From Sphingopyxis sp. YF1 (GTDB lineage: Bacteria; Pseudomonadota; Alphaproteobacteria; Sphingomonadales; Sphingomonadaceae), in contig NZ_CP033204.1 of NCBI RefSeq assembly GCF_022701295.1, positions 4,303,406 to 4,367,405 on the forward strand: a stretch of DNA of 64,000 bases, written 5' to 3'. A program made the translations under genes and the position numbers. Shown piece by piece: positions 1 through 64,000 of the stretch. The number at the start of each line of letters is the position of its first letter. The first letter of the stretch is position 1. The notes below the pieces were generated by a model. The model was not told where the DNA came from. It ran no database searches and saw nothing but the letters and a program-made list of their open reading frames with translations.

Positions 1-1524
1 GGTGGCGGGTTCGGTGCTGAAGATGTTGAACGGAACGCATCCCGCCGCGCGCGCCGCCGGGTCGCGGCAGACGGGCAGGCCGGTCACCGGGTCGGCGATC
101 GCGTCGCGCGCCGCGATCCAGTGCGACTTCCACGGATTGTTGGTCGAGGTGGCGTCATCGGTGACGCGGCCATATTGCCAGAACGCCTGCCACTTGAGGC
201 TGTCGCTGAACTTGCCGCTCAGCGACGAGCCGATCGTGAAGCTCTCGCGGTCGTGGATTTCCTCGCGCTCGGGGAAATTGCCATAGGTGCGATCGATGTA
301 CAGCGACGTCAGCCCGTTATCGAGCATGACCTGCCGAAGCGCGTCGGGCAGGAAGGGGTTGTCCAGCCGCGCACTCGCGCCGCGCGACCCGGCCACCGGG
401 CCTGAGAAATAGGTCGTCCGGCTGTCGTCGCGCCAATAATTGTAGCTGCCCCGGTATTTCTGGCGGGCATAGGAAAAATAGCCGTCGACCGTGAGGTGGT
501 CGGTCAGGTCATAGTCGGCCCGGCCCATCAGTGCCAACGACTTCAGCCCGCCGCGGAACTGGTCGCGGTCGCTCAGGTTGCGGCCGTCACCCCCGTCGCA
601 CACGGCATATTGCGGCGATTCGAAGCTGGTCTGGCAACGCGATTCGCGGATATTCCCGTTGCCTTCGACCATGTAGCGCTTGTTGTTCAGCCAATAGGTC
701 GGGACATAGTCGTAATAGAGCTGGCGCGTGTTGTAGATCACGACGCGGTCGGGAATGCCGTCGTTGATCCCCGTGTTGGCGGGATTGGCGCGGTAGGTCA
801 CCCAATCGCGCCAGTCGAAGCGGTCGGTGTAGATCAGCGGGTCCGCCTGCGAATAGGTCGCCCCGATCGCAAAGCCGCCGCGGTTGCCGGCAAATTTCCC
901 ACCCGTCGCGACCGACACCAGAAACTCGTTGGCATCGCCCTGCTGCGAAATGCCGTTGGTCGCGGAGATATGCAGCCCGTCGATGCTGCGTTTGGTGATG
1001 ACGTTGACGGCGCCCGTGACCGCATCGGCGCCGTAGATCGCGGCGGCGCCGCCGGTCACCACCTCGATGCGGTCGACCATGCCCACCGGGATCATGCCGA
1101 TGTCGACCGCGGAGGAGCGTGCCGAGCTCGACACGCGGCGCTGTCCGTCGATCAGCGTCAGGCTGCGGTTGGTCCCGAGGTTGCGCAGGTTGACCGCCGA
1201 TATGCCGGCGTCCCAGCCCCTGACGTCGCTCGACAGATTCTGGCTGGTGCCGAGCGCGGGTTCGCGGGCGAGCGCGTCGATGGCGCTGATCCGGCCAAGG
1301 CCGAGCGCCTGGTCCATGCTGGTCACGCTGACCGGCATCGCCGATTCGAGCTCGGGCCGGGCGATGCGCGATCCCGTGACGACAATCGCTTCCTCGGCTT
1401 CGCCCTGCGCCTGGCCGTTGTCGGCGGGCGCGAGCGGCGCTTGCTGGGCATGAGCCGATGCGGCGGCAGCCACCAGCATCGAAGCGGTCGATGCCGCGAA
1501 AAACAGCCTGGCCTTCATCCTCAT
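1..1524 (-). CDS. TonB-dependent receptor, N-terminal part (cut by window edge)
   Basis: This is the first 508 codons of an outer-membrane TonB-dependent receptor; the C-terminal barrel lies outside the window. The start ATG at 1524 has GGGAGGA a few bases upstream (an in-frame ATG follows two codons later). The N-terminus is a signal peptide ending near AHAQQ. A TonB-box-like EEAIVVTGSR and a plug domain follow, with the typical segments LRNLGTNRSLTLIDG and YGADAVTGAVNVITK, then barrel strands. A copy of the operator shared with the neighbouring polyol genes lies about 225 bp upstream. From this I infer uptake of a polyol or polyol-containing compound. The receptor class is clear; the substrate is a guess from context. 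Confidence 0.93.
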   Translation of the reverse strand, partial: MRMKARLFFAASTASMLVAAAASAHAQQAPLAPADNGQAQGEAEEAIVVTGSRIARPELESAMPVSVTSMDQALGLGRISAIDALAREPALGTSQNLSSDVRGWDAGISAVNLRNLGTNRSLTLIDGQRRVSSSARSSAVDIGMIPVGMVDRIEVVTGGAAAIYGADAVTGAVNVITKRSIDGLHISATNGISQQGDANEFLVSVATGGKFAGNRGGFAIGATYSQADPLIYTDRFDWRDWVTYRANPANTGINDGIPDRVVIYNTRQLYYDYVPTYWLNNKRYMVEGNGNIRESRCQTSFESPQYAVCDGGDGRNLSDRDQFRGGLKSLALMGRADYDLTDHLTVDGYFSYARQKYRGSYNYWRDDSRTTYFSGPVAGSRGASARLDNPFLPDALRQVMLDNGLTSLYIDRTYGNFPEREEIHDRESFTIGSSLSGKFSDSLKWQAFWQYGRVTDDATSTNNPWKSHWIAARDAIADPVTGLPVCRDPAARAAGCVPFNIFSTEPAT

Positions 1525-1921
1525 TCCATCCTCCCACATATTTATGTTCAACAATTTTCGCGACCCCGCGCGATCGCGCGTGGGCGGCCCCTGCAATCGG
1601 AGACGGCGATATTCAATATCGTTAATGTTTCTTGGCATAAACTTCTCCGGTCGTCAATTTTCGATATAAATCACTGTTTTATATCATATAAAATTCAAGG
1701 CATGATCCGAAATCAATCGGATTATGGTTTCTGATCGCGAATCTACAATAACGATAATGATCAAGTTTCAGCCTGCGGCCTAGAGGAGATTCGGGTCGCT
1801 TTTGTGACGAAGTCAGCGCGCCGGGATTCGCCTTGGGCGGGCCGCCGCAGACCTGATTGTTCGGCGAAGCGGGGGGGGGCGTGCGGGTCCGAAGCGCCGA
1901 CCGGCTAGGCAGCGACCGGCA
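1525..1921. other. Intergenic leader of the TonB receptor
   Basis: No convincing gene lies in this stretch between the fructokinase stop and the receptor start. The part from about 1600 to 1760 is conspicuously AT-rich compared with the flanking genes, as expected for a promoter region. It holds the operator copy at 1748-1759. Confidence 0.7.
1748..1759 (+). promoter_or_regulatory. LacI-family operator, copy upstream of TonB receptor
   Basis: The sequence ATAACGATAATG is identical to the core of the operators at 6949-6960 and 9549-9560 (minus strand) and differs by one base from the core at 6818-6829. Its position upstream of the receptor gene makes it a probable binding site for the LacI-family protein encoded at 7031-8089. 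Assignment to that regulator is inference from proximity and from the copy in front of the regulator gene itself. Confidence 0.7.
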
Positions 1922-2833
1922 TCATGTCGCTCCCTTTTTCGCGGCGTGCCGGGCCAGCTCGATTGCGCCGACCAGCGCGGGCGGCGGGTCGGTCAGTTGC
2001 GGCGCGACGAGGAAGGCGTGCGGGTCGGCGGCCGCCGCCCCCGTCGCATACCCCGCCATCATCCGGGCGAAATCGGCGCGGACGCGGTCGAGCAGAAAGG
2101 GAGGACTCATCACGCCGCCGCCGAGGATGACACGCTCGACCCGCAGCATATAGGCCAGGTTTGTGCACAGCGCGGCGATATAGTGGCTTGCGACGCTCCA
2201 GCCCGGGTGACCGGCGTCCAGCGTTTCGGCGGGGTGTTGCCACCGCGCCAGCATCGCCGGACCGGCGGCGAGTCCTTCGAGGCAATCGCCATGGAAGGGG
2301 CAGTTGCCCGCGAAGGCATCCCCCGGCGCCCGCGATACGCGCATATGTCCCATCTCGGCATGCGGGAATATGCGACGCACCGCGCCGTCGAGCATGACGC
2401 CGACGCCGATGCCCGTACCGATCGTGACATAAGCGAAATTCGCGACGTTCCGGGCTGCGCCATGCAGGCCTTCGCCCAGCGCCGCGGCGTTCACGTCGGT
2501 GTCGATCGCCACCGGCGCGCCGGTGGCGTCTTTCACGGCGCCGAGGATGTCCGCGTCCGACCAGCCCGCTTTCGGGGTCCCGCCGATCCGCCCATATGCC
2601 GCGGCCGCAGGGTCCAGTTCGACGGGGCCGAATGCGGCCAGTCCCGCGCCCGCCGGCGTGCCGTGGCGGTCGACCGCGCGCGCAAAGAACCGCCTCATGT
2701 CGCTAAATGTCTCCGCCGGCGTGCGGGTCGGGAAATGCGCCTGTTCCAATATGCGCCCGTCCGCTGCGCTGAGAGCGCAGATGAATTTGGTGCCGCCGGC
2801 CTCGATCGCGGCGAATGGTGCGGAACTGGACAT
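1922..2833 (-). CDS. ROK-family fructokinase
   Basis: Predicted ATP-dependent sugar kinase of 303 residues, most likely phosphorylating fructose to fructose-6-phosphate in the cytoplasm. The start ATG at 2833 has GGGAG upstream and is followed by the ATP-binding segment AAIEAGGTKFICAL. The zinc-site region reads CPFHGDCLEGLAAGPA, the form typical of bacterial fructokinases (YdhR/ScrK type) rather than glucokinases or NagC repressors. No DNA-binding domain is present. An in-frame extension to 2995 is possible but lacks a good ribosome site. It is the last gene of the FAD oxidoreductase-SDR-mannitol dehydrogenase series, and a fructokinase is exactly what those dehydrogenases need downstream. 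Confidence 0.9.
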   Translation of the reverse strand: MSSSAPFAAIEAGGTKFICALSAADGRILEQAHFPTRTPAETFSDMRRFFARAVDRHGTPAGAGLAAFGPVELDPAAAAYGRIGGTPKAGWSDADILGAVKDATGAPVAIDTDVNAAALGEGLHGAARNVANFAYVTIGTGIGVGVMLDGAVRRIFPHAEMGHMRVSRAPGDAFAGNCPFHGDCLEGLAAGPAMLARWQHPAETLDAGHPGWSVASHYIAALCTNLAYMLRVERVILGGGVMSPPFLLDRVRADFARMMAGYATGAAAADPHAFLVAPQLTDPPPALVGAIELARHAAKKGAT

Positions 2834-2951
2834 GAAATCTCCCAAACCTCTTTCCGGGGAACCGGCTGCTTCGGTCGCGATACGGCGGCGAGGGGCGCGG
2901 CCCCTCTTCCCCCTGTTGCGACGATCCGCGCGGACCGTCCCCATCCGCTCT

Positions 2952-4436
2952 TCAGCTTTCGATGTAGCGCGCCAGCGCTGCGTCGATTCCCTCACTCCAG
3001 ATCAGCGACAGCGCTTCCGCGAAGGCTGCTGCAAATTCATGATGCCCCGCCAGATCCCCATAGATCGATCGCATGCCGATCCATAGCGCGGGATCGCCCT
3101 GCGCGGCGCGCGCGGCGGCCGTCAGTTCGTCCCAGGCGGGGTCGTTCGGCGCGATCGGCGCACCCCGCGCGTCGGTGCCATGGCAATAACGGCACCACAG
3201 GGCGCTCGCGAGGACTAGCCCTCGGGGCACCGCGCCGCGCGCCAGATTGTCGCGGATCGACGGAATGATGAATTTGGGCTGGCGGTTCGAGCCGTCGAAG
3301 CACAGGCGGCGCGTGGTGTCGGCGATCTCGGGGTTGGCGAAGCGTCCGGCGACCTGCCGCTTGTAGGCCGCAAGGTCTTGGCCCGGTACCGGCGGGACGA
3401 CGGGCAGGATCTCGTCGTTCGTCACCTTGTCGAGGAAGGCTGCGACAAGGCCATTGCCCATCGCTTCATGCACCTGGTCGATCCCGAGCAGTGCCGCCGG
3501 ATAGGCGAGGATGGCATGCCCGCCGTTGAGGATGCGGATTTTCATCGTTTCGAAGGCGTGCACCTCATCGGTGAAGGTCACGCCGACTTTGTCGAGCGCG
3601 GGGCGCCCCGCGGCAAATCGGTCCTCCAGCACCCACTGGCGAAAGGGCTCGCAGGTCACCGGCACCGGGTCGTCGGCAAGGCTGAAGCGCGCTGCCATCG
3701 CGCGTTCGTGCGGACCGGTGGCGGGGGCAATCCGGTCGACCATGCCGTTCGGAAAGGTCGCATGGGCGGCGATCCAGTCGGCGAGCCCGGGGTCGGACAG
3801 GCGCGCGAGGCCGATGGTCGCGGCCCGTGCGGCGTCGCCGTTGCCGGGCAGGTTGTCGCACGACAATATGGTGAAGGGGGCGACGCCAGCGGCGCGGCGT
3901 CGTCCCAGCGCTGCGACGATTGCGCCGAACGCGGTGGTGGGGCGATCGGGTGCGGCGGCGTCCGCGATCATGGCGGGGTCGCCGGGATCGAAGCGGCCGG
4001 TCGCGGGATCGATGAAATAGCCGCCTTCGGTCACCGTCAGCGAGACGATGCGGATTTCCGGCCGGCTCATCGCCGCGATCAGCGGGGCGTTCGATGGCGT
4101 GACGGCGATGAAGTCGGTCATCGCACCGACGCGCCGGGCGCGCTTGCCGTCGGGGTCGAGCTCGATCACCGTCGACAGGCAATCCTGCGCTTTCAGCGCG
4201 TCGCGCATCGCGGCGTCGGCCGGGCGCACGCCCGCCCCGAGGATCGCCCAGTCGTGATCCTCTCCGCGCGCGAACAGGTCGTCCAGATACACCGCCATAT
4301 GCGCGCGGTGAAAATTTCCGAGGCCGATATGGACGATCCCGGGCGTCAGACCTCGACGATCGTAGCGGGGCTGGGAAACGTTCAACTCATGCCATCCAGT
4401 TGCCGCCGTCGACGCCAAAGGTCTGGGCGACGACAT
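2952..4436 (-). CDS. mtlK: Mannitol 2-dehydrogenase family (long-chain polyol dehydrogenase)
   Basis: NAD-dependent polyol dehydrogenase of 494 residues, expected to oxidise D-mannitol to D-fructose. The Rossmann segment is GIVHIGLGNFHRAH (residues 33-46). PNGMVDRI and the catalytic motif KIRILNGGH follow, giving K299, N304 and H307, with the same spacing as the catalytic Lys-Asn-His of Pseudomonas M2DH. The ATG at 4436 overlaps the upstream SDR gene by 50 bases and gives an N-terminus of normal family length. A TTG at 4385, just after the SDR stop, is the alternative start. The family also contains fructuronate reductases (UxuB/UxaB), but a fructokinase and a sorbitol dehydrogenase as neighbours favour mannitol. 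Confidence 0.88.
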   Translation of the reverse strand: MSSPRPLASTAATGWHELNVSQPRYDRRGLTPGIVHIGLGNFHRAHMAVYLDDLFARGEDHDWAILGAGVRPADAAMRDALKAQDCLSTVIELDPDGKRARRVGAMTDFIAVTPSNAPLIAAMSRPEIRIVSLTVTEGGYFIDPATGRFDPGDPAMIADAAAPDRPTTAFGAIVAALGRRRAAGVAPFTILSCDNLPGNGDAARAATIGLARLSDPGLADWIAAHATFPNGMVDRIAPATGPHERAMAARFSLADDPVPVTCEPFRQWVLEDRFAAGRPALDKVGVTFTDEVHAFETMKIRILNGGHAILAYPAALLGIDQVHEAMGNGLVAAFLDKVTNDEILPVVPPVPGQDLAAYKRQVAGRFANPEIADTTRRLCFDGSNRQPKFIIPSIRDNLARGAVPRGLVLASALWCRYCHGTDARGAPIAPNDPAWDELTAAARAAQGDPALWIGMRSIYGDLAGHHEFAAAFAEALSLIWSEGIDAALARYIES

Positions 4437-5157
4437 AGTCCGCCTCGGCGGTGGCGAGAAAGATCGCCATGCCCGTCAGGTCGGCGGCCCGGGCCGTGCG
4501 GCCGATCGGCACCGATGTGCCGACCAGATGCTTCTTCTCGCCGGCGGGGCGGCCTTCCAGCCTGGCGAAATGGGCATCGACGCCGTCCCAATGCTCGCCG
4601 TCGACGACGCCGGGGGCGATCGCGTTCACGTTGATGCCATGGCGGATCAGGTCCAGCCCGGCGGACTGGGTCATGCTGATCACCGCCGCCTTGGTCGCAC
4701 AATAGACCGCGACCAGCGGCTCGCCGCGGCGTCCGGCCTGACTGGCCATGTTGATGATCTTGCCGCCTGCGCCGCGCGCAATCATGTGCCGCGCCGCCGC
4801 CTGCAGACAAAAGAGGCTGCCTGCGACATTCACCGCAAAGGCGCGGTCGTAATCCGCGCGGGCGATGTCGGCGATCGGCGCGGCGGTGAACAGCGCGGCA
4901 TTGTTGATCAAAATGTCGATCTTGCCCAGCTTCGCGATCGCTTCGGCAAAGCCGTCGTCGATCGAGCCCTGCCGGGTGACGTCCATCTCGACCGCCATCG
5001 CGTGCGGGCCGAGCGCTGCGGCCGCCGCGCGGACCCCTGCGCCGTCGATGTCCGCGAGCGCCACCGCGGCGCCCTCGGCGATGTAGGCGCGCGCGAATTC
5101 CAGCCCGATGCCGCGCGCCGCGCCCGTGATCAGCGCGGTTTTCCCCTCAAGTCGCAT
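4387..5157 (-). CDS. smoS: Sorbitol (L-iditol 2-) dehydrogenase, SDR family
   Basis: Short-chain dehydrogenase of 256 residues, predicted to oxidise D-sorbitol (and possibly galactitol or L-iditol) to the ketose with NAD. It has the cofactor motif TGAARGIG (residues 11-18), the NNAAL motif and the catalytic triad S139, Y152 and K156 (YCATK). The segments NAIAPGVVDGEHWDGVDA and the C-terminal GVDGGNWM closely resemble the Rhodobacter SmoS/PolS sorbitol dehydrogenase as I remember it. GGAAAGG lies upstream of the start. It is the second gene of the polyol operon and overlaps the mannitol dehydrogenase start. Confidence 0.88.
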   Translation of the reverse strand: MRLEGKTALITGAARGIGLEFARAYIAEGAAVALADIDGAGVRAAAAALGPHAMAVEMDVTRQGSIDDGFAEAIAKLGKIDILINNAALFTAAPIADIARADYDRAFAVNVAGSLFCLQAAARHMIARGAGGKIINMASQAGRRGEPLVAVYCATKAAVISMTQSAGLDLIRHGINVNAIAPGVVDGEHWDGVDAHFARLEGRPAGEKKHLVGTSVPIGRTARAADLTGMAIFLATAEADYVVAQTFGVDGGNWMA

Positions 5158-5205
5158 GCTGGAAACCTTTCCTCGCCCCTGGCGTGAAACCGGGTGACCA
5201 CGCGC

Positions 5206-6585
5206 TCACGCCACGCAATCCGCCGCTTTCACCGCCGGATAGGTCGTCAGCTCGATCGGCGCGCCGGGATTGACGACATTGTCGAAGTCGACGACCGCGC
5301 CCTGCGCGATAAGGGTTTCGCGCAGATGCGTGAAATCCATCGCGGACATGCTGTAGCCGTGCCGACTGGCCAGCGCCGCGGCGGTGCCGGCGCCCTGGCC
5401 CATCGCCATGCAGGTCGCCATCACGCGGACCGACCCGAACCCCGGGCCGTCGGCGCTGAGGCATCGGCCCGCGGTGACGAGGTTGACGCTGCCCTGCGGC
5501 ACGAGGCAGCGGAAGGGGACATTATATTCCTGCCGCGGGATGACGAGATCATTCTGCTCGTTGCTGTCCGAGGCGTGGATGTCGATGACGTGGGCGCCCT
5601 TGGCAATCGTGTCGGGAAAGGCCTTCGGCGTCAGGATGTCGTCCTTCTGGAGTTCGTAGAGACCGACGATGTGATAGGATTCGCGCACCCCGGTCTGGAT
5701 GCCCGACTTCGCCAGCCAGCAGTCGCGGAATTCCGGGAACTCGCGCCGCAATATCTCGATGATGAGCTGGAGGTTCTCGCGCAGGCTGCACTCGGTGCGC
5801 GTGAACCACTCGGGGTCGCTTGCATCGGTCGCCTCGCGGAGCAGGTTGATGCTGACCATGCCGTCGCGGAAGAATTTGTTGATCCACGGTCCGCCGAAGA
5901 TCGGGATGTCGCCCTCGGCGTTGAGCTCGAGCAGGCGGCCGCGGATCGTGTCGGAAACGGGGAGCATCCCGTCGACCGCGTCCCTGAACAGATAATCGAG
6001 CGCATCGGTGTCGACGCCGCCCAGCTGGAACCACAGCGTCGCCGGTTGCAGCACGTCGCCCTTGGTCGTCGGGAAACCCGCGGCGCGCACCAGGTCGGCG
6101 TCGCCCGTGCAGTCGACGAAGACCTTGGCGCCGTATGCGACGCGGCCCGCCTTGTTCTGCACGATGACATGGGTGACGCGGTCCCCCTCGGTGACGCAGT
6201 CGGAGAACCAGCTGTGATAGAGCAGTGTCACCCCGCTCTCGAGCAGCAAGCGCTGCGCCGCGAGCTTCAGGATTTCGTCGTTGACCGGATAATTGCCGCT
6301 TTCCAGCGATACGTCGGCGCCGCCGAGTTCGGCCGCCTTGCGAAGAAGCTCGAACGGAATGCCGCCGATGTGCTGCTTGCCGAAGTGGCGGAATTCGCTG
6401 ATCGGCGTCACCAGCGCGCTCGTCGACATGCCGCCGACAAAGCCGTAGCGTTCGATCAGCAGGGTCTTCGCGCCGTTGCGCGCCGCGGCCACGGCCGCGA
6501 TGAGGCCCGCGGGGCCTCCGCCGCACACGACGACGTCGTAGCAGCCGGCGACGGGTACGTCCCTGCCGGGTTCCCGGATCGACAT
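5206..6585 (-). CDS. FAD-dependent oxidoreductase, unknown substrate
   Basis: A 459-residue flavoprotein of the FAD_oxidored (PF12831-like) class. The FAD-binding motif YDVVVCGGGPAGLIAA is near the N-terminus, followed by IERYGFVGGMSTSAL. A second segment, FVDCTGDADLV, and a C-terminal GQGAGTAAAL complete the fold. No signal peptide is seen, so it should be cytoplasmic. The start MSIREPG at 6585 is preferred because related proteins begin like this; an in-frame GTG at 6609 is possible. It is the first gene of the polyol operon with an operator about 230 bp upstream. The reaction is not known to me, and its place before two NAD-linked polyol dehydrogenases does not explain why an FAD enzyme is needed. 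Confidence 0.85.
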   Translation of the reverse strand: MSIREPGRDVPVAGCYDVVVCGGGPAGLIAAVAAARNGAKTLLIERYGFVGGMSTSALVTPISEFRHFGKQHIGGIPFELLRKAAELGGADVSLESGNYPVNDEILKLAAQRLLLESGVTLLYHSWFSDCVTEGDRVTHVIVQNKAGRVAYGAKVFVDCTGDADLVRAAGFPTTKGDVLQPATLWFQLGGVDTDALDYLFRDAVDGMLPVSDTIRGRLLELNAEGDIPIFGGPWINKFFRDGMVSINLLREATDASDPEWFTRTECSLRENLQLIIEILRREFPEFRDCWLAKSGIQTGVRESYHIVGLYELQKDDILTPKAFPDTIAKGAHVIDIHASDSNEQNDLVIPRQEYNVPFRCLVPQGSVNLVTAGRCLSADGPGFGSVRVMATCMAMGQGAGTAAALASRHGYSMSAMDFTHLRETLIAQGAVVDFDNVVNPGAPIELTTYPAVKAADCVA

Positions 6586-6816
6586 ATTCTCTTCAGATTT
6601 CACCGACACATCTTCTTCCTGTTGATCCGTTGCCGTTCGATGGATGCGGGTAAGACCCCGCCGCCGGCCCGGTTTCGCCCTGCGGGCGATCTGGCCGGTG
6701 AGCGAAGTCCGGTCGCTGTGCTGCGGCCGGCGGTGCGTTGCCCGATCCTGTTGCGCCTCCCCCTCACGCGGCCCGCCCGATCCTTGCCGTCAAGGGTGAG
6801 GCTTTGCTTCTTAAAA

Positions 6817-6834
6817 GATAGCGATAATGTTATC
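6817..6834 (+). promoter_or_regulatory. LacI-family operator upstream of the polyol operon
   Basis: The 18-bp imperfect palindrome GATAGCGATAATGTTATC has outer arms GATA/TATC and shares 11 of 12 core bases with the other three copies. It lies on the side of the divergent region nearer the FAD oxidoreductase start and probably controls that leftward operon. Confidence 0.75.
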
Positions 6835-6947
6835 TGGCATATGTCTGAGCGTTCGTCAACGCTGCAAAATTTCAATGAAAATCAATGATATTTTGCGGTT
6901 CTTGGATGTGTCTGCGATGAAGGGAGGGGATTTGCGGTGCAATATGC

Positions 6948-6965
6948 AATAACGATAATGTTATT
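6948..6965 (+). promoter_or_regulatory. LacI-family operator upstream of the regulator gene
   Basis: AATAACGATAATGTTATT is an 18-bp palindrome in which 14 of 18 positions are symmetric, as expected for a LacI dimer. It ends 65 bp before the regulator ATG at 7031, suggesting autoregulation. It contains the exact core ATAACGATAATG found at 1748-1759 and 9549-9560. Confidence 0.8.
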
Positions 6966-7030
6966 TCATCATCGCCTTGGCACGCCGCGCGCGCGTGGCT
7001 AAACGTCAATCTGGAATTGGAGGCGACAGC

Positions 7031-8089
7031 ATGACGGAGGGAACCAACGGGCGTCGTCCGCCAACGCTGCAGGATCTGGCGGCCGCCGTCGGCCTGACGG
7101 CCAACACCATCTCGCGCGCGCTCAATGACAAGCCCGGGGTCAGCGCGACCACGCGGGCGCTGATCAAGGCCGAGGCGGAGCGTCTCGGTTATGTCCCGAA
7201 CGTCCATGCGCGCTCGCTCGTGCTGGGGTCGCGCAAGACGATCGGCGTGATCGTCACCAACATCTCCAATCCCTTCTTCGCTGATCTGGTCAGCGAGGTC
7301 GAGCTGCAGGCGCAGCAGGCCGGCTACACCGTGCTGTTGCTGCTTTCGTACGAATCGGCCGAGCGCGAGCGCGATGCAATCAGCCGGGCCCTGCGCTCGG
7401 GGCTCGATGGCCTCATCGCGGCGCCGGTGCAGGAGCGATCCGACGCCTGGACGCCGGTGATCAAGGCGGGCATCCCACTCGTTCTGGTCAGTCGCGAGCT
7501 TCCCGAACTCGGTGTCGACTTCTTTTCGACCGATAATGAGGCGGGCATCCGGCTGACGACCGATGCGGTGCTGGCGGAGGGGGCGCGCGACGTCGTCCTC
7601 CTTGACGAAGACATGCCATTCTCGACCATCCGGCTCCGTATCGAGGGGTTTCGCCGCTCGCTCGAGCAGCACGGATTGTCCTTCGACCCGCGCAATCATC
7701 TCGCGCTCGTCCCGCCCGCCCGCTCGTTCCGCGTGTCGCAGTCGTGGCACGCCGACGACGCCTATCGCGTCGCCAGCGACCTGCTCGACCGCGGCCGCCG
7801 GCCCGATGCCTTCGTCGTCGGGGACGATTATTATGCGCTCGGCCTGTATCGCGCGCTGCGCGAGCGCGGGATCGAGATTCCCCGCGACGTGCTGGTGATG
7901 GGATGGGGCAATCATCCCTTCACCCGCTTCATGGAGCCGCCGCTGTCGACCTTGCTGCTGCCCTTCCAGGATGTCGCCAGTCGCGCGACGCGGCGGCTCC
8001 TCGATCGTATCGAGGGGCGCGCCGACGGCCGGGTCGTCACCGAGCGCATCGTTCCGGAACTCGTGCTGCGCGCGTCGAGCCTGCGGTGA
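7031..8089 (+). CDS. LacI-family transcriptional regulator of the polyol locus
   Basis: A 352-residue LacI/GalR-type regulator. The start ATG at 7031 has GGAGG seven bases upstream; an upstream in-frame ATG at 6977 lies closer to the operator and lacks this site. The helix-turn-helix reads PTLQDLAAAVGLTANTISRA, then the hinge segment YVPNVHARSL and a periplasmic-binding-protein-like effector domain starting at TIGVIVTNISNPFF. It is divergent from the polyol operon and convergent with the MFS gene. Operators of one type occur in front of all these units, so it probably represses them and is released by a polyol or by fructose. The effector cannot be told from sequence. Confidence 0.92.
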   Translation: MTEGTNGRRPPTLQDLAAAVGLTANTISRALNDKPGVSATTRALIKAEAERLGYVPNVHARSLVLGSRKTIGVIVTNISNPFFADLVSEVELQAQQAGYTVLLLLSYESAERERDAISRALRSGLDGLIAAPVQERSDAWTPVIKAGIPLVLVSRELPELGVDFFSTDNEAGIRLTTDAVLAEGARDVVLLDEDMPFSTIRLRIEGFRRSLEQHGLSFDPRNHLALVPPARSFRVSQSWHADDAYRVASDLLDRGRRPDAFVVGDDYYALGLYRALRERGIEIPRDVLVMGWGNHPFTRFMEPPLSTLLLPFQDVASRATRRLLDRIEGRADGRVVTERIVPELVLRASSLR

Positions 8090-8120
8090 TCGCGCTTCAC
8101 CGGCGCGCCCGAATCGGGCG

Positions 8121-9416
8121 TTAGTCCGCAGTCGCCGCTGCGCGTTTCGGCCGTCCGCGTCCGATCACCGCGATCATGATGATCGCCGAAACGGGGTGCA
8201 GCAGCGCCAGTCCGGCGAAGAGCGCCACATAGTCGAACTGTGCGAGGATCGGTCCGGCGAGCAGGTTGAGGAGCAGCGACGTGCTCGCGCCGACTGCGCC
8301 CAATATGCCGACCGCCGATGCGTTGACCTTCACCGGGAACAGGCCCGCGAGGAGCACGTTGAAACCGACGAACCACGCCTGACAGACCGCGACGACGATC
8401 GTGATGATCAGCAGCGCCATCGCGGCGCTGGACGCCGAGGTGATGAAGCCGCCCAGCGGCATGAGCGCGGCGGTGATCGCGAACAACCAAAGCTGGACAC
8501 GGATCGGATCGTGGCCGCGCGCGGCATAGCGATCGACGGTGCGGCCCAGCGCGACGCAGGCGATCATCGCGACGATATAGGGAATGCCGCCGACGAGGCC
8601 GAGTTCGGACAGCGACAGGCCGACGCGTTCCTGCAGATAGCCGGGGATCCAGAACAGGTAGAAATACCAGACCGGGTCGCTGATCATGCGCGCCGCGATG
8701 ATCGCCCAATATTTCCGGTCGCGGAGCAGGTCGGCGACCGACGCCGAATCCTCTTCGGCCTCGACTTCGGCGTCAGCTTCGGTGCCGGCCGCGTCGGACC
8801 CGGTGCGCGAGGCGTGCCCGGTGTCGGTGAACCACCACAGGATGCCGACCGCGACGCCGATCACGCCCGGGATGATGAAAGCCGCGCGCCAGCCGATGCC
8901 GGTCGCCAGCAACGCGACCAGCGGCGGCGCGAGGATGGCGCCGAGATTGCCGGCGGGCAGGACGATGCTGATCGCCAGGCTGCGGCGTTCGACGGGGACC
9001 CAGTTGAGGATGGCGCGCTGGATGATCGGAAAGACGCCGGGCTCGGTCGCGCCGAGCAGCGCGCGCGACGCCGCAAGCTGCGAAAAGCTGTGCGACAGGC
9101 CGGAGGCGATGTTCGCGACCGACCAGCCGATCGCAAAAACGGCCATGCAGATGCGGGTGCCGAAGCGTTCGATGAGCCGCCCGCTGGCGATGTACATCAC
9201 AATATAGGGAAGCATGAAGGCGAAGGTCAGCAGCGAATAGGCCGTGTCGTCGAACGCCAGCTCGGTCTTGACGATCGGCTTGAGAATGGAAAGCGTCTGC
9301 CGGTCGAAATAGTTGAGGACGACGAGGCTCATCAGCAGCCCGAGGACGAGCACCACCTTCAGTGGCAGTTTCTTCCTGGGGGCGGTGTCGGGGCTGGTGG
9401 TTGCGGCGTCGGTCAT
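8121..9416 (-). CDS. MFS transporter (anion:cation symporter-like)
   Basis: A 431-residue inner-membrane transporter with about 12 hydrophobic segments. The first transmembrane region carries NYFDRQTLSIL, typical of the ExuT/GudP-like ACS group of the major facilitator superfamily. A charged loop near the middle (EADAEVEAEEDSASV) separates the two halves. GGGAA precedes the ATG. An operator of the polyol regulon lies about 130 bp upstream, so it is probably the inner-membrane importer for the same substrate as the TonB receptor. ACS members often carry sugar acids, so a sugar acid rather than a neutral polyol remains possible. Its stop lies 31 bp from that of the convergent regulator gene. 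Confidence 0.9.
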   Translation of the reverse strand: MTDAATTSPDTAPRKKLPLKVVLVLGLLMSLVVLNYFDRQTLSILKPIVKTELAFDDTAYSLLTFAFMLPYIVMYIASGRLIERFGTRICMAVFAIGWSVANIASGLSHSFSQLAASRALLGATEPGVFPIIQRAILNWVPVERRSLAISIVLPAGNLGAILAPPLVALLATGIGWRAAFIIPGVIGVAVGILWWFTDTGHASRTGSDAAGTEADAEVEAEEDSASVADLLRDRKYWAIIAARMISDPVWYFYLFWIPGYLQERVGLSLSELGLVGGIPYIVAMIACVALGRTVDRYAARGHDPIRVQLWLFAITAALMPLGGFITSASSAAMALLIITIVVAVCQAWFVGFNVLLAGLFPVKVNASAVGILGAVGASTSLLLNLLAGPILAQFDYVALFAGLALLHPVSAIIMIAVIGRGRPKRAAATAD

Positions 9417-9875
9417 CTGGCGGTTCCCATCAATTGTGTCGGCGTCGCCCCGGGTGGGCGGGCGGGGAGCTTGGCGATGCAGCGGCGCGGCGCGAGGATC
9501 GTCGCCCTGTCGTCGATCGCTGCACCGGTTTCCTCATTCCTCCACCATCATTATCGTTATCTTAAATCTGGAAATCTCGATCGTCAATTGCCCGGTATGC
9601 AAGCCGAATATCCACATAAATTCATTAGATATCATACGAATGTAAGAGATTTGACTCGCAGCCCATCGCATGGCAGGATACATTATCGATACCGAATTTT
9701 GAACTGTCGGATCGGGCGGGTGGGGAATTGGGTGATCGTTTCGGCGGCAATCCTCTCCCGGGCTGCGCGGCGCGCCGTGCCAGCATGGCATTCTGCCTTA
9801 AAGCGGGGTTATCATGTCGCCCATGTTTCATTCCATCCGGCGGCGCTTCCCCGCCGACGCATCGTGTCCGACGCC
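9417..9875. other. Divergent intergenic region between MFS and PhoD genes
   Basis: No credible gene is present. The section 9535-9720 is AT-rich and holds an operator copy (9547-9561) that serves the leftward MFS gene. The remainder upstream of the phosphatase gene shows no motif I can name. Confidence 0.65.
9547..9561 (-). promoter_or_regulatory. LacI-family operator upstream of the MFS gene
   Basis: On the minus strand the sequence is GATAACGATAATGAT, containing the exact 12-base core seen at 1748 and 6949. It sits about 130 bp before the MFS start codon. The divergent phosphatase gene begins 315 bp away, so the MFS gene is the likely target. Confidence 0.72.
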
Positions 9876-11438
9876 ATGACGGCGCGCCTGTTCAATCGCC
9901 GCACCCTGCTCGTCGCGGGCGGGCAAGCTGCCTTGCTCGCCGGACTCGCCGGCGCACCGGTGCTCGCTGCCCCGAAATTCCTGGAGGACCCTTTCTCGCT
10001 GGGGGTCGCATCGGGGGATCCAACCCCCGACGGTTTCGTGATCTGGACCCGTCTCGCGCCCCGGCCGCTCGAACCGCACGGCGGCATGCCCGCCGAACTG
10101 GTCGAGCTCGCGTGGGAAGTGGCCGAAGACGACGGCTTTCGGCGAATCGTCCGCGCCGGTACCGCCTTCGCGCGGCCCGAACTGGCGCATGCGGTCCATG
10201 TCGAGGTCTTCGGTCTGGGCAGCCATCGGCGATACTGGTACCGCTTCGTCGTCGACGGGATCCGCAGCGATACCGGCACCGTCCGTACCGCGCCGGCGGC
10301 GGGCGCCGCGGTGGACCGGCTGCGCATCGCGGTTGCCGGCTGCCAGCAATATGAACGCGGCCTCTTCACCGCGTGGCGCCACATCGGGCAGGAAGCCGAC
10401 CTCGATTTCGTCTATCACTATGGCGACTATATCTATGAGGGGAAAGCCGCGGGGAGCGCCGCGGCGGGACAGGTTCCCATCGTCCGCCGCCACACGGGTG
10501 ACGAAATCTACAGCCTCGACGACTATCGCCAGCGCTACGCGCTCTACAAGGTCGACCCCGATCTCAGGGCCGCACACGCCGCCGCCGCCTTCCTGCCGTC
10601 GTTCGACGATCATGAGGTCGAAAACGACTGGGCGGGCGATCTGGACTCGAGCCGCACCCCGCCCGAGATTTTCCGGCTTCGCCGCGCCGCGGCGATGCAG
10701 GCCTGGTACGAGCATATGCCCGTCCGGCCGAGCCAGTTCCCGCAATATGGCCTGCCGCGCGCTTACCGCCGCCTCGACTTCGGCCGGCTGTTGCGCGTCA
10801 ACCTCCTCGACAAGCGAAGCTATCGCAGCATCCGCCTGTGCGAACGGCCCGGCGACGGCAATTGCGTCGACCGGCGCGACCACCCCGATACGATGCTCGG
10901 CGAAGCGCAGGAGCGCTGGCTCGGCGAGGGACTCGACGGCGGCGCGACCTGGAACATGCTCGGGCTCGGCGGCCTTGTCATGCCGTTCGACCGGTCGGCG
11001 CAGAAGGTCCCGTCGAACGGCTTCGACAATTGGACCGGCTATCCCGACGCGCGCGAACGGCTTTTGGCGATGATCCGCGATCGCAAGCTCGACAACGTCG
11101 TGATCACCGGCGGCGACAGTCACATGTTCTTCATCGGCCATCTGCCGTCGCGGCGCGACGACCTTGAAAGCGCGCCGGCGGCGACCGAACTCCACGCGAC
11201 CTCGATCAGTTCGACGAGCAGCAACGGCATGCCGATCGGACCCGATCCGCGGGCGGCGACCAATCCGCACATGGCGACGATCCACGACCAGCGGGGCTAT
11301 CTGCTGTGCGATATCGACGCGAAGGGCTGGTCGGCCAGCCTGCGCGTCGTCGATCAGGTGCTCACCCCGGGCGGTGCGATCAGCACGCTTGCGCGCTACG
11401 GCATCCGGCCCGACCGGCCGGGTGTGTCGAGGCTTTGA
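9876..11438 (+). CDS. phoD: PhoD-like alkaline phosphatase
   Basis: A 520-residue secreted phosphatase/phosphodiesterase of the PhoD family. The N-terminus MTARLFNRRTLLVAGGQ has a twin-arginine pair before a hydrophobic stretch, indicating Tat export and fitting a metalloenzyme folded in the cytoplasm. After an N-terminal beta domain (FSLGVASGDPTPDGFVIWTR), the metal-site motifs appear in order: VAGCQQYE, HYGDYIYEG, FDDHEVENDW and a C-terminal GGDSHMFF. The ATG at 9876 is chosen because it directly precedes the Tat signal; an in-frame GTG at 9864 is possible. No strong ribosome site is visible for either. A class A phosphatase gene follows 24 bp downstream. Confidence 0.92.
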   Translation: MTARLFNRRTLLVAGGQAALLAGLAGAPVLAAPKFLEDPFSLGVASGDPTPDGFVIWTRLAPRPLEPHGGMPAELVELAWEVAEDDGFRRIVRAGTAFARPELAHAVHVEVFGLGSHRRYWYRFVVDGIRSDTGTVRTAPAAGAAVDRLRIAVAGCQQYERGLFTAWRHIGQEADLDFVYHYGDYIYEGKAAGSAAAGQVPIVRRHTGDEIYSLDDYRQRYALYKVDPDLRAAHAAAAFLPSFDDHEVENDWAGDLDSSRTPPEIFRLRRAAAMQAWYEHMPVRPSQFPQYGLPRAYRRLDFGRLLRVNLLDKRSYRSIRLCERPGDGNCVDRRDHPDTMLGEAQERWLGEGLDGGATWNMLGLGGLVMPFDRSAQKVPSNGFDNWTGYPDARERLLAMIRDRKLDNVVITGGDSHMFFIGHLPSRRDDLESAPAATELHATSISSTSSNGMPIGPDPRAATNPHMATIHDQRGYLLCDIDAKGWSASLRVVDQVLTPGGAISTLARYGIRPDRPGVSRL

Positions 11439-11462
11439 ACGGGATCATCGGGAAGGGATCGA

Positions 11463-12290
11463 ATGATGCGTCGCAAACTTGCCTGTGCGGTCGTCGCGGC
11501 CCTTTTGCTTGCCGGGGCGGCGGACTACGCCGCGGCTCCGGCTTATGGCGGCTATCTCACGCCGGGAGAATTCGACGTGACGTCGGTGCTCGAGCCGGCA
11601 CCGCGTCCGGGCGATCCGCGGTATGATACCGACCGGAAGATTTTCCGCGCGACGCGGCGCCTTGCGGGATCGGCCCGCTGGGATTTGGCGACGAATGATG
11701 CCGACACAGGCGTGCCGGCGTTGCTGCGCGACTTCAGCTGTGCGGTGGGCGTCGACCTGACCCCGGAAAACGCGCCGAAGCTCGTCGCCGTGGTGCGCCG
11801 CGCCGGGCTCGATACCGCCGACCAGACCCGGACCGCCAAGGAGACCTATCGGCGCGGGCGTCCCTTCACGATCGACAAGGGGAGGATCTGCCAGCCGCAG
11901 GCCGAACTCTACGACAAGAAGGCGGGGCGGATGAGCTACGACTATCCGTCGGGGCATACCACGTGGGGTTGGACCTGGGCGCTCGTCCTGTCGTCGGTCG
12001 CGCCCGACCGGGCGCAGCAGATCCTCGAACGCGGCCGCGCCTATGGCGACAGCCGCTTCGTCTGCGGCGCGCACAATGAAAGCGCGGTCGAAGCGGGCAT
12101 GCTCTCGGCCTCTTCGACGATGGTGCTGGTCGCCACCAAGGCCGATTATCAGCGCGATCTGGCCGCGGCCCGCGACGAACTGGCCGCGCTTCGTGCCAGC
12201 GCGCCGCCGGCGGACAATTGCGCGGTCGAAACCGCGCTGCTGAAACAGCGCGTCATGCCGCGGCTCGACCCCGCGCCGCGGCGACGCTGA
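11463..12290 (+). CDS. Class A non-specific acid phosphatase (PAP2 superfamily)
   Basis: A 275-residue secreted phosphatase with an N-terminal signal peptide. Two of the three conserved blocks of class A acid phosphatases are intact: KETYRRGRP (K-x6-RP) and PSGH. The third reads SRFVCGAHNESA. It keeps the Arg and the nucleophile His, but the Asp four residues after that His is replaced by Ala. It follows the PhoD-like gene by 24 bp on the same strand, so the two are probably co-transcribed as a phosphate-scavenging pair. The C-terminal 50 residues are charged and look coiled-coil-like. Whether the Ala variant is fully active is not clear from sequence. Confidence 0.88.
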   Translation: MMRRKLACAVVAALLLAGAADYAAAPAYGGYLTPGEFDVTSVLEPAPRPGDPRYDTDRKIFRATRRLAGSARWDLATNDADTGVPALLRDFSCAVGVDLTPENAPKLVAVVRRAGLDTADQTRTAKETYRRGRPFTIDKGRICQPQAELYDKKAGRMSYDYPSGHTTWGWTWALVLSSVAPDRAQQILERGRAYGDSRFVCGAHNESAVEAGMLSASSTMVLVATKADYQRDLAAARDELAALRASAPPADNCAVETALLKQRVMPRLDPAPRRR

Positions 12291-12311
12291 GGTCCGGCGC
12301 CGGTCCTTTCG

Positions 12312-14525
12312 TCAGCCGGCGCTCGACCAGGTGGCCAGCGCGACCTCGCGTTCGGCTTCGTCGTCGTTCCGCAGCGTCAGGGTCCAGGTCGCTTCGGTGA
12401 CCGGCCGATCGACGAAGATCGACCGGAATATCTGCCCGGCTTCGGGCGTGCCGGTCCGGTTGCTGGCGGCGACCGCGCCTGCGGCATCGAGCAGCGTTGC
12501 CGATACGCGCTCCGCGGCGACGAAGGTCAGGCCGAGGTTGCGGGCGCCGCGGACGGGTAGGGGCACATGCATCGTCGCCCCCGGTGCCAGCGTCACGATC
12601 GTCGAGAAATCGGGTGTCGCGCGATCGCCGGCCGTCGGCGCGGCATCGGCGGGCTCGTCGAAACCGAGCAGCATGACGCGGCCCGACGGTCCGGCGCCCG
12701 CTTTCTGCTTTGCCGGCCCGACTGCGATCCGCGGCTTCACGAAGGACGAGAAAATCGCGGGTGTGGCCATGTCGATGTGGATGACGTCCTCCTGCGCATG
12801 ATCCTCGATCGTCCAGGTCGCGGAAGGCACTGTGACCACGCCGTCGTTGCGGTCGAACATGTAGCAGACGGCGGGGAGCGGGTTGCCGGCGAGGACCGAG
12901 AATTCCACCCCCTTGCGGTTGACATGTTCCGCGTTGAACCGTGCCACCACGCTTGGACGCAGTTCGCGCATCGCGTTCATCGTCCGGTCGGTGGCCTCCA
13001 GCGGGGCGCTGATCAGGTCGGCGCAGCGGCTGCCCATATTGGGGGTGCCGAGCATGACGAGATGCGCGACCTGCGGCTTGCCGTCGGGATAGGTCGGCAT
13101 CGTGGCGTGGATGTAGCGGCGGCTGATCAGCCCGCCCATCGAATGCGCGACGAGGTCGACGTGCCAGGCGTTGCGGTCCTTCTGGGCGTAGTTGATGTAG
13201 CTGCGCAGCTCGCTGGCGTTCTCGGCGATCGTGTTGGTCGGGCCGAGGTTGCCGACGAACTCGCCCGTGCTCATCTTGCCATGCTCGGCGACCTGGCCCA
13301 CCGGAAAGGCCTTCCAGTCGTAGCTGTGTGCGGTGGTCAGGATATTCTGCCAGCTTTCCCACGCTTGCCAGGTCGACCACAGGCCGTGCACGAGCACGAC
13401 CGGCTTGGGTGCGACCTTCAGATTCTTGGTCGTTTCGTCGACCGTCTTGCCGGCATCTAGGACCTCGGCCTTGATCCGCTGCGTCACGCGCGGGCGCCCG
13501 TCATCGTACCAGGCATAGCCCGCGCTGTCCCATTCGAAGCTCACCTTGCGCTCCTCGCCCGCGGGCACGGTGATGGTGCGTTCCTCGAGCAGTCCGTCGG
13601 GACGCGCGCCGTCCCATTTGTCACCCTTGTAGGTGTCGCGGAACTTGACCGTCGCCGATTTCTCTTCGGGGCCGTCGTTGGCGACGACCGCGGTGATCTG
13701 GACCAGATTGCCGTCGATCGTTCCCGTCTGCTCGACGATTTCGCCCCATTCGCCCCAGTTGGGAAAGCGCATATGCTCGAACTTGAGGTTGGCCAGCCGC
13801 AGGTCGCCGCCGCAGCGGCGCAGGTTCCAGCGCAGGGTTTCGGTCACGCCAAAGGCGGAGACCGAATGGCTGCCGGTCAGCCGGTCGGGCGCCCCGGGCT
13901 GGATCCGATCCTCGCCGCCGCTCGAAAAGCGCACCGCGTCGATCGTCGTCGGCATGTCGGCGATGCTGTCGCTCACCCCCGCCTTGGCGGTGCACTGGCC
14001 GCTGAAACTCGACGAATTCGATCCCGAAACCTTGCCCTCGACCTCGGGCAAGCGGACACCGACGGTGTAGGTGCCGTCCGAATCGAGGCTGACGTCGACC
14101 TCGGCTTCCAGCCCGCTGCCGTTCGCGCTGGTCTTGCTCTGGCTGACGAAGCTGCCCGACATCGACCGCGGCGTGCGTTCGTGCGGGCAGATATAGCGAT
14201 CCTCGGCGGTCCTGGTCTCGGTCGACACCGAGGTCAGGCTGATGTTCGCGCGGCCCGTGCTGAGCTCCGAATCGGGTACGGCCCGCACCGCGACCTGCGC
14301 CGCATAGTCATAGGTCATCGACCAGTTGGTCGTTTCGGTGCCCTTGCCCGACACGCGCTGTTCGGTCTTGGCGTCGCTGTGCGACTGGTTGCGCGTATAT
14401 TGCACCGACCCCGTCCAGCCGCGCGCGCATTGCGAGGCGGCCGCCATCTTGGCGGCAACCGGCGCCGCGGCGCCCGACAGCATCAGCCCGGCGGCGATCG
14501 AGTGCAGGCTGCGTAGCAAGGTCAT
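12312..14525 (-). CDS. Secreted alpha/beta hydrolase, lipase-like, multidomain
   Basis: A 737-residue exported protein with an N-terminal signal peptide and AGGAGA before the ATG. The first 250 residues are beta-rich with no family I can name. A CARDB-like beta-sandwich (about 275-355, VQITAVVANDGPEEKSATVK) precedes an alpha/beta hydrolase domain beginning PKPVVLVHGLWSTW. That domain holds the nucleophile elbow VAHSMGGLISR and LVMLGTPNMGS, as in lipases and PGAP1-type esterases. A C-terminal beta domain of about 150 residues follows. It is convergent with the acid phosphatase gene. The substrate is unknown; a lipid or polyester ester is plausible. Confidence 0.82.
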   Translation of the reverse strand: MTLLRSLHSIAAGLMLSGAAAPVAAKMAAASQCARGWTGSVQYTRNQSHSDAKTEQRVSGKGTETTNWSMTYDYAAQVAVRAVPDSELSTGRANISLTSVSTETRTAEDRYICPHERTPRSMSGSFVSQSKTSANGSGLEAEVDVSLDSDGTYTVGVRLPEVEGKVSGSNSSSFSGQCTAKAGVSDSIADMPTTIDAVRFSSGGEDRIQPGAPDRLTGSHSVSAFGVTETLRWNLRRCGGDLRLANLKFEHMRFPNWGEWGEIVEQTGTIDGNLVQITAVVANDGPEEKSATVKFRDTYKGDKWDGARPDGLLEERTITVPAGEERKVSFEWDSAGYAWYDDGRPRVTQRIKAEVLDAGKTVDETTKNLKVAPKPVVLVHGLWSTWQAWESWQNILTTAHSYDWKAFPVGQVAEHGKMSTGEFVGNLGPTNTIAENASELRSYINYAQKDRNAWHVDLVAHSMGGLISRRYIHATMPTYPDGKPQVAHLVMLGTPNMGSRCADLISAPLEATDRTMNAMRELRPSVVARFNAEHVNRKGVEFSVLAGNPLPAVCYMFDRNDGVVTVPSATWTIEDHAQEDVIHIDMATPAIFSSFVKPRIAVGPAKQKAGAGPSGRVMLLGFDEPADAAPTAGDRATPDFSTIVTLAPGATMHVPLPVRGARNLGLTFVAAERVSATLLDAAGAVAASNRTGTPEAGQIFRSIFVDRPVTEATWTLTLRNDDEAEREVALATWSSAG

Positions 14526-14722
14526 CGGGGTCTCCTGATCGATGGGGAGCCGATGCGTCGCGGATGCGCCGGCGGCTCGGGGCGCGAGCGGACGTAGGGC
14601 GCGCCGCGCCGCCGGGCATTGCCGGTGCTGCCAAGCCGGGGAACCGTGCGACGGAAACCGCGCGCGGGCGACGGGACCGGTCCGCGGTGCGACGAACCCC
14701 GCCGTCGCGATCGATCAGGCGA

Positions 14723-16198
14723 TCAGAAGAGTCCCGGCAGCTCGCGCTGCGCCGCGCTGGGGCGTTCGGGGCGCAGCATGTCCTGCACCACGCGCGCCTC
14801 GCCGGGCGCGCGCCCGGTCGATGCGACGCGCGAGTCGATGCCGGCGATCGGCGCGCCGCAGCTGCGCCCGGCGAGGAAATCGAGCGCGGCGCGCAGCGAA
14901 GGTTCGTTCGGGTCGCCGAGCTGGAGCGCCAGATTGTCGCCCGCGGCGCAGCTGTTGGGAATCTTGGACGCCAGCCCGCCGTAATAGTCGCTCTGCCCCG
15001 ACGCATTGCCCGTGGCAAAGGCGATCACGCGCATGCGGTCGTCGCATTCGGACTTGTCCACCGCGATCTGGCCCACCGGCTTGCCATAGGTGTTGCCGCC
15101 GACCAGCGTCATGTTGGTGCCGAGGTAGGGTAGCATGCCGTTGATCACCAGCTCGCTCGCCGAGGCGGTCGAATCGGTGCCGATGAAGGCGATGCGCGTC
15201 GGAGCGATCGATTCGGGCTGGCTGGTGAAGAAATGCCGCTCGTTCTCGATCGATTTCGACGGGCGGAAATCGGTGCGCGAGAAAAGCTCGCTCGCGTTGC
15301 GGTTGCGGCCGAGCAGGTCGCCCATCAGCTCGGCGGTGCTGACCAGCCCGCCGCCATTGTAGCGGAAGTCGATGACGATGTCGGTCACGCCCTGGTTGCG
15401 GAAATTGAGGAAGGCGGCGCGCAACTGCGGGTTCGCCGAACTGATGAAGGTACGAAGGTTCAGATAGCCGTAGCTCTTGCCGCCCTCGCTGATGATCTTC
15501 GCGCCATAGCGGTCCGAAACCGGGTCAAGCGCATAATCGGCCTTGGCGACGGTGACCTCGCGCTGGTTGCCGCCGCTGGCGTCGAGAATGCGCAGTACGC
15601 GCGTGACCCCGGGATCGTTCGGCCCGAGCGCGGCGATGATGCCGTCGGTGCCCTCGCTCGCGACGATGCTCGACACGGTGCGCAGATTCGCGGCCGACGT
15701 TCCGATCGCGATGATCTGCGTCCCGCGGTCGATCCCGGCGTTCAGCGCGGGGGCATTTTCATAGGCTTCGGCGATCACGACGCGCTGGGTTCCGGCATTA
15801 TACGCCAGCCGGACCCCGAAGCCGGCGCTCGACCCGCTCTGGAAAAAGGCATTCTCCTCCGCGATCGAGGTGATGTAGGTGAAGAAACGATCCTTCTTCA
15901 GCAGCCGCGCCGGTGCGACGAGCGCGTCGATATAGGATTGCACGCTGCTGTGGACCGCGGGGTTGACGTTGGTCGCGACGTCGTTCGGGAACAGATACCA
16001 TTCGTCGATCACCGCCTTGGCAAAGGCCTGGCGCGCCGACAGGCCGCAACCCGCCGTCGGGGTCGGGGTGGGCGAGGGAGTCGGGGTGACGGTGACCGGC
16101 GGGGCGCTGCCTCCGCCACCTCCACCGCCGCCGCACGATGCCAGCGTGAAGGCGGCCAGCGCGATCGCGGCGACCGATTGGCTGAATTTGGACCCCAT
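14723..16198 (-). CDS. S41-family peptidase, predicted lipoprotein
   Basis: A 491-residue tail-specific-type serine protease. The signal peptide ends in a lipobox, LASC with Cys22, followed by a glycine run and a Pro-Thr linker (VTPTPSPTPTPT), so it should be anchored in the membrane and exposed to the periplasm. A PDZ-like region lies around residues 125-210. The peptidase core follows with YGYLNLRTF, IDFRYNGGG, the nucleophile segment STASASELV and GNTYGKPVGQ holding the general-base Lys. About 200 bp without a visible gene separate it from the hydrolase gene downstream. Confidence 0.88.
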   Translation of the reverse strand: MGSKFSQSVAAIALAAFTLASCGGGGGGGGSAPPVTVTPTPSPTPTPTAGCGLSARQAFAKAVIDEWYLFPNDVATNVNPAVHSSVQSYIDALVAPARLLKKDRFFTYITSIAEENAFFQSGSSAGFGVRLAYNAGTQRVVIAEAYENAPALNAGIDRGTQIIAIGTSAANLRTVSSIVASEGTDGIIAALGPNDPGVTRVLRILDASGGNQREVTVAKADYALDPVSDRYGAKIISEGGKSYGYLNLRTFISSANPQLRAAFLNFRNQGVTDIVIDFRYNGGGLVSTAELMGDLLGRNRNASELFSRTDFRPSKSIENERHFFTSQPESIAPTRIAFIGTDSTASASELVINGMLPYLGTNMTLVGGNTYGKPVGQIAVDKSECDDRMRVIAFATGNASGQSDYYGGLASKIPNSCAAGDNLALQLGDPNEPSLRAALDFLAGRSCGAPIAGIDSRVASTGRAPGEARVVQDMLRPERPSAAQRELPGLF

Positions 16199-16238
16199 GA
16201 CGCTGTTCCCCCGGTTCGTCTGTCCTGACGTTAGTCGT

Positions 16239-16940
16239 TCATTCGTCCGCGTCCGCGGCGCGGCCCTTGAACCCCTGTGCGATCACGTAAAGTTCGGGCG
16301 AGCCCTTGCGGCTCGCCGGCGGCTTGGCGTGCTTCACGCTCGTGAAATTCTGCTTGAGCAGGGTTAGCAGTTCGCGGTCGGCGCCGCCCGCGAACACCTT
16401 GGCGACAAAGGTGCCGCCGGGCAGCAGGTTCTGCACCGCGAAATCGGCGGCGGTCTCGGCGAGCCCGATCGTGCGCAAATGGTCGGTCTGCGGATGGCCG
16501 ACGGTGTTCGCCGCCATGTCCGAAATGACGAGGTCGGGGGCGCTGCCCAGCGCCTCGATCAGCGCGTCGGGGGCGGCATCGTCCATAAAGTCCATCTCGA
16601 GGATCTCGACCCCCTCGAGCGGTTCGCACGGCAACAGATCGATCCCCGCGACACGTGCCCGCGGGTTCGCCTTGCGCACCACCTGCGACCAGCCGCCGGG
16701 GGTGATTCCCAGGTCGACCACCGCGCGCGCCTTTTTGAGCAGACCGAATTTCTCGTCGAGTTCGATCAGCTTGTACGCGGCGCGCGACCGGTACCCCTCG
16801 GCCTGCGCGCGCCGGACATAGGGGTCGTTGAGTTGCCGCTGCAGCCAGCGCGTCGATGACGTGCTGCGCCGTTTCGCGGTCTTGACGCGGACGTGCAGGC
16901 CGCCGCGTCCGCCGCCGCCCTTGCTCTTGCCTTGACTCAT
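16239..16940 (-). CDS. rlmE: 23S rRNA (uridine-2'-O)-methyltransferase RlmE (FtsJ/RrmJ)
   Basis: A 233-residue methyltransferase that 2'-O-methylates U2552 of 23S rRNA on the 50S subunit with SAM. The catalytic Lys-Asp-Lys set is visible as K57 (SRAAYKL), D141 ([10 protein letters not shown]) and K181 (VAKVF). The SAM loop reads [12 protein letters not shown] where Escherichia coli has DLGAAPGGWSQ. The basic, glycine-rich N-terminus ([14 protein letters not shown]) is longer than in E. coli and probably binds rRNA. Its ATG overlaps the stop of the upstream ppx gene by four bases (ATGA), indicating translational coupling. Confidence 0.95.
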
Positions 16941-18031
16941 TTACGGAACTCGCGCCGGGTTACGGGGATATCGCGGCCCTGCATCGCCAGCGTGCGCAAT
17001 ATGCCTTCGCGGATGCCGCGGTCGGCGACGCCGACGCGCGCGGCGGGCCACAGGTCGATGATGCTTTCGAGGATCGCGCAGCCCGCGACGACGAGGTCGG
17101 CCCGTTCGCGCCCGATGCAGCCGATTTCGGCGCGGTCGGCGATGCTCGCCTCGGCGAGGCGGCGGCTGATGTCGCGCATCGCGCCCGTGGGCACGACCAG
17201 CCCGTCGACCGCGCGGCGATCGTAACGCGGCAGGTCGAGGAAGACGCTGGCGAGCGTGGTCACCGTCCCGCTGGTGCCGAGCAGGCGCAGCGGCTGGCCC
17301 GAAAAGCGGGTCGCACGCGCCGCAAAGGCGGCAAAGGCCTCGCGCGTCACGGCGCGCATATGGGCATAGCTCGCCTGGCGGTCGGCGGCGCTCTCGCCGG
17401 CGCCCGCGGCATGTTCGGTCAGCGACACCACGCCCCACGGCACGCTCACCCAGTCGCGGATCGCCACGTCGTGCCCGTCGCCTTCGACGTGCATGAGTTC
17501 GGTCGACCCGCCGCCGATGTCGAAAATCAGCGCCGGGCCGTCGCCGGGCTCCATCAGGTTGTGACAGCCGAGCACCGCGAGGCGGGCTTCTTCGGCGGGC
17601 GAGATGATGTCGAGCACGATGCCCGTTTCGCGGCGCACCCGGTCGGCGAGTTCGGCGCCGTTGCTCGCGCGGCGGCACGCCTCGGTCGCGACCGCGCGCG
17701 ACAGGCTGACGTGGCGCCGGCGCAGCTTGTCGCCGCAGATCGCCAGCGCGGCAACCGCACGGTCCATCGCCGCGTCGCTGATCCGTCCGCTGCCGTGCAA
17801 ACCCTCACCCAGCCGCACGATGCGCGAAAAGGCGTCGATGACGACCAGCTCGCCATCCTGCGGCCGCGCGATCAGCAACCGGCAATTGTTGGTGCCAAGG
17901 TCGATTGCGGCATAGCTTTTCTGCCGCACGAAGGGGGCGGGACGCGCACCCGTCACCGCCGGTTTCCGATTCTTCGCCGCTGCCACCCCGGGCCGCGGCG
18001 GTGGTCCGGAGGACGCTGCCATTTGCCGCAT
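16937..18031 (-). CDS. ppx: Ppx/GppA-family phosphatase
   Basis: A 364-residue exopolyphosphatase / guanosine pentaphosphate phosphatase-family protein. After a basic, proline-rich N-terminal tail of about 40 residues, the ASKHA-type fold begins with [15 protein letters not shown], followed by [10 protein letters not shown] and [12 protein letters not shown]. It lacks the C-terminal HD-like domain of long exopolyphosphatases, so it is the short type. It could hydrolyse polyphosphate or pppGpp; sequence alone does not decide. It is coupled to rlmE through a four-base overlap, a pairing I recall from other alphaproteobacteria. Confidence 0.9.
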
Positions 18032-18190
18032 GGCTATTGTACCTGTTTCTCACGCGCCCGAAGAGCGGACGTGCACTTGGGCCAAGACTAGGCGCGCGGG
18101 CGGACGATGGCAACCCCGGGGGGACGGGCGCGCGCGGCGGCCGACCCAATGGCGGGTTTGGGGTGGGAAGCGGACGTTCCCGCCTGACTT

Positions 18191-18263
18191 CGTCATCCCG
18201 GACTTGATCCGGGATCCATAGCAGCGTCGAAGTCATGGACCCCGGATCAAGTTCGGGGCGACG
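18191..18263. repeat. REP-like intergenic palindrome (CGTCATCCCGG type)
   Basis: Two 27-base arms, 18191-18217 and 18237-18263, are inverted copies with only a few mismatches; they begin CGTCATCCCGG and end CGGGGCGACG. The loop is 19 bases. A related palindrome occurs at 56266-56340. Such elements are common between genes in sphingomonads. Confidence 0.8.
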
Positions 18264-18301
18264 ATGAAAGACAAGCCCGTAGCCGGTCGAAGCGACCCAG
18301 C

Positions 18302-18449
18302 TCCTCCCTGTCGCGCAGCGATGGGGAGGTGGCAGCGGCGTCAGCCGCTGACGGAGGGGCCGACGCCGTCAGGCGTCGCGCGACCTTTCGGCCCCTCCAC
18401 CACTCGCTGCGCGAGCGGTCCCCTCCCCATGGCTTCGCCACAGGGAGGA
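18302..18449. repeat. MITE-like repeat element, copy 1
   Basis: A 148-bp unit bounded by TCCTCCCTG and CAGGGAGGA. The inverted similarity continues inward through GATGGGGAGG and CCCTCCCCAT. The interior has its own small hairpins, for example CGACGCCGTCAGGCGTCG. Copy 2 starts 179 bp further on with the same orientation. No transposase is nearby. Confidence 0.78.
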
Positions 18450-18480
18450 TATCTGTCCGCAACCGGTCGCTTTCTGCCAA

Positions 18481-18622
18481 TCCTCCCTGTCGCGCAGCGA
18501 TGGGGAGGTGGCAGCGCGAAGCGCTGACGGAGGGGCCGACGCCGTCAGGCGTCGTGGATGGCCGCAGCCCCTCCACCACCCTTCGGGTGGTCCCCCTCCC
18601 CATGCCTGCGGCACAGGGAGGA
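18481..18622. repeat. MITE-like repeat element, copy 2
   Basis: A 142-bp unit with the same nine-base ends as copy 1 and the same internal order (GATGGGGAGGTGGCAGCG, then ACGGAGGGGCCGACGCCGTC). The internal variable loops differ between copies, and each loop change is self-complementary (cggcgtcagccg versus cgcgaagcg; tcgctgcgcga versus cccttcggg). This indicates that pairing, not sequence, is conserved. Confidence 0.78.
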
Positions 18623-18670
18623 TCTTTTGGCCGCTACCGGTCGAAAACCATCACGCTGCCACCCCAAAAG

Positions 18671-18701
18671 AAAACCCCGCCCGGTACGAAACCGGACGGG
18701 G
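18671..18701 (-). terminator. Rho-independent terminator of the glycine-zipper gene
   Basis: On the minus strand, CCCCGTCCGG pairs with CCGGGCGGGG across a seven-base loop and is followed by TTTTCTTTT. It lies 44 bp after the stop codon of the leftward gene ending at 18745. Confidence 0.88.
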
Positions 18702-18744
18702 CGAGCAAGGGGGAGAGGGAAGTTATTGGGGGTCGGGTCCGGCC

Positions 18745-19146
18745 TTAGCGGCAGCCGTCATTCCCCTTGTCGATCGCGCGGCCCGCGATGGCGCCGACCG
18801 CGCCGCCGATGATCGTGCCGACGGTCTTGTCGCCGCGGCCTGCGATCTCGTGGCCTGCGAGGCCGCCGGCGATCGCGCCGATCACCGTGCCGCCGGTGCC
18901 GTTGTCGCAGCGATAGCGGTTGTTGTAGCGGCGATTGTCGTAGCGGCGGTCGCGGCGATAATCGCGGCGGTCGTAGTTGCGATAGTCGCGGCGGTCATAG
19001 CGGCGGTCGTCGCGGCCGTAGCGCGCGTCGTAGCTCGAATAGCCGTCGCGGTAGTAATAGCCGTTCTGCGCGGCGGCGGGAGTCGCCAGGCCCAGCGTCG
19101 CGGTGGACATCAGGGCGGCGATCGAAAGGGTCACCATCTTCTTCAT
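18745..19146 (-). CDS. Glycine-zipper 2TM-domain surface protein
   Basis: A 133-residue exported protein. The signal peptide ends near ATPAAA (residue 26). The centre (about 29-78) is a low-complexity run rich in Tyr, Asp and Arg, with units such as YDRRDYR. The C-terminus has two glycine-zipper segments, GTVIGAIAGGLAGHEIAG and TIIGGAVGAIAGRAID, as in the Rickettsia 17-kDa surface antigen family. The ATG at 19146 is chosen because GGAG lies seven bases upstream; an ATG at 19152 would be too close to that site. It has its own terminator and is probably monocistronic. It likely sits in or on the outer membrane; the exact role is unknown. Confidence 0.88.
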   Translation of the reverse strand: MKKMVTLSIAALMSTATLGLATPAAAQNGYYYRDGYSSYDARYGRDDRRYDRRDYRNYDRRDYRRDRRYDNRRYNNRYRCDNGTGGTVIGAIAGGLAGHEIAGRGDKTVGTIIGGAVGAIAGRAIDKGNDGCR

Positions 19147-19275
19147 CGTCATTCTCCTTCGTCGTCGTCTCGGCCCCTTTGGGCTGGTCGATGAAGGGGT
19201 TATGGGTGATTCGCCTTGAGCCGATGCTGAACGCCGCTGTTGGCTGGCGTTCAGCTTTGCCCTATCGCCGCGGCC

Positions 19276-20274
19276 ATGCGCCGCCCGCTCCTCGCTGTCC
19301 TGATTTTCCTTGCGCTCGGCCCGGTGCCCGGGACGCGGCATCGCTTTCCCGTCGACGATTTCCGCCAGACGGCGGCGGCGCGCCCGCTCGTCTTTCCGCC
19401 CGCGACGGCGGGCAGTCTGCGTTTCGTGCGCGGCTGGCGGCTGACCAGCCCGCACAGCCTGTTCGGCGGCTTCTCGGGGCTCGCGCATCTCGGCGAGGGG
19501 CGCTTCCTCCTCGTCGGCGACAATGGCTATGCGACGCGGCTGACGCTGGCAGAAGGCGGCACGGTCTCGGAGGTCGCGATCCGCCGTCTGCCGCTGCCGC
19601 CGCGCAATCCGGGCAGCAAGGCCTTCACCGACGTCGAGGCGGTGTCGGTCGATGCCGCGAGCGGCAAGGTCTGGGTCGCGCTCGAGGGAATCGACCAGAT
19701 CTGGCGGTTGAATCCCGAACTGACGCGAATCGAATCGCGCAACCGCTCGCCGCAACTCGAACCCTGGCCGACGAATCGCGGTGCCGAGGCGATGGCGCGG
19801 CTCGCGGACGGACGCACGATCGTTTTTTCGGAGGAGGCCGACGACGATGCGCGCGGGACCGAGGCGCTTGTCTTCGCTGGCGATCCCGCGACGCCCGGCA
19901 AGCGGGCGCTGCGCTTCTTCTACGATGCGCAAGGCAAGGGGCTGGTCAGCGACGCCGCGCCGCTCCCCGACGGGCGCATCCTCCTCGTTCACCGCAAGCT
20001 GGGGATTGCGCCGCTGTTCACGACGATTCTCGCGATCGTCGATCCCGCCGACATTCGCGAGGACGGCGTCGTCCGCTCGGTCGCGATCGGCCGGGTCCCC
20101 GAACCGCTGCGCGAAAATTACGAGGGCGCGGCGGTTTCGGTCGCGGGCGGCCGCACCTTCCTCTGGCTCGTCGCCGACGACAATTTCAACAACTGGCAGC
20201 GCAGCCTGCTGCTGCAATTCGAACTCGTCGACCTGCCGCCGCGCCGCGCGGACAGCAAAAAGGCCGCGCGGTAA
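19276..20274 (+). CDS. Esterase-like activity of phytase family protein
   Basis: A 332-residue protein with an N-terminal hydrophobic signal (RPLLAVLIFLALG), expected in the periplasm. The body matches the esterase-like/phytase (PF13449) pattern, with repeated beta-propeller-like blades: FSGLAHLGEGRFLLVGDNG, DVEAVSVDAASGKVWVALEG, GAEAMARLADGRTIVFSEEA and YEGAAVSV followed by WLVADDNFNNWQR. The ATG at 19276 begins the signal peptide; an upstream ATG at 19240 is in frame but less fitting. Its last codons lie within the rpmB terminator stem. The true substrate of this family is poorly defined. Confidence 0.85.
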   Translation: MRRPLLAVLIFLALGPVPGTRHRFPVDDFRQTAAARPLVFPPATAGSLRFVRGWRLTSPHSLFGGFSGLAHLGEGRFLLVGDNGYATRLTLAEGGTVSEVAIRRLPLPPRNPGSKAFTDVEAVSVDAASGKVWVALEGIDQIWRLNPELTRIESRNRSPQLEPWPTNRGAEAMARLADGRTIVFSEEADDDARGTEALVFAGDPATPGKRALRFFYDAQGKGLVSDAAPLPDGRILLVHRKLGIAPLFTTILAIVDPADIREDGVVRSVAIGRVPEPLRENYEGAAVSVAGGRTFLWLVADDNFNNWQRSLLLQFELVDLPPRRADSKKAAR

Positions 20275-20285
20275 ACCGGCGGCCT
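20257..20285 (-). terminator. rpmB terminator overlapping the end of the phytase-like gene
   Basis: Read on the minus strand, AGGCCGCCGG and CCGCGCGGCCT pair with a four-base loop and are followed by TTTTT. The stop codon of the convergent phytase-like gene (20272-20274) overlaps the stem end and loop. Confidence 0.82.
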
Positions 20286-20310
20286 GATTGGCTCGCGATT
20301 CGAAGGGGGG

Positions 20311-20604
20311 TCAGGCGGCCTTTTCGGCCAGCTTCTTCGCCACTTCCTTCTTCACCTTGCGCGCGCCAGCCGACAGCTGGTCGTCGCCGGCCTTGAGCAG
20401 CCAGTTGTCGAGGCCGCCATTATGCTCGACGGTGCGCAGGCCGTGCGTCGAAACGCGCAGCTTGACGCCCTTGCCGAGCGCGTCCGACAGCAGCGTCACA
20501 TTCTGCAGGTTGGGCAGGAAGGTGCGCTTGGTCTTGTTGTTGGCGTGGCTGACGTTGTGGCCAACCTGGCGGCCCTTGCCGGTCAGTTCGCAAATGCGCG
20601 ACAT
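20311..20604 (-). CDS. rpmB: 50S ribosomal protein L28
   Basis: A 97-residue ribosomal protein starting [20 protein letters not shown], with [13 protein letters not shown] typical of L28. The C-terminal tail is Lys/Ala rich and longer than the 78-residue E. coli form, as in other alphaproteobacteria. It is a single gene with a terminator directly downstream. Confidence 0.97.
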
Positions 20605-20734
20605 GGTCTTCTTCCTCGAATCAATGGGCGGCGTCCGGGTTGGCGCGAAAAGGCACCGAAAGAACCGGGTGGGCCGGGAAAGGCGCGCGCTTATCGGCTT
20701 GCCGGAGATTCGTCAAGCGATTAGCGGGAAAGCC

Positions 20735-21190
20735 ATGGCCCAGTTTCCGCTTCCCGACCCGATGCGCCGCGCGCTCGATCTCGCCCGGATCGCGGCGGAA
20801 TGGGGCGAAGTGCCGGTCGGCGCGGTCGTCGTCAAGGACGGGCAGGTGATCGCCGAGGGGCACAACCGTCCGCGCGAATCGCACGATCCGACCGCGCACG
20901 CCGAAATCGTCGCGATTCGCCTTGCGGCGGCAAAGCTCGGCAACGAGCGACTCGACGGCTGCGACCTCTATGTGACGCTCGAACCCTGCGCGATGTGCGC
21001 AGGGGCGATCGCGCATGCGCGGATGGCGCGCCTCTATTACGGCGCCGACGATCCCAAGGGCGGTGCGGTCGTCCACGGTCCGCGCGTCTTTTCGCAGCCG
21101 ACGGTGCATCATCGCCCCGAAATCTACGACGGCATCGGCGCGAACGAAGCCGCGGCGCTGCTGCGGGACTTTTTCGCGGCGCGGCGCTAG
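20735..21190 (+). CDS. tadA: tRNA-specific adenosine deaminase TadA
   Basis: A 151-residue zinc enzyme that converts the wobble adenosine of tRNA-Arg(ACG) to inosine. The active site HAE (H55, E57) and PCAMC (C85, C88) are both present. The start ATG at 20735 follows GCGGGAA and gives the normal family length. Its stop codon shares the palindrome CTAG (21187-21190) with the stop of the convergent sirtuin gene. Confidence 0.95.
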   Translation: MAQFPLPDPMRRALDLARIAAEWGEVPVGAVVVKDGQVIAEGHNRPRESHDPTAHAEIVAIRLAAAKLGNERLDGCDLYVTLEPCAMCAGAIAHARMARLYYGADDPKGGAVVHGPRVFSQPTVHHRPEIYDGIGANEAAALLRDFFAARR

Positions 21191-21891
21191 CGGCCCAGCA
21201 TCGCGTCGACCCACGCCGGCACCAGCGCCGTTGCGGGCCCGTGGCGCGCTTCGTCGAACCAGTGCGATCCCTGGCTCGGTTCCATGTTGAGCTCGAGCGT
21301 TTTCGCCCCCGCGGCGCGCGCCTCGCGCACGAAGCCCGCGGCGGGATAGACCGCGCCCGACGTGCCGATCGACACGAACAGGTCGGCGCGGTTGATCGCG
21401 CGATAGATGTCCTCCATCCGGTACGGCATCTCGCCGAACCAGACGACGTCGGGGCGCAGATATCCCGGCAAGCCGCATGCGGGGCAGGGCGGCCGCTCGA
21501 TCAGCGTCCCCGTCCAGTGGCTGCGGTTGTCGCACGCGGTGCACCAGGCGTTCAGATGCTCGCCGTGCATGTGGAGCAGCCGGCTCGCCCCCGCGCGTTC
21601 GTGCAGGTCGTCGACATTCTGCGTGACGATCAGGAACTCGCCCTTCCACGCCGCATCGAGCCGCGCCAGCGCGTCGTGCGCCGCGTTCGGGACCTTGGTC
21701 TGGATCGCCGCGCGCCGCGCGTCGTAGAAGCGGTGGACGAGGTCGGGGTCGCGGATATAGGCCTCGGGGGTCGCGACATCCTCGACGCGGTGCTGTTCCC
21801 ACAATCCGCCGCCGTCGCGAAACGTGTCGATCCCGCTTTCGGCCGACACGCCGGCGCCGGTCAGGATCACGATGTTCTGAATGTCGGTCAT
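21187..21891 (-). CDS. cobB: NAD-dependent protein deacylase (sirtuin, CobB type)
   Basis: A 234-residue class III-type sirtuin that removes acyl groups from lysines using NAD. It has the NAD motif GAGVSAESGIDTFR, QNVDDLH, the catalytic His109 in LHMHGE and a zinc site of two Cys pairs (CTAC and CPAC). Y56 and R59 (FYDARR) match the Tyr-x-x-Arg that marks desuccinylase/demalonylase sirtuins, so it may act on negatively charged acyl groups as well as acetyl. It is convergent with tadA. A palindromic repeat lies between its start and dapB. Confidence 0.93.
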   Translation of the reverse strand: MTDIQNIVILTGAGVSAESGIDTFRDGGGLWEQHRVEDVATPEAYIRDPDLVHRFYDARRAAIQTKVPNAAHDALARLDAAWKGEFLIVTQNVDDLHERAGASRLLHMHGEHLNAWCTACDNRSHWTGTLIERPPCPACGLPGYLRPDVVWFGEMPYRMEDIYRAINRADLFVSIGTSGAVYPAAGFVREARAAGAKTLELNMEPSQGSHWFDEARHGPATALVPAWVDAMLGR

Positions 21892-21904
21892 GGCGCCCTC
21901 TTAT

Positions 21905-21986
21905 CCGCTCGGGTCGCGCGAAGTCGAGACATCCGTCGACGGGGTGCCGCCCGTCTCGGCATCTCGACTTCGCGCGATGCGAGCGG
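21905..21986. repeat. REP-like palindrome (GCGAAGTCGAGA type)
   Basis: Two 25-base arms, 21905-21929 and 21962-21986, are inverted copies with two mismatches; the shared centre is CGCGCGAAGTCGAGA. It lies between the divergent cobB and dapB genes. The element at 30081-30166 belongs to the same family. Confidence 0.8.
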
Positions 21987-22019
21987 CTAAGGGGGGATCC
22001 GAAATATGGGGGACGGAAT

Positions 22020-22745
22020 ATGACCAGCATCGGTATCGTCGGTAGCCAGGGCCGCATGGGTGTCGCGCTCGCCGCGGCGGCGGCGGAGGCGGGGCATGGT
22101 CATCTCGGCATCGACAAGGGCGGCGATGTCGCAAAGCTTGCGGGCGACGCCGCGGTGCTCGTCGACTTTTCCTCGCCCGCCGCGCTCGAGGCGACGCTGG
22201 GCGCCTGCATCGCGGCGAAGACGCCGATCGTCATCGGCACCACCGGGCTCGAGGAACGCCATCACTGGCTGATCGACGATGCCGCGCGCGATATCGCGGT
22301 GCTCCAGACCGGCAATACGTCGCTCGGGGTTACCCTGCTTGCGCATCTGGTGCGCGAGGCGGCGGCGCGGCTCGACGCCGACTGGGACATCGAGGTCGTC
22401 GAAATGCACCACCGCAACAAGGTCGACGCGCCCAGCGGCACCGCGCTGCTGCTCGGGCAGGCGGCGGCCGAGGGGCGCGGCATCGACCTCGCCACCTGTT
22501 CCGAACGCGGCCGCGATGGCGTCACCGGCGCACGCGGCCACGGTCATATCGGCTTCGCGAGCCTGCGCGGCGGCACCGTCGCGGGCGACCATGACGTCAT
22601 TTTCGCGGGACCCGAGGAGATGATCACCCTCTCGCATCGCGCCGAGAACCGCATGATCTTCGCGCGCGGCGCGGTTCGCGCGGCGCTGTGGCTGATCCAC
22701 CAGAAGCCGGGGCGCTACACGATGCCGCAGGTGCTCGGTTTGTGA
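22020..22745 (+). CDS. dapB: 4-hydroxy-tetrahydrodipicolinate reductase
   Basis: A 241-residue reductase of the diaminopimelate/lysine pathway, acting on the DapA product with NAD(P)H in the cytoplasm. The nucleotide-binding loop is GIVGSQGRMG, followed by FSSPAAL and GTTGLE. The substrate-binding/catalytic block reads EMHHRNKVDAPSGTAL, with the family His-His and Lys. It is slightly shorter than E. coli DapB (273) because of a shorter N-terminal domain. The following gene starts with a GTG inside the dapB stop region (GTGA), so the two are probably translationally coupled. Confidence 0.96.
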   Translation: MTSIGIVGSQGRMGVALAAAAAEAGHGHLGIDKGGDVAKLAGDAAVLVDFSSPAALEATLGACIAAKTPIVIGTTGLEERHHWLIDDAARDIAVLQTGNTSLGVTLLAHLVREAAARLDADWDIEVVEMHHRNKVDAPSGTALLLGQAAAEGRGIDLATCSERGRDGVTGARGHGHIGFASLRGGTVAGDHDVIFAGPEEMITLSHRAENRMIFARGAVRAALWLIHQKPGRYTMPQVLGL

Positions 22746-24247
22746 CCAGCGGCAAGGTCGTCGCGCACGGCCGCCGATACAGCGATATCCGCACCGATTA
22801 TCCCGGCCATATGGTGCTGCTCGACTGCGCCGCGCGCGGCGAACCGTACCTCCTCGGTACGTCGCGGCCCGATCGGGCCGATCGCGAGGTGACGATCGAT
22901 GCCGCGCTGATCCGCTTCCTGTTGCTGGGCGGCGACGAACATCACCCGGTGCATGAAAAGGGCATCGAGGTGCAGGGCGCTTGGATCGCGGGCAAGCTCG
23001 ACCTCGACTATGTCGACGTCCCCCGCGTCCTGAAGCTCAAGGATTGCACCTTCGCGGAAGAGGTCGTCGTGCGGCACGCGCATCTCGATTCGCTCGTCCT
23101 GTCGGGAAGCCGGCTGCCCACGCTGCTCGCCGACCGGATCGAGCTCGACGGCACGCTGTTCCTGCGCGCGGGCGAGACGCAAACCCCCTTCGTCTGCGAC
23201 GGGACGCTGCGACTGGTCAACGCCCAGATCGGCGGCGATCTTACGCTCAGGGGAGCGGAGATCGGAACGCCCGGGAAGGCGGCGCCCGGGCACGTCCTCG
23301 TCGCCGACGGCATGAAGGTCACGGGCTCGCTGTTTCTCGAGGGCGCGCTGGTGCACGGCACGATCGGGCTGGCCTCGGCCTCGGTCGGCGAACTCGCCGA
23401 TACCCGCTTCGCTTGGCCTTCGGGAAACGAATTCGACGGCTTCGAATATCACAAGATCAACGGCCCGACCGATTCGAAAATGCGCATCGCCTGGCTCAAG
23501 ACCCAGTCGCACATCCGGACGCGGGAAGAGGCGGCGCGGGCGCTCAGGAACGGCAGGAAACCCGATTTCTACCCGCAGCCGTGGGAGCAACTCGTCAAGA
23601 CGCTGCGCGCTACGGGGCACATGACCGAGGCGGCCGAAGTGGCGATTGCGAAACAGGACATGCGCCGTGCCGCTTGCTCGGTCGGCATGCGCGAGCCGCA
23701 GGCGTTCCCCGACCATTGGGCGCCCGCTTTCCGGCAGACGCTCGATCGCGGCTGGAACCCGCTCGCCAATCTCGTCGCGCGCGGCTGGCACTATGTCTAC
23801 GGAAAGCTCTCGGGCTATGGCCACAAGCCGCAGCGCATCGTCTATCTGACGCTCCTGCTCGTGGCCTTCTCGTCGCTCGCTTATTATGAGGGGCGCGATC
23901 ACGGGCTGATCGGCCCGACCAGCCCGCTTGTCCATATGAGCGGCACGACCGCGGATTGCGGGGCACCGGGTGATCCCGGCGCGCGGTATCACTGGACCGA
24001 TTCACGCTGTCCGGTGCCCCCCGAATATTCGACCTTCCAACCCTTCTTCTTCGCGCTCGACGTGACCCTGCCCTTCGTCGACCTGCATCAGGAGGCCGAC
24101 TGGGGGCCGCTGGTGGCGAACGCGGCGGGCGAAACCTTGTGGGGCGGGCGCGCGCTGCGCTGGCTGATGTGGTTCAACATCATGTTCGGCTGGATCGCCA
24201 GCCTGATGTTCGTTGCCATCGTCTCGCGCCTCGTCGAAAAGGACTGA
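22742..24247 (+). CDS. Membrane protein with N-terminal beta-repeat region, unknown function
   Basis: A 501-residue protein of unknown function. It starts with GTG at 22742, overlapping the dapB stop by four bases. Residues about 50-250 are repetitive beta-type sequence with recurring units such as GAWIAGKLDLDYVDVP, ADRIELDGTLFLRAG and GMKVTGSLFLEGALVHG, suggesting a beta-helix or stacked beta-solenoid. An alpha-helical segment follows. The C-terminal third has two hydrophobic stretches, IVYLTLLLVAFSSLAYY and LMWFNIMFGWIASLMFVA, flanking a region with two Cys. It is therefore probably an inner-membrane protein with a soluble N-terminal solenoid. Coupling to dapB does not reveal its role. Confidence 0.75.
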   Translation: MTSGKVVAHGRRYSDIRTDYPGHMVLLDCAARGEPYLLGTSRPDRADREVTIDAALIRFLLLGGDEHHPVHEKGIEVQGAWIAGKLDLDYVDVPRVLKLKDCTFAEEVVVRHAHLDSLVLSGSRLPTLLADRIELDGTLFLRAGETQTPFVCDGTLRLVNAQIGGDLTLRGAEIGTPGKAAPGHVLVADGMKVTGSLFLEGALVHGTIGLASASVGELADTRFAWPSGNEFDGFEYHKINGPTDSKMRIAWLKTQSHIRTREEAARALRNGRKPDFYPQPWEQLVKTLRATGHMTEAAEVAIAKQDMRRAACSVGMREPQAFPDHWAPAFRQTLDRGWNPLANLVARGWHYVYGKLSGYGHKPQRIVYLTLLLVAFSSLAYYEGRDHGLIGPTSPLVHMSGTTADCGAPGDPGARYHWTDSRCPVPPEYSTFQPFFFALDVTLPFVDLHQEADWGPLVANAAGETLWGGRALRWLMWFNIMFGWIASLMFVAIVSRLVEKD

Positions 24248-24249
24248 CG

Positions 24250-24774
24250 ATGGACAAGGTCACGGCATCCGCCTGCACATGGCGCGACGAGGGCGGCGGC
24301 GAAGCCGCGGCGGCGCGCATCCTGCCCTTTCTCGAAGAAATCGGCATCGCGGTCGACTGGATCGGCGCGGAAAAGGAGCAGTTGCTCGGCGGCCTCGCGA
24401 TCGTGAACGGGCGCCTCCTGATCGACCCCGAAACCCCGGTATGGCCCGGCGACCTGCTCCACGAGGCCGGGCATATCGCGGTCGTCGACGCCGCCGACCG
24501 GCCCGCGCTCGGCCCGATCGACGCCGACCCGGTCGACGAGATGGCGGCGATCGCCTGGTCCTATGCCGCCTCCTTCCCGTGCGGGGTGACTCCGCGCCAA
24601 TTGTTCCACGACGGCGGCTATCGCGGCGACAGCGCGGCGCTGATCGCCAGCTTTGCGACCGGCCATTTCATCGGTGCGCCGATGCTCGGTCTCTATGGCA
24701 TGACCGCCGACCTGCGCACCGCGCTCGCCGAAGGATTGCCCGCCTTTCCCGCGCTCAGCCGCTGGCTGCGTTGA
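24250..24774 (+). CDS. Small HExxH-like protein of unknown function
   Basis: A 174-residue protein starting two bases after the previous stop, so probably in the same operon as dapB. It has the segment LLHEAGHIAVV, where His-Glu-x-x-His can bind zinc, but I do not recognise the family. No signal peptide is seen. A frame open upstream to 24139 lies inside the preceding gene and is not expected to be used. It may be a minimal metallopeptidase or a protein that has kept only a metal site. Confidence 0.7.
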   Translation: MDKVTASACTWRDEGGGEAAAARILPFLEEIGIAVDWIGAEKEQLLGGLAIVNGRLLIDPETPVWPGDLLHEAGHIAVVDAADRPALGPIDADPVDEMAAIAWSYAASFPCGVTPRQLFHDGGYRGDSAALIASFATGHFIGAPMLGLYGMTADLRTALAEGLPAFPALSRWLR

Positions 24775-24796
24775 CCGCCGCACGAGGACACCGACC

Positions 24797-25963
24797 ATGG
24801 CTTTCGATCCCGCCGCCGCCACCGCCGCCTATATCGACGCGCTCGGCCCCGCCGCACTCGCAAAGGCCGCCGCCTATACGCGCGGCGGCGAATGGCTGGG
24901 TTTGTGGGATGTCGTCGTCGCAGCGCTCGTCGCCGTCCTGTTCGTGCGGCTGCGCATCCTCGACTGTCTCGATGCGCGGCTCGCGGGGCGCGGGTTCGTG
25001 CTGCGCACCCTGCTCGTCTGCGCCGCCTTCCTGCTGCTGTCGGCGATCGTCGCGCTGCCGTGGAACCTCTATCAGGACTGGTGGCGCGAAAGCGCCTATG
25101 GCCGTACCAGCCAGCCGCTCGGCGACTGGCTGGCGCAGGGCGCGATCGGCATGGTCTTCGCGGCCTTGTTCGGGGCGCTTTTCTTCCTCGGCATCTATGC
25201 GCTTATCCGCCGCGCCGGACGGCGCTGGTGGATCTGGTCGGGCGGTCTCGCGGCCTTCGCCATCTCGCTGCTCCTGCTCCTCGCCCCGGTGGTGGTCGAA
25301 CCGCTGTTCAACGACTATCGGCCCGTTCCCGCCGGGCCGGTGCGCGATGCGCTGGTCGTGCAGGCGCAGCAGGCGGGGATCGAGCCCGGCCGCATCTTCC
25401 TCTACGACGGCTCGCGCCAGTCGAACAATTTCACCGCCAATGTGTCGGGGCTCGGTCATTCGGCGCGCATCGCGATTTCGGACGTCGCGCTCAAGGGCGC
25501 CTCGCTCGACGAGGTGCGAGCGGTCACCGGGCACGAGATCGGCCATTATGTCCTCGGCCATATCTGGATAATGATCGCGGTCTTCTCGCTGCTCGCGATC
25601 CTGCTCTTCTTCCTCGCCGACCGGCTGTACGCGCGCGTCGCCCGCACCTTCGGCAGCGCTGCCGCGATCGGCGATCCGCGCGGCCTGCCGGTGCTGATGT
25701 TTATGCTGACGCTTTTCGCCTTTCTTGCGCAGCCGGTGCGCAATGGCCTTTCGCGTTACGATGAAAGCGCGGCCGATGCCTATTCGCTGCGCACCGTGAA
25801 CCTGCCCGACGCGCTCGCCAGCGCGCTGGTCAAGACCGCCGAATATCGCAACCCGCGCCCGAATGCGGCCGAAGAGTTCATCTTCTACTCGCACCCCTCG
25901 GTCGAACGCCGCGTCCGCGCCGCAATGGAATGGAAGGCGGCGCATCCGCCCGAATCGCAATGA
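24797..25963 (+). CDS. M48-family Ste24-type endopeptidase
   Basis: A 388-residue integral-membrane zinc protease resembling Ste24/CaaX protease 1. Several transmembrane helices precede the active site GHEIGHYVLGH. The third zinc ligand is probably the Glu in YDESAADAYSL. A C-terminal HPSVERRVRA is typical of M48A. In bacteria such enzymes act in membrane-protein quality control; there is no prenylated CaaX substrate to suggest otherwise. The stop overlaps the nth start by four bases (ATGA). Confidence 0.9.
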   Translation: MAFDPAAATAAYIDALGPAALAKAAAYTRGGEWLGLWDVVVAALVAVLFVRLRILDCLDARLAGRGFVLRTLLVCAAFLLLSAIVALPWNLYQDWWRESAYGRTSQPLGDWLAQGAIGMVFAALFGALFFLGIYALIRRAGRRWWIWSGGLAAFAISLLLLLAPVVVEPLFNDYRPVPAGPVRDALVVQAQQAGIEPGRIFLYDGSRQSNNFTANVSGLGHSARIAISDVALKGASLDEVRAVTGHEIGHYVLGHIWIMIAVFSLLAILLFFLADRLYARVARTFGSAAAIGDPRGLPVLMFMLTLFAFLAQPVRNGLSRYDESAADAYSLRTVNLPDALASALVKTAEYRNPRPNAAEEFIFYSHPSVERRVRAAMEWKAAHPPESQ

Positions 25964-26619
25964 AAAAAGCCGACATTTTCGAATTCTACCGTCGCCTCGC
26001 CGAACTGAACCCCAGTCCCGAGACCGAGCTGCAATTCGGCAACACCTATCAGCTGCTCGTCGCGGTGGTGCTCTCGGCGCAGGCGACCGACGTCGGGGTG
26101 AACAAGGCGACGCGGCGCCTGTTTCAGGAGGTGGCGACGCCGCAGGCGATGCTCGACCTCGGCGAGGATGGCCTCAAACAGCATATCAAGACGATCGGGC
26201 TGTTCAACGCCAAGGCGAAGAATGTCATCGCGCTCAGCGAAATCCTCGTCCGCGATTTCGGGGGTGAGGTCCCCGCTGACCGCGACACGCTCGTCGAGCT
26301 TCCGGGTGTCGGGCGCAAGACCGCCAATGTCGTGATGAACTGTGCCTTTGGCGCGGAGACCTTTGCGGTCGACACGCACATTTTTCGCGTCGGCAACCGC
26401 ACCGGCCTCGCGCCGGGCAAGACGGTGCTCGCGGTCGAGAAGAAACTCGAAAAGGAAACGCCGCAGCCCTTCCGCGTCGGGGCGCATCACTGGCTGATCC
26501 TCCACGGCCGCTACATCTGCAAGGCGCGCACCCCTGAATGCTGGCGCTGCCCGGTCGCCGACCTGTGCCGGTTCAAGCCGAAGACGGCCGCGCCGAAAAC
26601 GAAGAAGGCGGTGGCTTGA
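25960..26619 (+). CDS. nth: Endonuclease III (DNA glycosylase/AP lyase)
   Basis: A 219-residue base-excision repair enzyme that removes oxidised pyrimidines and nicks the AP site. The helix-hairpin-helix reads LPGVGRKTANVV with catalytic K120, and D138 is in VDTHIFRV, at the same positions as in E. coli. The 4Fe-4S cluster site C-x6-C-x2-C-x5-C is intact (CKARTPECWRCPVADLC). The ATG at 25960 overlaps the preceding protease gene, so the two are coupled. Confidence 0.96.
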   Translation: MKKADIFEFYRRLAELNPSPETELQFGNTYQLLVAVVLSAQATDVGVNKATRRLFQEVATPQAMLDLGEDGLKQHIKTIGLFNAKAKNVIALSEILVRDFGGEVPADRDTLVELPGVGRKTANVVMNCAFGAETFAVDTHIFRVGNRTGLAPGKTVLAVEKKLEKETPQPFRVGAHHWLILHGRYICKARTPECWRCPVADLCRFKPKTAAPKTKKAVA

Positions 26620-26624
26620 ATTTC

Positions 26625-26707
26625 CGTTTGGCCTGAGCTTGTCGAAGGGCCGTTCTTCCTCCAGCATGCGTATCAAGGACCGGGCTTCGACGGGCTCGGC
26701 CCGAACG
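26625..26707. repeat. REP-like palindrome (GAGCTTGTCGAAG type)
   Basis: Imperfect inverted arms lie at 26625-26657 and 26675-26707; the left contains GAGCTTGTCGAAG and the right CTTCGACGGGCTC. It fills the gap between nth and the peptidase gene. The same motif begins the element at 28129. Confidence 0.7.
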
Positions 26708-26740
26708 AATGAATCAGGATAATCAAAAGGGGTCGACGAT

Positions 26741-28111
26741 ATGCGTCTTGTTTCCGCTTTCCTTGCTTCCGCAGCCCTGCTCGCGGCTGTTCCCGCCTAC
26801 GCCAAGCCCGCCGATACCGGCGCGGCGAAGAAGATCCTGATCGACAGCATCGCGATCCCGACCGTCGAGGGCCGCGGGAAGGTGCCCGAACTCGCCGCTT
26901 ACTATGCGGGCGTGCTCAAGGCCGCAGGCTACACCGACGCCGATATCGAGATCACCCCGATCGGCGAAACCGCGACCTTCGCCGCTACGCTGCAGGGGAC
27001 GGGGAAGGGCAAGCCGATCGTGCTGCTCGGGCATATGGACGTCGTCGAGGCCGACGCGAAAGACTGGACGCGCGATCCCTTCGTCCCCGTCGAGGAGCAG
27101 GGCTATATCTTCGGCCGCGGGTCGGAGGACAACAAGTTCGACGTCGCGATGATGGTCGCGACGATGGCGCAGCTCAAGCGCGACGGCTTCAAGCCGAAGC
27201 GCACGATCATCCTCGCGCTCTCGGGCGACGAGGAAACCTCGATGACCACGACGCGCGCGCTCGCGGCCAAATATAAGGGCGCCGAATTCGCGCTCAACGG
27301 CGACGGCGGCGGCGGGACGATCGGCGAGGACGGCAAGCCCAAATATTACGGGCTGCAGGCGGGCGAGAAGACCTATGCCGACTTCATGCTCGAAGTCACC
27401 AACCCCGGCGGCCACAGTTCGCGCCCCTCGGACACCAACGCCATCGTCCAGCTCGCGAACGCGCTCGCGAAGGTCGGCGCCTACCGCTTCACCCCGCAGC
27501 AGAACGAGCTGACCAAGGTCGGCATGCCGATCGTTGCTGATCAGGTCGGCGGTGACATCGGTGCAGCCCTCAGGGCCTTTGCCGCCAATCCGGCGGATGC
27601 GGCCGCGATCGCGAAGATCCGTGCCGAGCCCGAATATGTCGGCCAGATCGGCACCACCTGCGTGCCGACGCTGGTCAAGGGCGGCCACGCCGAAAATGCG
27701 CTTCCGCAAAGGGCGACCGCGAACATCAACTGCCGCATCTTCCCCGGCGTGGCGGTCGAGGCGGTGCGCGCCGAACTCGAACGCGTGATCGCCGACCCCG
27801 CGATCAAGGTGCACACCGATCCCGACGCGAGTGCCAGCGACGCCTCGCCGCTGCGCCCCGACGTCGTCGCCGCGGTGACGAAGGCGGTGCATGCCCGCGC
27901 GCCGGGCCTGCCGATCATCCCGTCGATGAGCGCGGGCGCCACCGATAGCTATCATTTCCGTATCCAGGGGGTGCCGAGCTACGGCGTTGCGGGTCTTTTC
28001 TCGAAGGCCAGCGACAGCTACGCGCACGGCCTCAACGAACGCGTGCCGGTCGATGCGATCGCCCCCGCGCTCGCGCATTGGGACAGTCTGCTCAGAGATT
28101 TGTCGAAATAA
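26741..28111 (+). CDS. M20/M25/M40-family zinc peptidase, exported
   Basis: A 456-residue metallopeptidase or amidohydrolase with a cleavable signal peptide (ending near VPAYA), so probably periplasmic. The metal-binding segments are LLGHMDVVEAD, FGRGSEDNKFD and the catalytic SGDEETSM. A dimerisation domain (about 215-335) and the C-terminal AGATDSYHF follow, with a late His in SYAHGLNERV. The family covers dipeptidases, carboxypeptidases and N-acyl amino-acid hydrolases; the precise substrate cannot be told. It stands alone between two palindromic repeats. Confidence 0.88.
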   Translation: MRLVSAFLASAALLAAVPAYAKPADTGAAKKILIDSIAIPTVEGRGKVPELAAYYAGVLKAAGYTDADIEITPIGETATFAATLQGTGKGKPIVLLGHMDVVEADAKDWTRDPFVPVEEQGYIFGRGSEDNKFDVAMMVATMAQLKRDGFKPKRTIILALSGDEETSMTTTRALAAKYKGAEFALNGDGGGGTIGEDGKPKYYGLQAGEKTYADFMLEVTNPGGHSSRPSDTNAIVQLANALAKVGAYRFTPQQNELTKVGMPIVADQVGGDIGAALRAFAANPADAAAIAKIRAEPEYVGQIGTTCVPTLVKGGHAENALPQRATANINCRIFPGVAVEAVRAELERVIADPAIKVHTDPDASASDASPLRPDVVAAVTKAVHARAPGLPIIPSMSAGATDSYHFRIQGVPSYGVAGLFSKASDSYAHGLNERVPVDAIAPALAHWDSLLRDLSK

Positions 28112-28128
28112 ACGGCTGACCAATCGAA

Positions 28129-28256
28129 CCCCGTTTGTGCTGAGCTTGTCGAAGCACCGTTCTTTCTTTCGACGTTGCAAGAGAAGGACGGCCCCCTTCG
28201 ACTGCCTGCCAAGGCAGGCGCTCAGGACAGGCTTCCACAGGCTCAGGGCGAACGGG
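28129..28256. repeat. REP-like repeat (GAGCTTGTCGAAG type), extended form
   Basis: The region begins with CCCCGTTTGTGCTGAGCTTG and ends with the inverted counterpart GAGG-like sequence CAGGCTCAGGGCGAACGGGG. An extra insert around 28200-28230 (TGCCTGCCAAGGCAGGC) forms its own small hairpin. It lies between the convergent peptidase and TetR genes and could act as a two-way terminator. Confidence 0.62.
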
Positions 28257-28266
28257 GTGTGGTGGC

Positions 28267-28857
28267 CTAAACCAACGCCGCCACCGCGCGCTCGACCATC
28301 GCCACTGCCGCCTCGGCGCCGAAGCTGTCCGCGTCGAGCGACAGTTCGAGCCACAGCCCGTCGACCATCGCGGTCAGCATGATCGCCAGCCGCCCGGCGT
28401 CGGTCGCGCCGCACGCGACGAGCAGGTCGCCCAGCCGTTCGCGATAGCCCGCGTAGCTGTCCGCGTGGATCGCGGCCATCCGCGCATCGCTCCGCGCCAG
28501 CGCCCAGAAGGCGGTCCATGCGCCGAGCAATTCGGGATCGGTCACCGGCGCGCGGAAGCTGGCGGTGAGGTACGCGGTCAGCCGCGCCCGCGGATCGGGG
28601 CCCGCGCCCTCGACCGCGCCCGCGAAAATCGCGTCCATCCGGTCGCTCGTCGCCTGATAGGTGGCGGCGATCAGATCGTCGATTCCCGCGAAATAATGGC
28701 GCAGCAGCCCGGGTGACACCCCCGCTTTTGCACAGATGGCGCGAACATTGGTGCCCGCGAGACCCTGTTCGGCAAGGCACGCCGCCACTGCTTCGATCAG
28801 GTCCGCCCTCCGGGCATCGGCGCTTTCGCGCGTAAAGGCTTGGCGAGCGGGTGTCAT
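28267..28857 (-). CDS. TetR/AcrR-family regulator (BetI-like) of the Rieske cluster
   Basis: A 196-residue repressor with an N-terminal helix-turn-helix (GTNVRAICAKAGVSPGLLRHYF) like that of BetI, and a C-terminal ligand-binding domain ending SLDADSFGAEAAVAMVERAV. The ATG at 28857 has no visible ribosome site and directly adjoins a palindrome at 28859-28880, so its message may have almost no leader. It is divergent from the Rieske oxygenase gene, and the palindrome between them is probably its operator, controlling both directions. The inducer is unknown, presumably the oxygenase substrate. Confidence 0.86.
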   Translation of the reverse strand: MTPARQAFTRESADARRADLIEAVAACLAEQGLAGTNVRAICAKAGVSPGLLRHYFAGIDDLIAATYQATSDRMDAIFAGAVEGAGPDPRARLTAYLTASFRAPVTDPELLGAWTAFWALARSDARMAAIHADSYAGYRERLGDLLVACGATDAGRLAIMLTAMVDGLWLELSLDADSFGAEAAVAMVERAVAALV

Positions 28858-28858
28858 G

Positions 28859-28880
28859 TTGTTATACGTATGTACAACAA
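28859..28880. promoter_or_regulatory. Probable TetR operator
   Basis: A 22-bp palindrome with 9 of 11 base pairs symmetric, its outer arms TTGTT and AACAA, centred between 28869 and 28870. It fills most of the 33-bp gap between the divergent TetR and Rieske genes, so binding would block both promoters. Confidence 0.75.
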
Positions 28881-28890
28881 GGATGGGCCC

Positions 28891-30072
28891 ATGGCAACGC
28901 TGCGCGACACTTTCGACAACATCGACCCCGCTCCCGAAGATTCCCTGGACGGCTGGTCGCTCCCCGCGTGGACCTACAGCGACCCCGATTTCCACGCGGT
29001 CGAAATGGACCGCATCTTCCGCCCCAGCTGGCAGGTCGTCTGCCACGACAGCGATATCCCGAACCCCGGCGACTGGCACAGCATCGACTATTGCGGCGAA
29101 AGCGTGATCGTCGTGCGCGGCGCCGACCGCATCGTGCGCGCCTTCACCAACGTCTGCCGCCACCGCGGGTCGCGCCTCGTCGACGGGGCGACGGGCTGCG
29201 CGAAGAAGCTCGTGTGTCCCTATCACGCCTGGACCTACGACCTCGACGGCCGGCTGACCGGCGTGCCCGACAGCGCGAGCTATCCGACACTCGACAGGAA
29301 CAGGGCAGGGCTCGTCCCGGTCGGCCTCGAACAATGGCGCGGCTTCTGGTTCGTGCGGATCGAGGATGACGGCGGTCCGTCGGTCGCATCGATGATGGCG
29401 CCCTATGAGGCGCAGGTCGCGCCCTATCGCTTCGAGGAACTCGGTGCATTGGGCCGCGTCACGCTGCGCCCGCGCGAGGTCAACTGGAAGAATGTCGGCG
29501 ACAATTATTCGGACGGCCTCCACATCCCCGTCGCGCACCCCGGCCTGACGCGTCTGTTCGGCAAAAGCTATGGCGTCGAGGCCGAGGACAATGTCGACCG
29601 CATGTGGGGCGACCTGATCGATCGCCCGTCAGCCAACTGGTCCGAGCGCATGTACCAGCGGCTGCTGCCGCCGGTGCCGCACCTGCCCGAGGCCAACCAG
29701 CGCCACTGGCTCTATTTCAAGCTATGGCCGAATGTCGCGTTCGACATCTATCCCGACCAGGTCGACTTCATGCAGTGGCTGCCGACCGGCCCGACGACGT
29801 GCCTGATCCGCGAAATCAGCTACGTCCTGCCCGATGAGCGCCGCGAGATGAAGGCCGCGCGCTACCTCAACTGGCGCATCAACCGGCAGGTCAATGCCGA
29901 GGACACCGAACTGATCACTCGCGTTCAGGCCGGCATGCAGTCGAAGAGCTTCTCGATGGGCCCGCTCAGCGACAAGGAAGTCTGCCTCAAGCATTTCTGT
30001 TCGCGCATGCGCGATATCATCCCCGAGGCGCGGCTGGAGAAGGCGCCCGGGGCAGGGTGGAGCCGCGCATGA
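28891..30072 (+). CDS. Rieske non-heme iron oxygenase, alpha subunit
   Basis: A 393-residue oxygenase component. The Rieske 2Fe-2S site is CRHRGSRLVDGATGC then CPYHAW (C-x-H, C-x2-H). The mononuclear-iron domain has NVGDNYSDGLHIPVAHPGL, providing two His, with a later Asp probably in YPDQVDF. The ATG at 28891 follows AAGGAT; an in-frame ATG at 28871 would lie inside the operator. No beta subunit, ferredoxin or reductase gene is nearby, so the enzyme is likely an alpha-only type fed by electron carriers encoded elsewhere. It is followed by two FAD enzymes. The substrate is unknown; alpha-only enzymes include demethylases and ring hydroxylases. Confidence 0.9.
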   Translation: MATLRDTFDNIDPAPEDSLDGWSLPAWTYSDPDFHAVEMDRIFRPSWQVVCHDSDIPNPGDWHSIDYCGESVIVVRGADRIVRAFTNVCRHRGSRLVDGATGCAKKLVCPYHAWTYDLDGRLTGVPDSASYPTLDRNRAGLVPVGLEQWRGFWFVRIEDDGGPSVASMMAPYEAQVAPYRFEELGALGRVTLRPREVNWKNVGDNYSDGLHIPVAHPGLTRLFGKSYGVEAEDNVDRMWGDLIDRPSANWSERMYQRLLPPVPHLPEANQRHWLYFKLWPNVAFDIYPDQVDFMQWLPTGPTTCLIREISYVLPDERREMKAARYLNWRINRQVNAEDTELITRVQAGMQSKSFSMGPLSDKEVCLKHFCSRMRDIIPEARLEKAPGAGWSRA

Positions 30073-30080
30073 TCGCCTTT

Positions 30081-30166
30081 TCTCCGTTCGCATCGAGCGA
30101 AGTCGAGATGCCCATCGTGAGCGCACGACCGCAGGGTGTCTCGACTTCGCTCGACACGAACGGAGG
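30081..30166. repeat. REP-like palindrome containing the next gene's ribosome site
   Basis: Two 33-base arms, 30081-30113 and 30134-30166, are near-perfect inverted copies sharing CGAGCGAAGTCGAGA. The right arm ends in GGAGG (30162-30166), which is the Shine-Dalgarno of the FAD monooxygenase starting at 30172. In RNA the stem would pair that site with TCTCC at the left end. Confidence 0.8.
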
Positions 30167-30171
30167 TCGGA

Positions 30172-31392
30172 ATGGCTGATAGTCTCCCCGTGGTGATCGT
30201 CGGCGGCGGACCCGCCGGCATGGTCGCGGGATTGCTCTTCGCGCGTGCCGGGGTGCGCGTGACGGTGCTCGAAAAGCACGCCGACTTTCTTCGCGATTTC
30301 CGCGGCGACACGGTGCATCCCTCGACGCTCGAGCTGTTCAACGAGATCGGGTTGCTGGGTGAGCTGCTCAAGGAACCGCACGCCGCGATCGACACGATGA
30401 CGCTCAACCTGCTGGGCGGGCGCTATACGGTGGCGACGATGAAGCATCTGCCCGTCGCGGCGCGCTTTGTCGCGATGATGCCGCAATGGGACCTGCTCGA
30501 TTTCATCGCCGGGCAGGCGCGGCGCTATCCGACCTTCGATCTGCGCATGTCGACCGAGGCGACCGGGCTGACCCATGACGATGCGGGCCGCGTCAACGGG
30601 GTGACGCTCGCGAACGGCGAAACCTTGCCCGCCCGGCTCGTCATCGCCGCAGATGGGCGTCGCTCGGTGCTGCGCGAGGCCGCCGAATTGCCGCTCGAAG
30701 ATCTCGGCGCGCCGATGGATGTGCTGTGGTTCCGCATTCCGGTTCCCGCGGGCATGGACATGTCCGAAGTCGCGCTTGGCACGATCGACAAGGGCGGCAT
30801 GGTCGTCGCGATCCCGCGCGGCGATTATTGGCAATGTGCGCGGATCATCGAGAAGGGTGGTTTCGCACCGATCGAGGCTCGCGGCATCGCGGCGTTCCGG
30901 GATGAGATCGTCGCGATCGCACCCGGCCTTGCCGCCGGGATCGATGCGATCCGGAGCTTCGACGATGTGAAATTGCTCTCGGTCGCGCTCGACCGGCTGA
31001 CGCGCTGGTCGCGTCCCGGGCTGCTCGCGATCGGCGACGCCGCGCACGCCATGTCGCCCGTCGGCGGCGTCGGGATCAACCTCGCGGTGCAGGACGCCGT
31101 CGCGGCCGCGAATATCCTCGCAGCGCCGCTCACCGTCGGCGCCGACGCCGATCCGCTGCTGACGAAGGTGCAGGAACGCCGCTGGAAACCGACCACCCGC
31201 ATGCAGGCAATCCAGCGCTTCGCGCATCAGCGCGTCATCGAACCGATGCTCCGCGGTGAGATCACCCGCGTGCCCCTCGCGGTGCGCCTGCTCGATTCCA
31301 TTCCGCTGCTGCGCCGCATTCCGGGCCGGATCCTCGGCCTCGGGTTCGGCCGTCAGCATGTCCAGTCCCCGCTTGCGAAAGAGTTTCCATGA
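30172..31392 (+). CDS. FAD-dependent aromatic monooxygenase-like protein (PHBH fold)
   Basis: A 406-residue flavoprotein of the FAD_binding_3/UbiH-PHBH class. The N-terminus has VVIVGGGPAGMVAGLLFARAG, the middle has the DG motif IAADGRRSVLREA, and the C-terminal FAD motif is LLAIGDAAHAMSPVGGVGIN. It is expected to hydroxylate or epoxidise its substrate with NAD(P)H and oxygen in the cytoplasm. The ribosome site lies in the arm of a palindromic repeat. Its stop overlaps the next gene by four bases (ATGA). Together with the Rieske enzyme it suggests a catabolic route, but the compound is not identifiable. Confidence 0.9.
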   Translation: MADSLPVVIVGGGPAGMVAGLLFARAGVRVTVLEKHADFLRDFRGDTVHPSTLELFNEIGLLGELLKEPHAAIDTMTLNLLGGRYTVATMKHLPVAARFVAMMPQWDLLDFIAGQARRYPTFDLRMSTEATGLTHDDAGRVNGVTLANGETLPARLVIAADGRRSVLREAAELPLEDLGAPMDVLWFRIPVPAGMDMSEVALGTIDKGGMVVAIPRGDYWQCARIIEKGGFAPIEARGIAAFRDEIVAIAPGLAAGIDAIRSFDDVKLLSVALDRLTRWSRPGLLAIGDAAHAMSPVGGVGINLAVQDAVAAANILAAPLTVGADADPLLTKVQERRWKPTTRMQAIQRFAHQRVIEPMLRGEITRVPLAVRLLDSIPLLRRIPGRILGLGFGRQHVQSPLAKEFP

Positions 31393-32993
31393 CCAAAGCC
31401 TATGACGCGCTGATTATCGGTGCCGGCCACAACGGCCTCGTCTGCGCCTTCTATCTCGCGAGGGCGGGGCTGAAGGTGCGGATCGTCGAGGCGCGCGACG
31501 TCGTCGGCGGCGCCGCGGTGACCGAAGAATTCGCGCCGGGGTTCCGCAATTCGGTCGCGAGCTACACGGTCAGTCTGCTCCAGCCGAAGGTGATCGCCGA
31601 CATGAAGCTCGCCGATCACGGCTATCGCGTGATCGAACGCCCGATCAGCAATTTCCTGCCGCAGGAAGGTGGCGGCTATCTGAAGCTCGGCGGCGGGCTC
31701 GAACGCACGCAGGCCGAGTTCCGCAAGTTCAGCGCGCGCGATGCCGAGGTGCTGCCCCAATATTATGATGCGCTCGAAAATGTCGCCGAACTGCTCCGCG
31801 ACCTCGCGCTCCGCGTGCCGCCGAACGTCGGCGAGGGTCTTCGCACCTTGCTCGACGGTGCGCGGCAGGGGCGGCGCTTCGCGGGACTGAGCCTCGAACA
31901 GCAGCGCGACGTGCTCGACCTCTTCACCAAATCGGCGCGCACGATGCTCGACAGCTGGTTCGAGAGCGAGGCGGTCAAGGCGGCCTTCGGCTTCGACGCC
32001 GTCGTCGGCAATTATGCCAGCCCCGATACGCCGGGCAGTGCTTATGTGCTCCTTCACCACGTTTTCGGCGAAGTGAACGGCAAGAAGGGCGCGTGGGGCC
32101 ACAGCGTCGGCGGCATGGGCAAGATCACCGAGATCATGGCCAAGGTCTGCCGCGACATGGGGGTCGAGACCAGCCTCGAAAGCCCGGTCGACAAGGTGCT
32201 CGTCGATGGCGGCAAGGCGGTCGGCGTGAAGCTCGTCGGCGGCGAGGAAATCGCTGCGGTGCGCGTGATCGCCAATGTCGGGCCGAAGCTGCTCTACGAG
32301 CGGATGATGGACGCGAGCGACCTGCCTGCCGATTTCCAGCGCCGCATCAAGGGCTTCAAGGCGGGCAGCGGCACGTTCCGGATGAATGTCGCGCTCAGCG
32401 AGCTCCCGAAATTCACCTGCCTCCCCGAACCCGGCGAGCATCACCAGTCGGGGATCATCCTCGCGCCGACGCTCGACTATATGGACCGCGCCTTCCTCGA
32501 CGCAAAACAGCATGGCTGGTCGAAGGCGCCGATCGTCGAGATGCTGATCCCCTCGACCGTCGACGACAGCCTCGCGCCGCCGGGCCAGCATGTCGCGAGC
32601 CTCTTTTGCCAGCAGTTCGCGCCCGAGCTTCCCGACGGCCGCGACTGGGACGACGAGGAGGACGCCGCCGCCGACTGCATCATCGACACGGTCGAGCAGC
32701 ATGCGCCGGGGTTCCGCGCGAGCATCATCGCGCAGACGCGCCTGTCGCCCAAGGGCCTCGAACGCAAGTTCGGGCTCGTCGGCGGCGACATCATGCACGG
32801 CAATATGAGCCTCGACCAGCTCTGGGCCGCACGCCCGGTTCTCGGCAACGGCGGTTACCGCGGGCCGGTGAAGGGGCTCTACATGTGCGGGGCGGGGACG
32901 CACCCCGGCGGCGGCGTGACCGGGGCGCCGGGGCACAATGCGGCCGAGGTAATCCTACGCGACCGGGGTTTCTTCGCGCCCCGGTGGCGCTAG
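31389..32993 (+). CDS. Phytoene-dehydrogenase-like FAD oxidoreductase (PYROXD2 type)
   Basis: A 534-residue flavin amine-oxidase-fold enzyme. The N-terminal FAD motif is YDALIIGAGHNGLVCAFYLA followed by VVGGAAVTEEF, and the C-terminus has LYMCGAGTHPGGGVTGAPGHN, as in PYROXD2 and phytoene desaturase-like proteins. No carotenoid genes are nearby, so carotenoid desaturation is unlikely; oxidation of a lipophilic or cyclic intermediate fits better. It is translationally coupled to the monooxygenase gene and its last 39 bases overlap the convergent AAA+ gene. Confidence 0.87.
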   Translation: MTKAYDALIIGAGHNGLVCAFYLARAGLKVRIVEARDVVGGAAVTEEFAPGFRNSVASYTVSLLQPKVIADMKLADHGYRVIERPISNFLPQEGGGYLKLGGGLERTQAEFRKFSARDAEVLPQYYDALENVAELLRDLALRVPPNVGEGLRTLLDGARQGRRFAGLSLEQQRDVLDLFTKSARTMLDSWFESEAVKAAFGFDAVVGNYASPDTPGSAYVLLHHVFGEVNGKKGAWGHSVGGMGKITEIMAKVCRDMGVETSLESPVDKVLVDGGKAVGVKLVGGEEIAAVRVIANVGPKLLYERMMDASDLPADFQRRIKGFKAGSGTFRMNVALSELPKFTCLPEPGEHHQSGIILAPTLDYMDRAFLDAKQHGWSKAPIVEMLIPSTVDDSLAPPGQHVASLFCQQFAPELPDGRDWDDEEDAAADCIIDTVEQHAPGFRASIIAQTRLSPKGLERKFGLVGGDIMHGNMSLDQLWAARPVLGNGGYRGPVKGLYMCGAGTHPGGGVTGAPGHNAAEVILRDRGFFAPRWR

Positions 32994-35039
32994 CGCCGGT
33001 ACCGCGCCGAAACCGATCGCCTGCGGCATCGCGGGACGCGCCGCCCGCTCGCGCCGCAGCCGGTCGAGCAGCGCCGCATCGTCGAGCGTGCCGAGGAAAC
33101 GCGCCTGACGCGCGACGACGGCAAAGTCGCCGAGGGTCAGCCCATCGAGCCCGTCGAGCGTCCCCGGGGCTTCGCGCCCGAAGAAATGCGCGAACGCCCG
33201 TCGCGCGCGCATCTCGTCGAGCCACCGCATCTCGACCTTGAAGACGAAGCGCCGCGCCGACGCCGGGTCGAGCTTCGCCGCATGGTTGGTCGCCGCGGCG
33301 AAGGGCAGCGGATGATCCTCCATCCACGTCAGAAGCTCGTTGACCTGGCTCACCTCCCAGCCGCGCGTCGCGCTCCCGCGGTCGGCGAGGAGCGAGTCGA
33401 CCTCGTCGAAGAAGAGCAGCGCCCCCTGCCGCTTTGCGTCGGCAAAGGCGGCGGCGATCGCCTTTTCGGTCTCGCCCACCCATTTCGACATCAGGTCCGA
33501 TGCGCGCTTGACGTGCAGAGGCCGTCCGAGCCGGCGTGCGAGCGCCTGCACCGCTTCGGTCTTGCCCGTTCCCGGCGGCCCGGTGAGCAGCAGCGAGAAG
33601 TCGGCGGGCGCGGCCGCCTCTGCGAGCCTCGCGAACAGCGCGGGGAGGTCGGTGTCGGCGGCGAGCAAGCTCTCGTCAAACGCCCGCGGGGCGCGCGCCT
33701 CGACCGCCTCGCCGCGCATCGCGCCGAGGATCGAACCCGCAAAGCGGTTCGCGGATTCGGGATCGCCGGCAAGCGCGGCCGCGCGCGCCGCGACGCGGAA
33801 CAGCGACGCGGTTTCGGGGGCGCGCGCCGCGAGCGCCTGCAGCGCCGGGTCGACCGCGACCTGCTCCTCGGCGCTGACGCGCGCGAGCATCGCCGGGCTG
33901 TGACCCTGGCCGGGGAAATCCATGCGGATCGACAGGCTGAAGCGGCGGAGGATCGCGGGGTCGAGGTCGGCGATGCAGTTCGAGGTCCAGATCACGGGGA
34001 CGACATTGTCCTCGATCAGCCGGTTGACGAACAGCTTCGACCCCGCGCGCTTGCGCACGCGGCCGTCCTGCTCGATGCGCGTGTCGCCGAGCATATCCTC
34101 CATCTCGTCGAACAGCAGCAGCGCGCGCCCGCGCTTTTCAAGCGTGCGTAGCGCGAGCCGCAGCGCGGCGAGACGGTCGAAGCGGCTCGGCTCGTCGCCG
34201 TCGCTGTCGGCTTCGCCCACCGCGTGCAGCGGTTCGCCGAGCGTCGCGGCAAGCGTACGCGCCAGCTCGGTCTTTCCCGTACCGGGCGGGCCGTGGATCA
34301 GGATGTTGATCCCGCGCGCGCCGTTCGCGAGCGCACCGCCGAGCAGCGCCAGCGCCAGTTCGGCATCGTGCTGTTGCGCCGGGAAGGCGGCGAGCGCGTG
34401 GCGTGCCGTCTGGCGCCGACCGAGCAGGCCGTCGATCAGGCTTTCATGCTGCCCCGGCCGCGCGTCGAGCAGCCGCTCGAACGACCAGCAGAGCCCGAAT
34501 TCGACCTTGCCTTCCTTGGTCGTCCAGCGCCCGACGAGATCGAGCCGCACCACCTCGGCGCCGCGGATCGCGTGCGGCGCGAAGCCGGTGAGCGCGCTCA
34601 CCAGCGCCTCCATGTCGAGCGCCTCGCTCTCGACGAGTTTGGCGAGGCTGCGCGTCAACGGGCCGCGCTCCATCGCCGTCGCGAGCAGCAACAGCGCACG
34701 CTCGTCGGCGGCGAGGTCGAGCGCGTCGGCCAGCCGGTTCGCCTGAAGCAGGCTCTCGTCCGCGCGCACATCGGGTGCCGGGGCGGGAGCCCCGAGCAGC
34801 GCGGCACGCGCGATGGTCTTGTCGTTGAACCCGAGCGCGGCGGCGCGCGCGCGGGCCCAGCCGAGCAAGGCCCGGCCAGTCTTTGTCTTGCCCGGATGAT
34901 CCGTGGCGACGGCGCGCGCGAGTGCGCGCCCAATGGCTGTCGTGCAACATAAATACCTGCCTGCGGCCGGCGGACGCACGGCGCCCGACGGCAGAAGTAT
35001 GATGGGCGGGTTGGAAATTGCGGCAGCGCCCGGGCGCAC
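32955..35039 (-). CDS. Tandem AAA+ ATPase, unknown function
   Basis: A protein of up to 694 residues with two AAA+ modules. Module 1 (about 235-400) has Walker A HGPPGTGKTELA and Walker B LLLFDEMEDML. Module 2 (about 480-620) has TGPPGTGKTEAVQ and LLFFDEVDSLLAD. About 200 N-terminal helical residues precede them. The start is uncertain: the open frame begins at a GTG (35039), a second GTG lies at 34979, and neither has a ribosome site. The 3' end overlaps the convergent FAD gene by 39 bases. It resembles uncharacterised double-AAA proteins more than FtsH, Clp or Lon because no protease or substrate domain is evident. Confidence 0.8.
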   Translation of the reverse strand: MRPGAAAISNPPIILLPSGAVRPPAAGRYLCCTTAIGRALARAVATDHPGKTKTGRALLGWARARAAALGFNDKTIARAALLGAPAPAPDVRADESLLQANRLADALDLAADERALLLLATAMERGPLTRSLAKLVESEALDMEALVSALTGFAPHAIRGAEVVRLDLVGRWTTKEGKVEFGLCWSFERLLDARPGQHESLIDGLLGRRQTARHALAAFPAQQHDAELALALLGGALANGARGINILIHGPPGTGKTELARTLAATLGEPLHAVGEADSDGDEPSRFDRLAALRLALRTLEKRGRALLLFDEMEDMLGDTRIEQDGRVRKRAGSKLFVNRLIEDNVVPVIWTSNCIADLDPAILRRFSLSIRMDFPGQGHSPAMLARVSAEEQVAVDPALQALAARAPETASLFRVAARAAALAGDPESANRFAGSILGAMRGEAVEARAPRAFDESLLAADTDLPALFARLAEAAAPADFSLLLTGPPGTGKTEAVQALARRLGRPLHVKRASDLMSKWVGETEKAIAAAFADAKRQGALLFFDEVDSLLADRGSATRGWEVSQVNELLTWMEDHPLPFAAATNHAAKLDPASARRFVFKVEMRWLDEMRARRAFAHFFGREAPGTLDGLDGLTLGDFAVVARQARFLGTLDDAALLDRLRRERAARPAMPQAIGFGAVPALAPPGREETPVA

Positions 35040-35195
35040 CGCGTCAGGAAAAACGCGCTACGACAGCGGGCGGATGCCGCAGGGTTTCAAACCCTGGATT
35101 ATTCGGCGGTCCGACACGTCACGTCTCCAGAAAAAGCCCGAATCCGGGCCAGCGGGAGGACGCCGATAGGCGATTTCGGCCCGGCGCGCAAGGTT

Positions 35196-36509
35196 TCAGC
35201 CGCCGGAGGCGGCACCCGCCGCCGGCTTGGCCGCGAGCATCCGCGTCCAGGCGTAGAGCGGCAGCCCGGCGACCATCAGGATCAGGCTCATCGCGCTGAC
35301 GCCGGGGCCCGCGCCCCACAACGTCCAGACGGCATAGCCAAGCCCCGCCACCGCGACTCCCATCGCGACGCGCAGCCGCAGCGCCGCCGCAGCGCAGGCG
35401 AGGTAGAGCCAGAGCGTCACCGAGGTCGACAGCACCGCCATGAAGGTGAACATCTCGCTGGTCGACTTGCTGCTGTTGAGGATGACGCACACGGTCGCGA
35501 TTCCGCTCGACAGCAGCAGTGCGGCAGCCGGCGTGCCGTGGCGGTTCGTCCTCGCGAACCAGGCGGGGAGCAGCCCCTGTTCGGCGAGCCGCGCGGGCTG
35601 TTCGGCCTGGATCAGCGTCCAGCCGTTGAGCGCACCGAGCGCGCTGACCGCGGCGAAGGCGGCGATCCATACCGCGGGGCCGTGCCCCCAATAGGTTTCG
35701 GCGAACAGCGCGAAGGGCGCCTCCGATGTCGCGACCGCGGCGGCGGGGAGCATCAGCGCGATGGCCGAACAGACGATCAGGTAGAGGATGCCCGTCGCGA
35801 GCGTGCCGATGATCGTCGCGCGCGGAATGGTGACGGTCGGGTTCCTGACCTTGTCGGCGGCGACGCTCGCCGATTCAAAGCCGAGCAGCGCCCACAGGGT
35901 CAGGATCGCCGAACCGCTCACCGCAGCGACCGACAGGCCGCCGGCGGGGAAGGGGGTGATCGCGACGGGTTCGCTGCGGCCGAACGCCACCGGGATCAGG
36001 ACGACCACAGTGAGCAGCGGGATCAGCTTGATCGCCAGCGTCACGACCTGAAAGCGCCCGGCGGCGCGCGCGCCGCGCCAGTTGATCGCGGTGACCATCC
36101 AGATCAGCGCGATCGTCGAGACCGCCATATGCCCGCGCAGTTCGGGCAGGAAGAGGCTCAGGAACGACACGCTTGCCACCGCCAGCGTGACGTTCGCGGT
36201 CCATACCGACACCCAATAGGCCCAGCCGATCATGAAGCTCGGGATGCGGCCGAAGGCGCGCTCGACGAAACCCGTCGGTCCGCTCGCGTCGGGAAAGGCG
36301 ACGGTCAGCCTTGCGATCACAAAGGCGAGCGCGAGCGCCCCGGCGATGGTGATCGCCCAGCCCGCGACGCCATTCCAGCCGAAGGGCGCCAGGCTCGCGG
36401 GGAGCAGGAACACCCCCGACCCGATCATATTGCCCATCACGAGCGCGATGCACATGGAAAGGCCGAGCTTTTGGCCCGGCCCTTCGTTGTCGTTGCGGTG
36501 TCCGGTCAC
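35196..36509 (-). CDS. APC-family amino-acid permease
   Basis: A 437-residue inner-membrane transporter with about 12 hydrophobic segments. The first helix has LVMGNMIGSGVFLLPASLAPFG, typical of the basic amino-acid/polyamine antiporter branch (AdiC/PotE-like). WALLGFESASVAADKVRNP matches the conserved helix 6 region. It starts four bases after the stop of the TonB receptor gene, so receptor and permease are very likely co-transcribed and may move the same amino acid, peptide product or amine across outer and inner membranes. Confidence 0.9.
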   Translation of the reverse strand: MTGHRNDNEGPGQKLGLSMCIALVMGNMIGSGVFLLPASLAPFGWNGVAGWAITIAGALALAFVIARLTVAFPDASGPTGFVERAFGRIPSFMIGWAYWVSVWTANVTLAVASVSFLSLFLPELRGHMAVSTIALIWMVTAINWRGARAAGRFQVVTLAIKLIPLLTVVVLIPVAFGRSEPVAITPFPAGGLSVAAVSGSAILTLWALLGFESASVAADKVRNPTVTIPRATIIGTLATGILYLIVCSAIALMLPAAAVATSEAPFALFAETYWGHGPAVWIAAFAAVSALGALNGWTLIQAEQPARLAEQGLLPAWFARTNRHGTPAAALLLSSGIATVCVILNSSKSTSEMFTFMAVLSTSVTLWLYLACAAAALRLRVAMGVAVAGLGYAVWTLWGAGPGVSAMSLILMVAGLPLYAWTRMLAAKPAAGAASGG

Positions 36510-36513
36510 CCGG

Positions 36514-39033
36514 TCAGAACTTGGCGCCGAGCCGCGCCCCGATCGTCTGGGGCTGGTTCACCAATATCTGCACCCGGCCGTCGCACTGGCCGCAGTTCGA
36601 ATAGCGCGCGAGTTCGGCGCGCTCGTCGAATGCGTTCTGCAGGAACAGTTCGAAGCTGTAGTTGGTCCAGTCGAAACCGACCGCGAAATCGACCGTGGTC
36701 GACCCGCGGATCCGGCCCAGCGCGTTCGCCGTTGCGACGCGGATGTCGGGGGTCGCCGAACTGCGATGCGCGATCACCGATTGCAGGTGCATCTCACCCG
36801 GCCCGACCGGGAACTGGTAGCGCACCGTCGCATTGCCGTTGAACTTCGGCGTCACCGGCAGACGCGTTCCCTTTTCCGCGGCAATCGAGTTCCCGGGATC
36901 GGTACATTGATAGGTCGGATCGTCGATCGCGCAGAGGTTATTCTTGGTCTTGGCGTCGGTGTAGGAGGCCGCGGCGGTGATCGTCAGCCCGTCGGTCGGC
37001 CGGATGTTCACATCGGCCTCGATCCCGCGGATACGGGCGTTGGGGCCATTGTGGATCTCGGTAAAGCTGTTCTCGCCGAGGAAGGAGAACTGGAAGCGTT
37101 TCCATTCCTGCTGGTAGATGGCGGCGTTGAGGCGCACCCGGCCGTCGGCCAGCGTCGATTTGACCCCCAGTTCGTAGTTGGTCAGGAAATCGGCCGCATA
37201 GGGGACGATCGTCGCGCGCCGGTTGATCCCGCCCGGACGGAAGCCGCGCGACCAGGTCGCATAGAGCAGCATATCCTCGCTGGGTTTCCAGGTCAGGTTG
37301 AGCCGGTGGGTGAAGCCGTCGTCCTTGGTCCGCTTGGGGACCAGCTTGCCGTCGACGAAGTCGGCCAGGTTGGTGCAGGGACCGCCGGGAACCGCCGCGG
37401 GAAACAGCGTGCCGCCGGGATTGTCGCGCAGGATCGCGCCGGTGGTCGTGTAGCAGCCCGCGACGCCGGTGCGCGAGCTGGCCGCGCCATTATAGGGCGG
37501 GCCGTTCGGATCGCGCCCGAAACCGAAGAAGCCGATCAGGCTGTTGTCATATTTGTAGAAGCGTCCGCCGCCGGTCAGCGTGATGGTCGGCGTGATGTCG
37601 AAGCTCGCCTCGCCGAACGCCGCATAATCCTTGTCGACGCGCTTCTGCTCGGTCAGCCACAGCGTGCCCGGCCGGCCGTTGACCGACAGATTGCCGGCGA
37701 GACCGGGGATCATGTAATCCTGATGGATCTGATTGCTCTGCCGCTGGTAGAAGAGGCCGGCGACGACGCGGAAGCGTTCGTCCTGCGGCGACGCGACGCG
37801 CAGTTCCTGGCTCAGCTTGCGGAAATGGTCGGTGCCGATGATGAACTGCCGCGGGTCGATGGTGTTGCCGCCGTTGTCCTGAAGATAGAAGCAGCCCGCC
37901 AGGCCGCTGCACACGAAATCGCCCTCGTAGGTATAATTGGCATAGAGCGCGTCATAGGCCTCGGAATAGTCGGTGTAATCGTTGATCTGATACGCCTTGC
38001 GGTCGAGATAGGCGCCGGCATAGGTGACGTCGAAATTGCCGATCTTGCCCTCGATCGTCAGCGCCGCCTGGACGAACTTGTCGGTGCGCTTGTCGGGGTA
38101 GAAACGCTGCGTCTGCAAATCACCGACGCGCGGATCCTGCGCATAGGTGCCGTTGTTCTTCTGCTTCTGGTACAGGACGGTCGGCGTGACGGTCCAATTG
38201 TCGTCGAGATCGACCTTGAGCGCGGCGCGGCCGCCGTAAACTTCGGCGTCGTTGAAATTCTTTTTGACGAAGGCGGCATTGTTGACGGTGATGCCGGGAT
38301 CATTGCCGATCAGGTCGCCGTTCTGGTCGAGGATCGGCGCGCCGAGGAAGCTGCGCGTCCCCGGCACATTGTCGATATAGCCGGCATCCTTCTGGTACCA
38401 GCCGACCAGCCGGACCGCGGCGCGGTCGCTCAGCGGGGCATTAATCATGCCTTCGAGCTTGCCGCCCATGCCGCCGCTCTTGACGCTGTTGAGCTCGCCG
38501 TCGACGCGGCCTTCGAAGCCGCTGGTATCGGGCTTGTTGGTGATGATGCGGATCGTGCCGGCCTGCGACGAGGCGCCGTAGAGCGTGCCCTGCGGTCCTG
38601 CGAGCGACTCGATGCGCGCGATATCATAGACATGGACGTCGAGCGTGCCGCCGATCGTCGTCACCGGCTGCTCGTCGAGATAGACGCCGACGCTGGGCAG
38701 CGAGCCCGAATGGTTGCCGTCGCCGCCGCTCGCGACGCCGCGCATATAGACGGTGGTGACCCCCGGCTGGCTCGACTGGAACGAGACGCTGGGCAGGAGC
38801 TTCGAGAAATCCTCGAAATTGGTGACGTTCAGCTGGTCGAGCTTGCGCGTCCCCAGCGCCTGGATGCTGATCGGGACATTTTGCAGATTTTCCTCGCGCT
38901 TTTGCGCGGTGACGATGATCTCGTCGTCATAGCCCGTCTTGGGCGCGTCCTGTGCGAACGCGGGTGCGGATGAAAGAATCGAACCGGACAGCGATGCCAG
39001 AAGCAGCGCACGACGGGATAAACGGACCTGCAT
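36514..39033 (-). CDS. TonB-dependent receptor
   Basis: A complete outer-membrane receptor of 839 residues. The signal peptide ends at AFAQD, followed by the TonB box DEIIVTAQKREENLQNVPISI, plug segments VYMRGVAS and GPQGTLYGASSQAGTIRIIT, and a 22-strand-type barrel ending in the terminal Phe (GARLGAKF) needed for outer-membrane insertion. AGAGGGGG lies just upstream of the start. It lies between a TPR-sulfotransferase and an APC permease on the same strand. No siderophore-specific signal is seen, so an organic nutrient is likely; the ligand is unknown. Confidence 0.94.
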   Translation of the reverse strand: MQVRLSRRALLLASLSGSILSSAPAFAQDAPKTGYDDEIIVTAQKREENLQNVPISIQALGTRKLDQLNVTNFEDFSKLLPSVSFQSSQPGVTTVYMRGVASGGDGNHSGSLPSVGVYLDEQPVTTIGGTLDVHVYDIARIESLAGPQGTLYGASSQAGTIRIITNKPDTSGFEGRVDGELNSVKSGGMGGKLEGMINAPLSDRAAVRLVGWYQKDAGYIDNVPGTRSFLGAPILDQNGDLIGNDPGITVNNAAFVKKNFNDAEVYGGRAALKVDLDDNWTVTPTVLYQKQKNNGTYAQDPRVGDLQTQRFYPDKRTDKFVQAALTIEGKIGNFDVTYAGAYLDRKAYQINDYTDYSEAYDALYANYTYEGDFVCSGLAGCFYLQDNGGNTIDPRQFIIGTDHFRKLSQELRVASPQDERFRVVAGLFYQRQSNQIHQDYMIPGLAGNLSVNGRPGTLWLTEQKRVDKDYAAFGEASFDITPTITLTGGGRFYKYDNSLIGFFGFGRDPNGPPYNGAASSRTGVAGCYTTTGAILRDNPGGTLFPAAVPGGPCTNLADFVDGKLVPKRTKDDGFTHRLNLTWKPSEDMLLYATWSRGFRPGGINRRATIVPYAADFLTNYELGVKSTLADGRVRLNAAIYQQEWKRFQFSFLGENSFTEIHNGPNARIRGIEADVNIRPTDGLTITAAASYTDAKTKNNLCAIDDPTYQCTDPGNSIAAEKGTRLPVTPKFNGNATVRYQFPVGPGEMHLQSVIAHRSSATPDIRVATANALGRIRGSTTVDFAVGFDWTNYSFELFLQNAFDERAELARYSNCGQCDGRVQILVNQPQTIGARLGAKF

Positions 39034-39189
39034 AAAGACCCCCCTCTATGTTCCGGCGCCGTTTTTCGCGGCGCAGCGGAGGGGAGTTTGATCAGTTTCG
39101 GCCCGCCGTCAATCGCGCCCGACGCACCGGCTCGTCCGCGTCCGCACTTTCGCGGCCACTATGACAAAATTGCAACATTCGGGTCCGCA

Positions 39190-40785
39190 TCAACTGCTCG
39201 CGGGATATTCGGTCAGCGCGGGGCCAAGCGCCTCGACGAGCGGCGCCAGCCACGCTTCCATCGGGCGCCACTGGCCGACCCCGTCGCGGTTGACCGGGCG
39301 TCGCACCTGCTCCGAACTGGCGGTGCGTACGGCGCGGTCGCTCTTGTGGAAATCGAGGCAGGCGGCCTCGAACGGCAGGCCCAGATGATCGAGCAGCGCG
39401 CGGACTTCGCGCTCGAGGTCGTCGAGCAGATGTTCGTGAAAGACGCGATGGACGCGGCCGGGCAGCACCGCGTCGAAATGGGCCATAAGCCCGGTATAGT
39501 CGGCATAATAGCGTCCCATGTCGGACAGGCTGTAACTGAACGCCTGCCCGCGGGCATAATGCTGCTTGAAGTTGGAAAAGCAGCAATCCATCGGATGCCG
39601 CCGCGCGTCGATGATCTTCGCCTGCGGCAGGATCAGCCGGATGAAGCCCGCGTGGAGCCAGTTGTTCGGCAGCTTGTCGATATAGAATGGCTTGTCGGTT
39701 TTGCGCTGGATCCGGGTGTCGCGCAGATATTGCTCGCCCAGCATCCGCGCATCGTCGGCTGACAGCGCGGCGACGCCGCCCATCGCGCGTGCACGCGCGT
39801 GGAGCGCGGGAATGTCGGGCAGTTCCATCGTGCCCTCGACCATCGAATGGCTCGCCAGAATCTGCTCGATCAGCGTCGAGCCGGCGCGCGGCATGCCGAC
39901 GATGAAGATCGGGTCGCCCGCCGCGCAGCCATGGCCGGTCCGCGCGGCGAAGAAGTCGGGGGTGTAGAGTGCCATGGCATGCTCGACCGCGGCGCGCGTC
40001 TGGCCGGCGTCATAGTCGATCAGCGCCTTTCGTTGCCGGTTGCCTTCGGCATAATGGGTAAAGGCCGCCTCGGCCTGCCCGCGGTCCTCGTGCGCCTTGC
40101 CGAGCGAAAAATGCAGGTGGAAGCGGTCCTCGGGGCCGATGTTGTCGCGATCGAGCGCGGCGCCCATCGCGGCAATGTCGGCGTCGTCGAACGCGACGGT
40201 CTTCAGATTGGCAAGGCTCCACCAGGCTTCGCCGAGCGTCGGGGCGAGCGCCAGCGCCTTGCGGTACGCGGCGACGGCATCGGGCTGGCGGCCGACGGTC
40301 TTGAGCATATGCCCGTAGGACATCCAGATCTTTGGCTGTCTGCCGAGTGTCCGGAGGACCTGCTCGTACAGCGCCAGCGCTTCGTCGAACTCGCCGACGC
40401 GGCCCAGTGCCGCGGCTTTCAGATTGGCGTTCGCCAGATTGCCGGGGTCGAGCCGCTGCAATTGCTCGAGCTCCGCGACGGCTTCGCCCGACCGCCCCTG
40501 CCGGTGCAGCACGGTTGCAAGGTTCGAGCGCGCGGCGAGGAAGTCGGGCGCCAGTTCGAGCGCGCGGCGCAGCAGCGCTTCGGCATCGCGATAGCGTTCG
40601 ATCCGCGCCGCCAGCTCGGCGAGCATGCGGATCGCCGCGACGTCGAACGGGTCGCGCTTCAGATGCGCCTTGAGCGCGGGTTCGGCGTCGTGCAGCCGTC
40701 CCTCGGCGAGCGCGAGCGCGGCCTCCATCAGCGCGGGGTTGCGGATGCCTCGGGCGATCGCTGCCTGCGCCGGGTCCGCGGTCAC
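39190..40785 (-). CDS. TPR-repeat sulfotransferase family protein
   Basis: A 531-residue protein in two parts. The first 250 or so residues are tetratricopeptide repeats (for example RYRDAEALLRRALELAPDF). The C-terminal half is a sulfotransferase fold with the PAPS 5'-phosphate loop FIVGMPRAGSTLIEQIL near residue 295. The 3'-phosphate site is probably DARRHPMDCCFS. It would transfer sulfate from PAPS to a protein or small molecule, although proven targets for this bacterial group are lacking. It starts four bases after the DsbA-like gene and is followed by a TonB receptor, an adjacency I recall from other sphingomonads. Confidence 0.88.
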   Translation of the reverse strand: MTADPAQAAIARGIRNPALMEAALALAEGRLHDAEPALKAHLKRDPFDVAAIRMLAELAARIERYRDAEALLRRALELAPDFLAARSNLATVLHRQGRSGEAVAELEQLQRLDPGNLANANLKAAALGRVGEFDEALALYEQVLRTLGRQPKIWMSYGHMLKTVGRQPDAVAAYRKALALAPTLGEAWWSLANLKTVAFDDADIAAMGAALDRDNIGPEDRFHLHFSLGKAHEDRGQAEAAFTHYAEGNRQRKALIDYDAGQTRAAVEHAMALYTPDFFAARTGHGCAAGDPIFIVGMPRAGSTLIEQILASHSMVEGTMELPDIPALHARARAMGGVAALSADDARMLGEQYLRDTRIQRKTDKPFYIDKLPNNWLHAGFIRLILPQAKIIDARRHPMDCCFSNFKQHYARGQAFSYSLSDMGRYYADYTGLMAHFDAVLPGRVHRVFHEHLLDDLEREVRALLDHLGLPFEAACLDFHKSDRAVRTASSEQVRRPVNRDGVGQWRPMEAWLAPLVEALGPALTEYPASS

Positions 40786-40790
40786 GGCGT

Positions 40791-42410
40791 TCAGCCCTTG
40801 CGCGCCCGCGCGACCGCCGCCTTCAGCGCGGCGTAGCCGATCTGCCCCTGGAGCAGCTCGTCGCCGACCACCCAGGTCGGGGTGGCGTTCAGCCGCAGCT
40901 GGCTGGCGATCGCAAGGTTGCTGTCGAGCTCGCGCTGGAACAACGCCTCGTTCGCGGTCGCGTCGGCGCTGCCGTCGGTGACGACGCCGGCCTTTTCCGC
41001 CGCCGCCGCGATCGCGTCGGGACTCAGCGACGAGGCGGCGAACATCGCGTGGTGGAAGGCGTCATATTTGCCCTGCCGTGCGGCCGCGAGCGCCATGATC
41101 GCGGCATCGCGGCTCTGCGGCGCGATGATCGGCAGTTCGCGGAACACCACCTTGACCCGCCGGTCCTCGCGCACCAGCCGGTCGATGTCGGGCAGGCTCG
41201 CGCGACAGAATCCACACGCGTAATCGGTGAAGACGACCAGCGTGACGTCGCCATCGGCGCTGCCCGTCCACGCGCCGGCATAGGGTTTTTCGAGCGCCGG
41301 GCGAATCGCGTCGATCGCCTTTGCCATCTCGCGGCTCTGCTGCGCCTCGATCGCCTCGGGAATGATCTGCGGGTTGGCGCGGATATAGTCGGCGACGACC
41401 GTCTCGACCTCGCTCTTGCTCAGCCCGCCGCCGAAGCGGCCGCCGAGCCAGAAGGCGGCGGCGAGCAGCAGGATCGCGCCCAGCCCGATCGCCCAGCCGG
41501 GGGCGGGGAGCGCCAGCGCAGGCGATCCGCCGGCGCGGCCGGTGCCGCCCGCCGACGGCGCCGCGCGATGCGGCATGCGGTCGTCGGGTGCCGGGGCCGA
41601 CACCGATGGCGGCGGGGTCGCCGCCGCGGCTTTCGCGGCTTTCGCGGGTCTCGGTTTGGCCAGCTCTACGCCTGGGTCGCCCGCGAACAGCGGCAGATCG
41701 GGCGTAGCGGGGCGGCTCGCGGCTTCGGCGGCCGCGGCTTCGGCTTCCTCGCGGGCCAGCAATTGCTCGAGCCCCGACGGCGGCGGCGGCGCGTCTTCGC
41801 GCGGTGCCGGGCGCAGCTTGCTCGCGGCATCGCCCAGGCTGTCCTTGCCCGCCTGCGCGGCCTGGCCCAGCGCTTCGCCGGCCTTGCCCGCGACGTCGCC
41901 CAGTCCGCGCTGCGCTTCGCTCGACAATTTGCTGACCTTCTCGCCCAGCGCCATCTTCTGCCACAGCGCGGCGCTCGCCGCCGCGGTCGCACGGCTGCCC
42001 TTCGCGGTGCCGCGCCCCAGCGCCTTGACGGTGCGCGCGGTGCCGTCGGCGGTGCGCCCGGCGAGTTCGCGCGACCGGCGCGGAATTTCCATCTCCTCGA
42101 CGCGGCGCGGCACGTCGGCGGTTTCGCCGAGCCGGATCGTCCAGTCGGCAAAGGCGCTGCCGCCGGTCCGGATCGCCTGCCAGAGGCGCCCGGCGCCGTC
42201 TTTCAGCCGGTCGGTGTCGACCGACGCGCGCCTGGGCATGCGGTCTTCGGCGGGATAGCGCGATACGTCGAGGCCGAGCGGCACCGTCTCGCGCGGCTTG
42301 GCCAGCCCGCCGTCGGGGGGCGCGTCGGACGCCACGGCGCGCGGCTCGACCGGCGCTGCCGCCGCGTCACGCAGCCATGGCTGGTAGTAATCGTCTTTTC
42401 TTTCAGTCAC
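40791..42410 (-). CDS. Membrane-anchored DsbA-family thioredoxin-fold protein
   Basis: A 539-residue protein starting with GTG at 42410, with AAGGGC upstream. The first 295 residues are long, low-complexity, Ala/Pro/charged sequence with an amphipathic section (LGDVAGKAGEALGQAAQAGK), presumed cytoplasmic. One transmembrane helix (GWAIGLGAILLLAAAFWLGG) leads to a periplasmic thioredoxin-like domain with the redox motif CGFC (DYACGFCRASLP) and a cis-Pro loop NATPTWVV. It therefore probably forms, isomerises or reduces disulfides in exported proteins. The upstream neighbour is a BepA-like protease. The large N-terminal part is unusual for the family. Confidence 0.87.
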   Translation of the reverse strand: MTERKDDYYQPWLRDAAAAPVEPRAVASDAPPDGGLAKPRETVPLGLDVSRYPAEDRMPRRASVDTDRLKDGAGRLWQAIRTGGSAFADWTIRLGETADVPRRVEEMEIPRRSRELAGRTADGTARTVKALGRGTAKGSRATAAASAALWQKMALGEKVSKLSSEAQRGLGDVAGKAGEALGQAAQAGKDSLGDAASKLRPAPREDAPPPPSGLEQLLAREEAEAAAAEAASRPATPDLPLFAGDPGVELAKPRPAKAAKAAAATPPPSVSAPAPDDRMPHRAAPSAGGTGRAGGSPALALPAPGWAIGLGAILLLAAAFWLGGRFGGGLSKSEVETVVADYIRANPQIIPEAIEAQQSREMAKAIDAIRPALEKPYAGAWTGSADGDVTLVVFTDYACGFCRASLPDIDRLVREDRRVKVVFRELPIIAPQSRDAAIMALAAARQGKYDAFHHAMFAASSLSPDAIAAAAEKAGVVTDGSADATANEALFQRELDSNLAIASQLRLNATPTWVVGDELLQGQIGYAALKAAVARARKG

Positions 42411-42421
42411 TTGTTGCCCTT

Positions 42422-42444
42422 ATGTGTCGCGCGGGGCGACACAT
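42422..42444. other. Short hairpin between M48 protease and DsbA-like genes
   Basis: ATGTGTCGC (42422-42430) and GCGACACAT (42436-42444) pair perfectly over nine bases with a five-base loop. It lies immediately upstream of the DsbA-like start. No U-run follows, so it is not a standard terminator; it may slow readthrough or stabilise RNA. Confidence 0.6.
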
Positions 42445-42465
42445 CCCCGAATTCGTTAACCGAAT

Positions 42466-43869
42466 CTAGCGCCGTTTGCGCGTCCGTTCCACCTCGGCGC
42501 GCGCGACCAGCGAAATATCCTGTGCACGGATCCAGTCGGGCGACCCCTCGGGCAGGCCCTGCATCGCAAGGTCGGCGTTACGCAGCGCGAGCATCTCCTG
42601 TCCACCCATCAGCTGATAGCGTTCGGCCGAGGCGAGCGCCGCGCGCGGCTGGTCGCCCTTGTTCGCATAGACGATGCCGAGCTGATACCAGGCGAAGGGG
42701 TTCTGGTTGTCGAGCGCGACCGCGGTCTTCAGCACGTCCTCGGCCTCGGCATAGTTGGCGGGGTCCTCGGACGCGATCAGCGCATGGCCGAGGGTGCCGG
42801 CGATCAGCGGCTGCGAGCGCGAATTGGCGACCGCCTTGCGCAGCGGCGGGATCGCTTCCTTCGGCCGCCCCGATTCGAGCAGAACCTGGCCTTCGAGTTC
42901 GAGAAAATAGGGATCATTGGGGTCGGATGCGAGCAGTCCCTCGACCTCCGCCAGCGCCTTTTGCGGATAGGCGCTCTTGTGCCAGGCATAGGCGCGGGCG
43001 TAGCGGGCGGGGACGCTGGTGTTGCTTTCGGGGAATTTGCGCAGCGTCCGCTCGGGTTCGGCGATGAAACCCTCGAGCTTGGCCTTCACGCGCTGGAAAC
43101 GCTTCTCGATCAGGGGGTCGGCGGGCTTTTCCCAGGCGGGATCGACGACATAGACTTCGCGCAGCGCCTGGATGCGGTCGCCCGACATCGGGTGCGTGCG
43201 GCCATAAGCCTGATCGTCGTCCTGCTTGACGCCATAGCGGAATTCGAGGTTCTGGAGCTTCTTGAAAAAGGCCAGGCTGCCGCGGCCGCTGATCCCGGCT
43301 TTCGACAGATATTGCGCGCCCGCGGCGTCGGCGGTCGATTCCTGGACGCGGCTGAAGGCGAGGAACTTGCCGAGCGCGGCCTGCTGCCCCGCCATCATGA
43401 TTCCCATTCCCGCTTCGCCGCCGCCCGCGGCGATCGCCGCGGCGCCGAGCAGCAGGCTGAGCAGCGAGATGTTGGTCGCGGTCTTGGCGCCGTCGTTCAC
43501 GCGGATCGCGTGGCCGCCCATGACGTGACCCAGTTCGTGCGCGAGCACGCCCTGCACCTCTTCGGCATTGTCGGCCGATTCGATCAGCCCGGCAAAGACG
43601 TAGATATCCTGGCTGCCCGCGACGAAGGCGTTGATGCTGCGCTCGCCGAGCAGGTGCACGCGCACCTGCCCAGGTTGCAGCCCCGCCGCGAGGAGCAGCG
43701 GACTCATCATGTCCTGGAGCAGGGCCTCGGTCTCGGCGTCGCGCAGGATCGACTGCGCCGCCACCGGGCGGACCGCCAGGGTCAACAGCGCGAGCAGCGT
43801 CACGATCAGGCGGAACAGCGGACGCCACACGGGCGTCCGTTCCGCTCTTTGCGGCATAGCGAAACTCAT
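42466..43869 (-). CDS. M48-family metalloprotease with TPR repeats (BepA-like)
   Basis: A 467-residue exported zinc protease. The signal region includes LIVTLLALLTLAVRPVAA. The active site is LAHELGHVMGGHAIR with the third ligand in the segment ESTADAAGAQYL, and TPR repeats occupy the C-terminal half (for example NYAEAEDVLKTAVAL). E. coli BepA has this design and checks LptD and BAM assembly in the periplasm. The DsbA-like gene downstream strengthens an outer-membrane biogenesis role. GAGG lies upstream of the ATG. A strong inverted repeat separates it from rne. Confidence 0.9.
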   Translation of the reverse strand: MSFAMPQRAERTPVWRPLFRLIVTLLALLTLAVRPVAAQSILRDAETEALLQDMMSPLLLAAGLQPGQVRVHLLGERSINAFVAGSQDIYVFAGLIESADNAEEVQGVLAHELGHVMGGHAIRVNDGAKTATNISLLSLLLGAAAIAAGGGEAGMGIMMAGQQAALGKFLAFSRVQESTADAAGAQYLSKAGISGRGSLAFFKKLQNLEFRYGVKQDDDQAYGRTHPMSGDRIQALREVYVVDPAWEKPADPLIEKRFQRVKAKLEGFIAEPERTLRKFPESNTSVPARYARAYAWHKSAYPQKALAEVEGLLASDPNDPYFLELEGQVLLESGRPKEAIPPLRKAVANSRSQPLIAGTLGHALIASEDPANYAEAEDVLKTAVALDNQNPFAWYQLGIVYANKGDQPRAALASAERYQLMGGQEMLALRNADLAMQGLPEGSPDWIRAQDISLVARAEVERTRKRR

Positions 43870-43884
43870 TTGTCCGTCCTCGCG

Positions 43885-43943
43885 CCGCGCGCCTGAACCC
43901 CGACTGAAGCCATGACAGGCCTTGTGGGGTTCAGGACGCGCGG
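43885..43943. promoter_or_regulatory. Large inverted repeat between rne and M48 genes
   Basis: CCGCGCGCCTGAACCCC (43885-43901) pairs with GGGGTTCAGGACGCGCGG (43926-43943) over 17 pairs with one bulged base and a 24-base loop. It lies 43 bp after the rne stop and 16 bp before the M48 start. No U-run follows, so attenuation, RNase processing or a protein-binding site are all possible. Confidence 0.7.
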
Positions 43944-43985
43944 AGGCAAGGCCCGGATTGCCGCTTTGCGATCAAGCGCCGCCGA

Positions 43986-46676
43986 TCAGTTGCCGAACGT
44001 GCGCTGCCACCAGCCGCGGCGGGGTTCGCCGTCGGGGGTGTCATCGGTTTCCGCTTCGGCGCCGGCGCCGACGGGTTCGGCTTCCGCTGCCGGCGCTTCG
44101 GTCGCGGGAGCTTCGTCGGCCGCCGCCTTGGTCTTGCGCGGCGCGCGCTTGCGCTTCGGCTTTTCCTCGACGGGGGCGTCTTCGGCTGCCGGCTCGGCGA
44201 CGGCTTCGTTCGCAGGAGCGTCCTCGGCGGCGGCTTCAGCCGGCGCTTCGGCGGTTTCGGCCGCCGCGGCCGCCTCGGCGGCAAGCGCCGCCTTGGTCTT
44301 GCGCGGCGCGCGCTTGCGCTTCGGCTTTTCTTCGGCGGGCGCGTCTTCGGCTACCGGTTCGGCGGTGGCTTCGGCGGCGACGTCCGCGGTTTCGGCGGCG
44401 ACCTCCGCGGCTGCATCCCCGGCAGGGGCGACCTCGGCGACCTCGGTGGCTTCGGCGTTGGCCGCCTCATCCTTCGCCTTGCGCCCGCGTCCGCCGCGGC
44501 GGCGCTTGGGCTTGGTTTCCGCTTCGGCGGTTTCGGTTTCGGGGGCATCGGCTGCGGTTTCGGCTTCGGCCGTTTCCACCGCGTCGACGGCTTCGCCATC
44601 GCTATCCGAGTCGGCGTCGTTATCGCCATCGACGATCTCGCCACCCTCGTCGTCGCGGCGGCCGCGGCGGCCGCGGCGGCGGCGGCGGCGGCGCTTGCGG
44701 CCGTCGCCGTCGGCCTCGTCGTCGCTCCGTTCGCGTTCGCGCTGACGGGGGCGCTCTTCGGCGGCCTCCTCTTCGACGTCATCTTCCTCGTCGAAGACGT
44801 CTTCTTCCTCTTCCTCGATCTCGACGATCGGCGCGAAGCTGCGGCGCTGGACCGGCGGCGGGCCGCCGACCTCGATCGCCATGCGCGCGCCCTCGGTCTC
44901 GCCGTCGGGCAGGATTTCGACGCTGACGCCGTAAAGCTCCTCGATTTCGCGCAGTTCGCGGCGCTTTTCGTTGAGCAGGTAGAAGGTCGCTTCCTGGCTC
45001 GCGCGCAGCGTGATCTTGCTGCCCTTGCCGCGAGCGGCTTCTTCCTCGATCAGGCGCAGCGCGCCGAGACCCGCCGACGAAGCGGTGCGGACGAGTCCGG
45101 TGCCTTCGCAATGCGGGCACGGGCGCGTCGACGCTTCGAGCACGCCGGTGCGCAGGCGCTGGCGGCTCATTTCCATCAGGCCAAAGCCCGAGATGCGGCC
45201 GATCTGGATGCGCGCGCGGTCGTTCTTCAGCGCTTCCTTCATCGCGCGCTCGACCTTGCGGACGTTCGACCCGTGATCCATGTCGATGAAGTCGATCACG
45301 ATCAGCCCGGCCATGTCGCGCAGGCGCAGCTGGCGCGCAATCTCGTGCGCCGCCTCGAGGTTGGTGCTGAGCGCGGTCTGTTCGATATTATGCTCGCGCG
45401 TCGACCGGCCCGAGTTGATGTCGATCGACACCAAAGCCTCGGTCGGGTTGATCACCAGATAACCGCCCGATTTCAGCTGGACGACGGGATTGAGCATCCC
45501 CGCGAGCTGGTCTTCGACCCCGTATCGCTGATAGAGCGAGACCGGATCGGCATATTGCTTCACGCGCCGCGCATGGCTCGGCATCAGCAATTTCATGAAC
45601 TGCTTCGCGGCCTTGTAGCCCTCGTCGCCCTCGACGAGAACTTCCTCGATATCCTTGTGATAGATGTCGCGGATCGCGCGCTTGACCAGGTCGCTGTCCG
45701 AATGGACGAGCGCCGGGGCGCTCGACTGCAGCGTGGTCTCGCGAATTTCGTCCCAGACGCGGGCAAGATAGTCGAAGTCGCGCTTGATCTCGACCTTGGT
45801 GCGGCTCATCCCGGCGGTGCGGACGATGCAGCCCATCGTCGGCGGCAGGTTGAGCTCGTCGATCATCGCCTTCAGCTTGCGGCGATCGGCACCGTTCGAA
45901 ATCTTCCGGCTGATCCCGCCGCCGTGCATCGTGTTCGGCATCAGCACGCAATAGCGGCCGGCGAGGCTCAGATAGGTGGTCAGCGCGGCGCCCTTGTTGC
46001 CGCGTTCTTCCTTGACCACCTGCACCAGCATCACCTGGCGGCGACGGATGACGTCCTGGATCTTGTAGCGGCGACGCAGCGACATGCGATTTTCGCCATC
46101 GTCGTCGTCGCGGCGCCCGCGTCCGCGGCCGCCCTTGCGACCACGCCCGCGTCCGCGGCCCTTGCGGTCGCCGCGCTCGTCGCGGCCCTCTTCGGAGCCT
46201 TCGTCGCCGTCGCCCGCAGCGTCGCCGTTTTCGTCGTCGCCATGCTCCTCGTCACCCTCGGCGTCTTCGCCGACGGTTTCGGGGGCCGGGACGTCGCCAT
46301 TTTCGTCCTCGCCGGGGCGTTCGACCTCGGCGATGTCGCCTTCGAGCTCGTCGAGATCCTCCTCGGCGCGCATCGCGGCCTCGGCGGCGTGCTCGGCTTC
46401 CTCGCGCAGCAGCGCTTCGCGGTCTTCCTTCGGAATCTGGTAATAGTCGGGGTGGATTTCGCTAAAGGCCAGGAATCCGTGGCGATTGCCGCCATATTCG
46501 ACGAACGCCGCCTGCAGCGACGGTTCGACGCGGGTTACCTTGGCCAGATAGATATTGCCCTTGAGCTGCTTGTGCTCGGCGGACTCGAAATCAAACTCCT
46601 CGATGCGGTTTCCCTTGGTGACGGCGACACGGGTTTCTTCCCGATGCCGCGCGTCGATCAACATGCGCGTGGTCAT
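43986..46676 (-). CDS. rne: Ribonuclease E
   Basis: An 896-residue endoribonuclease, the scaffold of the RNA degradosome. The ATG at 46676 (MTTRMLIDARH) has GGAG eight bases upstream. The S1 domain (KGNIYLAKVTRVEPSLQAAF) is interrupted by an acidic, glycine- and arginine-rich insert (about 110-200). The catalytic DNase I-like part has FIDMDHGSNVRKVERAMKEA and QIGRISGFGLMEMSR with the two metal-binding Asp. The Zn-link is CPHCEGTG. The tail is acidic, then Arg-rich, then Ala/Glu/Lys-rich with a repeated KPKRKRAPRKTKAA unit, ending WWQRTFGN. It is divergent from the amidase gene. Confidence 0.95.
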   Translation of the reverse strand: MTTRMLIDARHREETRVAVTKGNRIEEFDFESAEHKQLKGNIYLAKVTRVEPSLQAAFVEYGGNRHGFLAFSEIHPDYYQIPKEDREALLREEAEHAAEAAMRAEEDLDELEGDIAEVERPGEDENGDVPAPETVGEDAEGDEEHGDDENGDAAGDGDEGSEEGRDERGDRKGRGRGRGRKGGRGRGRRDDDDGENRMSLRRRYKIQDVIRRRQVMLVQVVKEERGNKGAALTTYLSLAGRYCVLMPNTMHGGGISRKISNGADRRKLKAMIDELNLPPTMGCIVRTAGMSRTKVEIKRDFDYLARVWDEIRETTLQSSAPALVHSDSDLVKRAIRDIYHKDIEEVLVEGDEGYKAAKQFMKLLMPSHARRVKQYADPVSLYQRYGVEDQLAGMLNPVVQLKSGGYLVINPTEALVSIDINSGRSTREHNIEQTALSTNLEAAHEIARQLRLRDMAGLIVIDFIDMDHGSNVRKVERAMKEALKNDRARIQIGRISGFGLMEMSRQRLRTGVLEASTRPCPHCEGTGLVRTASSAGLGALRLIEEEAARGKGSKITLRASQEATFYLLNEKRRELREIEELYGVSVEILPDGETEGARMAIEVGGPPPVQRRSFAPIVEIEEEEEDVFDEEDDVEEEAAEERPRQRERERSDDEADGDGRKRRRRRRRGRRGRRDDEGGEIVDGDNDADSDSDGEAVDAVETAEAETAADAPETETAEAETKPKRRRGGRGRKAKDEAANAEATEVAEVAPAGDAAAEVAAETADVAAEATAEPVAEDAPAEEKPKRKRAPRKTKAALAAEAAAAAETAEAPAEAAAEDAPANEAVAEPAAEDAPVEEKPKRKRAPRKTKAAADEAPATEAPAAEAEPVGAGAEAETDDTPDGEPRRGWWQRTFGN

Positions 46677-47283
46677 TATTATCACTCCAGGCGCGCCGCG
46701 GCGCGCCAACAAAAAAGGCCGCGGCCGCTCGTGGGGAGCGGGCACGGTCGATAGGATTCAAACGAGAAAAGACGTTATTGCCGTGCGCGGCTCGCGTCCG
46801 ATCGGGGACGCGCATGCGGTCTTCCCACGCGAAGGCGGGGGCAGGAGCGCCCGCGTCGCGATAAGAAGAGGGCATGGCAAGCCTCATGCGGCATCAACCT
46901 GTTACGGGATGACCGGCCAGCGCGAATCGACCAGCATGGATCTTCACTCGCTGCCCCGTCATCGGGGTGGGCTGGCGGCAGGTCGCCCTGGCCGGGTGTC
47001 GGGCGCCGGGGACGGGCCGCCGTCCGATCTGGACGGGCGCGTTCCCCTCAAAGGCCCGACGGTTCGGTCCATGACACCGTCAGCGTTGGCGGTGCTAGCA
47101 TCGGTGTCATCGAACGGCAACTGCCCGGTCCAAAAAATGGTTCCGCGGCAGGCAACCCGCCGCGCCTGGATGACTGAAAAGTCACGGAAACATGCTGAAT
47201 CAGCAGTTAACCTTGCTGCTTCACGCGTGCTTGACACGCCATGCCTAATGAGTGGTTCATCACCTTGTGCCGCCGGAGCCGCC
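46677..47283. other. Divergent control region between rne and the amidase gene
   Basis: No gene is supported here; open frames crossing it are upstream extensions of the amidase frame without a start signal. It should hold the long rne leader (minus strand) and the amidase promoter. A bulged inverted repeat lies at 47062-47115 and a TTGACA (47231-47236) is a possible -35 box for the amidase, with no clear -10. Confidence 0.6.
47062..47115. promoter_or_regulatory. Inverted repeat in the rne/amidase intergenic region
   Basis: ATGACACCG (47071-47079) pairs with CGGTGTCAT (47102-47110), and outside a four-base bulge GTTCG (47062-47066) pairs with CGAAC (47111-47115). The total is 14 pairs around a 22-base loop. 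It lies about 390 bp upstream of rne, within the range of a long 5' leader. Confidence 0.6.
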
Positions 47284-48552
47284 ATGTTTTCGAATAACCG
47301 CTGGACCACGCACCGCGCGCCACGGCATAAACGCTCCATGCTGCTCCTGCCACTTTTTCTGTCCGCATTGCTGGCGACGCCGGCAGTACTGGCGGGCAAT
47401 ATCGGCGCGATCGAGATCGACGGCAGCGACGTCACGGTGCGGTTCGACGACCTCGTCGCGGGGGCCTCGGCGCTGCTGCTCGCGGGACCGGACCGTATCG
47501 CGCTCGACATTTCGGGCGCGCAGGCGGGGCGTTCGCCGCAGGGAACGGGCCTCGTCCGTACCGTCCGTCAGGGACAGCGCGATCCGGCCACCGCGCGCGT
47601 CGTGCTCGACCTCGACCGGCCGGCGCTGGTCTCGGACGCCCGCTTCGCCGCCGACGGGCGCAGCCTCTCTTTCCGGCTCGCCCCCGTGTCGTCCGACGAA
47701 TTCGCGCGCGCCGCGCGCGCGCCGCGGCTCGAACTGCAGCCGCCGGTGCGGTTCCGCGCCAAGCCGCCCGAAAAACGCTATTCGGTGACGGTGCCGATCG
47801 GGCGACCCAAGGCGGCCGTCGCGCTTCCCGCCATCCAGGGGCCGAACAATCCGCGCCTGCCGCTCGTCGTTGTCGATGCCGGGCATGGCGGGCACGACCC
47901 CGGCGCGATCAGTCCGCACAGCGGCAAGCGCGAAAAGGACATCACCCTCGCGCTCGCGCGGGCGATCCGCGACGATTTGATCGCCTCGGGCCGCGTCCGC
48001 GTCGCGCTCACCCGCTCCGACGACCGCTATCTCGTGCTCGAAGAGCGCTACGGGATCGCGCGGCGGCTCAAGGCCGACCTGTTCATTTCGGTCCACGCCG
48101 ACGCCGCCGAGAACCAGCAGGCGAGCGGCGCGTCGATCTATACACTGTCGGAGGTTGCGTCCGACCGCGAGGCGGCGCGGCTCGCGGCGCGCGAAAACAA
48201 GGCGAACGTCATCAACGGCGTCGACCTCGGCGCACACAGCAGCGAGGTGTCGGCGATCCTGCTCGACCTCACTCAGCGCGAGACGATGAACGTCGCCTCG
48301 GACTTTGCGCGTCTGCTCCAGCGCGAGGCGGCCGACGAGGTCAAGTTCCGGTCGACCGCGCACCGCTTCGCTTCGTTCATCGTGCTCAAGGCGCCCGATA
48401 CCCCGTCGGTCTTGTTCGAAACGGGCTTCATCTCGAACGAGGGCGACGCCGAATTCCTCGCCTCGACCGATGGCCAGAAAAAGGTCGCGCGCGGCGTAAG
48501 GCAGGCGGTGCAGGTCCATTTCGCGCGCCAGATCGCCGCGGTCGCGCAATAA
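47284..48552 (+). CDS. amiC: N-acetylmuramoyl-L-alanine amidase (AmiC type)
   Basis: A 422-residue periplasmic cell-wall amidase cutting the lactoyl-alanine bond of peptidoglycan, used in daughter-cell separation. The ATG at 47284 has GGAG upstream and begins a short basic segment before a signal peptide (LLLPLFLSALLATPAVLAG). An AMIN-like beta domain follows. The Amidase_3 zinc domain has VVVDAGHGGHDPGA, the His of FISVHADAAEN and the catalytic Glu of VLFETGFISN. PBP1A is encoded a few genes downstream on the same strand, fitting a cell-wall neighbourhood. Confidence 0.95.
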   Translation: MFSNNRWTTHRAPRHKRSMLLLPLFLSALLATPAVLAGNIGAIEIDGSDVTVRFDDLVAGASALLLAGPDRIALDISGAQAGRSPQGTGLVRTVRQGQRDPATARVVLDLDRPALVSDARFAADGRSLSFRLAPVSSDEFARAARAPRLELQPPVRFRAKPPEKRYSVTVPIGRPKAAVALPAIQGPNNPRLPLVVVDAGHGGHDPGAISPHSGKREKDITLALARAIRDDLIASGRVRVALTRSDDRYLVLEERYGIARRLKADLFISVHADAAENQQASGASIYTLSEVASDREAARLAARENKANVINGVDLGAHSSEVSAILLDLTQRETMNVASDFARLLQREAADEVKFRSTAHRFASFIVLKAPDTPSVLFETGFISNEGDAEFLASTDGQKKVARGVRQAVQVHFARQIAAVAQ

Positions 48553-48615
48553 TATAGTCTTGACTATCGTTTTGGCGCGCGACAGCCTGCGCATCGGGCT
48601 GGCGGGAGAAACGCG

Positions 48616-49869
48616 ATGGGCTGGAGCAACTGGTCGGGCAGCGTCACCGCGGCGCCGGCCGCCGTGCATCCGCAAAGCGAGGACGAACTCGCGGCGCTCG
48701 TCCGCGCCGCGGCCAGTGTTCGCGCGACCGGCGCCGGACACAGTTTCATGCCGCTGTGCGAATCGGACGACCGCATCGTCGCGCTCGATGCGCTGCCGGG
48801 CGAACTGCGCATCGCGGCGGACCGCCGCACCGCGCATATCCCCGCGGGATGGAGCATCAAGCGGCTGACCGCGGCGCTGTGGGCCGAGGGGCTCGCGCTC
48901 GCCAACCAGGGCGACGTCAATCCGCAGTCGCTCGCCGGCGCGATGGCGACCGGGACACACGGTACCGGGGTCGACCTTGGCAGTCTTGCGGCGATGGCGC
49001 GCGGTTTCCGCCTGATCGGCGCCGACGGCGAGGCGCGCTGGTGCGACGCCGACAGCGAACCCGATCTCTATCAGGCGCAGCGGCTGTCGCTCGGCCTGTT
49101 CGGCATCGCGACCGAGATCGCTGTCGCGGTGGTGCCGGCGTTCCACCTCGCCGAGCGCATCGAAAAGCGCCGCTGGGACGAAGTGCGCGAAAGCTTCGAC
49201 GATCTCGCGAAGCAGCATCGCCATATCGAATTCTGGCTCTTCCCGCACGCAGACCATGTCATCCTCAAGACGCTCGACCCCTGCGATCCGTGCGACCCGC
49301 CGCCATCGACGACCGATATGGAGGAAACCGCCTTTCGCCGCGTGCTCGACGTCGCGGCGCGGCTGCCCTTCCTCACGCCCTGGCTCCAGCGCGGCATGAT
49401 GAAGACCGATCTCTCGGGCCATCGCCGCGGTCCCGCGCACGCGATCTTTCCCTCCGACCGCACGATCCGTTTCGAGGAGATGGAATATGAAATGCCGCGC
49501 GGCGCGGGACTCGACACGCTCGCGGAGGTCGTCGGCTGGATCCGCCGCAGGCGCCTTCCGGTGACCTTTCCCTTCGAATATCGCACCGTCGCTGCCGACG
49601 ATATCTGGATGAGTCCGATGAATGCCGGCCCGGTCGCCGCGATTTCGATGCACCAATATGCGAAAATGCCGTGGGCCGGCCTGTTCGCCGACGCCGAGGC
49701 GATTTTTCGCGGCCACGGCGGACGTCCGCACTGGGCGAAGCGTCACACGCTGGCGCGCGCCGACGTCGACGCGCTCTACCCGATGGCCGAACGCTATCGC
49801 GCGGTCCGCCGCGCTGCCGACCCGTCCGGCAAATTCCTCAACCCGCATCTGGAGGCGCTTTTTTCATGA
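48616..49869 (+). CDS. D-arabinono-1,4-lactone oxidase-family FAD oxidase
   Basis: A 417-residue FAD-linked oxidase of the aldonolactone oxidase / alditol oxidase group. The FAD PP-loop region reads VRATGAGHSFMPL, followed by GAMATGTHGTG where the flavin is bound. The C-terminus holds GGRPHWAKRH, the HWxK-type motif of aldonolactone oxidases. It should oxidise a sugar lactone or alditol with oxygen. No signal peptide is present. It is followed 10 bp later by a DSD1-type gene, suggesting co-transcription, though no shared pathway is evident. Confidence 0.87.
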   Translation: MGWSNWSGSVTAAPAAVHPQSEDELAALVRAAASVRATGAGHSFMPLCESDDRIVALDALPGELRIAADRRTAHIPAGWSIKRLTAALWAEGLALANQGDVNPQSLAGAMATGTHGTGVDLGSLAAMARGFRLIGADGEARWCDADSEPDLYQAQRLSLGLFGIATEIAVAVVPAFHLAERIEKRRWDEVRESFDDLAKQHRHIEFWLFPHADHVILKTLDPCDPCDPPPSTTDMEETAFRRVLDVAARLPFLTPWLQRGMMKTDLSGHRRGPAHAIFPSDRTIRFEEMEYEMPRGAGLDTLAEVVGWIRRRRLPVTFPFEYRTVAADDIWMSPMNAGPVAAISMHQYAKMPWAGLFADAEAIFRGHGGRPHWAKRHTLARADVDALYPMAERYRAVRRAADPSGKFLNPHLEALFS

Positions 49870-49879
49870 AGTCTTTCGC

Positions 49880-51025
49880 ATGAGCGACGATCTGACGCTG
49901 CACGCCCATCTCGTCGGCCGGCAGGGCGGCCGCGCCGACCTCAACACGCCGGTGCTCGTCGTCGAGCTCGCGTCGCTCGACCGCAACATCGCCGCGATGG
50001 CGCAGCGCGTTGCCGCGCACGGCGTCGGGCTGCGTCCGCACGCCAAGACGCACAAGAGCGTCGACATCGCGGGGCGCCAGCTCGCCGCGGGGGCGCTCGG
50101 CGTCTGCTGCGCCAAGATCGGCGAGGCCGAGGCGCTCGCCGCGGGCGGGGTGACCGGAATCCTGATCACCTCGCCCGTCGCCGCGCCGCGCGCGATCGAC
50201 CGGCTGGCGGCGCTCGCGGGGCAGGCCGACGGCCTGATGGCGGTGGTCGACCATCCCGCGGTCGCGGCGCGCGTCGATGCCGCGCTCGCCGCGGCAGGGA
50301 CGACGCTCGACGTCGTCATAGACATCGACCCCGGCATCGCGCGCACCGGCGTCGCCTCGGCCGAGGCGGCGGTCGCGCTGGCGCGCGCGATCGCCGGCCT
50401 GCCGCGGCTTCGCTATCGCGGCGTCCAATTCTATTGCGGCTCGCAGCAGCATATCGAGGCCTATGGCGAACGCCGCGCCGCGATCGAAGAGCGCACCGCC
50501 TGGCTGCAAACCGTCATCGCGGCGCTCGCCGCCGCGGGCTTCGCGCCCGAAATCGTCACCGGCTCGGGCACCGGCACGCACCGCATCGACCTCGACCTCG
50601 GCGTGTTCACCGAGCTGCAGGCGGGCAGCTATGTCTTCATGGACAAGCAATATCTCGACTGTGACCTCGTCGGCGACGGTAGCTGTCCTTTCGAAACCGC
50701 GCTCGGGGTCGACGCGCGCGTCGTCAGCGCCAATCATTCGGGGCTCGTCACCATCGACGCCGGTTTCAAGTCGCTGTCGACCGACGGCGGCGTCGCGGTC
50801 GCGCGGGTCGGGGCGCCCGAATCGGCCTTCTTCGCCTTCATGGGCGACGAACATGCCGCGCTGATCGCGCCGGGCATCGGCGATGCGCTCGCCCCCGGCG
50901 ACCCGGTGACGCTCACCGTCCCGCACTGCGACCCGACGGTGAACCTCTACGATCATTATCATGTCGTCGACGGCGACACGCTCGTCGCGATCTGGCCGGT
51001 GAGCGCGCGCGGCCGCGCGCGGTGA
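49880..51025 (+). CDS. PLP-dependent D-threonine aldolase / D-serine dehydratase-like protein
   Basis: A 381-residue alanine-racemase-fold (type III PLP) enzyme of the DSD1/D-threonine aldolase group. TPVLVVELASLDRNIAAMA begins the barrel, the PLP Lys is in RPHAKTHKS, and the C-terminal metal site is HCDPTVNLYDHYHV, the His/Asp pattern that binds the divalent metal in this group. It should cleave or dehydrate a D-beta-hydroxy amino acid. Its stop overlaps the GTG start of the TetR gene (GTGA), so the regulator is probably made from the same message. Confidence 0.9.
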   Translation: MSDDLTLHAHLVGRQGGRADLNTPVLVVELASLDRNIAAMAQRVAAHGVGLRPHAKTHKSVDIAGRQLAAGALGVCCAKIGEAEALAAGGVTGILITSPVAAPRAIDRLAALAGQADGLMAVVDHPAVAARVDAALAAAGTTLDVVIDIDPGIARTGVASAEAAVALARAIAGLPRLRYRGVQFYCGSQQHIEAYGERRAAIEERTAWLQTVIAALAAAGFAPEIVTGSGTGTHRIDLDLGVFTELQAGSYVFMDKQYLDCDLVGDGSCPFETALGVDARVVSANHSGLVTIDAGFKSLSTDGGVAVARVGAPESAFFAFMGDEHAALIAPGIGDALAPGDPVTLTVPHCDPTVNLYDHYHVVDGDTLVAIWPVSARGRAR

Positions 51026-51672
51026 CCGCGGGGGCCGCTGCGCCGCGGTCCCGTCCGCGTCAGGAGCGCGCACAGGCGACCTACGACCGGCTGCTCGACG
51101 TCGCGGGCGCACTGCTTGCCGAGGTCGGGATCGAGCGTATCTCGACCAACTTGATCGCGGCGCGCGCGGGGCTGACCCCGCCCGCGCTCTACCGCTATTT
51201 TGCCGACAAATATGCGCTGCTCGAAGCCCTCGGGCGGCGGCTGATGGAGCGCCAGAACGCCGTGCTCGACGCGTGGATCGCGCGCCACGCGCCGCGCGGG
51301 ATCGCCGCGATGGCGGACCATGTCGGCGATCTGCTGGCCGCAAATGCCGCGGTCACCCGCGCCGAACCGGGCGCGGTGTGGATCTTGCGCGCGCTCCATG
51401 CGACCCCCGGGCTCGTCCATGTCCGCCTCGAATCGCACCGCCATGTCGCGCAGCGTCTCGCCGACGCCTGCGCGCCGCACCTGCCCGGCGTCGACCCGCA
51501 GCGGCTTTGGCAACGCCTCCGCCTCGCGGTCGAGATCGGCTTTGCCGCCGACGCAATGCTCGCCGAGGAAGACCTCGTCCCCGCCGACAGCGTGCACGCC
51601 GACGTGGCGGGGCTGCTCGGCACCGCGCTGCGCGACCTGGCCGGTCCGCCGCCCGCGGGCGAAGGCCGATAG
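51022..51672 (+). CDS. TetR/AcrR-family transcriptional regulator
   Basis: A 216-residue regulator with GTG start at 51022 overlapping the preceding gene by four bases. The DNA-binding helix-turn-helix is in ERISTNLIAARAGLTPPALYRYF. The C-terminal domain is all-alpha and gives no ligand clue. As the last gene of the lactone oxidase-DSD1 set it may control that set. An alternative is regulation of the PBP1A gene 60 bp downstream, but nothing in the gap suggests an operator. Confidence 0.87.
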   Translation: MTAGAAAPRSRPRQERAQATYDRLLDVAGALLAEVGIERISTNLIAARAGLTPPALYRYFADKYALLEALGRRLMERQNAVLDAWIARHAPRGIAAMADHVGDLLAANAAVTRAEPGAVWILRALHATPGLVHVRLESHRHVAQRLADACAPHLPGVDPQRLWQRLRLAVEIGFAADAMLAEEDLVPADSVHADVAGLLGTALRDLAGPPPAGEGR

Positions 51673-51732
51673 ATGCGCTCCGCCGCAACCATGCTTCCCT
51701 TTCGCGCGCGCACGCTTTAGAGGCTTGCCCCT

Positions 51733-54249
51733 ATGGCCGCCGACACCTCGTCCCATTTCCGCCTGCGTCTGCGCCGCGACGGCAATGCCGTCATCGCCTG
51801 GTTCCGCACCATGTGGGCTCGCCGCTGGTTCCGCTGGCTCGGCTATCTGGCGCTTGCGGGGCTCGCCGGCCTGCTGCTCATCTGGCTGATTTTCGCGCGC
51901 GACCTGCCGTCGGTCGACCAGCTGCGCGACTATGAACCGCCGCTGCCGACGATGGTTCGCGACGGCGAGGGCAAGCCGGTCCACAGCTATGCGCGCGAAC
52001 GTCGCGTCCAGCTCGAGTACAGCGAATATCCGCAGCTGCTCGTCCGCGCCTATCTCGCTGCCGAGGACAAGACCTTCTTCAGCCACGGCGGCATCGACTA
52101 TCCGGGCATCGCAACGGCGATCGTCACCAACCTCACCAGCAGCGGCCGCCCCGTCGGCGCCTCGACGATCACCCAGCAGGTGGCGAAGAACCTGCTGCTG
52201 ACCAACGAACTCAGCTATCGGCGCAAGGTGCGCGAGGCGATCCTTGCGATGCGTATCGAGAGTGCGCTGACCAAGGAGCAGATCCTCGAGCTCTATCTGA
52301 ACGAAATCCCGCTCGGCCGCCGCAGCTTCGGCGTCCAGGCCGCGAGCCGCGCCTATTTCGACAAGGACGTCGATCAGCTCCAGCTCCACGAAATGGCTTT
52401 TCTCGCCATCCTGCCCAAGGCGCCCGAAAAATACGGCCGCGCCCGCTACGAGGCCGAGGCGCTCGCGCGGCGCAACTTCGTGCTCGGGTCGATGGCGAGC
52501 AACGGCTGGATCACCACGGCGCAGCGCGACGCCGCGCGTGCGATGCCGCTCGGGCTCACCAGCAGCGGCAACACCGCGGTGGCGCAGGTCGGTGGCTATT
52601 ATATGGAAGAGGTGCGGCGCCAGCTGATCGCCGAATTCGGCGAAACCGCCGAGGACGGTCCGCACAGCGCCTATGCCGGCGGTCTCTGGGTCCGCACGCC
52701 CTATGACGGCAAGATGCAGGATGCGGCGACCGGCGCGCTGCGCAAGGGGCTGATCCGCTACGACGCGGGCAAGGGCTGGTCGGGGCCGATCGCGACGATC
52801 GAGGCCGACGACCAGTGGCAGAGCCGCCTCGCCTCCAGCTTCATCGGCATCGATTACGACGGCTGGCGCATCGCCGCGGTGCTGTCGAAGAATGCCGGCG
52901 AAGCCCGCATCGGTTTTGCCAATGGCGACACCGGCCGTCTCCCCGCGAGCGCGGCGACGCTGGGCTATCGCAAGACCGGCGGCAGCGCCTTTTCGGCGAT
53001 GCGCCCGGGTGACCTGATCGCGGTCAAATCGACCGGCGGGTCGAGCTATGCGCTGCGCAACATCCCCGAAGTGTCGGGCGGCTTCATGGCCGAAAGCCCG
53101 CATTCGGGCCGCATCTATGCGATGCAGGGCGGCTTCGACGTCCGCCTCTCCCCCTTCAATCGTGCGACCCAGGCCGAACGCCAGCCGGGCTCGACGATCA
53201 AGCCCTTCGTCTATGCCGCCGCGCTCGACAATGGCATGACCCCCGCGACGATGATCGTCGACGGCAGCTTCTGCGTTTATCAGGGCGCGCGCTTCGGCAA
53301 CAAATGCTTCCGCAACTTCGGCGGCTCGGCGGGCACCGGCGAGCATACGATGCGCTGGGGCCTCGAACAGTCGCGCAACCTGATGACCGTGCGCACCGCG
53401 AGCCAGATCGGCATGGAGCCCGTTGTCGACACGATCCGCACGATGGGCATCGGCGAGCACGAACCCTATCTCTCGACCGCGCTCGGCGCAGGGTCGACGA
53501 CGGTCGAAAAGATCACCAACGCCTATGCGATGCTCGCCAACCATGGCCGCGCGCTCAAGCCGCGCGTGATCGACTATGTCCAGGATCGCCGCGGCAAGGT
53601 GATCTTCCCCAAAAGCTACCGCGCGTGCGACGGCTGCAACAAGAAGGACTGGGACGGCCGCCCGATGCCGCGCTTTGCCCCCTCGGGCAAGCAGCTGATG
53701 GACCCGATGACCGCCTATCAGGTCGTCCACATGCTCGAGGGCGTCGTCCAGCGCGGCACCGCGGTGCGGCTGCGCGACCTCGGCGTGCCGCTGTTCGGCA
53801 AGACCGGCACGACCTCGGGTCCCAACGACGTCTGGTTCGTCGGCGGCACCCCCGACGTCGTCGCGGGCATGTATATCGGTTTCGACCAGCCGCGCAGCAT
53901 GGGCGGCTATGCGCAGGGCGGCAGCCTCGCGGCGCCGATCTTCAAGGATTTTGCGCTCGTCGCGCTCGACGACCGCCAGCCGATTCCCTTTGCGGCGCCC
54001 AAGGGCATCCGCATGGTGCGCATCGACCGCCGCTCGGGCCGCCGCGTCTATGGCAGCTGGCCGGGCAGCGATCCCAAGGCGTCGATCATCTGGGAAGCCT
54101 TCAAGCCCGAAAGCGAACCCCGGCGGACGATCCGCGAAGAGGAAATCAAGCCCGCCCGTGCCGCCGCGCGTCCCGACGCGCCGGTGCAGCAGGGCAATGG
54201 CCGGCGCAGCGACAGCGACTTCCTCGAGGATCGCGGCGGCATCATCTGA
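51733..54249 (+). CDS. mrcA: Penicillin-binding protein 1A (bifunctional)
   Basis: An 838-residue class A PBP that polymerises and crosslinks peptidoglycan. One transmembrane helix (about 36-54) anchors it. The transglycosylase (GT51) catalytic Glu is E111 in AAEDKTFFSHGGID, with GASTITQQVAKNLLL following. The transpeptidase has S487 (PGSTIKPF), S547-R-N and K690-T-G. The C-terminal tail is polar and Arg/Asp-rich. Like alphaproteobacterial PBP1A it carries an OB-like insert between the catalytic domains. Confidence 0.95.
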   Translation: MAADTSSHFRLRLRRDGNAVIAWFRTMWARRWFRWLGYLALAGLAGLLLIWLIFARDLPSVDQLRDYEPPLPTMVRDGEGKPVHSYARERRVQLEYSEYPQLLVRAYLAAEDKTFFSHGGIDYPGIATAIVTNLTSSGRPVGASTITQQVAKNLLLTNELSYRRKVREAILAMRIESALTKEQILELYLNEIPLGRRSFGVQAASRAYFDKDVDQLQLHEMAFLAILPKAPEKYGRARYEAEALARRNFVLGSMASNGWITTAQRDAARAMPLGLTSSGNTAVAQVGGYYMEEVRRQLIAEFGETAEDGPHSAYAGGLWVRTPYDGKMQDAATGALRKGLIRYDAGKGWSGPIATIEADDQWQSRLASSFIGIDYDGWRIAAVLSKNAGEARIGFANGDTGRLPASAATLGYRKTGGSAFSAMRPGDLIAVKSTGGSSYALRNIPEVSGGFMAESPHSGRIYAMQGGFDVRLSPFNRATQAERQPGSTIKPFVYAAALDNGMTPATMIVDGSFCVYQGARFGNKCFRNFGGSAGTGEHTMRWGLEQSRNLMTVRTASQIGMEPVVDTIRTMGIGEHEPYLSTALGAGSTTVEKITNAYAMLANHGRALKPRVIDYVQDRRGKVIFPKSYRACDGCNKKDWDGRPMPRFAPSGKQLMDPMTAYQVVHMLEGVVQRGTAVRLRDLGVPLFGKTGTTSGPNDVWFVGGTPDVVAGMYIGFDQPRSMGGYAQGGSLAAPIFKDFALVALDDRQPIPFAAPKGIRMVRIDRRSGRRVYGSWPGSDPKASIIWEAFKPESEPRRTIREEEIKPARAAARPDAPVQQGNGRRSDSDFLEDRGGII

Positions 54250-54333
54250 CGCCGCGCGCGCCGCCTTCGAGCCGTCTTCCCCTTGAGCCGAACAGGCTCT
54301 AAGGGCGATCCGACTTATTTCAGGAGCAAAGAC

Positions 54334-55461
54334 ATGCGCGCCGAAGCGCAGGATCATATCGACACGATCGGCAGCGCGCTCGCGCTGGTCCGCCGCTTTC
54401 TCGACTGGGACCGCGCGCTGCGCCGGCTCGACGAACTCAATGCCAAGGTCGAGGATCCGACCCTGTGGAACGATCCGAAGGCGGCGCAGGACGTCATGCG
54501 CGAACGCCGCCGCCTCGATGAGGCGATCACCGCGACGCGGACGATCGAGCGCGAATGCGCCGACACCGCCGAACTGATCGAGCTTGCCGAGATGGAAGGC
54601 GACGAAGCGATGGTCGACGAAGCGGTGGCGTCGCTCGCGTCGCTCGCTGCGCGCGCCGAAGAGGACAAGATCAAGGCGCTGCTCGCGGGCGAGGCCGACG
54701 GCAACGATTGCTATATCGAGGTCCATGCCGGCGCCGGCGGCACCGAGAGCCAGGACTGGGCCGAAATGCTCCAGCGCATGTACAGCCGCTGGGCCGAAAA
54801 GCGCGGCTTCAAGGTCGAGTTGGTCGAATATCAGGCGGGCGAGCAGGCTGGCATCAAATCGGCGACGATGCTGGTGAAGGGCGAGAATGCCTATGGCTAT
54901 GCCAAGACCGAAAGCGGCGTCCACCGCCTCGTCCGCATCTCGCCCTACGACAGCTCGGCGCGGCGCCACACCAGCTTCTCGTCGGTGTGGGTCTATCCGG
55001 TGATCGACGATAATATCGACATCGAGATCAACGAGGGCGACCTCAAGATCGACACCTATCGCGCCTCGGGCGCGGGCGGCCAGCACGTCAACACGACCGA
55101 CTCGGCGGTGCGCATCACGCACATCCCGACCGGCATCGTCGTCGCGTCGCAGAACGACCGTTCGCAGCACAAGAACCGCGCGACCGCGATGGGTATGCTC
55201 AAGGCGCGCATGTACGAGGCCGAGCTCCAGAAGCGCGAGGCCGCGGCGTCGGGCGAATATCAGGCGAAGACCGAAATCGGCTGGGGCCACCAGATCCGCT
55301 CCTATGTGCTCCAGCCCTATCAGCTGGTGAAGGATTTGCGCACCGGCGTGACCTCGACCGCGCCCGGCGACGTGCTCGACGGTGCGCTCGATCCGTTCAT
55401 GGCGGCGGCGCTGTCGCAGAAGGTCACCGGCGAGAAGGTCGACGTGGAGGATATCGATTGA
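54334..55461 (+). CDS. prfB: Peptide chain release factor 2
   Basis: A 375-residue factor that ends translation at UGA and UAA. The ATG at 54334 has AGGAG seven bases upstream. The peptidyl-hydrolase loop is [18 protein letters not shown], and the stop-recognition region reads [14 protein letters not shown], with SPY in place of the usual SPF. The reading frame is continuous: at the place corresponding to the E. coli frameshift (DYD segment) the sequence is FLDWD with no UGA, so the programmed +1 frameshift is absent. The stop overlaps the next gene's TTG start. Confidence 0.96.
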
Positions 55462-56186
55462 TCCGACGCGCGGCCGTCCTTGCCGCGCTTGCGGCGCTGC
55501 CGCTGCTCGGCGGCTGCGACGACGCGCCGTGGGAGGGGGACAGCGACCGCGTCGAGAGCGCGCGCGATTTCCCGCCCGCCGACCGGCCCGTCGCTCCCAC
55601 CGTCTCGACCAAATGGTCGACCGAGGAAGCCCGCGACCGCGTCAACGAGGCCGAGGACATCATGGACTCGGCCGACGTCCGCCCCGGCATGACCGTCGCC
55701 GACATCGGCGCGGGCGACGGCTATTATACCGTCCGCCTCGCGCAGCGTGTCGGGTCGGGCGGCCGCGTCCTCGCGCAGGACATCATTCCCGAGGTGATCG
55801 AACGCCTCGCCGACCGCGTCGCGCGCGAACGGCTCGACAATGTCTCGATCAAGCTCGGCGCGGTCGACGACCCGCGGCTGCCCGCGGCGAGCTTCGACCG
55901 CGTCTTCATGGTGCATATGTACCACGAGATCGGCGAACCCTATGCCTTCCTCTGGCGCCTGCGGCCGGCGCTGCGCAAGGGCGGGCAGGTGCTCGTCGTC
56001 GACGGCGACCGCGCCGTCGCCGACCATGGCACGCCCTTTCGCCTGCTCGTCTGCGAATTTGAGGCGGTGGGCTACAAGCTCGTCTCCTACGACGACAAGG
56101 CGCACGCGGGCGGCTATCTCGCGCGCTTCGTTCCCGACGGCAAGCGCCCCGATCCCGACGCTATCAAGGTCTGTGCCAACCCCTGA
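55458..56186 (+). CDS. SAM-dependent methyltransferase-fold protein with lipobox
   Basis: A 242-residue protein starting with TTG at 55458 (GGAGG eight bases upstream), overlapping the prfB stop. The N-terminus [18 protein letters not shown] ends in a lipobox Cys20, so it should be exported and lipidated. The remainder is a class I methyltransferase fold: [16 protein letters not shown] (SAM motif I), LAQDII and [16 protein letters not shown] is not known to be present in the periplasm, so either the signal is not used or the fold has another job there. It is coupled to prfB. Confidence 0.83.
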
Positions 56187-56265
56187 ACGGCGGGGCAGGG
56201 TGGTGCGCGGTTGTCAGGACAAAGTCCGCGTTGGAAAGCGGACCGCGGTCTTTTCCAGTCGTCAT

Positions 56266-56340
56266 CCCGGCGAAATCCGGGGCCCGGAATGCCGACGCGA
56301 ACCCGGCGTGTTTCTGCAATGGACCCCGGTTTTCGCAGGG
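56266..56340. repeat. REP-like palindrome (CGTCATCCCGG type)
   Basis: Arms CCCGGCGAAATCCGGGG (56266-56282) and CCCCGGTTTTCGCAGGG (56324-56340) are inverted copies with two mismatches. It lies between convergent genes and shares the GTCATCCCGG lead-in with the element at 18191. Confidence 0.72.
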
Positions 56341-56363
56341 CGCGCGCGGAGGGCCGGGCCCGC

Positions 56364-56729
56364 TCAATATATGATCAGCCGGTCATCCGTCCCGACACCC
56401 GCCAGAAAGCTCACCAGTCCGGACGCCTTCGCGTGCGGTGGCAGGTCGTCGGCGGTCATCGCGGCGAGCGCCATGCCCGACTGGCACGCGAGCAATTCGA
56501 CGCCCATCGCCTCCGCTTCTGCGATCATGCCCGTGAGGTCGAGTTGCCCCGCCGCGCGGCGCGCGGCATCGCCGGCAAAGGCGATCGGTGCGCGCAGCAA
56601 TGCGACCGCTTCGCCCTGCAGGAACAGGCGCGTCGACCCTCCCAGCGCCGCCGCCGCCATCGCGGTCTCGAGCGCGGCATAGAGCCGCGCCGCGTCGCCG
56701 CTCGCGACGATGATGGTCAACCGCGGCAT
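56364..56729 (-). CDS. DsrE-family protein
   Basis: A 121-residue cytoplasmic protein (start MPRLTIIVASGDAARLY at 56729) that looks like a DsrE/DsrF-type fold, with alternating strands and helices and a Cys in ELLACQSGMALA near the position of the active Cys in sulfur-relay members. It overlaps the ThiF-like gene by 13 bases and ends the ubiE-to-dsrE series. A sulfur-transfer role is possible but unproven. The same strand has a longer open frame reaching 56975, which lies within the ThiF gene and is unlikely to be used. Confidence 0.72.
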   Translation of the reverse strand: MPRLTIIVASGDAARLYAALETAMAAAALGGSTRLFLQGEAVALLRAPIAFAGDAARRAAGQLDLTGMIAEAEAMGVELLACQSGMALAAMTADDLPPHAKASGLVSFLAGVGTDDRLIIY

Positions 56730-57466
56730 GTCGCGCACTCCGGATCCTTGGCGACCCCGACCTCGCGCCAGCGCCGCTCGAGCATGTCGACGATCGCGAG
56801 CCGTCCGGCGAGGCTCGATCCCCAGCCCGTCAGCGCGCGCACGGCTTCGAGCGCTGCCATCGTCCCGACCATCCCCGCGAGCGCGCCCATCACCCCGGTC
56901 TCGGCGCAGTTGATACCCTCGCGGTCTGGATCGGACCCGACGAGGCACTGGTAGCAGGGCGCGCCCGCGCGCCATCCCTCATAGAGCGCGACCTGTCCCT
57001 CGAACGCGCCGATCGCCGCGCTGAGCAGCGGAATTTCGAGCGCGACCGCGGCGCGGTTGACCGCCAGCCGGGTGCCGAAATTGTCGCACCCGTCGAGGAT
57101 CAGGCTCGCGCCCGCCAGCAAGGTCCCGGCATTGCCGTCGTCGAGCCGCTGGATGACCGGAACCGCGTCGGCATGCGGATTAATCCGCCGCGCCGCCGCC
57201 ATCGCGACCTCGGCCTTGGGGCGGCCGATGTCGGCGTCGGTGAACAGCGGCTGGCGGTGCAGGTTCGACAATTCGACATGGTCATGGTCGACGACGGTCA
57301 GTGTGCCGACCCCGGCCGCCGCCAGATAGGCGATCGCGGGGCAGCCGATCCCGCCCGCGCCGATCAGCACGACATGTGCCGCCTTCAGCCTGGCCTGCCC
57401 CGCGCCGCCGAACTGCGGCAGGATGATCTGGCGGGCGTAGCGGTCGAGTTCGGCGTCGCTGAGCAA
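56717..57466 (-). CDS. ThiF/MoeB/HesA-family adenylyltransferase
   Basis: A 249-residue E1-like enzyme that would adenylate the C-terminus of a ubiquitin-like sulfur carrier (ThiS or MoaD). It has the ATP motif LIGAGGIGCPAIAYLA, the acidic VVDHDHVELSNLHRQ with the Arg finger, DGCDNF and a zinc site of two Cys pairs (CYQC and CATC). It begins with TTG at 57466, three bases after the dut stop. No sulfur-carrier gene is in the window, so whether it serves thiamine or molybdopterin synthesis is open. Confidence 0.88.
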   Translation of the reverse strand: MLSDAELDRYARQIILPQFGGAGQARLKAAHVVLIGAGGIGCPAIAYLAAAGVGTLTVVDHDHVELSNLHRQPLFTDADIGRPKAEVAMAAARRINPHADAVPVIQRLDDGNAGTLLAGASLILDGCDNFGTRLAVNRAAVALEIPLLSAAIGAFEGQVALYEGWRAGAPCYQCLVGSDPDREGINCAETGVMGALAGMVGTMAALEAVRALTGWGSSLAGRLAIVDMLERRWREVGVAKDPECATCRG

Positions 57467-57469
57467 GGC

Positions 57470-58009
57470 CTAGTCGCCCGGCTGGCGCAGCTTCATCGCG
57501 GCGAGCGAGGCGACATTGTCGGGGATGCTGTCGTCGATCGGTTCTTCGTCGCCGTCGGTGCTTTCGCTCGCCACCCCGGTCGATCCGAAGCCGCCGGCGC
57601 CGCGCGCGGTGTCGTCGAGCGCCGCGACCTCGGCAAAGGCCGCGCGCTGCACCGGCGCGGGCACCAGCTGTGCGATGCGGTCGCCGCGCTTCACCTCGAA
57701 ATTATCGTCGCCGAGGTTGGCGAGGATCACCTTCACCTCGCCGCGATAGTCGCTGTCGATCGTCCCTGGCGTGTTGAGGCAGGTGATGCCGTGCTTGAGC
57801 GCCAGCCCCGAGCGCGGGCGCACCTGCACCTCGTAGCCCGGCGGGATCGCCATCGCGAAGCCCGTCGCCACCGCGTGGCGCGTGCCCGGACGGATCGTCA
57901 GCGATTCGGCCGCGACGACGTCCATTCCGGCCGCGCCGTCCGACGCATAGGCCGGCAGCGGCAGCCCGCCGCCGTTGGGCAGGCGCTGGATCCGGATCTC
58001 AATCGGCAT
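57470..58009 (-). CDS. dut: dUTP diphosphatase
   Basis: A 179-residue trimeric dUTPase that converts dUTP to dUMP and pyrophosphate. The motifs are [12 protein letters not shown] (1), RPRSGLALK (2), [14 protein letters not shown] (3), RGDRIAQLV (4) and [10 protein letters not shown] (5). About 34 residues follow motif 5, an acidic extension absent in the roughly 150-residue standard enzyme. The start MPIEIRIQ at 58009 matches the usual N-terminus; an in-frame ATG at 58036 is an alternative. It overlaps the coaBC stop. Confidence 0.95.
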
Positions 58010-59261
58010 CGAGGGGGGAACGCGTATCGAGCTCATCGGCGATCTTTTCCATCAATTTGCGGGCGACCGCCTCCTTGGGCAGCCGGTCCCAGCTGTCTAC
58101 GCCCGTTTTGCTAACGATATGCACCCGATTCGTCGCGCCCCCCATCGGGTCGGCGGCGACGTCGTTGGCGACGATCCAGTCGCATCCCTTGCGGGCGAGC
58201 TTGGCCTGTGCATGCGTCAGCACGTCATTGGTCTCGGCGGCGAAACCGACGAGCAACGGCGGGCGCTGCGGACTCTTCGCGACCCCGGCGAGGATGTCGG
58301 GATTTTCGGCGAGCGCGAGCGGCGGAACCTGCCCGCTGCCGTCCTTCTTGATCTTTTGCGCCGATGTGTCGGCGGCGCGCCAGTCGGCGACCGCGGCGAC
58401 CATGATCGCGGCATCGACGGGCAGCCCGGCCTCGACCTCGGCCGCCATTTCGCGCGCGGTCTCGACATCGACGCGGATCACGCCCGGCGGGGTCGGCAGC
58501 GGCACCGGCCCGGCGATCAGCAGCACCTCGGCGCCGGCTTCGGCGGCGGCGGCGGCGATGGCAAAGCCCTGCTTGCCGCTCGACCGGTTGGCGATGTAGC
58601 GCACCGGGTCGATCGGCTCGTGCGTCGGCCCCGCGGTGATCAGGATGCGGCGCCCGTGCAGCGGCCGGTGATCGGCGGGCGCGAAATCGGGCTGGCCGGT
58701 CAGCGGCACCGCCGCAGGTGCATCGGCCAGCGCTGCCTCGATCGCGGCAAGGATCGCCGGCGGCTCGGGCAGTCGCCCCGGCCCATATTCGCCGCACGCC
58801 ATCGCGCCCTCGTCGGGCTCGATCACCGTCACCCCGTCGCCGCGCAGCGTCGCGACATTGCGCCGCGTCGCGGCGTGCAGCCACATGCGCACATTCATCG
58901 CGGGCGCGACGAGCACCGGCTTGTCGGTCGCGAGCAGCAGCGTCGTGGCAAGGTCGTCGGCGATTCCCGCCGCCATCTTCGCCAGCAAATCGGCGGTCGC
59001 GGGCGCGACGACGACCAGATCGGCCTCGCGGCTCAGCTGGATATGCCCCATCTCGACCTCGTCCTTGAGGTCGAACAGGCTGGTATGGACCTGGTTCTCG
59101 CTGAGCGCCGCGAGCGTCAGCGGGGTGACGAACTGCTCGCCCGCGCGCGTCAGCACACAGCGCACGGTCAGGCCCGCCTTGCGCAGCAGCCGGACGAGTT
59201 CGACGCTCTTGTACGCGGCGATGCCGCCGCCGATGATCAGCAGGATGCGGGGCTTGGTCAT
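57999..59261 (-). CDS. coaBC: Bifunctional phosphopantothenoylcysteine decarboxylase/synthase
   Basis: A 420-residue enzyme for two steps of coenzyme A synthesis. The N-terminal CoaC flavoprotein domain has [22 protein letters not shown] and the active-site Cys in [13 protein letters not shown]. The C-terminal CoaB domain has [24 protein letters not shown] and KIKKDG. The ATG at 59261 starts MTKPRIL; a GTG at 59276 lies inside the ccdB stop region. Only four bases separate it from ccdB, so it may be transcribed from the ccdAB promoter or from further upstream. Confidence 0.95.
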
Positions 59262-59265
59262 GGTG

Positions 59266-59562
59266 TCAGTAACCACTGATGAGCATGTCGACGGCCGACA
59301 TGACGAGAGAATGCTGGTCGGACAGCGAGGTCACGAAATGCTTCAAATCCGTAACGGGGACTGTCAGCGCGAATTGCGTATAGAGCGCCATGGGTTCGCC
59401 ATCGACGGAAAATACGGGATTGAGTCGGTCGGCAAGCTTGGGCCCTTCAGCGGGGTTCACCAAGGGGATCACGAATCGGGTATTGAAATGGTCCAGCGTG
59501 TCCGACTGGAAGTCGAGCAGATATTCGCCTTCATCGGTCCGGAATACGTCTAGCTGCGCCAC
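59266..59562 (-). CDS. ccdB: CcdB-family toxin
   Basis: A 98-residue protein of the CcdB family, which poisons DNA gyrase. The first strand MAQLDVFRTDEGEYLLDFQS, then FVIPLVNPAEGP and the C-terminal segment SLVMSAVDMLISGY follow the F-plasmid CcdB layout. The gyrase-contact end of F CcdB (WGI) is replaced here by SGY, so target binding may differ. It starts with GTG, overlapping ccdA by 13 bases, as expected for a coupled antitoxin-toxin pair, and ends four bases before coaBC. Confidence 0.88.
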   Translation of the reverse strand: MAQLDVFRTDEGEYLLDFQSDTLDHFNTRFVIPLVNPAEGPKLADRLNPVFSVDGEPMALYTQFALTVPVTDLKHFVTSLSDQHSLVMSAVDMLISGY

Positions 59563-59807
59563 AGGCGGTCCCGGTGGCGCGCCAGTGGCAGGCCATGCTT
59601 GATTACATATTCATTGGACGATTCGATCGCTTCCTTATTCTCGCGCTTCCACTCTTCGCTCAGCTGTTTCCGGACCTCGCCGGTCAGTCCGGCTTCGCAT
59701 GCCTGCGATACGTTGATGCCGAGCCGCTTGGCTTCCGAAACCAGGTCGGCCGGAAGCGAGACGTTGGTTGGCTTCCTGCCGGCCACAAAACGCGAAGAGT
59801 GATTCAT
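59550..59807 (-). CDS. ccdA: CcdA-family antitoxin
   Basis: An 85-residue antitoxin with an N-terminal ribbon-helix-helix (KPTNVSLPADLVSEAKRLGI) that binds DNA, and a C-terminal toxin-binding tail EWKRENKEAIESSNEYVIKH ending DRLW. The ATG at 59807 lies in one arm of a perfect 11-bp inverted repeat, which is presumably its own operator. It starts 31 bp after the ubiB stop. An in-frame TTG at 59813 is less likely. Confidence 0.9.
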   Translation of the reverse strand: MNHSSRFVAGRKPTNVSLPADLVSEAKRLGINVSQACEAGLTGEVRKQLSEEWKRENKEAIESSNEYVIKHGLPLARHRDRLWRS

Positions 59808-59831
59808 GCGCAAAATTTATGCGCATGAATC
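59801..59831. promoter_or_regulatory. Operator/promoter palindrome of ccdAB
   Basis: GATTCATGCGC (59801-59811) and GCGCATGAATC (59821-59831) are perfect inverted repeats with a nine-base AT-rich spacer. The spacer could hold a -10 box on the minus strand (CATAAATTT). The left arm includes the ccdA start codon, so CcdA/CcdB binding would block both transcription and initiation. Confidence 0.82.
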
Positions 59832-59838
59832 ATGTCTG

Positions 59839-61383
59839 TCAATTGAGCCAGCTCATGGCCGCACCGGCTGCCGCCGCGCTAAGCAGCGCCGTCAGCGCAT
59901 AGCGCCACCAGTTCGACCGCTTGCCATTGCCGATGATCAGCGGAATCTCGGGCAGCGGCGGCGCGGGCGGTGCGGCGCCCTTCTTCGGCAACTGCGCGTC
60001 GAGCCGCCGGATGATGTCGGGGATCAGCGCCAGCGTCCGGCCCTGTTCGCGAATGCCGTCGGCGAGCGCCGCCTCGGGGCCCAGCTCGTCGCGAATCCAG
60101 TTCTGCACGAACGGTCCCGACACGTCCCACATGTTGATCTTCGGGTTGAGCATCGTCGCGACGCCCTCGACCATCACCATCGTCTTCTGGAGGAGGAGGA
60201 GGTGCGGCTGCGTCTGCATGTCGAAATCGCGCGTGATCGCGAACAGGCCTTCCAGCATCTGTCCGACGCTCAGCTCGCTCACCGGCTTGCCGCGCATCGG
60301 CTCGCCGACCGCGCGCAGCGCCGTCGCGAACTCCTCGACGCTGTGGTAATCGGGGACATATTGCGCCTCGAAATGGATCTCCGCGACGCGGCGGTAATTG
60401 CCCGTGGTCAGGCCATAGAGGATCTCGGCGAGCCAGTAGCGCGCCTGCCGGTTGATCCGGCCCATGATGCCGAAATCGACCGCGGCGATCGTCCCGTCGG
60501 CCTTCACGAACAAATTGCCCTGGTGCATGTCGGCGTGGAAAAAGCCTTCGGCGATCGCCTGCCGCAGGAAGGCGTTGACGAGGTGCGCCGACAGCGCCTC
60601 CATGTCGTGCCCCGCGGCGACCAGCTTGTCGCGGTGCGATATCTTGATCCCGTCGATCCAGCTCATCGTCATCACGCGGCTCGTCGTGCGGTCCCAGTCG
60701 ATCGCGGGCACCTCGTAATGCGGCACCGCGGCCATCGCATCGGCAAGCTCGGACGCCGACGCCGCCTCGCGCCTCAGGTCGAGTTCGCGCAAGGTCCAGC
60801 GGCGGAAATTGGCGATCACCTCGCGCGGGCGCAGCCTCTTGGCCTCGCCGCCAAAGGCCTCAAGATGCGCGGCCGCCCATTCATAGGTTTCGATGTCGCG
60901 CGCGAACTGCTTGTCGATACCGGGGCGGCGCACCTTCACTGCGACCTTGCGCCCGTCGGCGGTTACCGCGCCATGCACCTGCGCGATCGATGCCGAACCC
61001 ACAGGCGCGGGATCGAATTCGCGGTACAGGCTTTCGAGCGGGGCTTCGAACACCGCCTCGATTTCCTGCTTGATCCGTTCGAACGGCACCGGGGCGAGGG
61101 CGTCCTGCAACGACAGCAGATTATGCGCCGCCTCCTCGCCGACGATGTCGGGGCGCGTCGCGAGCGTCTGGCCCAGCTTGACCGCGGCCGGGCCGATCGC
61201 CTGGAAGGCGGCGGCATAGTCGGGGGTCCGGGGCTGGACGGTGCCGAAACGCGCGATGCGGCACAATCTTTTGACGCCCGCCGGCGTGGTCGGAGCGCTT
61301 TCGATCCCGCGCAGCGCACCGTGCCGCGCCAGGATGCGCCCCCATTTCAGCAGGCGAAAGATATGCGTGACGGGGCGGGTCAT
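59839..61383 (-). CDS. ubiB: UbiB-family atypical kinase (ubiquinone biosynthesis)
   Basis: A 514-residue ABC1/ADCK-like atypical kinase needed for coenzyme Q synthesis, probably an ATPase that helps extract CoQ intermediates from the membrane. The KxGQ motif is in AVKLGQTLATRPDIV, the Ala-rich loop in VGSASIAQVHGA, the nucleotide Lys in VAVKVRRPG, and HADMHQGN and VDFGIMGRI carry the catalytic and metal-binding residues. A C-terminal hydrophobic helix anchors it. It starts 13 bp after ubiE. Confidence 0.94.
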   Translation of the reverse strand: MTRPVTHIFRLLKWGRILARHGALRGIESAPTTPAGVKRLCRIARFGTVQPRTPDYAAAFQAIGPAAVKLGQTLATRPDIVGEEAAHNLLSLQDALAPVPFERIKQEIEAVFEAPLESLYREFDPAPVGSASIAQVHGAVTADGRKVAVKVRRPGIDKQFARDIETYEWAAAHLEAFGGEAKRLRPREVIANFRRWTLRELDLRREAASASELADAMAAVPHYEVPAIDWDRTTSRVMTMSWIDGIKISHRDKLVAAGHDMEALSAHLVNAFLRQAIAEGFFHADMHQGNLFVKADGTIAAVDFGIMGRINRQARYWLAEILYGLTTGNYRRVAEIHFEAQYVPDYHSVEEFATALRAVGEPMRGKPVSELSVGQMLEGLFAITRDFDMQTQPHLLLLQKTMVMVEGVATMLNPKINMWDVSGPFVQNWIRDELGPEAALADGIREQGRTLALIPDIIRRLDAQLPKKGAAPPAPPLPEIPLIIGNGKRSNWWRYALTALLSAAAAGAAMSWLN

Positions 61384-61396
61384 GCCGAATCCCCGC

Positions 61397-62134
61397 TCAC
61401 GCCTTCCACCCGCTGTGGATCGCCACCAATCCGCCCAGAATCGGCTCGACCTTGACCGAGGTGAAGCCCCCTTCGCGGATCATCTTGGCGAATTCGGGCA
61501 TCGGCGGGAAACGGCGGATCGATTCGATCAGGTAACGATAGCTGTTCTCGTCCTGCGCGATCAGCTTGCCGAGCTTGGGCACCAGATGGTGCGAATAGGC
61601 GTCATAGGCCTGCGCGAAGCCCGGCCATTCGTTGGTCGAAAATTCGAGGCAGAAAAAGCGCCCGCCGTAGCGCAGCACGCGGTGCGCTTCCTTCAGCGCC
61701 GCCGGAATGTCGGTGACGTTGCGGATGCCGAAGGCGATCGTATAGGCGTCGAAAAACTGGTCGGGGAAGGAGAGCTTCTCGGCATTCTGCTCGGACCAGA
61801 CGAGGCTGTCGATCCCGCGCTCGGCGGCGCGGTTCATGCCGACGCCCAGCATGTCGGGGTTGATGTCGGCGACGGTGATGCTCGCGCCCGCTTTCTCCAT
61901 GCGGAATGCGATGTCCCCGGTGCCGCCCGCCATGTCGAGAATCTGCTCGCCCGCGCGCGGCTTCACGCGGCGGACGAAGCGGTCCTTCCACAGCCGGTGC
62001 ATGCCCCCCGACATCGCGTCGTTCATGATGTCATATTTGCGCGCGACGCGGCTGAACACCTCGCCGACCATCGCGGTCTTGGCCCCGGCGGGGACCTGTT
62101 CGTAACCGAAGCTGACGGTGTCGGGGGTGGCCAT
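61397..62134 (-). CDS. ubiE: Demethylmenaquinone/ubiquinone C-methyltransferase UbiE
   Basis: A 245-residue SAM-dependent C-methyltransferase of ubiquinone (and menaquinone) synthesis. FSRVARKYDIMNDAMSGGMH is the family signature, with SAM motif LDMAGGTGDIAF, AFGIRNVTD and the C-terminal GLVAIHSGWK. GGAAGG precedes the ATG at 62134. It begins the leftward series that runs through ubiB, ccdAB and coaBC, and is divergent from mutM. Confidence 0.97.
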   Translation of the reverse strand: MATPDTVSFGYEQVPAGAKTAMVGEVFSRVARKYDIMNDAMSGGMHRLWKDRFVRRVKPRAGEQILDMAGGTGDIAFRMEKAGASITVADINPDMLGVGMNRAAERGIDSLVWSEQNAEKLSFPDQFFDAYTIAFGIRNVTDIPAALKEAHRVLRYGGRFFCLEFSTNEWPGFAQAYDAYSHHLVPKLGKLIAQDENSYRYLIESIRRFPPMPEFAKMIREGGFTSVKVEPILGGLVAIHSGWKA

Positions 62135-62227
62135 GATGAATGCCTTCCAGCGGGGGAGAAACGAAGTCGAACCGGCCTTTAGCGGGGCCTTGCCGCCCGC
62201 GCAAATGCCAGTTACCGCAAGGGCGAA

Positions 62228-63040
62228 ATGCCCGAGCTCCCCGAAGTCGAAACCACCGTCCGCGGCCTTGCGCCCTTCCTCGACGGACAGCGGCTGACCG
62301 CCGTCACCACCTTTCGCCCCGATCTGCGCCGCGCCTTTCCCGTCGACCTTGCGCAGCGGCTGACCGGCGCGACGGTGACCGGGCTGTCGCGGCGCGCCAA
62401 ATATGGCATCGTGTCGACCGACCGCGACGACCATATGATCTTCCATCTCGGCATGTCGGGGCGCTGGCGTACCGAAGGCGGCGAGGCGGGCAAGCACGAC
62501 CATCTGCTGCTCGAAACCGGGGCGGGGCACCGGCTGTTCCTCCACGATCCGCGCCGCTTCGGTTCGGTCGATCTCGTCGCGGGCGATCCGTTGACCGCTT
62601 TCCCGGCCTTCGTGACCCTCGGTCCCGAGCCGCTGTCCGACGCGTTCGGCGCCGCCTATCTTGCAAGCGCGCTCGCGGGTCGCCGCGCCCCGATCAAGGC
62701 GATGCTGCTCGATCAGACGATCGTCGCGGGGCTCGGCAACATCTATGTGTGCGAGGCGCTGAACATGGCGCACATCCACCCGGCGAAACCCGCCGCCGAC
62801 GTGTCGAAGGCCAGGCTCGCCCTGCTCGTGCCCGCGATCAAGGATGTGCTGACCGCCGCGATCGCCGCGGGCGGATCGACACTGCGCGACTTTCTGAGCC
62901 CCGAGGGCGACCTCGGCTATTTCGCGAAGGACTGGCGCGTCTATGGCCGCGAGGGCGAAACCTGTGAATGCGGCGGCACGATCGTCCGGATCGTCCAGTC
63001 GGGCCGCTCGACCTTCTATTGCCCCAAATGCCAGCGCTGA
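62228..63040 (+). CDS. mutM: Formamidopyrimidine-DNA glycosylase
   Basis: A 270-residue repair enzyme that removes 8-oxoguanine and formamidopyrimidines. The catalytic N-terminus is MPELPEVET (P2, E3), K58 lies in SRRAKYG, and the helix-two-turn-helix is in LLDQTIVAGLGNIYVCEAL. The C-terminal zinc finger reads CECGG then CPKCQR; its first pair is Cys-x-Cys instead of the Cys-x2-Cys of E. coli. AGGG precedes the ATG. It is divergent from ubiE. Confidence 0.96.
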   Translation: MPELPEVETTVRGLAPFLDGQRLTAVTTFRPDLRRAFPVDLAQRLTGATVTGLSRRAKYGIVSTDRDDHMIFHLGMSGRWRTEGGEAGKHDHLLLETGAGHRLFLHDPRRFGSVDLVAGDPLTAFPAFVTLGPEPLSDAFGAAYLASALAGRRAPIKAMLLDQTIVAGLGNIYVCEALNMAHIHPAKPAADVSKARLALLVPAIKDVLTAAIAAGGSTLRDFLSPEGDLGYFAKDWRVYGREGETCECGGTIVRIVQSGRSTFYCPKCQR

Positions 63041-63227
63041 TGCGGGATATTCCCGCAAGACCATTGACCCGAGCGGCCTTGCTGGCTATGGGCGCACCCT
63101 TCGAGCAGGGTCCGGTCTTCCGGAACCGGCTGCACCCGGACATTGATTCGCTGCAATCGCGCGATTCGGCTGCTCCGCTGCTGCTGCGCTCCGACTGACT
63201 TTGACCGTTTGGAAAACTGAGGAATTT

Positions 63228-63491
63228 ATGGCCAATACCCCGCAGGCAAAGAAGCGCATCCGCCGCAACCAGGCGCGGGCCGCCGTCAACAAGAACCGCG
63301 TTTCGCGCATCCGCACGCTGGTGAAGAAGGTCGAGAACGCCGTCGCCGCCGGCGACAAGGACGCCGCCGCGACCGCGCTGAAGGCTGCGCAGCCCGAAAT
63401 GGCGCGCGGCGTCGCGAAGGGCGTGCTGCACAAGAACACCGTCGCGCGCAAATATTCGCGCCTGACGAAGAGCGTCAACGCCATCGCCTGA
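63228..63491 (+). CDS. rpsT: 30S ribosomal protein S20
   Basis: An 87-residue basic ribosomal protein, starting [22 protein letters not shown] and ending [20 protein letters not shown], clearly S20. GAGGA lies five bases before the ATG. The 187-bp gap after mutM has no gene. A strong terminator follows directly. Confidence 0.97.
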
Positions 63492-63514
63492 TTCGGCCGC
63501 GGTCGAACCGGAAC

Positions 63515-63554
63515 AAAAAGGACCCGCCGGCGCGTTGCCCGCGGGTCCTTTTTT
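63515..63554 (+). terminator. Rho-independent terminator of rpsT
   Basis: GGACCCGC (63520-63527) pairs with GCGGGTCC (63541-63548) across a 13-base loop, preceded by AAAAA and followed by six T, so it could work in both directions. Confidence 0.9.
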
Positions 63555-63978
63555 GTGCCCGCGGCAATGGCGTCATTGTGACGCCGTGATGGCAATAGTG
63601 TTGCAGCGCGGTAAGTCGCGGATTTACCGCGATTCGTTTCTTGCCGGCCCGAAATTTCAAAATAACATATTGAAAATGCTTGCTAAAATGATGCTCTGGC
63701 GCGATTCCGCGGGGGGTGACGAGTCAAGGGGCATTATTTCAGTATTTTTACAGGGCCGCCCCTTGATCGACTCGTTCCCCCCTGACTAGACAGGGGGACC
63801 GTCGGCCTTCGCCGGTGGTCGCTACAATGACATGATTCGCTTTCTGCCAGGCTGTCGCCCGGGGGCAGGATGTTTGCGCCGTGCGCGTGAGCTGGAGCAG
63901 GATCGGCGTGTGCGGCCCCGCGGCGCCGACAAGGGGGCAATCGGGGGCACGACCGCGTGATTCAGAACGGGGAGCAGT
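63555..63978. other. Leader region upstream of dnaA
   Basis: No gene is seen in these 424 bp. The part 63600-63760 is AT-rich. CCCCCTG (63778-63784) and CAGGGGG (63791-63797) form a hairpin, and CGAGTCAAGGGGC (from 63720) is partly repeated in inverted form ending at about 63774. No good DnaA box (TTATCCACA-like) is visible, so I do not call a replication origin here. Confidence 0.6.
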
Positions 63979-64000
63979 ATGACGGCAATGCGGGACATGG
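63979..64000 (+). CDS. dnaA: Probable dnaA start (cut by window edge)
   Basis: Only the first seven codons are in the window: ATG at 63979 preceded by GGGGAGCAGT, reading MTAMRDM. An in-frame ATG at 63988 is also possible. The assignment rests on the known order mutM-rpsT-dnaA in sphingomonads, as I recall it, and on the long AT-rich leader, not on the seven residues themselves. Confidence 0.45.

Follow-up and report, generated by a model that had tools for sequence, protein, structure and literature searches.

The gene cluster and its predicted operator motif

We analyzed a 64,000-nucleotide stretch of the Sphingopyxis sp. YF1 chromosome (referred to as the window), in which a gene for a LacI-family regulator lies among genes for uptake, dehydrogenation and dephosphorylation (Table 1). 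The domain content of the regulator places it in the LacI/GalR family (PF00356 at 39.7 bits, cut-off 27; PF13377 at 96.1 bits, cut-off 26.5); the protein ends shortly past the effector domain (..ELVLRASSLR), and its match to LacI chains stops at residue 331 of 352. The PhoD and PAP2 genes probably form one operon.

Table 1. Genes, predicted operators and promoter-like elements in the window
Feature	Position	Strand	Remarks
TonB-dependent receptor	1..1524	-	960 aa in genome, crosses the window's left edge; Pfam TonB barrel and plug (full gene, L138)
TonB proximal operator TCAATATCGTTAATGT	1613..1628		1 mismatch to ACAWTAWCGWTAWTGT
Promoter-like element TTGAC-N15-TGCCA, TonB gene	1633..1657	-	Common to 22/28 proteobacterial pairs
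TonB distal operator ACAATAACGATAATGA	1745..1760		1 mismatch; 132 bp from proximal; includes 1748-1759 core
ROK-family sugar kinase	1922..2833	-	ScrK fructokinase nearest, below cut-off
Mannitol-dehydrogenase family enzyme (MDH)	2952..4436	-	Solved relatives are mannitol 2-dehydrogenase
Short-chain dehydrogenase (SDR), sorbitol/L-iditol 2-dehydrogenase type	4387..5157	-	NCBIfam equivalog, 410.8 bits (cut-off 338)
FAD_oxidored (PF12831) enzyme	5206..6609	-	First gene of the operon and its most conserved member
FAD-operon proximal operator AAGATAGCGATAATGT	6815..6830		3 mismatches; includes 6818-6829 core
Promoter-like element TTGAC-N15-TGCCA, FAD operon	6835..6859	-	Sequence layout
FAD-operon distal operator, also LacI-gene operator GCAATAACGATAATGT	6946..6961		1 mismatch; 131 bp from proximal; includes 6949-6960 core
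Putative LacI promoter TTGGCA-N17-TAAACG	6977..7005	+	Read from sequence and alignment
LacI-family regulator, 352 aa	7031..8089	+	Pfam LacI, Peripla_BP_3; no lac-type tetramer tail
MFS transporter (MFS_1)	8121..9416	-	Nearest NCBIfam model TIGR00893, below cut-off
Operator before MFS, also PhoD distal operator TCATTATCGTTATCTT	9548..9563		3 mismatches; includes 9549-9560 core
Promoter-like element TTGAC-N15-TGGCA, PhoD unit	9651..9675	+	Sequence layout
PhoD proximal operator ACATTATCGATACCGA	9680..9695		3 mismatches; 132 bp from 9548
PhoD-like phosphatase	9876..11438	+	Pfam PhoD, PhoD_N; orthologue in 13/17 proteobacterial loci
PAP2-superfamily phosphatase	11463..12290	+	24 bases past PhoD

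A preliminary description of this DNA had reported four sites of a 12-base core, and we recovered all of them: exact copies at 1748-1759 (+), 6949-6960 (+) and 9549-9560 (-), and a copy with one mismatch at 6818-6829 (+). At up to two mismatches the core has eight matches in the window against 0.87 expected, a number reached in none of 100 shuffles. Across the 4.37-Mb genome there are three exact copies, every one inside the cluster, and three operator sites with at most one mismatch, again none of them outside it. The 19 such near-perfect sites listed in 10 scanned LacI-bearing genomes all lie within or near the LacI cluster (one precedes a second TonB receptor 17 kb off). LacI-less genomes of the genus contain 25 exact 12-mers, in 22 of 71 genomes (a reversed control pattern gave none); 20 of the 26 out-of-cluster places were retrieved (19 from LacI-less genomes, one from G236), and 14 of these 20 sort into three groups whose members are homologous to one another (nine, two and three loci), the remaining six being single. 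On these sequence counts, the predicted operator motif is genuine and specific.

The comparison across genomes drew on a pool of 80 of the 96 confirmed loci, with L031-L049 used and L050-L110 (24-32% identity) left out; redundant loci (L023, L025, L026, L027, L029 and L049) were replaced by their copies, and matches at or below 35% identity were excluded from the cluster comparison. At the LacI orthologue loci of 16 other proteobacteria the motif mostly precedes the same genes. The preliminary description had proposed that one LacI-type operator links the TonB receptor, the dehydrogenase-kinase operon, the regulator gene and the MFS gene, and had suggested looking for the motif upstream of orthologous genes; it is conserved there, which supports the link for all four transcription units. 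The count itself is probably five, because PhoD-PAP2 (9876-12290), a unit absent from the preliminary description, shows the same arrangement of promoter and operators. A similar site occurs at all six actinobacterial loci that carry a LacI relative of 55-65% identity, ahead of other genes (shuffles gave 0.03 sites per locus at three mismatches), so that motif and regulator are conserved jointly across two phyla. Its specificity and its conservation alongside LacI orthologues support the assignment to the LacI protein. Such loci were found in three of 199 genomes in a family-wide search (counting the present genome and one 34% paralogue), in at least two of 396 genomes in an order-wide search (the present one included), and in at least one of 349 genomes in the family of a Pseudolysinimonas genome, namely that genome itself; the last two counts come from no more than five scored candidates per genome.

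Operator form and conserved spacing

The predicted operator is probably centered on CG (ACAWTAWC/GWTAWTGT, the slash marking the center) rather than a T/A-centered 18-mer. Symmetry about CG compared with T/A was 0.60 versus 0.47 for proximal sites and 0.65 versus 0.54 for actinobacterial sites, and nearly equal for distal sites (0.58 and 0.55), a comparison that is not fully independent because the sites came from a CG-centered pattern. Among sites found by that same pattern, CG occupies the presumed center of all 56 proteobacterial sites and of 10 of the 12 actinobacterial ones. The HARSL hinge of the LacI protein is unchanged in 12 of 12 aligned proteins, so that both the hinge leucine and the central CG are present. 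The operator is only half-symmetric, with a mean complementarity of 0.58-0.65 across eight positions, and positions +/-5 are complementary in none of the 56 proteobacterial sites. Since the operator is more likely CG-centered, the 18-bp palindromes previously seen in the two best copies, which do exist as 18-mers at 6817-6834 and 6948-6965, are imperfect and represent an offset register.

The operators of the window form three pairs (1613/1745, 6815/6946 and 9548/9680), spaced by 132, 131 and 132 bp; the weaker partners near 1616 (+) and 9681 (-), absent from the preliminary description, are among the matches to the 12-mer at up to two mismatches. Of 39 intergenic regions (with hand-set bounds and L031 counted once), 29 have their two best sites 130-136 bp apart, compared with a best-pair spacing of 129-136 bp in 3.3% of shuffled regions (the mismatch and shuffle set has 40 rows, with L031 twice). 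A variant count, with ties in the second-receptor regions of L040 and L033 settled manually and with the FAD/LacI region of L039 and L042 omitted, was 31 of 37; because it rests on these hand choices, we take the untouched 29 of 39 as the headline count. No convincing second site was found in the two omitted regions (six mismatches), and several partner sites are weak (three to five mismatches). The other 10 regions have best-pair spacings of 89, 110, 112, 117, 122, 123, 128, 138, 146 and 158 bp, and an additional pair at L137, outside the 39 regions, is spaced by 56 bp. Helical phasing among the outlier spacings is suggestive only (n = 6, with the period fitted afterwards and ties resolved by hand).

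Spacing between operators varies far less than distance to the genes: its standard deviation is 1.0 bp in 11 TonB regions, compared with 28.7 bp for operator to start, and 4.6 bp in 12 FAD/LacI regions, compared with 43.1 and 10.5 bp. The spacer of the window is 52-60% identical to those of relatives (shuffles averaged 51-53%, with maxima of 58-60%), and identity among close relatives reaches 91%; the spacer is kept by descent among these, and the regions are therefore not independent. The proximal operator lies 4-6 bp past a TTGAC-N15-TGGCA promoter element, a layout found in both promoter classes, which may have originated by duplication. An AT-rich block near the middle of the spacer in 22 pairs, where a GalR-type loop would carry HU at its apex, could also be an UP element.

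A proposed repression loop and its alternatives

The reading that we favor, at a probability of roughly 0.6, is that the LacI-family repressor bridges the paired operators into a loop of about 133 bp and in this way regulates five units. Distant bacteria in which this type of repressor precedes other genes also maintain a spacing of about 130 bases, and this suggests looping. From the arrangement of sites and genes we infer binding, repression and looping, as well as an inducer and a substrate: the LacI protein (7031-8089) would repress the TonB receptor gene, the FAD-SDR-MDH-ROK operon, its own gene, the MFS gene and PhoD-PAP2, binding two operators per target intergenic region (131-132 bp apart here), and two bound dimers would bridge the spacer, most likely as GalR does, forming a small loop that keeps the promoter closed until an inducer from the substrate's pathway opens the loop. 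Because the regulator has no tetramer tail, loop closure would depend on dimer contacts like those of GalR or on a helper protein. More tentatively, and at somewhat less than even odds, the repressor uses looping as its standing mode at almost every target, proteobacteria and actinobacteria have retained the loop length itself through changes in target genes, promoter layout and spacer sequence, and the regulon serves an undescribed, FAD-oxidoreductase-centered pathway for a polyol-containing or phosphorylated compound.

The paired sites could instead be two independent operators serving two divergent promoters, with no loop and with the spacing a by-product of inherited promoter geometry. Most pairs do stand between divergent genes, the FAD and TonB promoters are alike in layout (making common descent possible), and the spacers of close relatives are similar. 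We nevertheless consider this explanation unlikely, although far from negligible, given that four of the six actinobacterial pairs, between other flanking genes, are spaced by 130-133 bp, and that start-codon distances drift by tens of bases as the operator spacing stays constant. The TonB gene, moreover, has both sites although no divergent gene was found in the window beside its distal operator (an arrangement that may be a rearrangement leftover). Recognition by some other regulator that binds GATAAT-like repeats, for example Fur or Zur, might be suggested by the TonB receptor and by the string GATAAC GATAAT GTTATC, which we take to resemble Fur-box hexamer repeats. A Fur regulon would be genome-wide, whereas the near-perfect sites listed in the 10 genomes occur only in or near LacI clusters and are not spread over metal-related genes, and the site accompanies the LacI relative into actinobacteria with different target genes; we therefore rejected a Fur/Zur-type box, which is the most improbable of the explanations considered.

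Also very improbable is the full model of the preliminary description, in which single T/A-centered 18-bp operators control a complete four-unit regulon from the outer membrane and polyol to fructose-6-phosphate. In its favor, family membership and solved relatives mark SDR and MDH as polyol dehydrogenases, ROK is nearest to fructokinase, and the distal sites show almost as much symmetry about T/A as about CG; against it stands the greater CG symmetry of the proximal and actinobacterial sites, with the dependence noted above. Support for the polyol route is only partial, and a complete route to fructose-6-phosphate is not supported: among the nearest NCBIfam models, SDR exceeds its equivalog cut-off whereas MDH and ROK fall below theirs (ROK at 232.6 bits against 400 for the ScrK equivalog), and only 5 of 13 other FAD/LacI clusters contain an SDR orthologue. 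The steadier members, the FAD enzyme and PhoD, lie outside the route, and a plain mannitol or sorbitol pathway leaves the FAD oxidoreductase and two phosphatases without a place. Sequence searches of the FAD oxidoreductase against solved structures gave short matches at the FAD-binding motif only, and its predicted fold (mean pLDDT 64.2) was too poor for a fold search. In the papers searched we found no mention of DUF6772, and searches on such a regulon or on a conserved long operator spacing listed nothing on this regulon.

Relation to known systems

Detailed knowledge of looping by proteins of the LacI family comes from a small number of E. coli operons. E. coli LacI (O1, O2, O3) belongs to the same family, with autoregulated or cluster-linked local regulation and loop-forming operator pairs; its operators are at other distances than about 133 bp, and its C-terminal tail, which the regulator here lacks, makes it a tetramer. 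E. coli GalR is closer, being a LacI-family dimer with no such tail whose two operators (OE, OI) flank promoter elements at 113 bp in the gal repressosome; GalR repression was optimal at 103, 113, 123 and 133 bp (PMC4693257). Both GalR-type features, a fixed operator distance (here compatible with the GalR optimum of 133 bp) and the missing tail, can be read from the present sequences. Two differences are that here three regions within one cluster, and related loci of two phyla, repeat the paired layout at about 133 bp, and that the LacI-family census, in the section considered, places the GalR operators among the odd, non-canonical ones (PMC4052901). Local regulons in that RegPrecise-type census (Ravcheev and others 2014) resemble the present one in their even palindrome with a central CG, autoregulation and catabolic cluster, and the same section gives intersite peaks at 13, 22 and 32 bp and mentions no class at about 133 bp (PMC4052901).

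If the looping model is true, a two-operator layout recurring at several promoters and in many species of two phyla would make loop-length and helical-phase rules readable from natural variation, and testable. The regulon also points to the uncharacterized, very conserved FAD oxidoreductase, with its two companion phosphatases, as the core of an undescribed catabolic pathway. In smo-type sorbitol/mannitol loci of Sinorhizobium, as far as the part of the account cited here describes them, a sorbitol-type SDR, a mannitol-type dehydrogenase and a fructokinase-like kinase likewise adjoin, and the present cluster adds to these the TonB receptor, the MFS transporter, the FAD oxidoreductase, PhoD and PAP2 (PMC10433430).

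Operator motif and paired sites

The 12-base core that the preliminary description had placed before four transcription units is present at all four places. Allowing two mismatches, we found eight matches to the core in the window against 0.87 expected (none of 100 shuffles reached eight); the exact core has three copies in the 4,367,405-base genome, all inside this window, as are all three genome-wide sites matching ACAWTAWCGWTAWTGT with at most one mismatch. Chance does not account for this signal, and we assign a probability of about 0.9 to the sites forming a shared regulon of the LacI protein. The count of four units was extended by promoter layout. A promoter-like TTGAC-N15-TGGCA (or TGCCA) element lies 4-6 bp before the proximal operator (the nearer of a pair to the gene) in 22 of 28 proteobacterial pairs, and because one precedes the proximal operator of PhoD-PAP2, we add this as a probable fifth unit. 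The MFS gene is included because of an operator-like site nearby; no regulated promoter was identified for it in the window.

Features of the window: genes in left-to-right order and promoter-like elements
Feature	Position	Strand	Remark
TonB-dependent receptor	leftmost	-	960 aa in the genome
ROK kinase	right of TonB receptor	-	232.6 bits, below the ScrK equivalog cut-off of 400
Mannitol-dehydrogenase family enzyme (MDH)	right of ROK	-	below NCBIfam cut-off of nearest model
Sorbitol-type SDR	right of MDH	-	above NCBIfam equivalog cut-off, L-iditol 2-dehydrogenase (410.8 vs 338 bits)
FAD_oxidored (PF12831) enzyme	5206-6609, right of SDR	-	
LacI regulator	right of FAD enzyme	+	
MFS	right of LacI	-	below NCBIfam cut-off of nearest model
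PhoD phosphatase, then PAP2 phosphatase	right of MFS	+	
TTGAC-N15-TGGCA/TGCCA element, TonB	1633-1657		
TTGAC-N15-TGGCA/TGCCA element, FAD	6835-6859		
TTGAC-N15-TGGCA/TGCCA element, PhoD	9651-9675		
Candidate regulator promoter, TTGGCA-N17-TAAACG	6977-7005		distal operator just upstream

Among the two-mismatch matches, each strong region of the window is accompanied by a further site at a distance of 131 or 132 bp. In every relevant intergenic region we scored the two top CG-centred sites with a separation of 40 bp or more, and the spacing was 130-136 bp in 29 of 39; shuffled regions in which the best site was kept gave 129-136 bp in 3.3%, and 400 permuted half-sites averaged 6.8 of 39 in their own best 7-bp window (the five best, at 24-26 of 39, resemble the real half-site). 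The ten outlying regions have spacings of 89, 110, 112, 117, 122, 123, 128, 138, 146 and 158 bp; those at 89 and 117 bp have an equally good candidate at 133 or 130 bp, and those at 128 and 138 bp have a second site with six mismatches, which is not convincing. The operators keep their distance from each other more closely than from the genes: the standard deviation is 1.0 bp between operators versus 28.7 bp from operator to start in 11 TonB regions, and 4.6 bp versus 43.1 and 10.5 bp in 12 FAD/LacI regions.

Common descent weighs against a selected spacing, because close relatives share up to 91% of the sequence between operators and many regions are therefore not independent. The inter-operator sequence of the window itself is 52-60% shared with relatives (shuffled means 51-53%, maxima 58-60%), and we regard selection on the spacing as very probable. 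The window TonB gene, which lies behind ROK, also speaks for selection, since it still keeps both sites although no divergent partner was found for it; its pair could, on the other hand, be a recent leftover. In another proteobacterial locus (L137, 4700-5100), a second TonB receptor gene is preceded by a perfect operator with a weaker partner just 56 bp off; it counts as a further member of the regulon and departs from the usual spacing.

Actinobacterial pairs, which also favor selection on the spacing, stand before other genes than the proteobacterial ones, with four of six spaced 130-133 bp and the others 158 and 110 bp. In L044, Pfam identifies the genes behind the pair as an oligopeptide-type ABC operon and DUF6772 (an assignment made in this locus only); gene order by position is alike in L043, L045, L047 and L048, and the context of L046 differs. 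The regulator lies downstream of DUF6772 on the same strand (L044, 8380-10000, and like places in L043, L045, L047 and L048), and for this reason the pair probably autoregulates it.

Operator centre and polarity

For most LacI-family factors (1173 of 1303 in a census, PMC4052901) the operator is an even palindrome centred on CG, which is contacted by a hinge leucine (PMC2978694). Mean symmetry is higher about CG than about the T/A centre in proximal sites (0.60 vs 0.47) and actinobacterial sites (0.65 vs 0.54), and hardly different in distal sites (0.58 vs 0.55). The TonB-proximal site of L034, TTCTACATTAAC joined to GATATTGTAGAA, has near symmetry around CG; four further loci carry its inner 16 bases. 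A CG centre is thus probable, not proven, because the sites were found with a CG-centred pattern. It is more probable than the T/A-centred 18-bp palindrome first proposed, which survives as a second register, offset by 6 bp, in distal sites (GATAAC GATAAT GTTATC). This register is visible in strong sites, for example at 6946-6965. The sites are also polar, since positions +/-5 are never complementary in 56 proteobacterial sites and the ACATTA-like arm faces away from the downstream gene in all 33 distal sites compared.

The regulator and a possible loop

We propose that a dimer on the proximal operator would repress, and that another dimer, bound some 133 bp upstream, would reinforce repression via a DNA loop, because this accounts for the pairing, the spacing and the layout. 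By analogy with GalR, which loops over 113 bp with HU and for which repression is also optimal at 103, 123 and 133 bp (PMC4693257), we moderately favor looping by the LacI regulator. In gal the HU site is at mid-spacer; here an AT-rich block occupies a like place (mean AT content 0.77 near mid-spacer in 22 pairs) and could serve as an HU/IHF site at the apex of the loop, or be a UP element with the same look. Such blocks are seen at 6870-6915 of the window and in the FAD/LacI regions of L024, L034, L036 and L028; several Sphingopyxis FAD regions share a ATATATCATAGNNATAAA-like stretch upstream of TTGAC. LacI-family regulons with loop-type operators are of a known kind; new here is the long spacing, conserved for most targets and across two phyla. 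For comparison, the text of a census of LacI-family regulons gives intersite peaks of 13, 22 and 32 bp (PMC4052901), and our search, confined to open literature, turned up no account of this regulon.

The regulator is rare: counting its own genome, it occurs within the genus in 9 of 80 genomes and within the order in at least 2 of 396, and the family (199 genomes, own included) holds one other clear orthologue (G160, a related genome; 87%). Our scan of the genome collection found orthologues of 78-90% identity in Sphingopyxis, Hephaestia, Sphingomonas, Altererythrobacter, Microvirga, a Hyphomicrobiales MAG and Steroidobacter, and an actinobacterial group of 55-65% in Pseudolysinimonas, Tessaracoccus, Microbacterium, Microlunatus, Homoserinibacter and Nakamurella. 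These scattered hosts are suggestive of horizontal spread. An alignment of 12 proteins drawn from the two groups shows a recognition helix of NT[IV]SRAL, preceded by a variable position (A, P or V), and a hinge, HARSL, that does not vary; the regulator has no lac-type tetramer tail.

Gene content and substrate

Proteobacterial clusters mostly have the order FAD-(SDR)-MDH-PhoD-ROK, oriented divergently from LacI, with a divergent pair of MFS and TonB next. Of 16 other proteobacterial loci, 14 have an FAD enzyme of 86-91% identity and L042 one of 79%, and none was seen in L041; four of six actinobacterial loci have one of 74-81% identity (in two of these it is truncated where the locus ends), and none was seen in the remaining two. 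With flanks fetched and the window counted, PhoD is present in 13 of 17 proteobacterial loci; it was not seen within the limited flanks of L031, L033, L041 and L042. It follows another TonB receptor in L139, and another TonB receptor plus a PF04185 phosphoesterase in L137; PAP2 relatives occur in L039 and L137. Of 13 other clusters that have an FAD/LacI region, 5 contain an orthologous SDR, and ROK identities reach only 38-43%; set against this, the FAD enzyme and PhoD are therefore steadier cluster members than the polyol enzymes. L040 has a variant cluster (11093-18482), in which LacI is separated from a different TonB receptor by an IclR-gluconolactonase-like fusion, a GMC oxidoreductase, another SDR, an HbpS-like protein and a mandelate-racemase-type enolase; L030 and L033 resemble it in gene order.

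Solved relatives of the MDH are mannitol 2-dehydrogenases and those of the SDR are sorbitol dehydrogenases. We do not accept the complete route to fructose-6-phosphate claimed earlier. Given PhoD, PAP2, SDR, MDH and ROK, a polyol or polyol-containing phosphoester is a reasonable guess for the substrate. The FAD enzyme gave only short matches to solved structures, at the FAD-binding motif, and no characterized or solved close relative was found among the homologues and structures searched; the best 120 of its 3078 homologues are 75-99% identical and span several phyla, including Paenibacillus, Micromonospora and Devosia. A run of nine G at 1871-1879, between the ROK and TonB genes, is a possible variable tract.
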